A stretch of DNA of 64,000 nt from Rusavskia elegans. Taxonomy: Eukaryota; Ascomycota; Lecanoromycetes; Teloschistales; Teloschistaceae. Made by a program: the position numbers and the translations under genes. Location of the stretch: assembly GCA_011316305.1 (NCBI GenBank), contig SAUG01000071.1, positions 424,182 through 488,181 of the forward strand, given 5' to 3'. The notes beneath the pieces were generated by a model. That model was not told the origin of the DNA. It saw only the letters and a program-made list of their open reading frames with translations, and did no database searches. Positions 1-64,000 of the stretch are shown here, in pieces (positions within the stretch are counted from its first letter, which is position 1; every line of letters begins with the position of its first letter).

Positions 1-2462
1 TCTATTACTAATAATAGCTAATAGAATTCTCTAATTATATTCGAATAAAGCCGTAATAACGAGATTCGCCTAATTAACTGCAGAATAAATAATCTATTTA
101 GAAATTAGTAGAACCTTTTTAATATATTTATATATAATCGTTAGTATATAATCTTTAGTAGAAAATTTTATAGATAATACGAGTACGAAGTCTATTATAA
201 TTATATAAAATAGTATTTTCGGAAAAATTAAATTAAAGGCGCTATAGAATCTATACCGCTTTATTTAATTTAACTAGTATTACTAGTAGTATATTCTATA
301 TTCTTTAATCTTCTTATATATATTATAAATAAAAATCGATAGATAAAATTTTTTATATATATAATAATATCTTTAATAATACCGGTTATAAATTTCGCTA
401 ATAATTTTATCTATAAATTTATCCGGAATATAGAATTAATTTCGGCTATTTTTAGAAATATAGTAAAAAAATTTATTATATATTCGAAAATTAATATCTA
501 GTACGCGATATTTATTATCTTTAATATTAAAATCCAGTTTCTAGATTTATAATATTATAATAATCTTAGTCTATCGTTTATTATTAGTATAACTTTATTT
601 AATACGCTATTTAAATTCGTTTATTATTTCGATAAACTTTATATAGTATATCGGTATAATAATATCCGGGGCGTACTATAGGATATCTTTTTTATTATTA
701 AACTCGGTATTTCCGTATAATATATCTAGGATACTTTTTTTATTTTTAACCGGCGTATAGGAGACCTTCGTTTCGAATTATAATAAAATATTAGGAACGA
801 TATTAGTCTTGCCTATTTTATAGCGTAATTTAATATTAAAAGCCGAAAAATACTATAATATACGAACGAGTTTTAGATTTAGTTTATCGGTATTTATTAT
901 TTTAAGCGAGATCTATTTTAAAATCGAAACTGCTATTAAATAATTAATATATATAATTACTAGTAGCTTTAATAATAAATCGATAAAATAGTAAATCTTT
1001 TTTATTATTTAAACGATTCTAGCGACTTTTAATTCGATAGACTAATAATTCTATTTAGCGCTATTAAAGTATTTATTTAGAAATATTATTAGCTATATTT
1101 TAGTAGATAGAAAATCTTTATCGAAATCTTTTTTAATATAGTAGATAATTACTATAAAGCCGAATTACTTTAATATATTTAAATCGACGTAGAACTTTTT
1201 TATAGAATCGAAATAATAGAAGAAGGTTAGTTGTTCGAACGCTATTTATAGTACCTGAAATAATTTCTTTTCCTTTAAAATAGGATTATACTTTAACTTC
1301 GTTAATTAAAATTTATATTTAAGTTTTTTAAAGTTTTATCCGAATCCTTTTATAAATAGAATCTTCTTTTTTTATAGAGATTCGGCGAGTTATATATATC
1401 CTATAATTATATAATATAGCTAGCTAGTTATTCCGAAGTAGATTTCTAGATTCTATAGATATTTAGAAAAAGTCTTTTCCGAAATAACTTTAATTTTATC
1501 TTCTAAAATAGTTATTTCTAGTATATCAACGCGTTATCTAAGTAAACGAACTAAAAGATACTTTATAAACGATTTAAAAGACGTAAAACTTATTTATTTT
1601 TCTCGGAATAGAATAAAAATTTAATCTAAATACTCTAGATACTTTTCTAAACTATATAAAAAAATTATAATATTATTTATATAGGTTTTAGCGAAATCTT
1701 TAAATAGACGAAATAGTTTATCGGTCTAGTATTATATATACGGCAATAAACTTTTATATTCTATAAATACTACTAAAGCTTTTTTCTATCTATAATAAAA
1801 AACTATAGTAAATTTATAACGATTACAGCGTTAGATTTTAAACTAATAAAACTATTCTATAGTATTAATAATAGAAATATAAAAATACTCTAATACTAAA
1901 GCGATAATATCCGTTTATAATAAAAGGAAATAACTATCTATTTCCGTAATAGTATTAAAGCTTCGGATATTAACTACTATTTATCTCTTTTTTATACTAT
2001 CTAAAAAAGTCCTCTATATTACGAAAATAGAATATATAAAAGATATTAGTTATTCGAAATATTCTATTTTACTTTATTTATAGAATTTATTAAAGGTTTT
2101 ATTAAATTTAATACGATCTATATAGTTTAGATTATAAACTTTTAAAATTATAGGTTTCGTTTTTTCTTTTAGAAATATTAGTATCTATTTCTCTTTAGAA
2201 ATATTTATTATAGTTCTTTAATCGGTAAATATATTTTAGTATTTTTCGGTAATAGCGGCTAGCTATTATACTATTAATAGTTTACTATAAACCGTAATAT
2301 TATTAGATAAACGGTATTCTAATTTAAAATTAATAGATATAGTAAAAAAAGTTAATTTAGCGAATTCGATATTTTTAGCTAGATTCGCGCTAAATTTTAT
2401 TAAATTTTCACTAAAATTTATTTTATTAGCCGGATAGAAAACGTTCTAATTTATTAGAATAT
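1..2462 (-). mobile_element. Older Ty3/gypsy retrotransposon, 3' part (reverse transcriptase and beyond), RIP-inactivated
   Basis: Read on the minus strand, about 1990-2090 resembles the start of a Ty3/gypsy reverse transcriptase (an EYFE..., RTFLDSIKK-like stretch). About 1640-1695 gives YINNIIIF, matching the YxDDIxIF catalytic motif with both Asp changed to Asn, as G-to-A RIP would do. RNase H and integrase should lie toward position 1 but were not resolved. The element continues past the window start on the left and is interrupted at 2463 by a younger element. Its upstream part resumes at 9123. Confidence 0.75.
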
Positions 2463-2914
2463 TATTATAAAGCTATTTGGAATCTAATATTTCCAAGAAT
2501 TGGTTAGACTTATTAGTATATCTATAAACGGAGGTATAACGGATAATTAATTTAAGTTAATATAAAAATAAATTAGTTTAATTACTAGAGTAGTATATAG
2601 CGATAACTAATAAATTAAATATAAGTTATAAAAGCGTCGAGTTCGGGATTTATATAGATAAATAAAATCCTTTACTACTTAGGTTATTTATAGATTAAGA
2701 TAACTAAAATAGCCTTATTTTAGAATATTTACTTACTAAAACCGCTAAAACTAAATTTACTTATAGTATTTATTTACTAAAACTACTAAAATACTCTTTA
2801 GTACTAATATTAAAACCGTCCTATATATTCCTACCTATTAAAATATAATAGGAAATTCTATACTATACTAAATACTACCGTATTTCTAAAGATACGCCGT
2901 CTATATTTATAATA
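2463..2914 (-). repeat. 3' LTR of the nested Ty3/gypsy element (452 bases)
   Basis: Direct copy of 8631-9122. It ends in TTATAATA where the other copy keeps TTATAACA, so the terminal CA has become TA by RIP. It contains an internal tandem of a roughly 40-base unit (TTTACTNACTAAAAC-like) and has one unit fewer than the other LTR. Confidence 0.9.
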
Positions 2915-5900
2915 CTAGGTTTTTTTTTTAGATTTTTTATTCCGAAAAACTATCGTCTCTTCTTTTTTATAGATAAAAGAAAAAAACTATTAACTAAAAA
3001 TTATTATAAAAAAGTTCTATTATTAGATATCGGTATATTAGCTATATATTTTTATCGGAATTATTTCTAATTAGAGAAATTCTATTATATTAGCGAAGGT
3101 TCCGAGAAATATATAGATTATATAAAATAAATCTATTTTTATAACTTTATTCTATTAAATATTATATACTAGCATTGTCTTAAAAATAAATAGAAAATGT
3201 TAAAGAAAAAATTATATAAAGCGTATATAAAGTAGTAGCGTTTACTTCGTTAATTAGATTATATTAAGGAAGAGCAGCGTATTATAGTTAATAGTAAGCT
3301 ATAAAATATCGAAAAACTAGAATATAAATTTATTACCGCGGATTCGTTTTTTTCCGTAGATTTAAATCCTTTTATTAATATAACTTCTAAATAGATTCTC
3401 CTACCTAGAAATTTCTATTAGTCGATAACTTTTTTAGTTCCTTTTAGTAGAAATATTATAAAGCTTTCTAGTAGTTTACTAAATATTTTTTAGATTTCTA
3501 GATATTTTCTAAAATAAAGTAACCTTTCTATTTAATTAGATAGTTTTAATCTTCCTATTATAGAATCTTTTCGACTATAAAGGTATCTTTCTCTTATATC
3601 TCGAAGTTAAATATCTATTATAATAGTATTCCGGAATCGGCTAGTTTTAAAAAAAATATATAAAATACCGGGTATACTTTTATATTTTTAGATAGATCGA
3701 ATTCGAAGTTCTAGGATCTTTTAATCTCTTTAATTAAAAATAGTCCGACTTTAATATAGTTAAATTTTTTACTTAAAGTTTTTATTTTTAGATTTTTCGT
3801 AAAAAGGTATACCTTATCCCTCTTTTTTAACTAAAGTACTATTTTTTATTTTTTATTCTAGTATTTATCCGAATATTTCTATATTTTTAGAATATTTCTA
3901 TAGATTTTTTTCTAAATATTAATTCTTTAAATTACTAATTCCGCTAACTTATATAGTAGCGGTTATTTAAATAAATTCGGTTATTTCCTATTATTAATAT
4001 AGAACGGTATTTCTTTTATTATACTAGATTCTTTTATATTAAATACTAATTATATTATTAGTAAAAACGAAACCTAATTATTTTAAACGTTATTAATATA
4101 ATATTTTAGATATTATTTAAATATCTAGTTAATATATTCTATCTATCCGTCCGTTATTAAATAAAAGACTATTAATATTTTTAGTTTAATACTAAATAAA
4201 GGAATAAGTATTTTCTAATAGTTTAAAATAAAGAACTTATTTCTATTATTTATTAATATTTCTAGTAGTTTGTAGTACCGAAATAATCGATCCAGAATAG
4301 TAAATCTAAGTTATTCTACTATAAAATTTTCTTTTAATAGAATTATATAAATATATTTAATAAATCTATCTATTATATTAAATATCGAATTATATTTTAT
4401 ATTTATTATCGGGTTTTTCGATTTCGGAAATTTAATAATAAAGTCTAATATAACTTCCTTCTATAATAAATCCGATAATTTCTAATATTAAATCTTTTTA
4501 TAACGAATATATATACTATATTTATTTTACTAATAACTAAAATATCTTTTAATATATATTTCGATATATTATCTTATATTAAAAAACTAGTAATACTATT
4601 GTAAAAGTTATATTATTTTTATTACGCCTGGATACTTTTATAATATTCTATTATAGTATTTTTTAATATATTCGTTAATTTTATTATCTAATATTTATAA
4701 CTTTTTTTTTTAATAGGAAATTATTTCTAGTCGTCTCTAAATATATATAGCGTTATATTTATCTTGTATTAATTTACTAATAGTAATCTATTTTTATTAA
4801 TTCTAAAAATACTATTATTAAAAATCTCCTTTATTTTTATATAATTACTTTTTCGATTTAAAATATCTATTTTTCTATTTTCTTTATCTAAAATATAGTA
4901 TATTTTAAATTTATATTAACCGAAAAATTTAGACTATTATATTTATTTTCTATTAAACTATTTTATTATTATAAAATATAAAAGGTTTTTATAGTCTATA
5001 AAAATAGTTAACTCTAGTAATTTTTCGGCGTATATTCTTTACTATTCTAGTATAGCTACTATAGCTAGTAGTTCTTTATTATAAATATCGTAATTCTATT
5101 CCGCTAGCGATAATTTTCTAGATATATATACTATTAGGTACTATTTACTATTATATTATTATAGAAGGTATATTTCTATAGCTAGATTTATCGAATCCGT
5201 TTCTATTTATAATAGTTTTTTTAAATCGAATATTTTAAGTACTAGATCTTTTATATATTTTCTTTTAAAATTTTCGAATATTTACTATTTTCTTTCTTCC
5301 TAGTACTATTTAATAATATCTTTTATTAAAACTATTAGAGCGAAAGTTCTTTTAAAATAGTTTTTTATAAACTTCCGATTATAGTTTATAAATCTGAAAA
5401 AGTTCTAAACTTTTTTAATATTTATTAGTATCTTCTATTCTATAATAGCTTTTAATTTATTAGGATCGATATATAGTCTATTTCGCTCTACTATAAATTC
5501 TAGAAAATTAACTTTTTTTTTATAGAATTTATACTTTTTTAATTTAAGATATAAATCTTTTCTTTCTAGATATTTAAGAACTTTACTAACGTATTATTTA
5601 TATTTTTCGAATATTTTAGAAAAAACCAAAATATTATTAAAATAGATAATAATATATATATCGAGATATTCTTTTAATACGTTATTAATTATATTTTAAT
5701 AAATTACCGGAACGTTCGTAAATTTAAATAATATTACTATATATTCGTAATAACTATATTATATTCGGAAAGCTATTTTCTATTTTTTTCCGGCCTTTAT
5801 TTATATAAAATTATATATTTTTCGAAGGTCGAATTTTATAAAATATTTTACTTTAGAAAATCTATTTTAGAATTTACTAATATTTAGTAATAGATATCTA

Positions 5901-8630
5901 TTTTTAATTATAATATTATTTAGCTTCCGCTAATTAATATATAAGCGGAATATTCTATTCTTTTTAGATATAAAAAGGATCGGGTATTCTACTAGTAATT
6001 AAAATTTTCTAATAAATCTCTTTTTTATATTTTCGTCCAGGTATTTATAGAATATTTTAAGCTCCGTTATAGATAATAGATAGATAGATTTAAACGTAGG
6101 TTATTTATTTAGTTTAAATCTAATTTTATAATTTTATATCTGATATTTAAATAGTACTTTTATAGTTACCTCTATCCGAAATAAATTTATCTAATTTTTA
6201 TATTTACTTAGAATTCTTTCTAATAGATTTTCTATTAACTTTTTATTAGATAGTATAGGATTTTCGAAAGGTTTATAATTTTTCTTTCTATTTCTATTTT
6301 ATTAATCTAGCTAACTTCTACTAGTATCTAATAAATCGGACCTAAATAGTTTTTAGTTATCTTTTTTCGAAATTATAAGTTCGCGCTTTATATTCTACTT
6401 TTTATCTATTTAAAATCGCTGCTTTAGTATAGATTAAATATTCTTTATATAAAAGTATCGTTTAAAGCTAAATATTTTTTTTTTCCAGTCTATTACTAGA
6501 TTATAATTTTTTAACTAAAATATTTTAAATATAATATTATAGCTAGTTATTCGAATAATATCGAACTAAAATTTCTTTTAATACTAGTTAATTATTATTT
6601 AAAGCGGTATTATTTCTTTTATAACTTTTCTATTTCTATTCGGTATTTTATTTTTATTAATAACTATTAAGTTATATAGGTCCTTTTTTTTAGTCCGAAA
6701 GAACTCTTTTTTTATAGCTAAATTTTCTAATACAAAATTTCCGGTCGCGCCTAAATTAATAAATATTTTAATCTTTTATAGTTCGTTATTAGTTTCGATA
6801 ATTATTCCGATCTCGAGTATATATATATAGCTAGCTAAATTTAGTTATTTTTTCCGGGCTATAAAGTTATATATTTATAATATATCCGTTACTATAAGAT
6901 TTTAACTTTTTCTAAATCGTTTTTAATATTTTTTATATTTTCCGTCTTTATAGTTTACCTACGAAATATATCTATAGAAGGTCTAATTAAAAATTCTATT
7001 TTTTTTTTACTATTTCTTCTAGTATTCGTATCTACTATAAATAATATATCTAGAATAGTTATAAATATTATAACTTCCGATTTTAATAGGTTTTACGGAA
7101 GTATATCGATATAGTTCTAATAAATACTACCCGGCTTTTTTCTTTTCTAATTCGTAGATCCTATAGTTATTATTATAGCAGGCGATTTAACTAAATAGTA
7201 TATATTAATCTCCTATTATTATATTTTTCCGTTATAATATCGGTTTAGAAATATCTTTATTTTTAGAAACGTTACTTTCTAGTTTCTTTTCTAATATATC
7301 GATAATATTATTTACCTTCTAGTCCGATTAATTATTCTAGAAATATTTATTATTAATATATATTTTATAAATATTTTTAAATCCTTTATAGATTACTATA
7401 AATTCTTCCTTTACTAGTTTTTTATTATAAGGAACTTGAAGGTATACTAGTCTAATATCCTCTATTATTATAATTTTCTATCTAGAAGCGGCTTTCTTTC
7501 AAGTAGATTTTATTAATATTCGTAGCGAAATATTATTTATTATAGCTTTTTATAGTATTTTATCGTTTTCTATAAATATAAATTTTTTATTTAAACTAAC
7601 TTTCTAGAATTTAGAACTACTATCGTCGTTTTCTAAAATAATCTTTTACTAGTTTTTAGATATCTTTAGCGTAGTATTAAACTATCGTTACTATATTTTA
7701 TTTAATTAATATTCTTTCGCGAAATAGTCTGGTTTACTATAATTATAGTAAATTTTATGATTTTTATTTCCTTTATTATTTCTAAAATTCTTTCTTTTAT
7801 ATCGCTATTATATAGAGTCCAATTCTATAGATATAGATTTATAGTAGTTATTTCCGGTCTTTTTATTTAATAGTTATTTTCTATATAGTTTCTTAGAATA
7901 GTATCCCGCGCTAGCTCGTAGTCTTCTATTATAGTATTTTTCTATATTTCTTTTATATAGTTTATTATTAAAGTTAATAGATATTTTAATTAGATTATCT
8001 AAAGTTTTATATATTCGACTATTATATATAAATTTATTTTTTATTCGCTTTTTTAGTCCTCGTCTATATATTACGTATAAGGCGTCGTTATTTTACTCTA
8101 TTAATAGTAACTATTTTTTAAACCGTATAACGTATTCCGATATTACGGTTTTCTACTAAAGATATTAAATAATATATTTAGTAGTTAGAATCTCGTTTAA
8201 AATTCCGAAAATATTACGAATAGCTTTTTTAAACTATATAAATTATATAAAAATATATTTATTATCTTTTTCGTCGTCTATATATTAGCGTAAGAGAGGT
8301 TTTATCTAGTACTAGGCTTGTCCCCGAAAGTAAAATATAGTAAAAAGGGTTTTTTTTTTTCGGATATAAAATAGAATATAAAGTATATATTTAATTATAC
8401 GAGCTAATCTTCTAGTTTATTTCGGTTTCTATAATATTTATCGGATTTATTAACTTTAATACTATAACCGCGGTAATTAATAGTAGAAATACTAACTTCT
8501 TTATTATTACTATTATCTTTTATCTAGATTCCCTTATTTTTAGGTTCGGACTATTTTACTATAGAGTTAAAATTATTTAGAATAGAGATTTAATATTAAC
8601 CTGTAATAGATATTCTAAAGGTATTTAAAA

Positions 8631-9122
8631 TATTATAGAACTATCTAGAATCTAATATTTTTAAAAATTAGTTAAATTTATTAGTATATCTATAAACGGA
8701 GATATAATAGATAATTACTTTAAATTAATATAAAAATAAATCAATTTAATTACTAGAATAATATATAGCGATAACTAATAAATTAAATATAAATTAAAAA
8801 GGCGTCGAGTTCGGGATCTATATAGATAAATAAAATCCTCTACTATTTAGATTATTTATAGACTAAAATAATTAAAATAATCTTATTTTAGGATATTTAC
8901 TTACCAAAACCGCTAAAACTAAATTTACTTATAATATTTATTTACTAAAACTACTAAAATCAGGGTATTTAGAGTATTTATTTATTAAAATTACTAAAAT
9001 ACCTTTTAGTACTAATACTAAAACCGTCCTATATATTCTTGCCTATTAAAGCGTAATAGAAAATCCTACGTTGTACTAAATACTACCGCGTTTCCGAAAA
9101 TATACCGTCTGTATTTATAACA
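8631..9122 (-). repeat. 5' LTR of the nested Ty3/gypsy element (492 bases)
   Basis: Direct copy of 2463-2914 with one extra repeat unit of about 40 bases near 8960-9000. Its outer end keeps the canonical CA terminus at 9121-9122 (TG on the coding strand). Confidence 0.9.
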
Positions 9123-11500
9123 AATATTTCGCGTGCTAATTATATTCGATAATTTTAGACGATATACGGTCCTATTTTATATAACCGCGGTAGCGGCGAG
9201 TATCGCTATAGCTTTAATAATTACTTTTTTTATTAATTTCCTAATAATATATTTAATAGTATTCTATTATAATTTTGCTGTAAACGGAATTAGATTAGAA
9301 ATAGTAATATAGTATTTTTTATATCGATTTTCGATAATTTTTCTAAACTAAATTTATTTAAATAAAATGACCGGCGAGTAGCTTATATTATAGATATTTA
9401 TAAAATTAAATAAAACGTCGACTATATAGATAAAAGCGTTACCGTTAGAGCTAAAATTTATTTTCGGAATTAATTTTAATTTAGATTTAAAAAAGAAATT
9501 ACGGTTTTCGGAAATTTTATTTCGATATTATATTAAGATTTATATAATTCTATTAGGTTTTAAAATAATATTACTTTAAATTCTAATAGTATATTTAAAG
9601 TTAGGCTTTTTATATATATAGAAATTAAAGTTAACTTTAAAATTTTTATAACTACCGATAATAATTTACTATTTTTAATAATCTAAAATTATTTCTTTCG
9701 GAATTAAAATATCTATATCTAGTAGTAAATTAATTTATAGATCTTTAATAATATAGATTTCTTTTATAAATTCTATAATAGTTAAATCGCCTTTTAAATA
9801 GAAAATAAAAATAGTAAATTTATCGGTTCGATAGATTTATTTATCTATACTATAAATAGGAATCTTTTTCGGCAGTTTTTTAATTTCGATACTTTTTAAA
9901 ATAAATTTTCTATCGGCTATTAATATTATATATTTTAAATTAGTATATATATCTTTAGTATTAGATATATCCGGATAAAAAACTAATAGAAAAATAATAT
10001 AATAAAAGCGTTTAAAGGCTAAACCAGTTCCTATAATCTATTTACTATTTAAAGCGATTACGCGAGATATAGAAATATTTTCTTTACTAAAAAATTATTT
10101 ATCGATAATAAATATTTATATTTCGGTTTTATTACCTTCCGTATTCTAGTAAACGATTTTAAAATATTTATAAAATTTATTATATAACTCGAATAAAGCG
10201 TTATATTTCTAATATAAATATAAAACCTTCGGTTTAGTATCGATAAAATTCTAGCTAACTTTTTTATATTCTAATTTTTTATAAATTCTATTATAGTATT
10301 CCACTTTTTTATTATAAAGTTCGACGGACCTATTATTATAATATCTATAAACGGAATTCTATTCGGTATATTAAATATAAACTTTCTTTATAATAGAATA
10401 ATTTTTACTATATACGTCTTTATAAACTTCTATTTAATAGGTTTATTAAAGCGGAACTAGCGGCGTTAAATATTAGAAATTTAAACCAAAATAAAATCTT
10501 TTTTAAAATTAGTTATTATAAAATTCTTAAAGTCTATTATTATACGCTAGCGTAGAATTCTACTATATTAGAAAGGAATTTCTTTATAGATTTTCTAATC
10601 TATTTATAAATATAGAATAAAATGAATTCGCGTTGCTTTAAATAAAAAGCGCTTCTAGTAGATCCCTTTTAATAAAAGGAAGCTAATATTTCTAGAAAGG
10701 CTAAAAAGTCTATTAAATTATAGAATACTAATATTTATATTTAGAAAGGCCGGAATTAAATATCGATTAGCGTATTATATTTTCTAGTACCGATTAAAGC
10801 TAGAATAGAAATAGATTTCCTATTTATTAATAGCTAAAAATATTAAAAAATATTTTTCGGAATTACCGGAAATAGTTTTTTTTTATAGTTTAAATTTCGA
10901 GAATATAATTATTTATTAATCGAAAGAAAGTATTAATAGTAGTCTTTTCTATTAATTTAAAAATAAAGATAATATAAAAAGAAATAGCGAGACCTATCTA
11001 TATCTATATAATAATTTACCGAATATTAATTATTTTAGCGATTTTTATAATTTAAAATCTGATCTAGCTATATTTATAAAATTTATAATAGCGGTTTATA
11101 TTTTCGATAATATACTTTTTTTTATTTAAAATATATATTTTTTCTTCTATTAGTAGTTTAAAATAAATAATTAAAGCGTTAATTTATATATCGAAATCTT
11201 CTATTAAATATTTCTTTTTTATATTCGAAAGTTCGTTAAAATACTATTATAAAGTTTTACTACGAAAATATATCTATAGGTTCTTTTTAATTTTATTATT
11301 TAATCTAGCGATCTTTTTAACTCGTTCGGTAAAAATATAGATATCGCGGAAATAGATATTTTTATCTATATATTCGATATAAGGCTCGGTTTCGACGGAT
11401 TTATTATTATAGAAAAGGTAGAAGTAGCTAATATCGCCTACGATAAATTTCTTATATTTATTAGCTCTAGTAAAAAATATAGAAAGTTTAGATAATAGTA
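9123..11500 (-). mobile_element. Older Ty3/gypsy retrotransposon, 5' part (protease/gag side), RIP-inactivated; outer limit uncertain
   Basis: On the minus strand about 9690-9860 reads as a retropepsin-type segment ending in INLLLDIDILIP, matching the conserved LLLGxDIL core of Ty3/gypsy proteases. This lies upstream, in reading order, of the reverse transcriptase seen at 1640-2090. The two parts therefore belong to one element split by the insertion at 2463-9122. The 5' LTR was not found and the limit near 11500 is only where recognisable coding character ends. Confidence 0.6.
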
Positions 11501-14314
11501 AAAACGTTTTCTTTCTCTATTAACTCTATTAGCGAAATTCTATAAACTCTATCTAGATTACGATATTCTATTTTTCTAGCTTTTCGAGAAATCGTATTAC
11601 TATTAGGTCCGAGCTACGACTTTATACTATATTTGGTTTCCGAATTATACTCGATTTAGATAAAATAGAGAGGTCCGCTAGGGTTTCGTCGACCGTATTT
11701 TCCTTTTCTTTATTTTTAAAGAAGATTCGATAATTTATAAAGGTTTATATATATATAGAATTATTTCGGAACTCTGCTATATTTTTTCTAAAACGTTTAA
11801 TAATAGCTCGCGCTATAGCTCCGCTATCTAACTATTTATCGGGCTATTTAGGCGATCGGGATAGCCGGGAAGATAATTTTATTTTAGCGCCTACGGTATT
11901 ATCTACTTTAATTCTAGGAGATTTAGGGTCGCTATAATTATTATATACGAAATTTAATAAATCTAGTATATTCTAGTACTAGTTAGTAGTATATTTAGGG
12001 CCGATTCTATCTATAAACTCGATAAGCTAGTACCCGAAAAGGATAGTACTATTATCGAAAAATAGAGATAGCTCGTCTATCGCTATCGTAATTAATTAGA
12101 ATCTAATTAATAAGCCGGTTTATTTCTATTATATCTGAATATATAAGATATAATTAGTAAAAAAACAGTAGTTATTTAATGAATACTACTAATAAAGTAT
12201 ATTTAATTAAGATAATTAGTATCTCCGAGAATATAGATAACGTTACTAGTTTTATTAGTATTTATAAATAGAAATTAGTATTTATAAACGCTATATAGAT
12301 ATTATATAATACGTATAAATAAATCTTTTATTATAACTATTTATTATAGATGGATTTAAAATAATAATAATAGCTTAATATTTCTATATAAATTGAAAGT
12401 TTATCTATAAATAAACGAATAAAGCTAAACGCTAGACCTAATTAGATAACGAATCTCGTAGAGCTAATAAACCGCGGTTAACGGGATTTAGTCAGCGTAT
12501 TAATCAGCCGGTACTATCGGCTAATGCTTTTATATCTACTAAACTCTATATAAATTCCAAGCAGTTTAAATAGCTTATAATAGATACCGATAGTATAATT
12601 ATAGAAAATATCTATTTAGATAAAAAAGAAAAAGATAGATAGTAAAAATTTAAAGAAATTAAAAGACGGAATTAATTACTAAATCTATTAAACCCGTCCG
12701 GATATAATATATTATTTTTTTAATAATTAATATTTATATTAAAAGCGATCGGATTTTAATTATTTTTAGATCGTTTAAAAGTATTTAATATAATTTAAAA
12801 CTTTATTACTAAATATTAAATAATAATCTATTTCGTTAAACTACTATATAGTTATATTAATTATACTAAATTTTAGTAGTCTAAAATTTAACGGCGATCC
12901 CGTTTTAAACAAGGTCTATTATACGCGGTTTATAATAAACTAATTAATTTACTCTATTTAATCTATAGTAGAATAATTATACGAAGTACTATAGAATTTT
13001 AAACTATTAAAATTCGAATTTAACTATTAATATATAATAATTATAATATAGCGCTATTATAGTTATAAATCTAATATTAAATTATAGAATTAATTAATCG
13101 TATTCGAACGATATAAAAATTAAAAAAATCGAATCGCTTTTATAATTACTAGAAATTATTAAAATTCCGGCGATATTACGTTCGGCGGGTTTAGCGTTCT
13201 AGTTTCGTAATTCGGACCCCCCCTTTAAACCTTTAATATTATTTTCTATATTTTCTAACTACTTTCTAAAATATAATTCTAATTACTATAAATTTTCGCC
13301 TCGTCTATAATATTATCGATTCGATAGCTAGTATTTAATAGAAGTTTGAAAGAATTAAAAGAAATTTAATAGGTCTAATCTTTTATATTAGTACTAAATC
13401 TTATATCTAAACCTTTTCTAATTCTAATTTTCTTTTATTTTATTATATTTAATCTAAATATTTAACTTAAATTATAGTTTTCGCTATTAATTACTTAATA
13501 CGTTTACTAGAATATATATATTTCTAAAGGGTTTTTACGCGCCTACTAAAGAAAATATTATTTTTTTAATTTTTTTTAATCGCCTATAGCCTAGATAGAA
13601 CTATTTAGCGCCGGCGGCGCAGTATAATTAACTATAGAAAGGCGCGAGAGAAAAGTTATCTATTAAAGTAGACTAGAGAACTCGGAAAAATAATTAAAAG
13701 TCTAAATTATTATTTAGAAAAAATTAAGATTTTCTTTTATTATCGAAGTATTTAATTACGCCGGCGCTGCTACTACTATTAGTAAAATCTACTAAATAAT
13801 AATCAGAATTCCTACTACTAAAATATTTATATTTTTATTTTTTTTTTCTATTTTTTTTTTATTCTACGCCGCTGTCTTCTATAAAAATAAAATATATTAT
13901 TTAACTATAAATTTCGGAGGAATTAAGAAATTTATATAATTATATTTAGATTTATCCGATAAAAATATCTTATTTTAGATAGATATATAAATAGTTATTA
14001 AAAAATAATATATCTTTTTTTTTCCCGTAGACTATTAGTAATAATATATTTTATTTAAATACTAGATAGTATTATATTTAGTTATTTTTATAATTTATAT
14101 CTTTAATTTCCTATAAATTTTTTCTATTTTTAATTACTAGCGGTATTCTATTTTTTATTTCTTCGTCGAAAAATTCGCGTTTTATTTTTCTTTATATTTT
14201 TTAGAAGACGATACTTTTTTATCTAATAAAAAGTTTATTATAAAATTATTATTGTTTATAGAAAATTTATCGAAAGAAAATAAAATTATAATAATATCGG
14301 AATTATAGACTTTT

Positions 14315-14316
<2 letters not shown>

Positions 14317-14344
<28 letters not shown>
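14317..14344. repeat. Poly-T run, 28 bases
   Basis: An uninterrupted run of T inside AT island 1. It could be a transposon poly(A) tail on the minus strand or slippage. No element end was identified with it. Confidence 0.7.
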
Positions 14345-14347
<3 letters not shown>

Positions 14348-14940
14348 TTTTTATCGGTTTAGCTATTAAATAAAAATAGTAGATTCCGAAAAAAAAAAAC
14401 GTAGACCTAAATAATATATACGCTAATAGTTTTTCTTTTTTTAGAAATCTACTATAAAATTATAGAATTAATCTTTTTCTAATTGCTCGAGTTTTTATAG
14501 AAATTAACGATATTAGCGAATTCTAAAATGGATTTTCAGATTAGACCGGCTGACAGATATTTTAATCTAAATAATCTAAAAATCCAAATAATCCAAAAAT
14601 CTAAAAAATAGATTTTCGATAGATTAAAACTCTAATAGTATCTATAATACGAATATCTATTTAGTAAATAATCTAAAATAGAATTTATATATAAACTAAA
14701 AATAAACCTATATAATCTAATTCGAAAATAAAATTTAACGGCCGCCGCTAAAAACGGGAATAACGAAAGTCGAATATCTATTTAATAAACTACGCTAGAC
14801 CTAATCTAGTTAGATTCTAGTAAAGAAACCTAATATTTTCGATCTAGATAAAGCTAATCTAGCGGTATATAAAGACGTATATAGGCCTATTAACTAAAAA
14901 GGACTTAAACGAATTTAAAATCGAATCTCTAAATCTTTTT

Positions 14941-15120
14941 AGCCGGTTTTAGCCGTCTTAACCGTTTAGCCGTCTTAGCTATTTTAGTCGCGTAGCTACG
15001 CAGCTTCGGGTATACCCGAGACCAGCTAATAAGCCGCTTATAAGCCGCTTTCAGCTATACCGGCTAAGAACCGGCTAAGACGGCTGAAATAGCTAAAACC
15101 GGCTTTAAACCGGTTTTAGA
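14941..15120. repeat. Inverted repeat built of AGCCGG/CCGGCT units
   Basis: A GC-richer patch inside the AT island. The left arm (14941-14986) is made of AGCCGNTTTAG-like units and the right arm (15060-15120) of their reverse complement (CCGGCTAAG, GACGGCT). The centre holds CGGGTATACCCG, itself palindromic. Pairing is imperfect but extends over about 45 bases. The patch lacks CA/TG like the rest of the island. Confidence 0.75.
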
Positions 15121-15299
15121 AAATGCTGATAGAATAGATTTTTCGTTATTTCTAGGCAGGTTATTTTAGCGATAGATATATATAAATTATATATATTAGC
15201 TATCTTTCGATTAAAATTTTTAATAATTCCTATAATAAAGATATTAAATATAAAATCCCCGGAACTTTCGAACCGTCTATAAATAATATCCTTTTTATA

Positions 15300-15560
15300 T
15301 AAAATCTTTTAATTAATTAAATAGAAAGTAGCAATCTTTTTTTCTATAGTTTCCTTTTTAGTTTTTTTAGCAGCTTTTTTATCTACTATCTTTTTTTTAA
15401 CCGCTTTTTTCTTTTCTATTATATCTTTTTTTTCTACTATTTTAACCGCTTTCGCTGTATTTTTTTAGACGCGATTTTTAGTAGCCTTCTTTTTTTTAGT
15501 AGCTATTTCTATCTATTTCGTAGTTATTTTAAACGGTAGTTTATAAAATTATATTATATT
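15300..15560 (-). pseudogene. Lys-rich coding relic
   Basis: On the minus strand about 70 codons, from roughly 15540 down to the TAA near 15310, read as Lys/Ala/Thr/Val-rich sequence, for example KKKAVKKKIVDKKAAKKTKK. There are only occasional stops. It resembles the basic tail of a histone H1-like or nucleolar protein, but low-complexity composition in AT-rich DNA favours AAA codons anyway. No start codon is visible and it is treated as a relic. Confidence 0.3.
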
Positions 15561-15780
15561 ATTAATAATATTTTCTATAATATTTTAGAAATCTATTTAC
15601 TATCGATTACGCTAGTTTTTAGCGGTATAATTATTATTTTTTCGTATTATAATATAAAAGGTTTAAAAAATTATATATAATTTTAATTTAACTAAATTAG
15701 ATAAAAGTAGATAGAATTATATTAATAGTAGAAGTCGAAAGGTTATATAGTATTAAAAAGCTATAAGATTTATATATAAG

Positions 15781-16099
15781 TTTTGTAGGGCTCGCGTAAA
15801 ACTCTGACTAACCAGGTTTATTTAATCTGGGGTAAAGCCGCTGGGAGGACGTTGGGAAAAGTCGAGGCATCGACTTCAATATGACGACCTCTAGAGATAT
15901 CAGCAACTCAACAGCCAACTGTACCAGCCACACCAGCATGAAATGCCTTCACCTGTCTTGCAATTAGCCGTCGTCCTCTTTGAGATCCGCAGCTTCCTAC
16001 GAATCTACCGTCTCCACACAAGATTCACAGAGCACTTGTGATCAATCCTCGATATACCTTCAAGGACTACATATCAGCCATCGCACGAATGCGATAACA
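15781..16099. other. Junction of AT island 1 with normal-GC DNA; 5' region of the next gene
   Basis: Composition returns to normal at about 15790. No RNA gene or LTR end was recognised here. An open frame begins upstream of the chosen start of the next gene, but its first 40 residues look like untranslated leader. Confidence 0.5.
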
Positions 16100-16945
16100 A
16101 TGGCCTTCGCCCGACCCTACCAAACCCCTGACCTCGCTGCCGTCCTTCAAACACTCGCCGCGTGCGCCCCAGCGAGGGCTCCTCTTATACAACAAACGCA
16201 GGAAGATGATCTCGAAGAAGGAGAATACGACCCTTCCGAATTCCACCCCATCATCTCTCATCCAGCTCAACCTCCACCACCTACTTCCCATCCCTCGCAA
16301 CCGTATAATGAGTATAACCCCCCTCAACTTCAATCTCCACAATCAAGCTACAATGCCCCCAACTCCCACACGACCAACCTCCTACCAACTCCCTCAGCTC
16401 CCTCCAACCCCTCACCTCAACTTCCACAACCCTCCGCCATCGAAAAAGCCTCCACCATAACAACCTACACCCCCGCCCTCCGCCACACAACGCACCTCCT
16501 CTCCACCTCCCCTTCCATAACCACCCGCATCCGCCATCTCATTCGCACCGCCCACTCCCACGAACGCCAATGGTGGTCCGGTCGCCAATCTCTCCTCACG
16601 CAACTCTCAACCCGCTCCGCCTCCCGCCAAAAATTAAACAGCGTACTCGCTAGCATCGGAGGTCTCACAAAGGCAGAGGACGAAAAGGGAACACCCGTTG
16701 ATGTTGAGAAAGAATTGAATCTGTACGATCGGAAGGTGCATAAAGCGTATCGGGAGATGGTCAAAGCAACGCATGTGGATTTGGCGAAGTTGGGAATACC
16801 ATTCTTCTGTATCAGGGAGGAATTGGTTTTACGGGGGAGAGAAGGGCGGGAAGTGGAAAAGGGGAAGATTGAGGAAAAGGAGTTAGGCGTTTTAGAGGGA
16901 CGAATGTTGGGGTTTTTGGAGGATTGGGTTAGAGAAGAGGTTTGA
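16100..16945 (+). CDS. Conserved fungal protein of unknown function (DUF2458-like)
   Basis: Single exon, 281 residues. The start at 16100 (MAFARPYQTPDLAAVLQTL) was chosen over an in-frame upstream start at 15980 because it has A at -3 and G at +4, and because the 40 upstream residues look unconstrained. Residues about 30-120 are Pro/Ser/Thr-rich and probably disordered, after an acidic EEGEYDPSE patch. The rest is predicted helical, with a conserved-looking core (ITTYTPALRHTTHLL, RIRHLIRTAHSHERQWWSGRQSLL) followed by VLASIGGL and a basic/acidic coiled-coil-like tail. From memory the core resembles the fungal DUF2458 family, which has no assigned role; that assignment is inference. The gene converges on the secreted-protein gene. 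Confidence 0.78.
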   Translation: MAFARPYQTPDLAAVLQTLAACAPARAPLIQQTQEDDLEEGEYDPSEFHPIISHPAQPPPPTSHPSQPYNEYNPPQLQSPQSSYNAPNSHTTNLLPTPSAPSNPSPQLPQPSAIEKASTITTYTPALRHTTHLLSTSPSITTRIRHLIRTAHSHERQWWSGRQSLLTQLSTRSASRQKLNSVLASIGGLTKAEDEKGTPVDVEKELNLYDRKVHKAYREMVKATHVDLAKLGIPFFCIREELVLRGREGREVEKGKIEEKELGVLEGRMLGFLEDWVREEV

Positions 16946-17580
16946 GCTTCGATCTCGTGCATGGACTTTATGGCCAAAATCAAAACACGACGAAGCTGAA
17001 GATATGAATGACGGACTTTGTGGAAAAGGTCTTTTGGGTTGAGGAAGCTCGGTTGGTTGATTGATAGCATTGATGGAAAGTATTGGCTAGGTACGGCGTT
17101 CGAGTTGACTAGATGATACCCCGGGCAGCATTCGGTACAATGATATTCCATTCCTCGTATGAAACGCGATGCAGCAATGTTATATTTCCAACAAGCTTTT
17201 TGATTCCGCCGCATCAAATAGCAAAGATTTGTAGCTCAACCTCTGCAAAGGTGACCATGTCCACATGGACCATATTTGCTTAAATACCACTGCTAAACCA
17301 CACAATCAAGTGTAACACCAGCGCCTTCAGGTAGGGTATTCGACACCTCGATTATCAGTACAGCTACGCTGCCAGACTACATATAGTCACATCATCATCA
17401 CTTCACTGCAGGGGCCAGTTAGAACTCCCTCTCAACAAGAGGTCTATGGTAGATTCGGAGTACCCATATATACAATTCGACCCACTGTATGATATAGTTA
17501 AGGGTGGGTAAGTATCCAGATACATTACACCAACCCCTTTAAACCAGTCTTGTCCCACTCTCGTACAGCGACAATGACAG
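16946..17580. other. Intergenic region between two converging genes
   Basis: 3' flanks of the two neighbouring genes. No further gene seen; the open frames here are shadows. Confidence 0.6.
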
Positions 17581-19314
17581 TTACAGTTCATCCACCCACA
17601 CTTCATCTGCCGCACACGTGTCTTCATCGTCTGCTTCTCCGTTGCTGGTTTCGCTCTTGGGTTCCGAGGCCTTGGCTTCATTCGTTTTGGGTTCCTCGGA
17701 TTTAGATGCCTCTGCCTCAGGCTTGTCGACCACAACCTCATCCGCAGCGCAAGTTTCATCATCGTCCTTGTTATCTTCTCCTGTGGCGGAACCGTAATCT
17801 CCCGAAGAAGTACTGTTGGAAGAGGGACCACTCGTAGAGGCAACACCTTTCGAAGCGGTATCACCTGAGGGCAGAGACGCGGGCGGCGATGTTGATGATG
17901 AGGGTATGGGCGCTGATTTGTCGTCGTCGTCAGGAGCGGAGTCGGAGTTAGAGAATGTTTCTGTTGATGGGGAGGAGTCCTGGTTAGAGTCTTGGCTGGA
18001 AGCTTGCTTGGGAGCTTGACCGCCGCCTTGACTACCGCCTTGACCACCGCCCTGACCTCCGCCTTGACCACCGCCCTGACCACTGCCCTGACCTCCGCCT
18101 TGACCTCCGCCTTGACCTCCGCCCTGACCACCACCCTGACCACTGCCCTGACCTCCGCCTTGACCGCCGCCCTGACCGCCGCCTTGTGTAGAATTGCCGT
18201 AGCCGCTTGAGCCTGTGGAGCTGGTAGAGTTGCTTTGTGAGGTCGATGGAGACGCTCCGCTCGAGCAGTCCTTCCCGGTAGGGATACCGAAGCCTTTGCC
18301 GCCAGCAACAGGACACCATTCTGGATCTGGCATACCTTCTTTCCAATCCTCCAAAGGCGGCGCAGTCTCAGTATTGCGATCCATTCTGTATGCACCGTTG
18401 GGGTACACTTGCCAACCCTTTTCTGCGTAGGATACTTTGTTGTTGTCGACCTGGTCTGTTTGTGCTTTTTGTGCCCATTTGACATTGCTTTCAAGGAAGG
18501 GAGTGCTGAACCAATTGTCGGGCGATTTGTAGGCGGGTTGGACAGTACCCTAATGGAAGTATCGAGTCAGCGGGTTTGCCCACCTATTGTGCTTGGTCTT
18601 TTTGTGGCAACTTACATCGGCCCAGCACTTCATAAAGAACCACCAAGTCTTTCCACCCTTGAACTCGGTACCATTCAGAGCTTCTTGCTCTTCCAACTCT
18701 GGCATACCCGGCATATTCATCTTCTGCATAATGCGGGCTTTGGAACGATCGATCTTGATATCGTAAGGTGTGAGACAAGCCGTCGGATCGTTGGGATCGG
18801 TGCTGCAGATATCGGTGATCTTGAGCATCATGTCTGACTGTTTGCCTTGTTCTGTTTCTTCGTTCCAGAATGAGATGCAAGCATCCTGCATGCAATAGCG
18901 CTCCAAGGGTGCGAACTTGAGCCAGTAAGGGTGGATGGCGACTTTACTGACTTGATAGGCACTGTCGGGGATGCCACAAGCGCTCTGTTTGGCGGAGTCA
19001 TGCTTTCCAGGTTCCCATACATCGGTTCTTCCGGTAGGAGTATTGAGTTCGCCTGCTTCGAAGAATTTCATCTTTCCATGCTGAAGACGGCCAAACGGAA
19101 GATCGATTGACCTTGCACCATATACGGCAGGTTGTTGCTCTTCCCCGTCGGGGGGCATCCCAATTTGCTTCAATCCCTGAGTGACCACATGAAAAGTATT
19201 GTCGGCTTTTGCACTTTTCGGGACTTGCTGGAAAGGAGGATCGGCTCGTTTTACCACACGACAAGCGGCAAGTGACGCAATGCCTAGCAGTATAACAAGC
19301 TTTGGGGTAACCAT
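17581..19314 (-). CDS. Secreted protein with conserved Cys-containing N-terminal domain and Gly-Gln repeats
   Basis: Two exons: 19314-18616 and 18549-17581, with a 66-base GTAAGT..TAG intron in phase 0; 555 residues. The ATG at 19314 has A at -3 and begins a signal peptide (residues 1 to about 17) followed by a KR site at 22-23 that suits Kex2 processing. Residues about 60-330 form a conserved domain with [45 protein letters not shown] and [13 protein letters not shown]. This looks like the fungal expansin-like/double-psi beta-barrel secreted proteins, though that is family recollection. Residues about 356-415 are tandem GGGQ/GSGQ units. The Ser-rich tail carries a duplicated motif TCAADEV[VW]VD and ends in VDEL. 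It is likely exported to the wall or medium; enzymatic activity is not shown. Confidence 0.85.
18015..18185 (-). repeat. 12-base minisatellite encoding GGGQ/GSGQ
   Basis: About 14 tandem 12-base units (CAAGGCGGAGGT-like on the coding strand) inside the second exon of the secreted-protein gene. Copy number in such repeats usually varies between strains. Confidence 0.92.
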
Positions 19315-20095
19315 CTTGACGAATGAGGGGTTGAAGAATGGAATAAGATGAGTAGCTTGCTGGAAGCCTGAAGGAGAGTAGACAGCAAGCACCAGGCTTA
19401 AGGGCAAAAGAATGTGATGGTCAGCAAACTGAATGCTAAAACCGGGAAAAGAATGAAAGAGTGGGTGGGGAAAACGATAGAGAATTCTCTACAGCTATAT
19501 GAGCGTCGCGGCAGCCAGTGTCGCGGTCGAGAACTCAGCGAGGGTTAATTAAAGGAGGAAGTATGTTGGATCTCCCCCTGGAGCAGGCATGGTTGATAAA
19601 GACAATTCCTCGCGATTGGCCGAAACAAATGAGAAGAGATGAGGTGAGTGTTCCCTCTAATCATACTCTGTATGGAGATTTGATGCATCAGGACTCAAAA
19701 GGTCCAATCAGCAAAAGGGAGTTGAAACATGCCGAATGGGAACCTTTCAGGATTGGAAGAAACCCTCCGACGTCCGCGGGAACACAGGCCGCGAAGGAAG
19801 GCGTGCGAATAGATTGTGTGAAGCGTTCAGGACTGCGTTTCAGGGGAGCGGGCGGCGGATGTAGTGTGTCAGCTTCACCCGCACTGAGGGAGCGATAGCC
19901 GCAAGCAAAGATGGTCATCTCCGAAGACCAGTCTTGGCCGGGCCACGACATGATCAGTCCGATTGCTGACGCGTCAATATGGGAGCTTTGCATTTCTCTC
20001 GTTCGATGATCTGCTATAGTAATGTCGACTGTGGAACATGGACGGGGTGAGGGAAAGATCGAGGGATGTCAATTTAAGGACTCGACAGGAAGCGG
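19315..20095. other. Upstream region of the secreted-protein gene, up to the LTR insertion point
   Basis: Holds the promoter of the minus-strand gene. Open frames of about 100-126 codons on both strands at 19518-19993 overlap each other and show no recognisable domain. The block ends at the AGCGG (20091-20095) that precedes the LTR. Confidence 0.5.
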
Positions 20096-20217
20096 TGTTG
20101 AACCCAAATCGGGTTAGCGCAATTAAGCGTACTTAGGTAGAATTTCTGTATATTAGAACTTAGTATCCAATCTACCTTGTTCTATATATTCCACCTACTA
20201 TCTATAATAGTACTATA
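20096..20217 (+). repeat. 5' LTR (122 bases)
   Basis: Begins TGTTGAACCC and ends GTACTATA. Compared with 31141-31262 the differences are almost all C/T or G/A. The outer (left) end is little mutated and the inner end strongly mutated. Confidence 0.93.
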
Positions 20218-21063
20218 TTTAGTAAATATATATAGAATCTCGCTATCGCTTTTTTATTTCGACAGTTAAATATAATAATAGTTAAGCCGCTTTATAAGCT
20301 TTAAAGTCTAGAGACTATAGAATCCAGAATATTACTATCTATAGGAAATCGAAGGCAGCCGGAACCCTAAAAATTAACTAATTTAAAAAATTTAGATAGA
20401 ATATTAACTAGTAATTAGAAATCTTTAAACTACTATAAATTTAATAAATATAGTAGAATTAGATATATATAGCTAGAATATAACGAATAACCTATATTTT
20501 TTATTATATAAATATCTAGTATTCTAGTATCTATAGAGTAGTATTTATACTATTTCCGTTTTTTCTATTACTTTCCGAAAATTCTAATAATTTTAGAATT
20601 AGAAAGAACGTAACTAGAGACTAGTAGAGCCAGACCTTATATCTTCCTTTTAAATAACCTAATAATAGCGAATATTTTTTAGAAAAAAAAAGAAATAATA
20701 AATAGATTTAGAATCTGCTATTATTTTTTTATACCGAATAAATAAATTTATCGGCCTTTCTATTTCTACTAGTAGAAACGACTCCTAGAATTCTAAAAAA
20801 GAAGCTTTCGGTATTATCGGCTAACGAGGAAAACTTTAATTCTAATATCCTGCGAATTAACTATATAATAAAAGCAGATAGAATCTATAGCCTATATAAA
20901 TCTTTATTAGAACCGGAAGAATATAAAAAAGAGAAATTATTTCTATAAAATATTCGAGACTATTTCTATAATCTAAAATTCTAGTTCGGTAAAAAAATAT
21001 TCTAATCTTTATTATTATCTATAAAACTACCGACGATAGTACTATCTTTATTTATTTAGTTAT

Positions 21064-21247
21064 TTGTTTTGGTTTTGGTACTCGGTGAACCAGTGGTTCG
21101 GTAAGCAAATCAAGCGTTGGTATACCAGCATTGAATATACGGTAGCAGAACTTATACTCCAGTTCAGTTGACGCAAATAACGGTTCTTTCCATAGAATTT
21201 CAATTCAAATTTGCTCAGCAATATGACGCATCCTTCCACCGATGATT
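21064..21247. other. 184-base insert not touched by RIP, flanked by 22-base near-direct repeats
   Basis: Inside the AT-rich element this stretch has ordinary composition with many CA and TG dinucleotides. The flanks 21042-21063 and 21248-21270 are near-identical (CTATCTTTATTTAT then TTAGTTAT, one indel), like a long target duplication. It contains GAACCAGTGGTTC as a short inverted repeat but has no clear terminal inverted repeats, tRNA fold or open frame. Origin unknown. Confidence 0.8.
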
Positions 21248-24200
21248 CTATCTTTATTTATATTAGTTATAGCGGAATATTATTCTAATTAATAATAAAA
21301 AAATATATAAAATATTTTATCTACAATTCTAATAAATAGTATATTTTCTTTCTATACTATAATAATATAGTTCGACCTGCCGAACTTTTATAGAAAGTTT
21401 AAAGAAAATATAAAAAGATAGCTAGTATAATTTAAATTTATTTAAAAATCTATAAAATTAATTTATAGAGATTTCGATAAAGCGAAATATACTTTTATAG
21501 ATTTAAAATTAAAGGGTAAAATAGCTAGATAGGCTTTAAAGCTAGACGAGTTAATTATACCTAATTTTAATCGCTTTTTATCTAGCTTTTTAAAATATTT
21601 TTCTATCTAGAATAATTCCGGATTAGCTATATAGAAAGTATTAAAAAGTCTATTTAAATTAAAATAAAAAAGATAAATATATAATATACTATTTAAGGTA
21701 TATAATAATATAGTAAGAAATCTCCTATCTAAAATAGAAAGAAAAATAATATTAAAACTAATAGACGTACTCGATAATAAAATTTTTATAAAGGTTATAG
21801 GAAGTATATTTAGCTAAAATACGGAAAAGAATAAAATTCTAGCGAAAGTATAAATAGTTATAAAAAGATATATAAAGAAGATATCTAACGATAAAAAGGC
21901 TATATAAAGAGAAATAGTCGAATTAAAATCTATATAAAAAGTATTTATCGACTTTTTTACGAACCGCGGTAAATTATATATTAATACTTTAACTAAGGTA
22001 ATAAACCAAATATCGAATATAATATTATTAAATTTCTAACTATAACGTTAAAACTAATATTATAATTAAAATACTATCTATAATTAAAACTGGATTCTAA
22101 ATTAAATACCGTCCGGCTAATAAATAATAGATTAAAATAATTATCTATAAAATTCTTATCGGTTTTAAAATCTGCGCTTCTAGAATCTTTAGTAAACGAA
22201 TACTAGTTAGGCTTTTATAGATAGTATACCTATTCTATAGAATACCGGTAATTTTAATTATTTTAAATATAGTTAATCGGGATATATATTAAAGGAATAT
22301 ATTAATAAAATATTATCTAAAAAAAAATAAACCCGGTTATTTTACGAATTTTAATAGCGAAAGGCGGATATATAAATAAGAACTATTTCTAATAAAAATA
22401 CTATAAATTCTAATAATATTCCGATAGACTATTAATAATAGAAAGTCCAGCCTATTTATATAGCCAAAGCTTTTAACTAGTAGTAGAAATTATATCTATA
22501 AAATATTTAATAGCTCGATAAATAGTATATAGATAACGAAACTATTTATTTTAAAGATATTAATTCGTATAAGTATTATAAATAGGCTATAGATAACGAA
22601 GCGTTTACTACTACTAGTAAACGCGATATTAAAAAAATAGATTCGGAGGAAAAAGACTTTTAATTCTAGAAATTATAATCTAGAAAATAGATTAAAAATA
22701 TAAAAGATATACTATAGATTATTAATTCCGGATAATTAGCGGGCCGAAATATAGCGGCTATTTTAAAAACTGCTAATTCCGTTAATAAATAGTAATATAT
22801 TCTAGCGCTAAATACTCTAGCTAAAAAGCTAAAGATATAATAAAAAATACTATTTATAATTAAATTTAAAGATATAAAATCGTAAAAAGTTTAAAATACT
22901 ACTAAATTTCTATAGAATATTAAAATTACTTTTAATATAACCTAATTTTTCTATTTTATACTAAAGGCTCGAGTATCGTTTATAGAAGTAATAAAACCGG
23001 AACCTATTAAAAAATTAGTAGCTAAAAAGAAATAAATCCGATTCGCTATAGAAAACTATAAAGATATTAATATCGTTAAATATTTAAAATATCTAGGTAA
23101 TATAATATTAATAGAAACCGAATTTTATAATCGGCAGATATATAGCGAGTATATTAAAAACCTTCTATTTCTAATAGAAAAATAGAACAATTAAATATTT
23201 AAATTATCTATTTAGATATTTAATAATCTAAAACGAAATCGTCTACGTTTTATAATAAAAGAAAACTTTTATATTTATATATTAATATAGCTTTAAAAGT
23301 TAGAAAACCTTTTATATATATTATAGAAGATTTTAATCGATTCTAAAACTATTTATAATTTAATTAATAGTTATATAGCGAACTAAATAAACTATTATCT
23401 CTACTATAATAAATCAGTTCAGATTTATATTATAAATAGTAATATTTAAGCTCTATCGGAATTTATAAAAGTTATAATTATTATCGGCGGTATATTTAAA
23501 GTTATCTAGTTTTATATAGTATCTAGCCGGATACTATATTTAGTTATACTTGGACGTCTATAGCTACGGAGTATAAATATTATTAGATATTATAGTATAG
23601 ATAAATATTAGATTATAAATTCTATAGATATTTATTATTAGCTCGACTATAGTAGTTCTACGAATATATTCGTACCGAAAATACTTTTAGCTAAAGAAAT
23701 CGACTAGGAGGTTCTATAGATAGAAAGAAATATAATTAATAATATAAAATACTATAAAGATACTAGATATAAAGCGATTTTTAATAAAATTATAGTTTAA
23801 ACTAATAATTAATAATAGAAAGAGTTTAGGAAGAAATATATATATAAATAATAGTTTAAAAAAGAAGAAACGATATAGAAAAAAGCTTTATAGTTATAGA
23901 TATTCTAGAATCTATAACCGAAAGCTACCTAGAAAAAGCCGAGTCCGGAAAAAGTAATCCTAAAAAGGATTTAGAAGAGAAAATAGAAAGCGAAGCTAAA
24001 TATATAGCTATATAGCCGTAAAATAGTAAAAAAAGAAAAATAATTAAATTAGATATTATAGATATAAACTAAATAGAATTCCTTTAAAACTCGTAGCTAA
24101 TATATATAATACTAGCTTTAAAGTTTTAGAAACCGGGGTATATATCGATAGATAGAAGATTACTATTTATAAAGAAAAAAAGAGAAACTATTTGATAAAA

Positions 24201-27200
24201 AAAAGAATATAAAGTAATAATAAATACCTTTTAGCTTTATTATATAGCTAATTTATATAGAATTTTTAAAGAAATATAACTAGATAATAGAATTTAATAG
24301 AAAACGTAAGATAAAAAGGGAATAAATATATAATATTAGATTTACCGCTAATCTCTCTACTTCCGTTATACTAGAAAATATAATATAATAAATCGTTAGA
24401 TATAGTAAAAGGTATATTAAATAAAATATTAAGAAAATAAAAAGATATAATAGAAGATATCTAAAGAATTAAATATATAAAAATAATAGAATATTATTCT
24501 AAAATTCTATAGACTAATATAATTAAAGATATTAACGGTTTTAAAATTAATTTATTAAGATTTCCGATAATAAAAAGGCTATAGAATTATAAAAGAAAGA
24601 TACTAGATATTTTTCTAGCCGACTTCGAAAATTAATTAAAAGATTTCTCGGAACTAATTAGAAAGTTTATATAAATAGATAATAGACTATTTTATAAAAT
24701 TAAACTATTTATTATAATATAACGTAATATCTTTATATTAGATATTCGAAAGATACTATAGATAGATCTAATTAAATATTATATTTTAATATATAGAAAC
24801 GCTTTCTCTAAAATAGTTAAACCAGTCTTTTATACTAAAAAAGAAGTAAAATAGTAGAAAAATAATTTTCTAAAGTTTATTATAATAGGAATTATTATAT
24901 AATATAAATTACTTTAAACCGTATATATAAAATTTATAAAAAAACTAAATAGTAGTTTATAGATAGTATATATATTTTATATAATTAATAATACTATAGT
25001 TAAATTAAACTACCTAATAAAAAAAATCGAATCTATTTTTCGGATAATTTTATAACCGTAGGTAACTATAATATTTAAATATAATAGACTAAACAGCTAT
25101 TAGACGGTTAAATTATATCTCCTATATATATATAAATTAGGAATTTTCTACGTTTTAAAATAATACTACTATTTAATTATAGGCTAAAAATATATAGGCG
25201 GCCTAGCTATATATTTATAGCTAAAAGATATAGTTATTTTAAATATTTCTAAACTCTAACCGAAACCCGCCCTATCCGATATAATATTAGGAAAGGCTGT
25301 CTTTAAATATTTTATAGATAACGATATAAAAGAAATAGTATTTTCTAAAAACCTTATTACTTTTCTTTATAAATACTATTTCCTGCGGATTTTATAGACT
25401 AAATTAATATTAAATCTAGTTAAATACTACCTTTTTATAAAAAAAGTAGAAATCTTTAGATACTAGAGAGATTTTTATAGATTCCGGCCCTCTAAAAATA
25501 ATATACGTATAAATTAAAACTGGCCTATTCTAATATCTAAAGAGAAACTAATCCGGTTTTATAATAGACTTCTATTCCTTTAATTATATATTCCGGGATA
25601 GATTAATAAAGTTACCTTTTTTAAAATAATAATTATCGAAGAAATAGTTACTACTAAAATTAATAGTCAATAAACGATTCGAAAGATATTAGTAGATTTT
25701 AAATAGATAAATAAATATAAATAGGTATTTTAGATAATTAAAAATATAGTTACTACTATAGTATTTATAGATAGTAATAATAAAATTTAATACTATCTAT
25801 TAATTAATACGTCGAAGACTGGTACTAGTACTATATTATTTTAATTAAAAAAGAAGTAATTAAAAACGGTAATAACTAAAGATTTAATTAAAACGATAGA
25901 AGTAATTATATTTATATCCTTTAAATTTACGGATATATAAACGCGGTACTATACTATTAAAAAAGTATTATTAGCTATTATTAAAGCCTTCTAAGAAATT
26001 AGATAATTATTTAAAAGATTTCTATTCCCGATAAAGCTATATACGGACTATTAAACTCTATTTAAAATATTTAAATTAGAGGATATTACTAGCAGAATTA
26101 CGCGATAGTAGCTAGTTCTATTAAAATATAACCTCGATATCTACTATATATCTAGAAAAGATATTATATTTATAAACGGACTATTAAAATATATTGGTTA
26201 TCCGGTAATACCCTTTAACGAGTTTAAAGCTAAAATAATAGTATTTAAAGTAAAAGAGAATAATATAAATAATAAAAGGACGTATAGTCCGATACTAAAT
26301 ATTATAAATAGTAAATATATATATAAAATCTTTATATCTATATTTCTTTTAACGGAAGAATTCTAATATCCTTTTAATAGTAAAAGTAAAAAATAGACGA
26401 CTATCTAGAAAGAATAGCTATTAGATCTATAGTATACCGCGATTATAGAATTTAAAATAAAAGATCTAGAAGATTTTAAGTAATAAATCTAGTAAAGGAG
26501 CCTAATTACTAAAGCGATTTTAAAAGTTATTAATAAAAAAGCCGAAAGATATATTTTTATTAAATATAAATAAACTCGTATTTTTATATATAAAAAAAGA
26601 AATAGTAAACTAAATAGATATATCTATAAACTATAAATTTTCTATATATTAAAGCGGTTTTATAATATATATAGATATTTTATATAGAATATTATATTTT
26701 AATAAATAATAGAAAAATTCTTCTAGCCGATATAATATCGAGATATTATTAAATACTATATAATATATCTACGGTATTAGATATTAGGCCCTTTTAAACC
26801 TATCTAAAGGTTTTTACCGGTAGTATTACTATAATTAATAGACTTAATAAAAATCGATTATATTAGGCCTTTTACTCTAATTATAAAAAGCGGAATATAG
26901 TTTATTTATATTTAGATTAACTATATAATTTAATATCTTTTCGGAAATAGTATAGTAAATATAACTACTACTAATACTATAGATATTATTTAACGTTAAA
27001 TAGTAAAATTATTCGGATAGTTCCGATATTAGTACTATAATAATAGAAATTACTTTAAAGGAAACTTTACGCTAGCTAGTAAAGCTATAGAGGTAAAGTA
27101 GATCTTTAGACCTAGCTATTATCTATATTCTATCGGCTTTATAGAAAAATATATCTAGCTGGTTCTAAAAGTTATAAAAACTATCTTTTAGTATTATTTA

Positions 27201-29299
27201 ACCTTTATTTTCGAATAGGATACGATTTTCGCTAGAGTTATTAATTTAATTAATACCCGGCTTATAAAAATATTCGGATTTTTATCTATAGAATTACTAC
27301 TAGACTTTAATCTATACTATATACTAGAGATTAATAGATTTAATTCTATTATTCGGACTATAATTATTATAAAAGAGATAATAGTAGTAATTATAGAAGA
27401 TCTTAGTAGGAAAGCGGCTATATACGAGATACGGATAGTAAAAATCGATAAAATAAAAAAACTAGCTATCGATAGAAAGTTAGTAATAAAGAAAAAGCTT
27501 ATAGGTAATATAGCTAGAAATAAAAGGAAATATTTAATAGGTAATCTAGTCCGACTTAGAAAATTAATATAAAATAACTAAAGATTATATAAACTAGAAT
27601 TATAGTAGGAAGAACCGTATATAATAATAAAAATATCGGATTATAAATAATTAGTTTAGTTTAAAGACTTATATTTAAAAAAGCTAAAGGAAAAGTTCTA
27701 CGTTAATAATATTATCCTATATTAATAAAGAAAGTAAACGGGTAATAAAAATAAAAATACGTAGATATCCGTAATATAAATTAATACTAAAGTTCGAGTA
27801 AATATATATAAATAAATAAAGTAAAAAATAGAAAATTTTAGATAGAATATTAAAGATATAAAGGAATAGATCTAAGAGGAAAACGACTATATAATAAATA
27901 ATTATAGCTATAATAAAGAAGAAAGTTAAAAATATTAAAAGTATAAAATATATAACCTTTAGAAATTAATTTTCTAAACTTCTATTATAAGCGAAAATAT
28001 TTTCTTTATTAGATTATATATTTAAGTCTGGAGCCTTTATAAATATTTTCTATAATCCCTTTTTAGTATATTAATTTAGTAAGTATTCGGAATTAGTATT
28101 ACTATCTATAACGAAGTTTATAGTAGTACTATTATATTTTTACGGAAGTTAATCCCCGGTTCCTCCTATTATAAATCTAAAGCTCCGATCTAGTATCTAG
28201 CTAAAAGTTTTAAAAATTAAAAATAAATAAAAATATAATAAATAGATATATAATATATATTTCTATCTATAACGCCCTTTATATAGATAAGTCTAGAAAT
28301 TTTAAAATTTTAGAATTCTAGAAAAAATATAGAACGAAGCGGAAAATATATAAATAGATTATAATACTAAGATTTTTAGAATTCTAAACAGATTTATCTA
28401 ATACCAGATAAACGATTATTAAATAGTACTTTATAGATAGAAAAGATAAAATCTTTATATTTTATATATTATTAATTTAAAGGTATTAATCTATTTAAAT
28501 ATATATAACTATCTTTTAAATAACCTTTTAGTATAGTAGAGAAAAACGGTATTAGTATATAAAGGATTTTACCTAGTTAAAAAAACGAAAGCGAAATATA
28601 AAAACTATGGTATCTAAAGAACTAATAAAGTTAATAAATAGTTTAAAAAAAGTATACTACTAAAAAACTTATAGATAGCGATTTTTAAAAAATAAATAAA
28701 GATTATTAATTCTATAAAAATTAATACCGGTTTACTTTATTTAAGCGAATTTAAAATTTTAAACTTTAGTAACTTTAAATTTAACTAATTCTAGATTATT
28801 TATTATTATTAGTTTCTATTTTAATCTTTAATATTATAAAGTTAATAAAAAGAAATTAAAAGTTATAGTAACTAGTATATAGAATTATTACTAGTCTTTA
28901 CTATATTTTATTTCTTCTTCTATCTATATCTATAAAAGTAGTAGTAGAATCTTTTTAAATATTACTATAGACCTGATTACTTAAAAATTATCTAACGAAG
29001 TTTCTAATAATATTAACCCTCCTAACTAAAACTAGTAATACGATCTATATAGCTATCTAATATCGAATAATAGTAAAATTCCGATATATAACTCGGACGG
29101 TATAATTAATCTAAAATTTCTAGAAATAGACTTTAAATAATAACGCCGAATAAAATTAGCGCGCTTTATTAAAGCGTAGAATTTTATTACCGAAGCGATA
29201 TTAGAGAATATCTAGAACCTACTATAAAATAATAGGATAAATAAAATCGAAGATATAACTAGAAAAAATAAAAAGAAGTAAAAAGAAAGATTACTATTA

Positions 29300-31000
29300 A
29301 ATAGTTATATAGATAGTAATAAGGAAATTATAGATATTTTAGAAAATATACCGGCGAAACGTAATTAAGCTATAGCTATTCGAAATAATAAGAAAGTAGA
29401 AATAGCTATTATATAAAATAAAATTACTTTAGTAACTAAAATTATATTAGAAATATTCCTTCTAGACCGACTAGTAAATACTAATAAATATCGGAAAGAA
29501 CTAAACTTAAAAGAATAGATATTATTAAAAGACGAGTTAGCTAAAATAATATCGATATTAAATCTAAAAAGCGTAGCTATAGTTAAAATAAAGATCGGTT
29601 CTATCGATATAGAGATACTAGCTCTAACTAATAATAAGATTATTATATTAGGAAATATAAAAATATTATATTTAAATAGATATTATATAGCTCTAATAGT
29701 ATAGGACTTTAAAAAATAGATAAAGATAGATTTCTACTATATATTAGATCGAGTAAATAAAAAAAGATTTTAAAATAAAAAATAGATTAAAGTTATAATT
29801 AATAGAAAAAATATTAAAAACTTCTTCCGGTACCGGAAATATACGAATATTTTTAATATTAAAAATCGGTCTAGATAGAGAGATACGAAGATAATTAAAG
29901 ATAAAAAAAATAGTAAAAAAAAGTATTATTTAGCTAAAAATCTGCCGGAAATTTACAAAATCTCGAAAGCTATAATAAATAAGCTAATTAATATTCGGGC
30001 GACGAAACTACTAGAATCGAAAGAATATAAATCGAAAGAAAAGAGAATTAAAATATAGAGATAAGTTCTAATCGATCTTTAGTACCTATTATAAAAAATT
30101 ACGATAAATATTTATACCGGAGGTATCGAAACTACGAAACTATTTTATAGGGAATATAACCAGTTTTTATAATAATATAAAGGGTTTAAATATACTATTA
30201 ACCGACTAATAAAAGAAATATATCTACTTAAGTAATATATTATTAATAACGAATTTTAGATTCTAATACTAATAGATAGATTCCTATATAAATCTATCTA
30301 ATTTAAAACTATTATATAAATATTATTTCTAATTTACGATAGTAAACTATTATTAGTATATAATAACTTTATCTAATACCTCTACTAAATTTATAATCCC
30401 GACTATAAATCTAAAATTATAAATAGTAATTAGATAATTCTATTTAAAATTTAAAAGTAAAAACTATTATATAAATCGTCCGAATAGAATATAACGATTC
30501 TAAAGGAGTAAATTAATACTAATTATATAGAAGAGTCTATAATAACTACGAAGCTATATCTATATAATATATAGTTTAAAGGAACCCTATCTAGTATAGA
30601 AAAGATAAATCTACTAACCTATTTTAATACCGTTACTAGCGAAAAGACGTTAGATACTATTACTAAAAACTAATCGGAAATTAATTAACTACTATAAAAT
30701 ATTATATAAATAAAATACCCTGCCTACTAGTATTTTATAATTTCTATTAATATTTAGTAATTACCGTTTTAGATAATTTATAACGAGACCTATAAGATAC
30801 CGTACCTATTTATAAAAAAGATTAGTATTTTAATTTTATTAATATACTATTAAAGACTATATAGATAAAGTAACTCGAATAAAATCTAGTCTAAATCCTT
30901 CTGTTATAAATTTTCCTTTATTATTTTCTATAGTTTTTTATTTTATTTTTTATAGTCCTTTTTCTTTCCGAATATAGTATAGAAAATAGCGGTTAATTTT
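29300..31000 (+). pseudogene. Extra 3' ORF of the 11.2-kb retrotransposon (RIP-broken, unknown function)
   Basis: After the integrase, one plus-strand frame can be read through about 29470-30960 with only TAA/TAG interruptions, mostly where Gln or Trp codons fit. The conceptual protein would exceed 500 residues and is hydrophilic, Lys/Ile-rich by RIP bias, with pieces such as DELAKIISILNLKS and TGGIETTKLFYREYNQF. I recognise no domain. It may be a third gene of the element, a second Gag-like frame, or a nested element without visible ends. AT-rich DNA can give false open frames, so this rests on continuity only. Confidence 0.4.
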
Positions 31001-31140
31001 AGTTTAAAGTACTATTTAGAATAGTATAGATAGGGTTTTTCTAATTAATTAAAACTTTTAGCTTTATTATATATTTAAGCCCTTATAAATATTATAGATT
31101 ATTTAATAAAAATTTAGAAATAGAAAAATACCGGGGAAAT

Positions 31141-31262
31141 TATTAAATCTAAATCGGATTAGTATAATTAAACGTATTTAGATAGAATTTCTATATATTA
31201 GAATTTAGTATCTAATCCACCTTATTCTGTATATTCTGCCTACCACCCATAATAGTACTACA
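31141..31262 (+). repeat. 3' LTR (122 bases)
   Basis: Direct copy of 20096-20217. Here the inner (left) end is strongly RIP-mutated and the outer end keeps CA/TG and ends in GTACTACA. Confidence 0.93.
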
Positions 31263-31645
31263 GCGGCTGACTGTCGACAGATCAATTCTTGGCAGCTTGG
31301 CGCCAAGGCTATCCTATCTAGACCTGGATGGGATGATGTGTCAATATCAATAACGCTGCTTGGGTGCGACGGAAAGGCTTGAACGACCAACAATGTTTGG
31401 CAGCTGCGTGCAGTGTTGCACCAAGTCTCGCTACCCCTTTGCCACAAGCTGCTGCCTGTCAAAATTGGAAACAATGCCTACTTACGACCTGTTATGTTGA
31501 ACTTTCATCTACCATCTGCCATCTGCAAATTGTAAATTTCATTGAGCGGTGCGACCTGACGACTCCTGCGCTGTCTTATTCCCTCGTAAGCTCCTTTGGC
31601 ATTTGAGTACCATTCCGCATCATCAGAATCGAGTAATCACCCAAT
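31263..31645. other. 5' region of the NLR-like gene
   Basis: 383 bases of ordinary composition between the retrotransposon and the NLR start codon. The promoter must lie here or inside the LTR. No clear TATA box was picked out. Confidence 0.5.
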
Positions 31646-34600
31646 ATGGATCCGTTCTCACTCGCGGTAGGCGTGGCTGGTCTGCTTACCTTGACTGCGA
31701 AGACAATCAAAGCCACGAGGTTGTATTGCCAGGAAGCAAGGCATGCTAAGGAAGCTGCAAGCGAGCTTCTCGTCGAACTCGATGTCCTGCACTTCAATCT
31801 TTCGCACCTTGACAACCTTCTGAAGCGCGATACCGCTGCCGCCTTTTCGAGCACGTCCGTGTTGGCGACAAGCACTCACGCCTGCAGGAACAAGTTGGAC
31901 ATGCTTCATGACAAGCTCAATAAGGCTGCCGAGCATCCATTGCATCGACTTCGGTGGCCTCTTAGTAGCGATGAACACCAGAAGACCATGCGAGAGCTCA
32001 GAGCTTTTGCCCAGTGGATTCAATTTGCCCTCACCATCGATGGGTCCTCCCTGCTCGCCAAGACCTCGACTGAGGTCATTGACGTTTTGACCAACCAATT
32101 GCGGATGTTTCAATTGCTCGGCCAAGTCGATACAAAGGTAGAACATACTCAAAACAGCGTGTTTGACCTACAACATGCCGTACGTACTTTGAAAGCATCT
32201 GAAGAGCGTGAGGCTACCCTGAACTGGATATCCAATACCAAGTCGTGTCAAAAACATCATGATGTTCGATTGCCACGTGTCGAGGGCACTGGAGAATGGC
32301 TCCTGGGAGAACCTGCCTTTAAGTGTTGGCGCGATGGCGAAGAAAACTTGCTCTGGTGCTACGGCATACCGGGTTCAGGCAAATCAATCCTTGCGTAAGA
32401 TTTTTGCAATCATAAGCTGGCGGAAGACTGAAGCTGCCAGATCCCTGGTGATCGATCACTTAAGTCGTACATTCCCAAGTGACCAAGCGGTAGTCGTACA
32501 CACATACTATGACTATCGAGACCAAGACCATCAGTCTGTTGAAGAAACAATAGCTAGCTTACTGAAACAAGTTGCAAGTGGGTTGCCAAAGATGCCAGCA
32601 GCAGTCGCAACCCTCTACCAGAAATTCGGCAAGCAACAGCAGACTCCACAATTGCAGGACTTGGTACAAGCACTGTCATCATCGTGCCGAGAACACAACG
32701 TGGTATACATCATCATTGATGCATTAGACGAATGCGAGTCCAAGTCTAGAAACGGACTTCTCAATCTCCTCGATGAGCTGAAGAAATGTGCGAAGGTGTT
32801 CGTCACCAGCCGTCCTTATCCAGATGAAATAAGAAAAGCCTTTAGATGCACGCCCCAAATCGAGATCAAGGCCCACAGTGCCGACCTTGAAAGATATATC
32901 AATGAACAGATCGAAGGTAGCGAGATTATCGATGATATCGGCGATGCCTTCCGGAAACAGCTCGTTAGCAAGATTGTTCAGAATGCGCAGGAAATGTAAG
33001 CCAAAACCTTGTTAAGCCTACAGTCATGTGTCGTTAGCACAGGTAAGAGTGTTAATCACCCTTCACCCATAGGTTTCTGCTTGCGGTATTGCACGTTCAG
33101 ACCGTATTCAACGAGCCGACTATAGGTGATATGGAAGAAGCGCTTGATCGTCTACCCCAGAATCTCCATGCCGCCTTCGAAGATACAATGCAGAGGATCA
33201 AGCGCCAGTCAGAGACCCGCAGCCGCATCGCACTTCAAGCGCTTACATGGATCTGCCGGGCCAGGAGACCGATGGTGCTTAGCGAGCTAGTTGATGCACT
33301 TGCCTTCAGGCCACGGCTGGTATCTGTGAGCCCAAACCATCGACCATCTCGAAAGACGGTATTGGATTCGTGTCATGGTTTAGTTACAATCGACGAAGAA
33401 AGTCAAGTCATCCGCCTCGTACATTATTCAGTACACGCTTTTCTATTGGGCACTCAAGAAGATCTCATACGCGATGAACGCTTCATAGCGAAGCTGTGCA
33501 TCGAATATCAGATGTTGCAGCCGTTCACGTCAGGTAGCTGCCAAGATGAGGGCGGGATCGTGGATCGACTCAACCATTGTCCTTTCATCGAATATGCTGC
33601 TCGGTACTGGGTGAGCTTCCAGTCTCCTAGAACGCGAAGAACGACGCCTCATCGACCCTATGATATATCATGATTTACTCCGAACATTTTGCTGATAAAT
33701 CAAGGGTTCCCACGTCTTGGCAGCCGATAATTCGACAATCGACGAACGTGCTCTCAACTTTCTTCATGCAAGACCACAGCTGGCTTGTTCCTACCAGATT
33801 TGGCAGTATGCTAAGGGCCGCAGAGAAGAGTATTGGAAAGCAGAGGAAGCTGTGAGCTGTAATCCGCTACACATGGCCGCGATGTTCGGTCTCCAAAATA
33901 TCGCTGCGACACTTCTTCCGCTTTACCCCATCGACGAGCCAACTCATATGGGAACCACTGCGCTCATGAAGGCAGCCTCTTGCGGCCACCGGAGCCTAGT
34001 TTGCCTTTTCATGGATATAAATGCCGACGCCACGAAGCATAACTGGTACGGGACGGTGTTGCACGCCGCGGCTGAAGCTGGCGAGGTTGGCTGCATTCAC
34101 GAGCTGCTGGATCGTGGTGTCAATGTCAATATTAAAGATGACCACGGCCGCTCGCCACTAATCTGTGCTGCAGAATCAGGTCACACAGGGGCAGTACGTG
34201 CGTTGCTTGAACGGGGCGCCAACGTGAACTTCATCTACCGCGGCAAGGGAACACCATTGTCTGTAGCAGTTCGGCAGGCTGCGTCCCCTAGAATCATCAA
34301 AATGCTCCTCGAGAACGGTGCCGACCCGAACATCCCGAGCGCCAATGGCTCATCACCACTGCACATGGCTGCAAGGAACAGCAATGACGACACTGAAGTC
34401 GCGCGCGACTTGCTCGAGTATGGAGCGGATGTTGATGCTCCAGGGAAGAAAGGCCGGACTCCACTGCAGATTGCAGCTGCGGCTAATAATACCACTCATT
34501 TGCAGCTCTTTCTTGATCGTGGCGCGTGTATCGACGCGCAGTCTGATGATGGAGCTACGGCATTGTGTACAGCAGCACGTCTTTGTAATGTCGAAGCTGT

Positions 34601-34898
34601 AAGACATCTGTTGGAGAAGGAGGCAAACTTTGGGATCGCCAACGAACTAGACATCACGCCGCTGGACTATGTCGAATACTATCAGGACACGGCTCTAGTA
34701 CAACTACTTCTCGATGCAGGAGCGGAGAAAAAAGCTTACCACAAGGACGAGAGCACGGCAGCTCTGTTTGATATGAGCGACGACTACCATGAAGATGAGG
34801 AAATAGAACGATCAAGATCCCGGGCAGATGTGGATCGACCAAAGCGAGATCCGGCGCGCTTCTTGAGGAAAACTTACAGAGATCTGCAGGCAGAGTAA
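31646..34898 (+). CDS. NACHT-ankyrin NLR-like STAND protein
   Basis: Four exons: 31646-32394, 32441-32995, 33073-33610, 33705-34898 (introns 46, 77 and 94 bases, all GT..AG); 1011 residues. Joins were set by family reading: GSGKSILA|SLVIDHL, QEM|FLLAV, ARYW|GSHVLAADN. Residues 1 to about 200 are a helical fungal STAND N-terminal domain (MDPFSLAVGVAGLLTLTAK). NACHT domain: Walker A GIPGSGKS at 240-247, Walker B VVYIIIDALDEC at 337-348, and VTSRP at 371-375. A winged-helix-like region contains LVHYSVHAFLL. About nine ankyrin repeats cover residues 660-960, before an Arg/Asp-rich tail. Fungal NLR-like proteins act as cytoplasmic sensors in non-self recognition and regulated cell death; ligand and effector partner are unknown. 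The motifs are intact, so the gene is probably functional despite the adjacent dead element. Confidence 0.94.
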
Positions 34899-36069
34899 CG
34901 TCGAATACAATTGTCTTTCTAAGACAATTCCAAGCCCCGGGTCATATCTTTGTTTCCTGGGATAGCACTCCATTACATCCAGCTTGAGCCCAGCTCCCGC
35001 CCAGCTAAGCACATTCTGTGTTGAATTGTCAATCGCACAATCAAGTTTTCAGCAATCGTTTGTTGCACGTGTTGAGAAATGCCTTCCCTCCGTGATTGAG
35101 ATCCTCTGTCGGAGCCTGGAGGGAATCGCTAGACTCGAACCCATTCCAAACAGACACGACGAAAATGGTAAGGTTTAGGGTAGTAGTAACCACAACCCCC
35201 TACCACACAGTTCTCCGATCGCTTCAAGAATTGTCTCAGTAAACCCCATCACTCTGGATCACCAGCTTTCAAACGCCATTTCTCTGATCAGGGACCATCC
35301 TCGATCCTTGAAATCGGGACCCGAACTCAATGCCACGCTTTCCATGCCGTACAAGTTTGAAAGCAAGCCGCTTAGATCATCTTCAACCACTGTTCATACC
35401 CCTGCAAAGACAAGTATAAACGACGGTGGCGCCATCATAACAGGGGACGTCGTGGTCGACATTTCACTACACGATGTGTTGACATAATCATCGGCGTTCA
35501 GCGCCCACCTTTCGCCAGTCGCACTTAATACTGAGCAGGTTATAGCGAAATTATGATGCTTCCCACAGGGTTCTGAGGTTTCATGATGTTTTGTATCAGC
35601 TGGTAAGACTGGGGTTTGTTGGCTGGTGGTGAGCCTGGCATGTTCGTCGCTTTTCCTCGCCGCGTTTCATACCCACATCTTGCTGCACACACCATCGTCT
35701 ACGCTTTCCATCTAAGGGAGAGCTGCCATGATCATCCTGGTCTCGGTGCCTCAAATCTCTTTGTTCATTGTGTCTGTTCATCGTTCATCGACACAGTCTG
35801 GTGTAGCCAGCGTCGTACACAATGAGCGATGTAAGACGAGGCGTGACAGAGTAGCTGTTGCCAGCTCTGCCCGGGCACCATAAAAGGGCTTGCCTTTGCT
35901 CCCTTCTCGTTTCTGTTCCCCAGTTCCTTTCCTTCAATAGTCGCTGCACGTACCAACTACGAGCTTCTGCGAATCCGCCAACAACCTGCCCTTGTCGAAG
36001 TCGTCTCTTGATTCCCAGTACAACGTATATCGTATCATCCAAGTACATCTTTTGCCCTACCAAAGCATC
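34899..36069. other. Intergenic region; promoter of family gene E
   Basis: No convincing gene. Short overlapping frames on both strands show no domain. The last 200 bases hold a TATA-like box and a C/T-rich leader before 36070. Confidence 0.5.
35879..35888 (+). promoter_or_regulatory. TATA-like box of family gene E
   Basis: CATAAAAGGG about 185 bases upstream of the ATG at 36070. Confidence 0.5.
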
Positions 36070-36726
36070 ATGCCAGGAGAAGTGAGATTCTCTTGGGGTC
36101 CCGGGAACCACTGGGAATTTGCACACAACGACATCGACGCTCTCCTCACCACCCGTTTATCACCAAATGCTCCTGCAAATTACAAAGTGATCTTCACCAT
36201 AGAGAATGCCACCGAGGTCCTCCGTAAACGAAAGACGGAGAAGTATTTCGAATGGCCCGAAAGTGAGCTTACAACAGCCTTCGAAGATCTCCTGGAAGAC
36301 GGAAAGTCTTACGTGGATGACTGGGACAACAAGAAGATGTCGAACCACCCTGAGATCGAAGATCCCGAACGCCATTCACGAGCTAGAGCCAATTTCAAAC
36401 ACGATCTCAAGTCCGTAATTCTCGTGGAACCCCAGGTCATCAAGCTTCAAAGCATCACCGCAAAAGCCATTGCGCGTCTCTGTGTCGGAATTCGCAGTGA
36501 GAAGACTCATCAAGAGGTTGGACGAAGCCTGGACAAGCTGTTTGAGAGGAATGCGCAGTTGCCGGAGTATGAAAGACATGGGCCGATTACTGCAACGGAG
36601 GTGAAGGGTTTACAGCTCTATCTCTGCCTTTTTGACAATCCAGAGTATGATAGGTGGATGGCCATGAGTATGGAGGACAGCGCGTTCAAGGCTAGCTTAA
36701 AGGAATTCGAGGAGGACTTAGAGTGA
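36070..36726 (+). CDS. Orphan-family protein, member E
   Basis: Single exon, 218 residues. The start at MPGEVRFSW follows the TATA-like box, and an in-frame upstream extension is leader. It has no signal peptide or membrane segment and is predicted mostly helical. It shares three regions with the next genes: a Y..xW(D/N) region at residues 81-109; motif 1 at 133-154 (LCVGIRSEKTHQEVGRSL, G140, R142, E149); and motif 2 at 174-196 (EVKGLQLYL, ending in W196). The same two motifs at the same spacing occur in members F and G, so these are paralogues despite low overall identity. Function not recognised. It is the first member of the cluster downstream of the NLR gene and the only one besides G on the plus strand. 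Confidence 0.8.
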   Translation: MPGEVRFSWGPGNHWEFAHNDIDALLTTRLSPNAPANYKVIFTIENATEVLRKRKTEKYFEWPESELTTAFEDLLEDGKSYVDDWDNKKMSNHPEIEDPERHSRARANFKHDLKSVILVEPQVIKLQSITAKAIARLCVGIRSEKTHQEVGRSLDKLFERNAQLPEYERHGPITATEVKGLQLYLCLFDNPEYDRWMAMSMEDSAFKASLKEFEEDLE

Positions 36727-36737
36727 GGTTGAGAACA

Positions 36738-36985
36738 TCGACCTTCTTGTTTTCGGCGTCGTTTTTCTTGTCGTCGTGTTGGTCACATTGATCAGGAGAA
36801 GCGGGTATGTCAGGACCGTCTTCTTTATCGGGAGCTTCCAGTTCAGCAAGCATCGGTCGTGTCGACCTTCTTGTCTTCGGCGTCGTTTCTTTGTTGTTGT
36901 ATCGTTCACATTGATCAGGAGCATCGTGTATGTCAGGACCATCCTCTTTGTTCTTTATTGGGAGCTTCCAATTCAGGAAAAATCG
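36738..36985. repeat. Two tandem 124-base units just after gene E
   Basis: TCGACCTTCTTG at 36738 recurs at 36862, and the match continues (GGCGTCGTTT, CACATTGATCAGGAG, TATGTCAGGACC, GGGAGCTTCCA). The two copies are diverged by substitutions and small indels. They lie 12 bases after the stop codon, so they would be in the 3' untranslated region. Confidence 0.85.
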
Positions 36986-37988
36986 ACTGTGCCAGGAACA
37001 CTGAACCGATCAGTGGCAGCATGAATATTAAAACCATAATTAGGAAATACCTAAATCTACCTTGAATGCTCCCTTCCAATCACTTCTTAATGGTTTCCTG
37101 CACACGGCTATCTCATACCCATTTAGCCTGATACCTGTGAGGTCGATGTCCCTCACACAATGAAGTAGGTAGACAAGTAACGAATCTCCATACCAAGAAC
37201 CCTTGACTGCAAAACCTTGCATCCCTTGGATGATAAAAGCGAGTGTTGTTTGCCGGAGCATTTAGCTAGTGACGTCCTAGTAAGTATCTCTTCGTCCGCT
37301 AACATATTTCCTCCGCCCTATTCACCACTTACCTGAATGATGTCCCGTTCCTTGGCTCTTTTGTTGTGTCATGGGTCAATTTTGTTCGAAGAAGTTAGCT
37401 GCTACACAATAGATAACATCAGAGCAGATATCGGCGAAATCCTGCGTCGACGTGCAGACTGTTGGACGCCGACAGTGCGACTGACTCGTAATATAATATG
37501 AGGATTTTAGTAGGGCAGACGGAAGGGAAGACACATTCCGGCAGTCGAAGGGATGGATGGGAAAGCCTAGATTGGCTTTGGAGGCCTCGTTGGCGTCTGC
37601 TCCCCAGCGTTGCCTGCGGACATGGATATGCCATCGTCGGTGAGATTGATTCTTGGAAGGTGGTTGTGTTGTGCCTCAGGCAGGGGAGTAAAGTAAAGAA
37701 CAGTATTTGACGGACCGCATCCTTATAGCCAACGCAATCAAAGTACAGTTTGGAAATCTCCAGAAGTTATACTGTTTTCCTATCCTAACATTGAAGTTCC
37801 GATACCTCGACTCCTAGCCAAATCGGATGCCCTTCCAGTTCATGGATTAGGTCCCGACCTACAAGCAGTGCCCTGAAATTCAGACAATCGTGTATTCTGT
37901 GATTCAGCATCTGATCTCTCAGCAGTCCTGGATATCTGCTCCTATGTTGTCGCCCTCCGTTCCTCCACAAGGTCAAGTCCAATGAGCA
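36986..37988. other. Intergenic region between converging family genes E and F
   Basis: No supported gene. A 73-codon minus-strand frame at 37040-37261 has a faint resemblance to motif 1, too weak to call. Confidence 0.5.
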
Positions 37989-38657
37989 TCAAGCCGCTTC
38001 CGCCTCTTCCCACAATTCCGCCATCTTGTCCTCTCTCTTCTCATCGTAAGGTTCGCCCTTTGAAAGCACGAATTCATCGTACATACTCCAGCCGGCTACC
38101 CGGAGGTATTCGAAGATGCGCTGGATGTTGGCCTCTGTGAAAGGTCCAAGCTTGTTGGCATGGGCGGCCGTAGGATACATTTTTTCAAGTGCCTTCGCCA
38201 GGTCTGCTTTGGGCATATCCATCTTCATACCCGTACAAAGGTAATCGAGCGAGTCTTGGGGAAACCCATCGTGGTCGCTAAGATCTTCATCTGTTGTTAC
38301 AACTTCGAGGTGCTTCATCCGGTCTGCCAAGTCTTCCTGAACCTTTGCGTATACCTCTCGAAAGAACCTGTAGGCATTCTCTTTTTCGGGGGAAGTGGGT
38401 CCTGCGGCGTTCCAAACAGTGATGTATGATGGATTATATCTCTGTAGAGCTTCGATAGCGTTCTCAAGGTCGCTACGTCGACGCTCGTTGAATTTGTTCT
38501 TGTATTTGTGTCGTAAACAGCTCAGCGCGTTGCGGAGCGTGAAGATCTCGTTGTCTTCGGCGCTTCGATTGGCATCCGGGAGCGTGGTGAGTAGCACGTT
38601 CAGCATATGAATTTCGAGACTCAATGGATTGAAAGGTGCTGGATAAATAGAACTCAT
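37989..38657 (-). CDS. Orphan-family protein, member F
   Basis: Single exon, 222 residues, start MSSIYPAPFNPLS with A at -3. Shared regions: YITVWNAAGPTSPE at 78-91; motif 1 at 136-157 (LCTGMKMDMPKADLAKAL, G143, K145, D152); motif 2 at 174-196 (IQRIFEYL, F196 where others have Trp). Motif 2 falls at exactly the residues it has in member E. The tail is acidic and Lys-rich (EKREDKMAELWEEAEAA). It is soluble, probably helical, with no export signal and no recognised function. It converges with member E and its promoter region backs onto member G. Confidence 0.8.
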   Translation of the reverse strand: MSSIYPAPFNPLSLEIHMLNVLLTTLPDANRSAEDNEIFTLRNALSCLRHKYKNKFNERRRSDLENAIEALQRYNPSYITVWNAAGPTSPEKENAYRFFREVYAKVQEDLADRMKHLEVVTTDEDLSDHDGFPQDSLDYLCTGMKMDMPKADLAKALEKMYPTAAHANKLGPFTEANIQRIFEYLRVAGWSMYDEFVLSKGEPYDEKREDKMAELWEEAEAA

Positions 38658-39990
38658 GATTGGTGCGATTGAGGGAGGCGTGCGGAAACAAGATTAACGA
38701 GGCTTATGGGGATACGAGAAGTGCAGGTGGGATTGTTTGCCTAAAGCAGTGTGTGAAAGGAGGTTCGCAAGATGCCAGTAGGTGCAGAGCAGATCAAGTG
38801 GAGGCCCACCAATATATATGCCGTCGCGTTCTTCCTGGATGTCGTATCTTGGCAACGAGTAGGGCAACGGATGTAGCTGGCAATCGGTCTATCGGATGCC
38901 CACCCCTTCAATGGTAGGGATGCGCTTTGTGCTGTGCCAGACAGTCAGGGAAAGTCCAGCCAGGAGAGCCGTGCGCATTTAGTGTCATAAGTCGAACGAA
39001 CCGCTCGATGCCAGACATATGCTGAGTTAACCGCTGGAGATACCGATGCTTGATCCCAGAAGAAAGCCTACGCCATCTCAAACTGTGTCGATTGACGGGG
39101 ACTGGGGAGGTCATACCAGCCTTAATGAATGACCAGCGAGATGAAGTGCAAGTTCAGACGACACACCCTTGCTCACTCTGCAACCTTGCTGGTTCGCAAT
39201 CCGTTTCGAGTGAGCCCAAGGGAGTTACCGACCTAATTATACATACCCACTAATATAAAGAGAGGAAGGCGGAGAACGATGGATGATGATCATCGGTAGG
39301 GATGTCATGCATGAGCGGAGAGAGATCGACAAAAGCCAGGGATCCAGGTCAAAGGGTAAGTAGATCAAGCTCAGGCCATGGATTGCCATGTGTGAAACAT
39401 GTTTCGGGGACCTTAATTAAAGCGTCTTCGATAGCCCTTGTAAGCCACAGAACAGGGGGCGAGTCGGGTCGAGCTCGGACTCTCGAATCAGATGGCGTTC
39501 TGCCTTCCCTGTAAGCATTGCTCGAGATCGGCATTGCCACCAAGTTTCGCCATATGCTCTGTAAGAGCTAGTGCTGTCAAACACACGTGGGAGCTAGCTT
39601 AGTTTGAAACACTGCCTAGTGTCCCATTTGTCGACGCTGTCCAGGGTGCCTCTGCGGCAAGTTTAGTCGATTCGTTTCGCACCCTCTACTTTTCCAGGGG
39701 GAGCGATTCGTCATCGACTAGGGTCTGGACCTTTCGCTATGTTTTCAGGTCAGCTTCCGTGGAGGCTTCGCGCGCAGGGCGACAGGGGTGTGGCTATAGC
39801 GTGTACACTATGAAAAGCGGATAGACAGCTGTTATTTTTTATTCGGATTTCCAACTCAGCTACTTCTTTGTTGAGTACCCGCCTCAGAGAAATCTTCCAC
39901 TGTTTCAACCAACACCGCACAAACCTCTCTTCGCGTAAGCATTGGAAGTCTCTTAGCTCTGCTCAATATTCGCAACAGTTGCCTTTCGCC
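38658..39990. other. Shared promoter region between diverging family genes F and G
   Basis: 1.3 kb with no supported gene. It holds the TATA-like boxes of F (minus) and possibly G (plus). Several short frames are shadows. Confidence 0.5.
38811..38820 (-). promoter_or_regulatory. TATA-like box of family gene F
   Basis: CATATATATT on the minus strand, about 155 bases upstream of the ATG at 38657. Confidence 0.5.
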
Positions 39991-40617
39991 ATGGTTGACG
40001 CCGACCCTCTAGCCGTTGGACCAAAAGGAAGAATCGGCATCTTTCGTCCATTCGAAATTGACTGTTACCTTGTCACCAAGACAACCAGATTCGACACCGA
40101 CGAGGACGGGGATCTCTTCTCTTTCGATCATTTCTTCGCGATCCTGAAACACGTGGACCACAACCGTTATGGGCTAATGACGAAGAGAGCGATCAAGGAT
40201 GCCTTGAAGAACGCCAAAGACAATGACGATGAATACTTCAGAGAGTGGGACAGTACAGCACACAATTCCCCTCGGCATGAAAGAGTTCGTGAAGGGTTCC
40301 GCAACGAATACCTGGCATACCTACTGAGTCGAATCAAAGTGGAGAATCCCTTTGAGCCTCGAGATGCATTCGATCGCATCATCGCCGGCCTTCGACGCAA
40401 CTTGTCCTACGGTGAAGTCGCAACTGGCTTGAATAGATTGCACAGACAGCAGAGAGACCCTCAACGTCCCCAAAACGTCCAAACCTACAGCACCGACGAT
40501 GTGGAGATCATCCAGGAATACTTGAAGTTCTCGAGACACGACGCCTACCTGAGATGGAACGCTGTAGCCTACGATGACCCCGAGTTCGTCCGGATGGCGG
40601 ATGGGTTGACGGCTTGA
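39991..40617 (+). CDS. Orphan-family protein, member G
   Basis: Single exon, 208 residues. The ATG at 39991 (GCCATGG context) is preferred; the longer frame begins with TTG. Shared regions: YFREWDSTAHNSPRHERVREG at 82 onward; motif 1 at 126-147 (IIAGLRRNLSYGEVATGL, G133, R135, E142); motif 2 at 167-189 (DDVEIIQEYL, ending in W189), followed by DDPEF. This is the clearest bridge between E/F and the more diverged J/K. No signal peptide or membrane segment, and no known domain recognised. A weak TATA-like CTATGAAAAG lies at 39808-39817. Confidence 0.8.
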   Translation: MVDADPLAVGPKGRIGIFRPFEIDCYLVTKTTRFDTDEDGDLFSFDHFFAILKHVDHNRYGLMTKRAIKDALKNAKDNDDEYFREWDSTAHNSPRHERVREGFRNEYLAYLLSRIKVENPFEPRDAFDRIIAGLRRNLSYGEVATGLNRLHRQQRDPQRPQNVQTYSTDDVEIIQEYLKFSRHDAYLRWNAVAYDDPEFVRMADGLTA

Positions 40618-42024
40618 TAAAAGAGTTGTCGAAGGTGGCTTGTGTGAGGTTTCCATCTTCTGATTAGGACACGATATGGAGCAAATTATTAGGTCTGCTG
40701 GGCTCCGCAGCATTGTTATCCAGTCTTCGCCGTATATATTTCCATCAGCTTTCCAATACGAGGTCAAGTACCAATCTTATATCTTGCTCCATGTTCCAAA
40801 CCTCGCCAGCGCTTGATGTCACTTTCTTCTTATTGGCTGTCTCCACGGACGGTGTTGGCTGGTTTACTATGGATCATCTCCGCTGCTGCCAGCGCGCTCT
40901 TGATGTGTGTCCACGAGCGACCCACAGCTCATTGCTCGCAGATTTGACGTGTTTGAGCCTTGGTCATGGTAGTCCTCACAAATTTCACCGGTCAGCGCCG
41001 TTCATACCACTACACAAGTATGCTCTTTAACCGAAATTCCATCCGAGCAAATTGAAGCAGCTGAAGTAGTTCAACCATGCTCTGATCAGCATATACTTCC
41101 CATCTGGTACGACGTCGGAAGCTGATTGAAATTCCTTGAGCTCGGGTCTTGTGGTAGACCGGAAATCGCATGCCAAAGATAGGTTCGTGAGGCCTGTAGC
41201 CATGGATCGATGTGTCTGATGAAGAGGTAGGGTTCCAAGTCTTTGTCACCATCGACTGTGCGTGGATATATCAACGTCCAGCATGTAAATTCTTGCAATA
41301 GATTCACTTCAATAGCGTTTGCTCTTGTCAGGTGGTAGCACAGAAAAAGGGATGATGTCGTTAGGATAAGGTTGGCGCTAGTGTGGTTGTCAAATCCAAA
41401 CGATCTCAGTGCCACAGAGCAAACTTGGGCCTCCCAAGATTCCCCACAGGAGGTTTCCACTATGACGAATGAGGAATCGCAGACGACCAGACCTGACATT
41501 GAGCATCACTAACAATACAAGTGCGTTTTTGTCTACCTGTCTCCATGGCAGATATGACGACCAAGCCATGACGCTCTCAGGAAGGCACCGGTCGCTATGT
41601 ATTCGACGCGAGACAGGCTTCTTGGGTGCGGCAGCTTGTCGGAAAGACGATGATAGCAAGCTGAATCTCATCAACTATCGGCTTCCTATCCGGTTGCAGG
41701 CCCTACGCGTCTGCCCCACTCAATGAGAGACCATAGCTAAGCCTGAAGTTAACGATGGCTTTGAACTCCCTGTCCCCAAATCTGAGCTTGCAATGGTGCA
41801 AAGCCTTGTCTGGTACGGCATATAATAGTGACCGACTCAAAAGAATGAATACTCATTCGACCCTTCGGTGAAGGAACAGGATACCATCTCCACCATGGTC
41901 ACTTACAAAGCAGCCCGCCGAATCGATCTTGAGATGTGACAAAGTCTGCCAAGTCAAAGGCAATAGATACCCCCTTCCGATGGATCTCACCATTCAAAAA
42001 ACGATTTGCAGGCAACACCGATCC
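40618..42024. other. Intergenic region between converging family genes G and H
   Basis: No supported gene. A minus-strand frame at 41086-41499 has a stretch (LCYHLTRANAIEV) faintly like motif 1 of member H; it could be an old relic. Confidence 0.45.
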
Positions 42025-42624
42025 CTAACGATACTCTCGCGGCACAAGCAGGAATTCGACCTGATGATCGGCGCCACGATGAAGTAGTGCCTTATATTTC
42101 TCGACAATCCGCCTGCCTTCCGGATCATGTGTGTCCATCAGCTTCCATTCTTCGATTTTCTCCGGATAGTTTGCAGCCAAGTAATCGTAGATCTTTTCGA
42201 CCACATGAGCGTCTATCTTATCAAGCGGTGACGACATCAGTGATTGCGCATTCACCACATCTGCTATCTCAACGGTTGTCGCGTTTGTCCGCAAATATCC
42301 GCACAATATGTAGTTACAGGCTTTTCGGGTCATTATGTTGTGGTCTGCAAAATTTCTCTCATCTTCTTCGGCTGCGAGATAGGCATCTTGCAAGCGTTCG
42401 AGGTGTCGCCTTGCTCGCTGTGGGTTAATGGCATTCGCGGGCATCACTTGTCCCCTTCGGATGATAGCGGCGACGTCCGAGGCTTTGAAAGTTCGAAATC
42501 GCGACCAGTCCGTGTAGCGAATCATGGTAGCCACGTCTTCGGGGGAGTTAAAGTCGTTGACAGCAACGGTGAAGAGCTCATGGTCTTCGGAGTTGAATGT
42601 GAAGGGAGGACTGGGATAAGCCAT
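42025..42624 (-). CDS. Orphan-family protein, member H
   Basis: Single exon, 199 residues from the ATG at 42624 (ACCATGG context). An in-frame upstream ATG at 42723 would add 33 basic residues; it lies only about 50 bases from the TATA-like box, so the shorter start is preferred. Motif 1 is at 102-124 (LCGYLRTNATTVEIADVV, one residue longer than in E/F/G). Motif 2 is at 138-160 (DAHVVEKIYDYL, ending in W160), followed by HDPEG. Residues 31-40 (VATMIRYTDW) match member I (FATILQMVDW) at the same position, so H and I are closest relatives. Soluble, unknown function. Confidence 0.8.
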   Translation of the reverse strand: MAYPSPPFTFNSEDHELFTVAVNDFNSPEDVATMIRYTDWSRFRTFKASDVAAIIRRGQVMPANAINPQRARRHLERLQDAYLAAEEDERNFADHNIMTRKACNYILCGYLRTNATTVEIADVVNAQSLMSSPLDKIDAHVVEKIYDYLAANYPEKIEEWKLMDTHDPEGRRIVEKYKALLHRGADHQVEFLLVPREYR

Positions 42625-43623
42625 GGTAGTGTACGCGAAATCGTACAGGAGTTTCTTGCGAATTTGAGATTTGCGGAGTCGATAATAGGTATTTCGAGTG
42701 ATTGAGTTGTAGAGAATACGCATAAGTATAGGTGATGAGCAGCCAGGTATTAAATCAGGACTTCCGCGCGTCTATATAGAAATACAGTTGTGTCAACAAA
42801 TCTGTTGAGTAGCAGTGAATACTGATAACAAAGCGCAAAAATAGTATTGGTAGGCATTTGCCAAAATCTGGGAATAAACATTCCATACCGCTACCTGTTC
42901 CCTGGCTCAATGTCGAACGAATAAATCACCAAGTATGCCAAACAAGAAACAAACCTGATTACTGCAGCAAAGCGCTTCCAGAACCAGAACGAACGTGACG
43001 GGCCGGAGGATGATGGTGATACACACGTGCCTTTTGGAATCTTGTTCGAATCATCCGTACTTTTAAGGAAGAAGGGCAAACCGCCGGTCTGCAGGCAAAT
43101 TTTCGATGAGAGACTAGGACGAACCTAGTCAGACGTCCCAGAAGCAAGTGATATAAGATTCAAAGAGGGAGGAAGTCATTTGGTTGCTATCAAAGGCGAC
43201 CAAAGACGGCTATTTTCACGCCCTCTGACTCGCTATGAGGATGCATTGATCTCCATATATTCAGAGCCTCCCGAATTCTATACCATCTCCGAGGCTAAGA
43301 ATAACACTTGCCTTTTGACAGCAACGCAAGGGTTAGATAGGAGAATCTATGCATTAAAAAAGGTAATCACATTCCAGTATCACAGAATTCGTGTGGGTCT
43401 CATTTTCAATCATGGTTGATTTCCCATCTGGTTGAGCCTATAGAGTAGCGGCCGTTGAAAGAAAGACTCTAGCTAAGTTCGCCACCACATCTCTCCCTAA
43501 GTATCCTGTTGCGAGCATCTATGCCTGGCTAATTCGATGACCCTTCGCATTGTTACCAGAACCTTATCCCGAGTCCCAAGGCGGGACAGGGTATGATTGC
43601 GTTGAATAGTCATATCAATCTAA
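42625..43623. other. Intergenic region upstream of H and downstream of I
   Basis: Holds the promoter of H. A 79-codon plus-strand frame at 43180-43419 has no support. Confidence 0.5.
42771..42780 (-). promoter_or_regulatory. TATA-like box of family gene H
   Basis: TCTATATAGA, about 150 bases upstream of the preferred ATG. Confidence 0.55.
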
Positions 43624-44274
43624 TCAACAAGGCGACGACTCGGGCTCCCTAAATTTGACCCGATCAGCTAGAGGAACGGTGATGAGTTCGGATGCAGGAA
43701 GTCCAAGCTGTTTCCGGAACGCAGTCTCGATTGCCGTGAGTTCCTCAGTTGTCCCAGATTCCTGCGCCCAGTCCCAGATCCGCTCACAAACAGTATCCGT
43801 CGGTCCATGGTGTGAGAGGTAATCGAAGATCCTTTGGACCAGTACTGCATTGAGAGGGTTCAATGGGCTTGCTTCCAGAAAGACCTGTTCGTTGTTCAAG
43901 ACTCTCGCTATCTCTTCCGTCGATCGGTTCGTTCGAACGTATCCGTACACCAGATAATCGATGAATTTCGAAGACATTTTGGATTGGAACATCTTGTTGT
44001 ACTCGTTGACTGTTTTCTCGTGGTTCATCAAGGTCGCCTTTATATCTTTGCGCACATCTTCGTCTGGAAGCCTGAGCGTCCGAGAGTACTTGCACCCCAT
44101 GAGCCAGCTATACGCGCGGTCAACGTCGCGTGCCCTCATGTGCCCAAATAGTGTCCAATCAACCATCTGGAGTATGGTGGCGAACGACGCGGGCGAAAGC
44201 TTCAGGTCTAGATGCGCAACGGCCAGCATATCTTGATACTCTTCTGAGAAGTTGAAACCAGCATATGAACCCAT
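43624..44274 (-). CDS. Orphan-family protein, member I
   Basis: Single exon, 216 residues from the ATG at 44274 (ACCATGG context); the frame upstream begins with TTG. The FATILQMVDW segment at 31-40 matches member H. Motif 1 is at 104-126 (YGYVRTNRSTEEIARVL). Motif 2 starts at 142 (LVQRIFDYL) with three extra residues before W167. A C-terminal extension of about 45 residues is unique. Soluble, likely helical, with no recognised domain. H and I lie in the same orientation and probably arose by a local duplication. Confidence 0.8.
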   Translation of the reverse strand: MGSYAGFNFSEEYQDMLAVAHLDLKLSPASFATILQMVDWTLFGHMRARDVDRAYSWLMGCKYSRTLRLPDEDVRKDIKATLMNHEKTVNEYNKMFQSKMSSKFIDYLVYGYVRTNRSTEEIARVLNNEQVFLEASPLNPLNAVLVQRIFDYLSHHGPTDTVCERIWDWAQESGTTEELTAIETAFRKQLGLPASELITVPLADRVKFREPESSPC

Positions 44275-45621
44275 GGTGTTCGCACAAAAGACTTCGCTCA
44301 AGGACTTGAAAGTTTGCTGCGAACTGCTAATGTCAAGAGTGACCGAAGAAGGTTGTAGGAGGAATGTGACGAAGGCAAGCAGAGTGGAAGTGGTGAGCTT
44401 GCTGGATATATAGCTTCAAGCATCCAGCAAAACAGTCCCAGTGGGCCACAGCAGCCAGGTACTGACACGAAACAGGATCTGTTCGAATGACGTGCGGCCA
44501 GGAACCATGGTACAGTGCAAAGTTTTCCAAATAACATGACAAGGGTCGGTACCTACAATCTATTGTTTGACAACGCCGCAGCCTTGATCCAGGATCAACA
44601 TTTCGCAGGGATTACAGCCAGAGAATGCCCTGATTGCCCCTGTCCAAGTAGAAACGCCTCCTCTACACTCATGCTCGATACAATCCCTGCCAGCCGACAG
44701 TCCCCGTCTTTGGCTGAAACTCGCTCATACCTTCCCCAGAGATACCCTGGTGACTGACATCAGGGACTGCGCACTGCAAAGATCTTCATTCCCCCCAGTT
44801 TGTAGGGATGAAACAGTGATGTGCCAGATCGTGCCCGGATCTGCAGTAAACCACTCAGATCCCTGTCCAAAAGCGCGAAACATACGCATGCAGGAGAGCT
44901 CTGGTATCTGGAAATAGATCGCGTAAATTTGTACGTAGGAAATAGCCCTTGATGCCATGACTTGGCAACTGTACGCCGAGAATGAGATTAAGGGGCACGT
45001 GCCATAGAGGGGCCTCTACCACTACCTTCAGAAGAGTTGACGATCCTTGGTTTCTGTGGGGTCTCCATTCCTATGCCATTATGGAAGAGCTCATTACTTG
45101 AGATCCTGTATGGTGTTTCAACATTGTGGGAAATATGGAGGGTTTGCGCCGACTTGATGGATCTTTAGCTGGTAGCAACGGGTTTCTGCAACGATTACGA
45201 CTTCAATTCCCTCACGCCAAGGGATTATTTCAAGATATCGGAATTCACCGGTAAGCTAAGTGGTCTTCGTGCATTGTGAGTCCACATTGTGCTTTTTCAA
45301 CCCAGACTGCGTTGCTCGTCGGCCTTTTCATCGACGTTCAGATTTCGGTCTTGGACAGTCAATAGTTTTCAACTATGGTTCAGGACCGACAAAATATGGT
45401 CTGGTTCACATATAATATATCAGAGGTCACTTCGCTCTGACGAGGAAAAGATTTGCAACATCAATTTGAATTCCTAAGGTTCAATAGAATGTTGCGGTCC
45501 TAATCAATCCAGTCCTAACTGGTCATCCAAACCACTCTCCACATGTCCAGTCAACCATCCGCCATCCCTGGATGAATCTGTGCTGTGTAGTGTGCACATA
45601 ATCATTCCCATGCGCTATCCA
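44275..45621. other. Intergenic region between family genes I and J
   Basis: Promoter of I at its left end. No supported gene in the rest. Confidence 0.5.
44404..44414 (-). promoter_or_regulatory. TATA-like box of family gene I
   Basis: GCTATATATCC on the minus strand, about 135 bases upstream of the ATG at 44274. Confidence 0.55.
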
Positions 45622-46408
45622 TCACGACACAAAGTCGGGATTATCTTTCGCAGCTTGCTCCTTTTTCCTGGTCCATGCATTAGTATATGGATATCGTATA
45701 GAACAAGCTGATTTCTCATTGTCTAAAACACTAACAATCAAGGGTACAGCGTACTTACTTGATCACGGGCGTCAGATTAGGTATAAATTGCATGAACACC
45801 TGTCTACACCAGAGCATGAGGAAGTTGACGGTAGGGGTATGATTGTCCACGCCCACTAGGAAGTCTTTTCGAAATCTGGGCTTGTCCTTGTAGCAGACCC
45901 AATTCTGCAGTTCTTTGTCGATCAAGTCAGATCTTGGTTCGAAGACCGGCTCCCCCTGAGACTGACGCCTCAAGGATATGGCATCCATGACCTTCCTGCT
46001 TGTGACATTGGTCGTCCAGTATCTCGACCAAGCCAGCAGCAAAATATCTCCGTATCTCAGCTTTTCATAGGCGGTCCTGAGCTCTCGGAGTTCGCGGTAC
46101 TGTTCGAGGTAGTCTTCCGGATGCTCGATGACGTGTCTGTAACTCTGAAGGTAGTTATGCCACTCTGGTGTGTTTTGATCCTCGGCGGCCTCCATGTAAT
46201 GCATGATACTCTGCATGCCCTCAATAGGGGAGTCTTTGTACTTTGCCCAATTTTTACGGCAGACGATCAGCAGGAGATCGTGGGCTGAGAAATATTCTCC
46301 GTACTTCTTGGCTAAGTCTCTGGCGATTGAGAAGGCGTACAGCTCGTTGTATTCCGGCGCCGTTGTAATACCTGGGATAACCAACTCGGAGCCAAATGCG
46401 GCCGTCAT
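45622..46408 (-). CDS. Orphan-family protein, member J (two exons)
   Basis: Exon 1 is 46408-45759 and exon 2 45667-45622; 231 residues. The 91-base intron has GTAAGT, a perfect branch site TACTAAT and CAG. Unspliced, the reading stops three bases into the intron (217 residues). Splicing replaces the end with KKEQAAKDNPDFVS, which recalls the DPEF ending seen after motif 2 in member G. The motif 1 equivalent is near 119-143 (YGDILLLAWSRYW, SRKVMDAI). The later segment (LIDKELQNW) stands for motif 2. It is more diverged than E to I and shares a longer C-terminal part with member K (both contain MQF). Family membership is likely but less certain than for E to I. Confidence 0.68.
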
Positions 46409-47701
46409 TGTGGGGATAGATTGGAGCTCGAAAGAGGTCTTGCGCTGAAGGATTCGATGAACAAGAAGAGGATGACAGCTGTTGCTTCGAGTGTTTGGCT
46501 AGAGGGATTGTGACCTTGAGATCACGCTGCGATGTGCTGATGGATACTGGAGGCTTGCTGTGTTGAAGTGACTTATGAGTCGTAAGAGAAATTGGGCGTC
46601 CTTTATACTCCGTCTTGACTCTGCCATGGTCTCGTCTCCCAAAAGGTCTCCAGATCTTCGACCATACTGAAACCCGCACCACAAACGTGCCAAACATGGC
46701 ACGGAAAGTCTTAACGAAATGACAGAAACGATCACCCGCAGACTGTGCCATTCCTCCTGGATCGCCGTGCTTTAACGATTCCCATGGCTGAATTGCCAGG
46801 ACTGGGGTCTCTTGAGACCTTGACACCTTCAACACAGAAGACTGGAACACGGAGTAGTGTCAAACGTCCTTACCCCTGTGCTAATAGAGCAGGACGAAAC
46901 CTGTGCCATCGTGCTTGGATCTTCAGTAGCCCCTTATTGACGCCATCGACAGCAACGACAGACCAATTGTGGGAGGAAGATCAACTCAGCCCTGTCGGGT
47001 GAATTGGAAGGTGTGAAACATAGGCTTTGATGCCACAACCTGCTAAAATTATACTCAAAACTGACCATGAGACTGTCACCACACTCAAAGACCCCCTATC
47101 CTGGTCTTTACTACGTCTCGACTTGCCGTTCTAGAAAAACCGCTCATTCTTTGTGGTCCTGTACAATGGCAATGAAGCAGCTACTCAAGCCATGGCTGAT
47201 TCCGAATCAAGCCCATGCCCTCGACCCACATTCCGAGCCTGCTGGCAGTACTAACACGTGCAGGGGGATCGGCGATGAGTATTGGGCTTTGTTCTGTGGG
47301 CAATGAGGTCGCTGGGTTCATATGGGTCAGCACATAGTTTTGATGACGAAATGCTGTACGGGGTCCTATTCAGAGTGCATGTGTGAATTATGATGGCGAG
47401 GTCAGGGATCAGTAGCCCAGAGCTCGCCGGAGGTCCAGTGTTGATCAATCATTCGACCTACTATGGACCCTTCAAGGTCATCACAACTAGATCAGGAGAA
47501 GCATGCTGGTGAGATAATGGGTATGTCCTCGACTACCCACGACAAGCGCTCTATCTGAGACACTCGGGCCTAAATACATTTGGAAAATGTGACGTATAGG
47601 GAATTCGAACACCAAAGCGATGGTAAAGGAACAACGACAACATCAAAGCAGAGCGCGATGTCAACTTGCGACTTTCCACAGACGCACAACAATCTGAATC
47701 T
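46409..47701. other. Intergenic region between family genes J and K
   Basis: Promoter of J at its left end; no supported gene beyond. Confidence 0.5.
46601..46610 (-). promoter_or_regulatory. TATA-like box of family gene J
   Basis: GAGTATAAAG on the minus strand, about 195 bases upstream of the ATG at 46408. Confidence 0.5.
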
Positions 47702-48570
47702 CTAGGAGGCCTCCGGCTCCAGCGCAGGCCGCTGGGCATCCCATTCCTTGGCCGTAAGTACCCATTGTCTGAAGAACCTGTATCCACGGACTCGTGAGGT
47801 ATCTGTCTTCCCCTTGTACATCGTGTCGTCTTTCTGGATGTACTTCGACATCCACGGGAATTGCATGAGTCGCTCATCCATCATATTCCTGTTGTTCTTT
47901 TTTCTGATTTCCAGATACGGGTCCCTATAAGGGTGATGTTTTATCCACCACTTGAATTGACGATAGGAGAATGATCTGAGTATTCGCGTAGCCACTGAAC
48001 CTCTTCTCCCTTCATGTCTTGCTCACGGTCGTCAATGTCTTGGGTGGGAACAAAATTGTCGTCGAAGCGTTCTCTGCCGTAGAGATAAGTGAGTGTGATT
48101 GCAATATCTTGATCCCTTATGTGCAACCACAGATCCGCCATGGTGATGGTCTCGAAGACATGCTCCGGGACTTTCGCAACATCAGGCACGCATCGGATCA
48201 TCGTGTCGTACCATTCTTCGATCAGTCGCTGGTACTCGCTCTTGGCGAGGTCTCGATGAGCACTCGTAGACTTGTCTTCCCATCGAGTGATGTAGGCAGG
48301 ATGCTCCTTTTCGTCCCATAGCGCTTCCATGATAGTGTCGACCGTTTCAGGAATCGGGTCGTCGTGCCAGGTATCAGGATAGCCTTTCATTTGAGACCAG
48401 CAGCGACACGCATTGAAGAAACGCATTTCTTCGCTGACTTCTGCATGGCGGTATGCCCACGTGAGCATGTCTGCGGTCGCTACTTTGATGTTTTGCAGGT
48501 TTTTTTGAATCTCGATAGGGAGAACAGACTCGCCATCCAAAGCAGGCGCGGAAGACGTAGAAGTAGACAT
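47702..48570 (-). pseudogene. Orphan-family member K, probably frameshifted
   Basis: The frame from ATG 48570 runs 209 residues to a stop at 47941. It contains a motif 1 equivalent (RDQDIAITLTYL) and a motif 2 start (EEVQWLREYSDHS). The continuation (YRQFKWWIKHHPYRDP, like Y..W....DDPEF of member G) is in another frame, which stays open from 47995 to a stop at 47702. Both frames carry family sequence that should be contiguous, so a one-base shift near 47960-47975 is likely. The alternative is a 50-base intron (47951-48000), but its GTTCAG donor and AAG acceptor are poor and it would remove motif 2. If the stop at 47941 is real, a truncated 209-residue protein could still be made. The C-terminal part after the shift resembles member J. 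Confidence 0.6.
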
Positions 48571-49739
48571 GACGAAGAAGTGCTGAGTGCAATTGTTTTA
48601 AGACAGCGTTTGTGAAAAGATGAGATTCGGATTCCAGGACTTGGCGGAAAGTAAACGGCAGCGGAGAGGCAGAGGTGCCTACCATTATATACAGATTCTC
48701 AGCGTTGAACAGACATGGATGTACTCCTTATCGAGTTCCATGGTATCACGTTGAGCACACGTGAGCTGAGAAGCTCCGTTCACAGGGCCACTGCCCAGTC
48801 GCAATCCCAGGGGCCGTGAGTCCATCCCAAGCTCTTGGTAAATCGTCTCGAGCACTACACGGCTCTACTTGCAATCAAATTGCGATCAGGATGCCAGGCA
48901 CATCGAGTGACAAGGGGCAGGCTCCACATTAATCCTAGGAGCTGTAAGAGACCAGCGACACAACAACGACATCCTCTCGGGTGGCTTGATCGCAAACAAG
49001 GCGTTCCGAGTACGCAACGTCGAAACAATCGAGGCAGGGATGCTCGTCAACTCTTGTCCCCAGTCTTGCGTTCGGACCTTGTTTTCATGCTATCGTTATC
49101 GCACGTGGAGGGCTGTAGTCAAACTGCTCGGCACAGATTGTAGTAGAGCTGTCTGTCGATCAAACGTTCTACCTGCGAAATCAAGATCGTGGAGTCTCCC
49201 GCGATGATCGACTGGAGTTCCTGTGTTTTGTTAACAAGGTATTTGATTGCCCTTGGTTTCAAAGTAGCTGTATGCTCGTTAGCGCCATGTCGATACAGTA
49301 CTGAGGTTTCTGGCTGGCGAGTCCGCCAGGAAGGAGTTGAGATCATACTGTCAATAACGGAAAAACATCCTGTAGTATCAATGACACGGAAGTCTTCCAG
49401 GTTTGTTGTATTAGCTGTGGGATTAGATGAACATTCTGCTGTAGCGAGCTACGATAGAGAGAATCCTAGAGTATTGTCAGAATCCAGAGATCCTAAACCC
49501 TCGTCTTATTCTTCTGTCCGATTCTTTCCTATTGAATTGATCCGAGGAGTTAGATCGAGCTGTCCTTCATGCTTGAAAAGCCTCCATACAATGAGGACGG
49601 AATGAACACCGCAATCTCATTGAACAGTAGATCCGTCTGGGCCAAGCATCAAGATATACTTCGCACAGGTGGAATGTCCAAATCCAAGGTGCTAGCCGTC
49701 CACCAGTGTCAAGGAACCACATCGTCGTGGTGAAACGAC
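48571..49739. other. Region upstream of family member K
   Basis: Promoter of K at its left end. Other frames (for example 49189-49605 plus) have no recognisable content. Confidence 0.45.
48685..48694 (-). promoter_or_regulatory. TATA-like box of family gene K
   Basis: TGTATATAAT on the minus strand, about 118 bases upstream of the ATG at 48570. Confidence 0.5.
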
Positions 49740-50130
49740 GTTGGGAATTCGAGCTTTTGCGGATGGTGGAGTTGAGATACCGTTTAAGGGACACCAGAGC
49801 TGCCAGCACTCGCAGTCTGCTCCACGAAGGTATCTGCGAAGACTGTAAGTTTCCTCGATGTCCGCAGCATCTACATTCTTCCAGCTGTCTCGTAATGTTG
49901 GAAGGGTCTCCATGAAACCCCGCTGGTGATAATCCTCGTGAGAGCCACCGCGATGTCGGTCTTCCCTTCTTTTGTGTAATTCGTCTGACAGTGGCTGCCC
50001 AGCGAAGAGGTTCCGAAGCAAATCCCCGGATCCAATTTACTCACTCTACTGTTGACTGACAGAGGGACAAAGTCCAGCAGTATCTCCCTAGGTGAATGTA
50101 TATATCCTAGGGTCCCTAGCTTACTCACTG
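49740..50130 (-). pseudogene. Broken copy of the orphan family
   Basis: Two minus-strand frames each carry one family motif in the right order. About 49927-49980 reads KEGKTDIAVALTRII, matching the end of motif 1 (for example YGEVATGLNRL in G, QDIAITLTYL in K). About 49785-49850 reads NVDAADIEETY..RRYLR followed by CWQLW, matching motif 2 (for example EANIQRIFEYLR in F, DAHVVEKIYDYL in H). They are in different frames and the N-terminal half is not readable, so this is a decayed paralogue. Confidence 0.55.
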
Positions 50131-52377
50131 AAACATCGGCGGGGACGACGTCTATGTTTAAACCTAGACGGAGCTCGAGGCAGAGAATTGTCTTTGCTCA
50201 AACAGATGAAGCTTGCGCGCCGCGCGAAGATCATTCCGGATCCCTCCATCTTACCGTTGCCTCAATCAATCTCAGAGCCGCTTGTATGTTGATTGACTTG
50301 CATGTCTGGTGGTGGTTATGGAATCTCCGACTTTTGCCTTGCGAGGCTTCGAAAGTTCCTCTCATGGTAGGTGCCCACCCAGCTACCAACGACGTCGCCT
50401 GCGATGTGCCAGTAAATCCCCAGCACTCTTTGCTCATGTAAACAGACCCACCGTACTTCTTGTGCACCTTGATGCTTCATCACATCTTGGCCAATGGCTG
50501 ACCAAATTCCGACTCGTGTTGCGAAGACGTTAGGTTGGAACCGCAGAATAGTGCTTGAGCTTGACCAGCCTGGCCATCAGAAAGAGTTCGAAGCGACTTT
50601 ACCCTCCTCACCCACACAGATGTTCATGTTGCCAAGCATCGCCGAATGGATGCTGTAGGTCAGCATACCGGGACAGTATTCTGTGCGGCAGTCTTTGCTC
50701 CAACATGATGATCTCGTTATTCCTCTTCTAGTTCCCTTGTCCACGTCAGATCATCACCACCAGAGCGCAACCCAAATCAGGATTCAGCTCGTTGCATCCA
50801 AAACTTGCTTGGCCATATTGTGTTAAGCACGGCAACACGACCCTCAAATCTGAACCATGCCTCAATCCATTATGACGCACGAACCATTATTCACCTGCCA
50901 GCCCACTTTCAAAGAAAGCAAAAAAAGTCTGGGTAGGGACTTGAACGAACCCCGGGACAAATTGACTCTCTCAAGCCCATGTCTTAATGCGATTCATTTT
51001 ATTCCCACTTGCGAATTATCAGCGCATCAAAATGTCCAACTAGCTGCCAGACCACTCACCCAGATTCGCCTAGCATCCGCTCTAATTTCAGATGTGGACC
51101 TTCCCATATCGCTTGGTCAGTCGACAAGGCCTTAACTTGACTGGGAGGCAACACTCCCAACATCCCGTGCAAGAATGTCAGTCTGCACAGATTTACAAAG
51201 TACTATATCCAAATCCGACAGAGTCCCACCACACCGCTCGCCAGCTCGCAAGTGTACCTACGCTTTACACGCTTGTGCTGAGACATATTCAGCGGCGTGG
51301 AGATCGATATTCTCCAAACTAACCTCGCAATCTCCAAGTCCACCAACGACACAACCCAAGCTCTTAGTTCCAGAAGTCCAAAACACCACCAGCCAGCCCA
51401 GAAAGTCCAATTCGAATCGATCTCAACACTTTACAAGCCCAATCGCCAAAGAAACGTATATATTGTAGTCAGAAAAGAAAAACCAGCCGGCAAATCGACC
51501 TTTCACAACAGCCATATAACAACCATCATACAAATCGTCATTCCAGCCAATAGCCTCGACATGGATACATCATACAGAACAACAAGAAGCATCACAGAAG
51601 AACCAATATACCTCTGCATCGACGTCCCAAAACCGGCTTGCTCGGTCCAGCAATACTATGGGATCCTTTAATTCTACAAACTCAGTCGAGATCCGCACGC
51701 TCTTCAAAACCAGGCCGACGATGGAGATGAGAGGAATCCTTGGACCCCCGACAGAGTGAGCCGTCGCGATGATTCAATCGTTCTCAGCACATTCGCCTGC
51801 GATGCCATAAAGCACTTGGGACTCTGGAAGTTCAAGTCTTATACAGCGACTGCTTGCCGTGCCGGGCTTTCAAGATTAATCTTCTGGTTATATGGTGGGA
51901 GGGTGGGAGTAGAAAGGGTGGAGGTGGTTGAATACGACATGTCTGGAAGCACACTCGGACATGCCTGAAAGAAGAGCGCCAAGATTGGAGATCATGAGAA
52001 AGTAGTAAGGCCTTTGAATATTAATGAAGCCGTGGTTGCGCCGGCGCTAAGATGTTTTGTCTCCTGCGCTTGCGTCATGGGTCTTGGCACTGGCAGAAAT
52101 GACGCCCCTTTATGGCAGATACAGAAGAAGCGCAAGGGTGCATGGAGCAGGACATTGTATGCGATATGATTGGAGATAGGGGGAGAAATGTGGGAATATA
52201 TCCTATTACTACATAAAATTGAAGCTCTACTGCTGTACATTACCAACGCGCTTCTTCAAACTCGTCCTTCCTCCAATTGCCCTCTGCTCCTGACCGTTAT
52301 CTCACACACAGGTAGAGCATCCGATGTGTCTGACGCTCGAGGTCTCGAATACCCACCCCGCCAGCCGAAGGGATAAA
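50131..52377. other. Long region without a convincing gene
   Basis: Only short frames. A plus-strand segment near 51560-51630 (SYRTTRSITEEPIYLC) recalls the RTT...EDE.ICL stretch of fungal HET-domain proteins and may be a remnant of such a gene, but the match is short. The last part is the 3' flank of the Hsp20 gene. Confidence 0.4.
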
Positions 52378-53220
52378 TCATTCGATATCCACTTTCTTCA
52401 CCTCCACATACCCACTATCCCTCTTCGGAATCGTAACAACCAACACCCCATCCTCCATCTTAGCACCCATGCCCTCCTCCTCCACCATTGCAGGACTAGC
52501 CCGACTGCCCAGCCTGACCTTCCGCTCAAACACGCCCACCTGCCTCTCATCCAGCGCCAACGTCTTCAAGAAGTCTTCATCCCCAGGGCGGTAGATGACG
52601 CCTGCGACCGAAAGTTCGGATTTATCTGCATCCCAGTTCACGCCGACGTCTTCTTTTTTGGCGCCGGGAAGCGAGACGTGGATGATGTAGGCGTCTTCGG
52701 TGTCGAAGACGTCGGCGGGTGGGGCGAAGTCCTTGTCTTTCGATGCGTTGCCATCTTTGCTAGATGCGTTGTTGCTATTGGCGTTGCTGTCGGGGTTGAG
52801 GTGGGAGGCGAAGAATTCGGCGATCTTGCTTAGGTCGAAGTCGTTGCCGCCGCCAAATCCACCCCAGTTGGGAAAGGGACCGCCGCCGCATCGACCAGGT
52901 CCGTGATGACCGCCGCGGGAACCACCTCGGTGGCGTCCGCCGAAGGGAAAACCGGGACCGAATGGATGATTTTGAGGGGAGTGAGGAGGAGGAGGAGGAG
53001 GAGGAGGAGGTGGTTGGTGCCCTTCTGGAGGGGGCGGCGGGCCCTCATGGTTTGGGGGCGCGGGGCCATCGTGATGAGGTGGTGGGGGAGGGCCGGAAGA
53101 TCCTTCACGGGATTCAGGGTTGTATGCTGAGAAGAAGGGGTGGTTGCCAGCGTTGTTCTCGAGATTGGCGACGAAGTCCCAGAAGGGAGCAGTTTGGTTG
53201 TAGTAACGGATGGATGGCAT
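52378..53220 (-). CDS. Small heat-shock protein (Hsp20/alpha-crystallin)
   Basis: Single exon, 280 residues, ATG at 53220 with A at -3. Residues 1-35 form an N-terminal arm ([17 protein letters not shown]). Residues about 40-125 are Pro-, His- and Gly-rich with a run of ten Pro. The alpha-crystallin domain occupies about 165-280: [35 protein letters not shown], ending with [24 protein letters not shown]. Family members are ATP-independent holdases that bind unfolding proteins in the cytosol. The length is above typical fungal Hsp30 because of the low-complexity linkers. GAA/TTC elements within 60 bases upstream of the ATG hint at heat-shock factor control but do not form a clean consensus. 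Confidence 0.95.
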
Positions 53221-54591
53221 GATGATAATGCGAAGACAAGATTTCGAAAGATTTTCTATGAAGAAGGCTCGGACGAGGACGAATATGTAGGAGGTATGAA
53301 GAGTATGAGTAACAGAAGGAGACGGCAGTCAAGCCACAAACTTATACCTAGCAGCCACAGGCATCAGAGCAGTACGTACGCAGCGAAGGCACCGACAGCA
53401 ACGTAAGCATCATGACAATTCATTGGTCAGGCCAAGAATGATCGAGAAAGGCCTGGAAGGAAAAGTACATGGTGACCCTGTAGCGCGGGGGATGACAGGC
53501 AACAAGTGGTGACGCGTTACTGCAAATGACTGGTTACTGGAGGAAAACAGCTTTGAGATTGTGCTTGGACCAATAGGGCTTATTTGACAACACCTACTGG
53601 ATGCGTTCCTTCTACAGCGACTCTGAAGATGCGTACGTGTAGCAAACAAGAAGGACGAGGAAGTCGATAGATCGAAAGAGGCAAAAGTCGATCGGTCGCC
53701 AAGCCTTTCCGGGAAACAGCAAGCAATCTACCGTAGGTTGCCTCAGTTCTCAGGCCCCATACACAGGATCATCGCCATCCAATCTTGTAATAAAGCATCT
53801 AGCACTGTTTCTTGGCTGACGAAGACGACCCTGGCAGGTTTTTGTAAGGTTTTACTCTATATAGGTAGCTTAAAAAACCTGATACCACGCCTTATGCAGG
53901 TCTGAGGACTGAGGCAAGCAATAGGGGGCCTACTGTACGCCAGTCGGTATTTCGATTTGGGCTTTTGCTCTAACGATTGCTTAGCTGTCGCTATATAGCT
54001 GCTACGGGCGTACAGTCAATGGAGTTAGGATCGTGGTAATAGACGAATGTGGCCCACATTGCGATTGATTTTTGACTTGGCCGAGAGAAGCTCACGCACT
54101 TGAAGGCAATCTGGAAAGAGTTGTATCCCCTCCTCTACGTGCAGAGATATCCTTCGTAACGGCATATCGTTCGCGTGAGCTAGCGACGTGTCGTTGCTTC
54201 TGCCCCGTATACATTGATGGATCGTTGTCGTGCCACCAGCTGCCTTTGGTAGCAAAGTCTGGCAACAGAAGTATTGTGCTTGACGACTATTTGGGCATGC
54301 GGTAGCGGCGTAGCTGTGCTTATGTCGTCCTTGATCAACTGTTAGCACCTTGTCTGGCAGTGATGAAGTGTCCCTGGCATTTGGGAAATCGCGGACTTCC
54401 ATCTCGCATGGGATGAACGATTAGCTCAGCGTCATGTTTGGCAATCATGTCGAATGAGATGTTCCATCTTTCTTGGCTCGATTGTGACAACGTGGCGTAA
54501 GGTTGAACGATTTCGGGCTGTCGTGGTGGATGTCTGGCACCTCGACTGGGGCCCAGACTGTATCTCCCCGTGGATTGAGAGTTCCAATACT
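53221..54591. other. Promoter of the Hsp20 gene and 3' flank of the reductase gene
   Basis: 1.4 kb with only shadow frames, such as 54025-54402 minus, which lacks any domain. Confidence 0.5.
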
Positions 54592-55878
54592 TCAAATCTG
54601 TGACAGCCTCTTCATAGCTGAGCTCTCTTTGATCGTAGATCGCTGGGGTAAAGGATCTGGCGACGCATCCGGTGTCGGCAAAGGGGCCGGAACGGATGGA
54701 GCGCTTCGTTGGTTGACAAAACCGGGCGGTGGACTCGGCCAAGAATAGTCGACCCAATTTCCCAGCACACTGCGGATTCCGGTAGCGAGTGTCTGAGCTT
54801 GTTTCTGTCGATTCAAGCTCCATCCGCGTTCATCCGTACCTCGCCCTGAATCAATAGCAGTCTTCTCTCCATCTTCGAGACCATCCAATATACTTCGCCA
54901 TACCCGCATCGTTTCCCGAAGCTCTTCCACGTTGCTCACACCCATAACGCTCACGCCGAGCTTGTTGCCTCCATACTTCTCGATTCTCTCCCGTGTCCAC
55001 GGAATACCTGAAGCCGGATCGCCGCTGGAGCCAACGTCTGCTCCGTCATGTATCCAATTTTCCAGGGCCCATCGAATGGCGACCTTTTCCAACCTGTTGT
55101 CCTCGATGTCCTGCTTGTCTGACCAGTCGCTAGCAGCTTGAATCGCCGCTCGTAGCTCTTTCGGTGAAGGGTGAAAGTCTCCTTTTCCACCAACGGGAAC
55201 ACCCTTTCGCCGCAGCAGGCCCATACCAAGGACGGATGCGTTTGGTACGACCTTGACGCCCGCAGCCTTGAGCCTTGGAAGGGCGACAGAGGCCAGCCTT
55301 GCATTTTGAAGCGTGAAATTGGCGTAGGACATGACCACGTCTAGTGGTTCTCCACTCTCGTCCAGGATCATCTCTGCAAGGTTGCATAACGTAGTGACTG
55401 GGTAGCCCGAGATGCCAATATATTTGATAACGCCCGTCTCATCGCGTATCCTTCTCAATTCGGTGACTGCGGTCAGAACCTCCTCTGGCGAGACGAATTC
55501 AACATCGTGGCAGTAAACGACATCGAGATAGTTGGTATGAAGTCGTTCTAGACTCCTTTGTACACTGTGTCGTACCCATGACGCCGAGTAGTCGAACTCA
55601 TCCCCCGTAATGCGGCCAACCTTGGTCAGGAGGAAGTAGTCTCGGCGTGGGAAGTTCTCGTGGACAAAGGGGGTATTCAAGGCCGCACCGAGAAGGTCCT
55701 CCGCAGGGCCATAGTAGGGCGAAGTATCGAAGGCACGGACGCCTAGAGAAAGAGCTTCGTGGACGATGGCGGTAGTCGGAAGGGCATAAGGATCAGGATT
55801 GTACTGATCGTTGAAAGTGGCGGTACCGCAGATGAGTGGGGGCAGTAACGTCGATGGTGGAGGCAAAGTTGGAGGCAT
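54592..55878 (-). CDS. ARA2: Aldo-keto reductase, D-arabinose 1-dehydrogenase (Ara2) type
   Basis: Single exon, 428 residues, ATG at 55878 with A at -3. The aldo-keto reductase tetrad is visible: D51 (RAFDTSPYYG), Y56, K86 (FLLTKVGR) and H124 (VVYCHD). GVIKYIGISGYP and the NAD(P)-binding end (KLGVSVMGVSNVEEL) follow. WVDYSWPSPPPGFVN near the end fits the yeast Ara2/plant L-galactose dehydrogenase group. In yeast Ara2 oxidises D-arabinose with NAD+ on the way to D-erythroascorbate, an antioxidant. A Pro/Ser-rich tail of about 40 residues after that point is unusual. Cytosolic by lack of signals. The symbol is by homology. Confidence 0.9.
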   Translation of the reverse strand: MPPTLPPPSTLLPPLICGTATFNDQYNPDPYALPTTAIVHEALSLGVRAFDTSPYYGPAEDLLGAALNTPFVHENFPRRDYFLLTKVGRITGDEFDYSASWVRHSVQRSLERLHTNYLDVVYCHDVEFVSPEEVLTAVTELRRIRDETGVIKYIGISGYPVTTLCNLAEMILDESGEPLDVVMSYANFTLQNARLASVALPRLKAAGVKVVPNASVLGMGLLRRKGVPVGGKGDFHPSPKELRAAIQAASDWSDKQDIEDNRLEKVAIRWALENWIHDGADVGSSGDPASGIPWTRERIEKYGGNKLGVSVMGVSNVEELRETMRVWRSILDGLEDGEKTAIDSGRGTDERGWSLNRQKQAQTLATGIRSVLGNWVDYSWPSPPPGFVNQRSAPSVPAPLPTPDASPDPLPQRSTIKESSAMKRLSQI

Positions 55879-56583
55879 CGTGGCAGTCGTTAGGCCTTTT
55901 GAAGAAAGGCTGAGTGACGACTATTTGACGGAACGTGAATTTGTTGTAGCCAAGCAGACGTTTGTGCTCCTGATCCCAATGTGTTGTGTGTCAGGAACGC
56001 CGTAGGATAGTGGGAGTTGTCAATCGAACAACGGCCCAGATACTGACTAGAAAGGTCAGGCGTGCGTTAATCGATAGGTCCGTAAAGCCATGTCTATGGC
56101 GTACGGGGGAATATTACTGCCGGTGCTTCCCTTGATTCTTTCTATTGCGCCATCGTCGTCTATGACGCGCACATGCAGAAAGCTTGCCATGTTCGGGGCT
56201 TGGAAAGGGTTGCCTCGAGGGTCCGGAGCAAATGAACTGGAATTAATCACGGTGACAAAAGATAATCTGTTGGCTAGGACTTGGATGGCCAGACCGCCAG
56301 ACGGCCTTTCTTCTAGCGCCATCGTGAATATGCAGGGCGATTGTTTGATCCTCCCGCTTCAGATCGCCCCTGGTCGTCATCGACCCCTTAAGCTTATCAT
56401 CACCCCAGCTTCCAGCTTATTATGGGAATTATCTCGTGAGCCTTGAGGTGCTTTCCGTCCATTGATACCGGCTAGACCAGGATTTGTTCGAAGAAGCTTA
56501 GACAAGGGAAGGTTTGCTCATCGAAGCCGCCTTAGGTTTTTGCAAGAAAAATATTCATGGTGGAATCACATCTCCTTGCGATT
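55879..56583. other. Promoter of the reductase gene and 3' flank of the TMEM135-like gene
   Basis: An 88-codon minus-strand frame at 56056-56322 looks somewhat protein-like (FAPDPRGNPFQAPNMASFLH) but has no recognised domain and lies in the promoter of the reductase gene; not called. Confidence 0.45.
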
Positions 56584-58367
56584 CTACTCCGCATGACCTT
56601 TCTCCCTATTACTTTTCTCTTCCGACATCCCGATGGTCCGATCCACGAAACTTTCTTCTCTGAGGAAGCCAAGTCCCTTTCTCACCATGCCCCCTTGCAC
56701 CGCCCTCGCATCTCTTTCGTAAATCATGTTGATGACCATCAAGCCCATCACAAAAACGCCCAAATCCCCGCCCTTAATACCACTCCACCAACCTCGCTTC
56801 TTCCCAACCTTCCATGTAGAGTCGATACTCATTCGGACCGAATAGAGGAAGTTGGACCGCCCGCCTTTTCTTTCTAAGAACCCCCATAGTCCGCCCAGAA
56901 ATCCGCCCAGGAACCATCGTTGAGTGGGAAGGAGGTGACGTGGAAATGTGTTGGCAAAGAAGCATATACTACCCCAGCTGGTACCGATCGCCATCGTGAT
57001 GAATAATGTCATACGCAATACCCGTTTTGCGAGCATGTTGACTTCTTTGAAGGGAGACGAGAGGTAGAATTTGTAGCGAGGGAGAGAGAACAGGGTGAAC
57101 ACGAGGGTGAAGAATTTGGCGAGAGGTGGAAATGCGGTGAGAACGTACGTGAGGAACGTCTTGGAACAGGAAGGGTTCGATGGATGAAGAAGAGCGCAAG
57201 AAAGATAGGGTATCGAAGGGTGCGCTGGGGAAGTGATTGGGGATATGGAGGTAAGTGCGGAGGGGAGTGGACTCGGGTTATTGGGAAAGAGCATGGGAGA
57301 TATGAAAGGTCTACAAAGATGTTAGCGAATGATGGAGATCAGACACTCGCTGCTCTGAGTAATACTCACGGCCAATTCAATTGTGACATTTTCGCGAGAC
57401 TGTCGACTATGGTATTTGGCTCAGGCCACGGAAGGGCCGGCGGGTACGCCGCAGGACGACGTTGGAGGTAATTGGGTGTGTATGAGAGTATGAAGTCTCC
57501 GTACGCCTGTCATGAGTATGAGCGCGGCTTGGAACATGACTTCCATCAAAGGATTCAGACCTTTGGAAAGCAATCTCTATCAAACACGAATGCGTGTAGT
57601 AACTGTCCCGTTGCCAACGGCATCATCATCCAGCTGCCCCACCACCATGGTTTGTTCCGGAACCAGCCTTCGTTCTCAAACAGATTGTATGCGTACTCCG
57701 CAGCTCTTGTAGCGAAGTATATCGCGATGGTCAATCGCAGCTGATCTGCCGGATAGACCCCAAGTGCAAAGCCGGCCAGACTGGCACCAGCTGCGGGAGC
57801 CAACCTCGAGGTCAGTGTTCTAGCGATCCGAGGATTGCGTCGACGGAAGGGGTCGGCATCTTTGGTTGCAAGATTGCTTCGGAGACGGGTCAAAAAGCGG
57901 AAGAGGAGTCGATGTAGCAATAGGATGAGGGAGATGGACAGCGAGAGGCGAAGATTGGGAGATCGAAAGACTGATGTCTTCGATTTCTTTCTGAGATGAT
58001 GTCAGTGAGAGTGCGACTTCGTGATCGGATATGAGATGCCATACTTCGGTGGATGCCCTCTGGCAAAGATACGAGCAGTGAGCTGATCCCAGACCTGCAA
58101 CCCTGTTTGGGATACGATGAAGACGCGCAACGAAGCTCGTATGGCTGCTGCATTGTGGTCATCGCTGACTCTGGCGTTCGCATTCACCCGTGCGGGCGGA
58201 GGTGCACGCTTTCGTACGGCGGGTGGAGACCGCGTTATGAGATAGTCATGGAGAGTCTTGTATTCCTTTGCACTGACGGTATAGCGAAGCACGTTGCGGA
58301 GGATCGGATCCACCCTTGATGGAACCGGACTGGGAGGAGGCGACGGGTATGGCTCTGTTGATGCCAT
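56584..58367 (-). CDS. TMEM135-like multi-pass membrane protein
   Basis: Four exons: 58367-58045, 57990-57561, 57506-57370, 57310-56584; introns of 54, 54 and 59 bases; 538 residues. All joins keep frame and recreate conserved sequence: DCFPK|AYGDFIL at the second and LNWP|PFISPMLFPNNP at the third. The N-terminal 35 residues are Pro/Ser-rich. Conserved segments include RLAPAAGASLAGFALGVYPA, GSWMMMPLATGQLLHAFVFD, GTSWGSICFFANTFPRHLLP and GGRSNFLYSVRMSIDSTWK, with several hydrophobic spans. Fungal proteins of this type are usually annotated only as integral membrane proteins. Their animal relative TMEM135 acts at peroxisomes and mitochondria in lipid handling, so the role here is inferred. The first donor is GTATGG and the second GTCTGA, the latter unusual. 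Confidence 0.84.
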
Positions 58368-58784
58368 AGTATGGACATCACAGAGTACTTCGTACCGTCG
58401 AAGTCCTTGGGATGAAAGTAGTGATGTTCCGAGGAGGACCCTCGGGAGATGCCTCGGCTTACAAACGCCAGAGGCCTCACGATTTACATCTGCAAGTAGC
58501 GATATACTGGATGTACCTCAAAGATTGCCGTGAAAGTCTGCAGTGGATCTCATATCCGATCCGACACGTGAGACTCCCAAGCTGACAATTGAATGATGAA
58601 CTATTCATTATTTCCTACTGCTAAATACCTAGCTAGAAGCTTTTGTCTAGAACTGGCACGGCAACAACGCCAATCTGGATGCAATTTGTATAGCCTCCCC
58701 GTGCGCCTTTGCCATCGCTCCATACTCCTGCGCCAGCAATGTCGCAAAGCAGAATGCCGCTCGAAAACAAACCGTTAATCACTT
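58368..58784. other. Promoter of the TMEM135-like gene and 3' flank of the MFS gene
   Basis: No gene seen. Confidence 0.5.
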
Positions 58785-60675
58785 CTAGACGTCTACCGTA
58801 ACATCGTGCCTCTGGGTCTCGTCAGCTTCGGTCACGAAAATGCGAATGACTTCATTCTCCCTGTGCTCGGGATGGATCGGTGCAAGACAAGGTGCTACCG
58901 ATCGAACGTGAGCAGTCTTGTTCGTCTCCCGATCCACCCAGAATATTTGGATTGCCCCAACAATGGCGACAACTCCACTTCCCCACCAGGCAAGTCCGGT
59001 GAAGCCATGACGAGCACCGATCCCGTAAAGCAGACCGGCGATAGGAGGCGCAATGGTGCGACAAGCTGCACCAGCCGATGCAGCAAGGCCGTTGATCTTC
59101 CCAAGCACGTTCGGAGACGGACTGGCTTCTTTTAACATGATTAGTAGAACGGGGTATGCCAAGATAGAGGTAAAATTCCGAATCGTCAAGCAAACCCAGA
59201 TCCCGGTGTAGAGGGCATGCGAAGGAAGGTCGGTCAGGTATGGTACAATGAAATATTCGACAGGGTGGAGAACGGTAACAAGGACCAGGGTTTTCCACAC
59301 ACCAAGCCATGCTGCAAATAGAGGGAATACGACTGCTTGAATGAAGAGAGCAATCAGGCCGTTGATGGACATTATAACTCCCACAGCTTGAGTAGACAAG
59401 CCAAGGCCACCAGGAACATTAACGAGACCAGACGAAGCCGCATGGTGATGACTCCGCCGCTTGTCTTGGAAGAAGATAGGGAGAAGGTGGTCGTAAGTCA
59501 TGGAGTGATAGGTGAAAAGCCCAAGGGCAATGATGAGCATGACAATGCGGCGCGAGAAGATGGACTGCCTGGTCACGGTGGTGATGGAGGGGGCCCGAGG
59601 TGATCCATCGGAGTTGACCTTCCATTGCTTCTCTTCCTGGATATCGACGGCGTTGAAGGTGCCGTAGCTTTCTGTGCGGAGATCCACCCCTACATCAGCT
59701 ATAGCACCAGCGGTGGCCATGAGAGGAGTTTCTGCAGTGGTGTTTTGATACTCTTCTTCCGTGCTCCAAGGTTGCATGTCTGGATGCGTTTCGATTAGAC
59801 AGAAGTACCCCAAGCAGATGCTGACGAGGAGCAACGCAGAACAGATAAGGTTAGGAAGAAGGAAAGGGAATTTGCCGAAAATGCCAGTGGGCGAAAAAAG
59901 GTCAGGCATAGAAACGGCTGGTCTGGCAGTCAGGCCGCCGATGGCGGGACCAATGATTGTACCGATGGACCAAACAAAGGGCATTACCGCATATGCTCGT
60001 GCTAGAATCATCAGCGATGCCATGTGTGGGTTGATGTGGTTTGCAGAAACGTACGCTCATGCTCTGGTTTGGTGACCAATTCGCCGACCATGGTTTGAAT
60101 GACACCAATGTTTCCATCTGGAGGTGGTTAGCTGACTGGCTTCGTATAGCTATCAGGATATGCTATCCAGGGAAGCTAACTGAGTAGACCTCCGACGACC
60201 CTCCCAGTCAAGGCGATCCAGAAATTGGTAGAAAAGCCAACGATCAGCATGGATAGCATCGTACCAGCACATCCAAATAAGAGCACCGGTTTTCGACCGA
60301 TCCGATCCGAGAAACTACCCCAGAACATGCCGGTAAGGCTTTCGGAGAGGGCGAAGGCTGAGATGAAGATACCGGCGTAGAAGGAAGCATTGCTCTTATC
60401 GCCGACGTTGAAGTCTCTCACCATGACCCAGGCATATGGAAAGCTGTGAAATGGATTAGCGATTTGCTGGCGATTGAGCAAGAAGGAGGAAAGGAGCGTA
60501 CCATGATGCGAGGGCGACAGGTTCGGCGAGCCGACATATCGCTGGCAGAGGTCGTCAGCAATCCATTTCACCGCAGTAAGCAGGCGAGAGGAGAAAGCAT
60601 ACCTAAGATGAAGAGCTGGGTTGTGGGGAAGCTGTCTGGATCGCGGGGTTTGCTTGGTGGGTTGGTCAATAGCAT
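58785..60675 (-). CDS. MFS transporter, zinc-induced-facilitator-like
   Basis: Five exons: 60675-60603, 60541-60502, 60443-60181, 60117-60055, 60001-58785; introns of 61, 58, 63 and 53 bases with CTGAC/CTAAC-type branch sites; 551 residues. Joins recreate TTQLFIL|AICRLAEPVALAS|CFPYAWV, GGLL|NGNIGVIQTMVGELVTKPEH and E|PRAYAVMPFVW. The start (MLLTNPPSKPRDPDSFPTTQ) has A at -3. The MFS signature GSFSDRIGRK is at residues 80-89, and a hydrophilic central loop (about 240-310) separates two six-helix halves. The CR.AEP..L, NGN.GV and SIGTIIGPAIGG elements suit the fungal relatives of plant ZIF-like carriers. Proton-coupled transport of a small organic solute is likely; the substrate is unknown. Plasma or vacuolar membrane. 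Confidence 0.92.
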
Positions 60676-63600
60676 TCTCGTCCAGTACTACTAGAAATCT
60701 CACAGGACACAACTGAGTCTTGCGATGGGCAAGTGAGCAGTTGTGTAGTGTCAAGACCACGCAGCGACTTCGCCTGAGGAGATAATCACTTGTGTAAGTA
60801 CAGTCAATAAGTATTATTGTTGGGAGCGGTGAAAGTTAAGGTGAGGGTGGCATGACAGATGCGAAGGAGGATGGAATTGGAAGAGAGTGGTGGGAAAAAG
60901 TGGGTTGTATCGGCCTCGACCAGCAAAGATCGTCGGAATCGCCGCCCTTGATTGGCTTGGGCTTATCACACTTTTCTCCACATGCCCCAAGAAAACAACC
61001 CGAACATTCAGGCATGACTTGACGGTAACTTCGTGCGACAAAAGCCGGCTACCGGAAAGCTCTTGCTCTTAGTATGTCTACGATACTGTCTTCCAATGCA
61101 CTAAAATCGACCATTCGTCGACTATCCAGTGATCGCATTTGACCTTTTGCCCAAAGTGATGGACGTTGAAGAGCCGCAATGTCAGTTCTGCAGTTCCGAT
61201 ACCCCGCTTCTCTAGGCCGGGAGGCTACTGCAGCTAACGAGAGCCGACACGCAGGTGGTTCATCGCGGTTGGCGGCGATGCCTCGCTTAGCGATAAGCAC
61301 CCACTTAAAGTTGCCCCTAGCCGGGCCTAACGACGCCTGCCATGCCTTCCAGTTTGATGGTGGCCTGGACCTTTACTGGTGCAATTCTCTTTGCGTTAAC
61401 AAGCAACCACCTTGATAAGGGGAGCCTACAGCCGTCGGTACCTCCATGTGGAATATCCTTTTAACAGCTACCTAATTGTCGGTGTACAGCTGCTACAGGC
61501 GTGTATCGATGGAGCAATAACTGTGGCAGTGACATGGAACGTCACTCGGTTCAGTTTGGCGGTTACTGTGACGTCGACATGGCGGTCGCTTACCCCTTTC
61601 CAGCGAGGTCGTCTCGAACAGTCGGTATCCAACAGTGCTTGCGGTGAGCGTCTTTGTCAGATCTTCAAGAATTGCAGCACAGAGTCTCGATCAAAATAAT
61701 TATCTTGCTACGGGAAGGATACCATAGCACCGCGCAACCATGGCCGCCGATCTCAGGACTTCGACACAGAGACATAACTTCTCTCCTGTACATGATTCCT
61801 GTTGCCCGGTAATATTTATCGACGTCGAGGATATCCAGGCCACAGCTCATGTACATCTGATGCAAAAAGACAGCTTCGATGGGAGCACACTCTCGGCACT
61901 CTTGTCGTTGAGGCCGCATGGGGAAATATCATTCAGACTCCGGTCAAGACGCTGAATGGTACCGAGAGATGTGAGAGAAACCACTACAGCGCAGGGTTAC
62001 GGAGTTCTGGATCCGACTAAGAACGTGATATGAATACTTCGTGGCTCTCAAACTGGCGACAATGATGTTCCCTGCGAGATCAGTACCGTCCTAGTGATGA
62101 TTCAACTGGCTACGAAATACGCTCTTAGCTATGAGGCGGTCCTACCATGATGACGCTGCGTGTGGTCTCACGAAACAAGTCTTGCTACAGCTTTGTTTTC
62201 CTCCACAACCCGACAGAGAGTTCTGTTCAGGCCGAAACTGTGCTTGATAGCGAAGCAGATGCGGCTGCTCCAGGTCTATCCACTCAGAAGAGCAGCTCCG
62301 CTTGATTCAGAGAAATCGCACCATCCAGTGTGTGGCGGTACACCATATGTAATAGAGATCATCTTCTTGAATCCATCTCGAGAATGTTTTCCCCGTGAGT
62401 GCTTTGCACATGTTGCGAATTTCAGATGAACCTTGAACGTGTACGGTACAACGGATCAGAAAGCCTCGGCTCTCCAGCGGACACCGTCTGAGATCGGCTA
62501 TGTGACCGGAGAAAAGAACGATTGCGTCGAGCAAGCACAGAACAAGGTTCCTTGAATCCTGCACACGAGCATCTACGTGGCACGATCGTTCGGATGGAGA
62601 TAGTTCTCCCAGCTCTCTTTACTCTGGGTCACAATTCCATGAAACCAACGTACGTCACGGAAAAGGAACACCTTGGAACTCCGCGAGGGGGTTCCCGAGG
62701 CTTCTTCAAAAGACGATCAAAGCGGAATTCTCTCACTGCCTCTTTCATGCCCCAATCTCACATCGATCCACTGCTTTACAGTTCGCCGAAAAGAATCTTG
62801 TCGCCCTCATTCGCACCACAGCAACAGCTGAATGAAGGCAATAGATAGAGGCCATCATCAATATATCTTCGCAGATCCCTTCATCCAAAGCCGTGATCCC
62901 TCGAAAAAAAAAACCCATCAAGACTCATCAGCCCAGGTCGGCAGTCACATGACTGATAATCTCTCACGCGCCTTCCAAGTCGACGAGAACCTTCAACGAT
63001 ACACCGATTCCGCTGCGATTGCTCCTCTATATTCTATCTGGTATGAAGGGAATGGACGGTGAATATAATCCCGGAGGATGCTATACACTCTCAATACCTC
63101 GAGGATATAACCTACACAACCAACCGCCCATCATCCAACATCTCTCTAATCTCCAGATCTTCTAATGCGAACCAAGGACGACCACCTCAATCCATGATAT
63201 CCCATCCATACCACAGCCAAAACCAAGGTCGACCACCTCAATCCATGATATCCCATCCATACCACAGCCAAATCCAAGGTCACCAACCAAATCACAATCA
63301 ATATCGTATCAGCGAAATCAAAAGTACCAAATCCCTTCATGAATTCCTTCTTCCATTCAGTTTCGATAATCAAAAACCATGCCACCGTCCATCGCCCTAA
63401 ACGAATTTGAAATCCAACACCTCTCTCTTCTATCGTAACAGCATGGTACAACATCATATAACCCCTCCGCCCGATTCACAAAGAACCAACTGCGGGTTTA
63501 AGATAAGGCCTATTGGCAAAGGACCGAGATGCACCCACGTGAGAGAGAGACGCGCTTATAGATATTCCGATGTCCAACCCATCCCAAAACCGACATAAAT

Positions 63601-63943
63601 GCCCAGGTTATATAATACAAAGTTGACAGTCGTTGATAACGCCGATTGTATACAAAGCTTCGTGTGCAAAATCCCGTAGTTCTTTTGTTTTCGTGATGTA
63701 GCTACCTTAGTCAAGTGAAATAGATCCTTCGCTGCATGACTAGTCACTCCATCGCCAATTGTAAAATAGGATTACAAATCAAATACATAGATTCTCGGAT
63801 CCTATATCTCATCTACTCGCCAAATTAACGTTTTTCGCAAACCTCTGTCCTATCAAACATATTCCCATTGGTTTACATAATCCAAGCAACATCATCACTT
63901 CCAAGATTCATCATAGCTCTCACTTAATTCCGCGCACACCATC
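60676..63943. other. Long gene-poor region upstream of the MFS and acetyltransferase genes
   Basis: No convincing gene in 3.3 kb. Short plus-strand frames at 62522-62848, 62832-63062 and 63059-63400 are Ser/Pro/Gln-rich and could be exons of a poorly conserved gene, but no consistent splicing was found. Confidence 0.45.
63171..63283. repeat. Tandem 51-base repeat, about 2.2 copies
   Basis: Starts at 63171 and 63222, nearly identical over 51 bases (ACCAAGGACGACCACCTCAA, ending CCACAGCCAA), with a partial third copy from 63273. The period is a multiple of three and reads NQGRPPQSMISHPYHSQ in one plus frame, so it may be coding. Confidence 0.88.
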
Positions 63944-64000
63944 ATGCCCGCCCTTCCCCTCGGCTACACAATCACCCACGCCACCCCCTCCGTCGAAACA
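63944..64000 (+). CDS. Start of a probable GNAT-family acetyltransferase gene (truncated by window end)
   Basis: ATG at 63944 in CATCATGCCC context begins MPALPLGYTITHATPSVET, 19 residues before the window ends. The LP.GYT.....PSVE opening is typical of small fungal GNAT N-acetyltransferases, where it is followed by YL.LR....LSP. Too little is present to confirm the acetyl-CoA-binding motif. Confidence 0.55.
   Translation, partial: MPALPLGYTITHATPSVET

Follow-up and report, generated by a model that had tools for sequence, protein, structure and literature searches.

Seven genes at one locus

Does a run of seven small, dissimilar open reading frames (ORFs) in the lichen fungus Rusavskia elegans represent one gene family and, if so, how old is it and what could its proteins do? 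Coordinates below refer to the 64,000-nucleotide stretch that was analysed (the window), in which the original prediction had placed a cluster of seven paralogues, E to K, without a recognisable domain. Judged by their conservation, all seven ORFs are real genes, since lichen fungi of the Xanthoria type have an orthologue of every one of them. The five family members begin with gene E (36070-36726, forward strand, 218 aa), with orthologues P0002 and P0003 at 91% and 88% identity, and gene F (37989-38657, reverse strand, 222 aa), with P0001 and P0004 at 93% and 89%. They are followed by gene G (39991-40617, forward strand, 208 aa), whose orthologues are P0005 (90%), P0008 from Calogaya (67%) and P0010 from Polycauliona (62%). 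Gene H (42025-42624, reverse strand) is the member with the widest occurrence; it measures 199 aa when counted from Met34 of its ORF (42025-42723, 232 aa), the residue at which the full-length Xanthoria orthologue begins. Gene I (43624-44274, reverse strand, 216 aa) is matched by P0012 (92%) and P0015 (91%).

The two remaining genes are probable members. Gene J (45622-46408, reverse strand, 231 aa; orthologue P0025, 84%) is made up of exons 45759-46408 and 45622-45667, the second of them small, around a 91-bp intron (45668-45758), and its ATG-initiated ORF spans 45755-46408 (217 aa). These two exons aside, the expectation of mostly single-exon genes was borne out. Gene K (47705-48570, reverse strand) has an ATG-initiated ORF at 47941-48570 (209 aa); compared with a 289-aa orthologue its reading frame is interrupted at 47977-47983, and it is open as far as 47941. 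Across the seven proteins, pI ranges from 4.5 to 6.3 and GRAVY from -0.35 to -0.76.

The relic that had been proposed next to the cluster, at about 49-50 kb, is not supported. None of nine profiles run on the six-frame window matched 48.7-52 kb at E<=1, the best later figure nearby being E 4.4 (H/I profile, ORF 49695-50036), and for the DNA at 48900-50450 no second copy was found in the genome, where it matched itself alone. Intergenic stretches share short, weak repeats only, plus a local duplicate behind E, and similarity of this kind was not taken as evidence of recent gene duplication.

Kinship of the genes

By profile comparison, E to I are a single protein family. Within a seven-sequence set, E, F and G find one another with phmmer at 1e-12 to 8e-9 and H finds I at 8e-17, while the two groups are joined by an hhalign match between the E/F/G and H/I profiles (probability 96.1, E 3.6e-9, 148 columns) for which shuffled-column controls reached a top probability of 1.3 (n=40). 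The original prediction had staked itself on an E/F/G HMM finding H and I; it found them at 1.4e-5 and 4.1e-5 among 179 ORFs (104 kb), and recovered them from six-frame chunks of the window at 2.7e-4 and 4.1e-3. The reverse direction is weaker: among the same 179 ORFs the H/I HMM reached F at 0.0044, G at 0.027 and E only at 2.5, with an unrelated ORF at 0.04 ranking directly behind G. A noise match of the g-profile (E 0.038) fell in AT-rich DNA at 6.1-6.5 kb of the window. Hydrophobic positions common to all five genes show helix-core spacing and lie within predicted helices, and the second of two motifs described earlier does occupy an identical position in E and F (Y184, L185 and Y193 in both).

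Membership of J and K in this family is probable. With the E/F/G HMM on the 179 ORFs, K ranks sixth (E 0.018) and J seventh (0.027), ahead of the best unrelated ORF at 0.067, and both likewise come next behind the known members with a five-gene HMM. Profile-profile alignment with hhalign places both in register over ~150 columns, with scores of 26.7 (J) and 26.5 (K), and none of 100 shuffles scored as high in any of four tests (hhalign E 0.003-0.012). It is nevertheless conceivable, if unlikely, that only E to I form a family, which J and K adjoin by chance as orphan genes unrelated to it. The E-values just given fall short of conventional significance, and the scores of 26.7 and 26.5 (E only 0.003-0.004) compare with shuffle maxima of 25.8 and 24.6; J against K, and either against most single-gene profiles, stays at shuffle level, and the H/I HMM on the 179 ORFs misses both (E 5.0 and 6.6). 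Their rank directly after the known members with both HMMs, and a register kept over ~150 columns with scores beyond all shuffles, speak against mere adjacency. Given the E-values of 0.018-0.027 and the shuffle-level single-gene results, the proposed cluster of seven paralogues stands for five members, with two more probable.

Distribution and age

So far, the family has been seen solely in close relatives, the Xanthoria-type lichen fungi. Three protein searches gave 29 matches, 22 of them with an organism name, and all of these fall into five genera placed in Xanthorioideae by NCBI. Used as queries in translated searches across the 44-Mb genome, F, G, H, I, J, K, P0019 and P0011 all led to this cluster alone, and the query P0026 gave one match elsewhere, at chance level (E 0.47). 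In Xanthoria sp. 2 the locus tags of the seven orthologues are consecutive and keep the gene order, running from L6R38_005950 (E) to 005944 (K), and 25,460 bp is the longest contig for every one of them.

The fast divergence originally envisaged to have followed local duplication is not borne out by the tree. Orthologues of H are 59-93% identical between genera, as against ~16-30% for paralogues within the genome where BLASTP aligns them, and in the tree, sequences cluster by gene and not by species. At least the lineages of G and H are thus older than the separation of Xanthoria, Calogaya and Polycauliona from one another, that of H also older than the Flavoplaca split, and the tree indicates that the paralogues are ancient rather than newly diverged. 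DNA with RIP-like mutation (AT-rich, with RIP-like dinucleotide ratios) lies 5 kb from the paralogues; RIP acts on duplicated sequences that resemble each other, and copies may therefore have lasted only where they had diverged strongly. From filamentous fungi, lineage-specific (orphan) tandem gene arrays are generally known; they resemble this locus in their local paralogues, the lack of a Pfam family and AT-rich, RIP-like DNA nearby, but the copies described here are ancient, ~16-30% identical, each with an orthologue and with consecutive tags in a relative.

The same conservation bears on whether the proteins could be unconventionally secreted effectors aimed at the alga or at microbes. Effectors are typically small, lineage-restricted and strongly diverged, a profile that these proteins share, but inspection by eye revealed no N-terminal hydrophobic stretch, each of the seven has only 1-3 cysteines, and they are conserved between genera, so that we regard this explanation as highly improbable.

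Structure and domain searches

The proteins are predicted to be all-alpha, and each looks like a tandem duplicate of a ~85-residue helical unit whose helices are formed by the two motifs. When the halves of the pooled five-gene profile were compared, the internal repeat scored 29.7 (E 4e-5; 0 of 150 shuffles as high, maximum 15.4), and a second alignment gave 26.3 (0 of 150). The H/I profile alone scored 15.3, a value matched by 1 of 150 shuffles, and the repeat was absent from six single-gene profiles. A structure model of H reached pLDDT 88.5 and that of F was poor (pLDDT 69); viewed separately, the two have an identical helix order. As the alignment behind the H model included E/F/G rows, this model is not independent evidence for kinship. 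Fold comparison matched nothing convincing, and a search of PDB sequences with the pooled profile gave no hit at E<=10.

The absence of a known domain held up, as none of the seven window proteins, and none of five J/K relatives, reached a Pfam gathering cut-off. Among 14 and 15 aligned relatives, for which cut-offs were displayed for each set's first member only, the best E-values were 0.0045 and 0.013, for unlikely bacterial families; these baeRF- and CdsD-like matches were dropped as weak, with partners differing between related sequences. Weak scores and inconsistent partners likewise disqualified SepF (E 0.87-1.1), NCBIfam glcD (best E 0.0088, 2 of 29 members) and PHROGs matches (best E 0.021). 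An EF-hand, suggested by a weak PLC-delta match (E 1.1) and by sequence inspection, was discarded because the starts of the two candidate helices in F lie ~21 residues apart, too near for paired EF-hands.

The nearest known systems include helix-turn-helix and tri-helical domains (terminase small subunit 6ejq, GerE, sigma region 4, Pax, POU), and the proteins could accordingly be imagined as transcription regulators in which helix c binds DNA and symbiosis or stress genes are controlled. DNA-binding proteins of this kind have a basic recognition helix, whereas the net charge of helix c in unit 2 is -1 in H, 0 in I, E and F, and -3 in G. With a putative helix-turn-helix-like core that is neutral or acidic, DNA binding becomes less likely, and we consider such a role quite unlikely.

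Genomic surroundings and promoters

A gene encoding a NACHT/NPHP3_N domain plus ankyrin repeats (31646-34898) ends 1.2 kb before E, which raises the question of whether the cluster is part of an allorecognition or immune locus whose small proteins partner an NLR-like protein. Local, strongly diverged paralogues are indeed common at recognition loci, and fungal NACHT-ankyrin STAND (NLR-like) proteins are represented by this adjoining gene. Yet the orthologues are kept across genera rather than polymorphic, and in Pfam searches E to K show neither a NACHT or ankyrin match nor a domain shared with NLR partners, which leaves this a very unlikely reading.

TATA-like boxes precede five of the seven genes (F at -161, H at -154, I at -138, J at -199, K at -121), and none was seen upstream of E and G. 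The 8-mer CCCCAGTC occurs in four of the seven upstream regions; as one of five random controls yields a word of equal depth, we do not claim a shared upstream motif.

A possible role and its significance

Our preferred reading, which we hold tentatively and at slightly less than even chances, is that one locus holds ancient tandem paralogues encoding intracellular, two-unit helical proteins that act as protein-binding adaptors. Seven such paralogues would have become fixed in Xanthoria-type lichen fungi, each encoding a soluble, intracellular, all-alpha protein of two tandem ~85-residue helical units. Motif 1 would supply helices a and b, motif 2 would form helix c, after which comes the Trp/Phe of helix d, and the two motifs would pack as a helix-turn-helix-like core. 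With this core kept and the surface varied, each paralogue may bind a different protein partner as an adaptor or regulatory subunit, expressed upon induction mostly via TATA-type promoters. Intracellular location, protein binding and inducible expression are features that we infer.

A more ambitious, and quite improbable, extension is that this lichen-specific family, with tandem HTH-like four-helix units absent from the PDB, comprises seven specialised subunits that predate the radiation of the Xanthoria group and work together, which would be why they are maintained as an ordered locus. They could then be alternative or co-assembling subunits of, for example, a symbiosis- or desiccation-linked complex. 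The undescribed system that was originally suspected stands as an undescribed protein family and not as joint action of the seven.

What the sequences do indicate is an undescribed family of small helical proteins. Genes unique to one lichen lineage are candidates for the special traits of its thallus, and they are usually single orphans that give little to build on. With its seven paralogues, orthologues in multiple genera, consecutive tags in a relative, one confident structural model and testable promoters, this family gives more to work with and could thus be used together with thallus-versus-culture expression data and experiments.

An apparently lineage-restricted family of helical proteins

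The seven open reading frames (ORFs) of the cluster, E to K, are present where the original prediction placed them (36070-48570). We conclude that they represent an old, apparently lineage-restricted and undescribed family of helical proteins, with five members established (E to I) and two probable (J and K); the relic claimed in addition to them was not borne out. In all-against-all phmmer comparisons, whose E-values apply to a seven-sequence database, E, F and G matched one another at 1e-12 to 8e-9 and H matched I at 8e-17; between groups, the sole near matches were F-I at 5e-4 and F-K at 5e-4 or 0.002, depending on direction. The comparison on which the original prediction was staked, an HMM of E/F/G searching for H and I, recovered both: among 179 ORFs of at least 100 aa from 104 kb, the ranking was F, G, E, H (1.4e-5), I (4.1e-5), K (0.018) and J (0.027), with the best unrelated ORF at 0.067. 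In this set, the H/I HMM detected F (0.0044) and G (0.027) ahead of an unrelated ORF (0.04), and did not detect E (2.5), K (5.0) or J (6.6). Once orthologues were included, the profiles of E/F/G and H/I aligned over 148 columns (probability 96.1, E 3.6e-9; maximum of 40 column shuffles, 1.3). This signal sits in the pooled profiles, single-gene cross-group probabilities ranging from 0.1 (E-I) to 33 (F-I). BLASTP with G as the sole query also reached H orthologues from Flavoplaca and Polycauliona (1e-4 to 9e-4). At the level of sequence, E to I thus form one family.

J and K are probably members too, judging from profile similarity. They came next after E to I with the five-gene (E-I) HMM (J 0.0084, K 0.9; following ORF 1.2; 179 ORFs), and both aligned in register with the E/F/G profile over about 150 columns, scoring 26.7 (J) and 26.5 (K) where none of 100 shuffles exceeded 25.8 and 24.6, respectively. 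Direct comparison of J and K gave no match, and most single-gene comparisons involving either were at shuffle level.

Gene models and predicted structure

K is the sole exception to intactness among the cluster genes. Aligned to the genome, its 289-aa orthologue P0026 is split between two overlapping frames, one carrying residues 1-198 and the other 197-289, which meet at 47977-47983; this break in the reading frame reflects either real loss or an assembly error. J has a 91-bp GT-AG intron and a short second exon matching the tail of its orthologue, and the H orthologue of Xanthoria sp. 2 (P0013, 199 aa) begins at Met34 of the 232-aa ORF.

The model of H (29 sequences) was good (pLDDT 88.5, pTM 0.81), and that of F (14 sequences) was all-helical and mediocre (pLDDT 69.3, pTM 0.55). 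Helices in H are predicted at residues 12-24, 28-38, 48-56 and 68-93 in the first half and 100-112, 117-127, 139-152, 154-162 and 168-181 in the second; those in F are at 41-57, 61-74, 90-121, 134-145, 150-160, 175-187, 191-198 and 205-221, plus extra short ones. Compared by helix order alone, the two models agree. Motif 1 of the original prediction corresponds to second-half helices a and b, and motif 2 to helices c and d. We compared profiles of H residues 8-94 and 96-185, each an approximately 85-residue unit. Half against half, the five-gene alignment scored 29.7 (E 4e-5; 0/150 shuffles as high, maximum 15.4), the tool's own alignment 26.3 (0/150, maximum 16.9) and E/F/G alone 18.9 (0/100, maximum 17.1). 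H/I alone gave no internal repeat (15.3, 1/150 shuffles as high), nor did any of six single-gene profiles. The half-against-half matches make an internal duplication likely, and an old one.

Distribution and age

Protein searches returned 11 homologues for E/F/G, 13 for H/I and 5 for J/K, the named matches being Teloschistaceae lichen fungi, which places the window in a lichen-forming relative of Xanthoria; such searches find only relatives with five-residue words in common, and the family may be distributed more widely. All 22 of the 29 homologues with an organism name belong to Xanthoria, Rusavskia, Calogaya, Polycauliona or Flavoplaca, that is, to subfamily Xanthorioideae. The genome searched comprises 44.2 Mb in 217 contigs, the window lying on contig C190 and extending to its end. 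Translated searches with F (E<=0.001) and with G, H, I, J, K and the homologues P0019 and P0011 (E<=1) matched only the cluster; P0026 gave one extra, chance-level match elsewhere (E 0.47), and E was left out of the queries. Among the literature matches listed, no title or abstract opening names the cluster, which is not to claim its absence from print.

Assemblies of Xanthoria sp. 1 and sp. 2 are listed in PMC9907504. The sp. 2 orthologues carry tags L6R38_005950 (E), 5949 (F), 5948 (G), 5947 (H), 5946 (I), 5945 (J) and 5944 (K), and all seven show an identical longest contig (25,460 bp); because the tags run consecutively, we infer collinearity of the seven genes. In Rusavskia elegans, the counterparts of E, F and J bear tags 003298, 003299 and 003303, leaving three between F and J for G, H and I, whose proteins were not returned by the protein searches. 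We built a tree from E-I and their 24 relatives (29 sequences in all), for which the program warned of long branches meeting. Support values were 99/98 for F, 100/99 for E, 96/97 for G and 100/99 for I, each a set joining several sources; no more than 10 of the 26 inner branches were well supported, and the H rows were not resolved. The G and H sets each hold several genera, and the G and H duplications are therefore older than the split of these genera.

Genomic setting

A NACHT/NPHP3_N and ankyrin-repeat gene of several exons (31646-34898) lies directly upstream of E, and the stretch at 52-61 kb holds HSP20, aldo/keto reductase and MFS genes. Just behind E is a local direct duplicate (36734-36985), whose pieces, 27-64 bp long and 81-96% identical, recur at a start-to-start distance of 123-130 bp. 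AT-rich islands of about 21% GC occupy 1-16000 and 20200-31200, the latter stopping some 5 kb before the cluster. Both have dinucleotide ratios typical of repeat-induced point mutation (RIP), at 1.26 and 1.30 for TpA/ApT and 0.12 and 0.10 for a second index; the seven genes lack RIP-like ratios (0.42-0.74; 1.04-1.27). Between the islands, a 12-bp tandem repeat of 14 copies (18015-18186) falls within a Gly/Gln-rich open frame on the minus strand (17581-18549). A 51-bp tandem repeat (2.3 copies, 95%) lies near the contig end (63170-63285), around which the repeat finder listed no telomere-like array.

Overall, the E-K cluster offers a useful experimental handle on this protein family.
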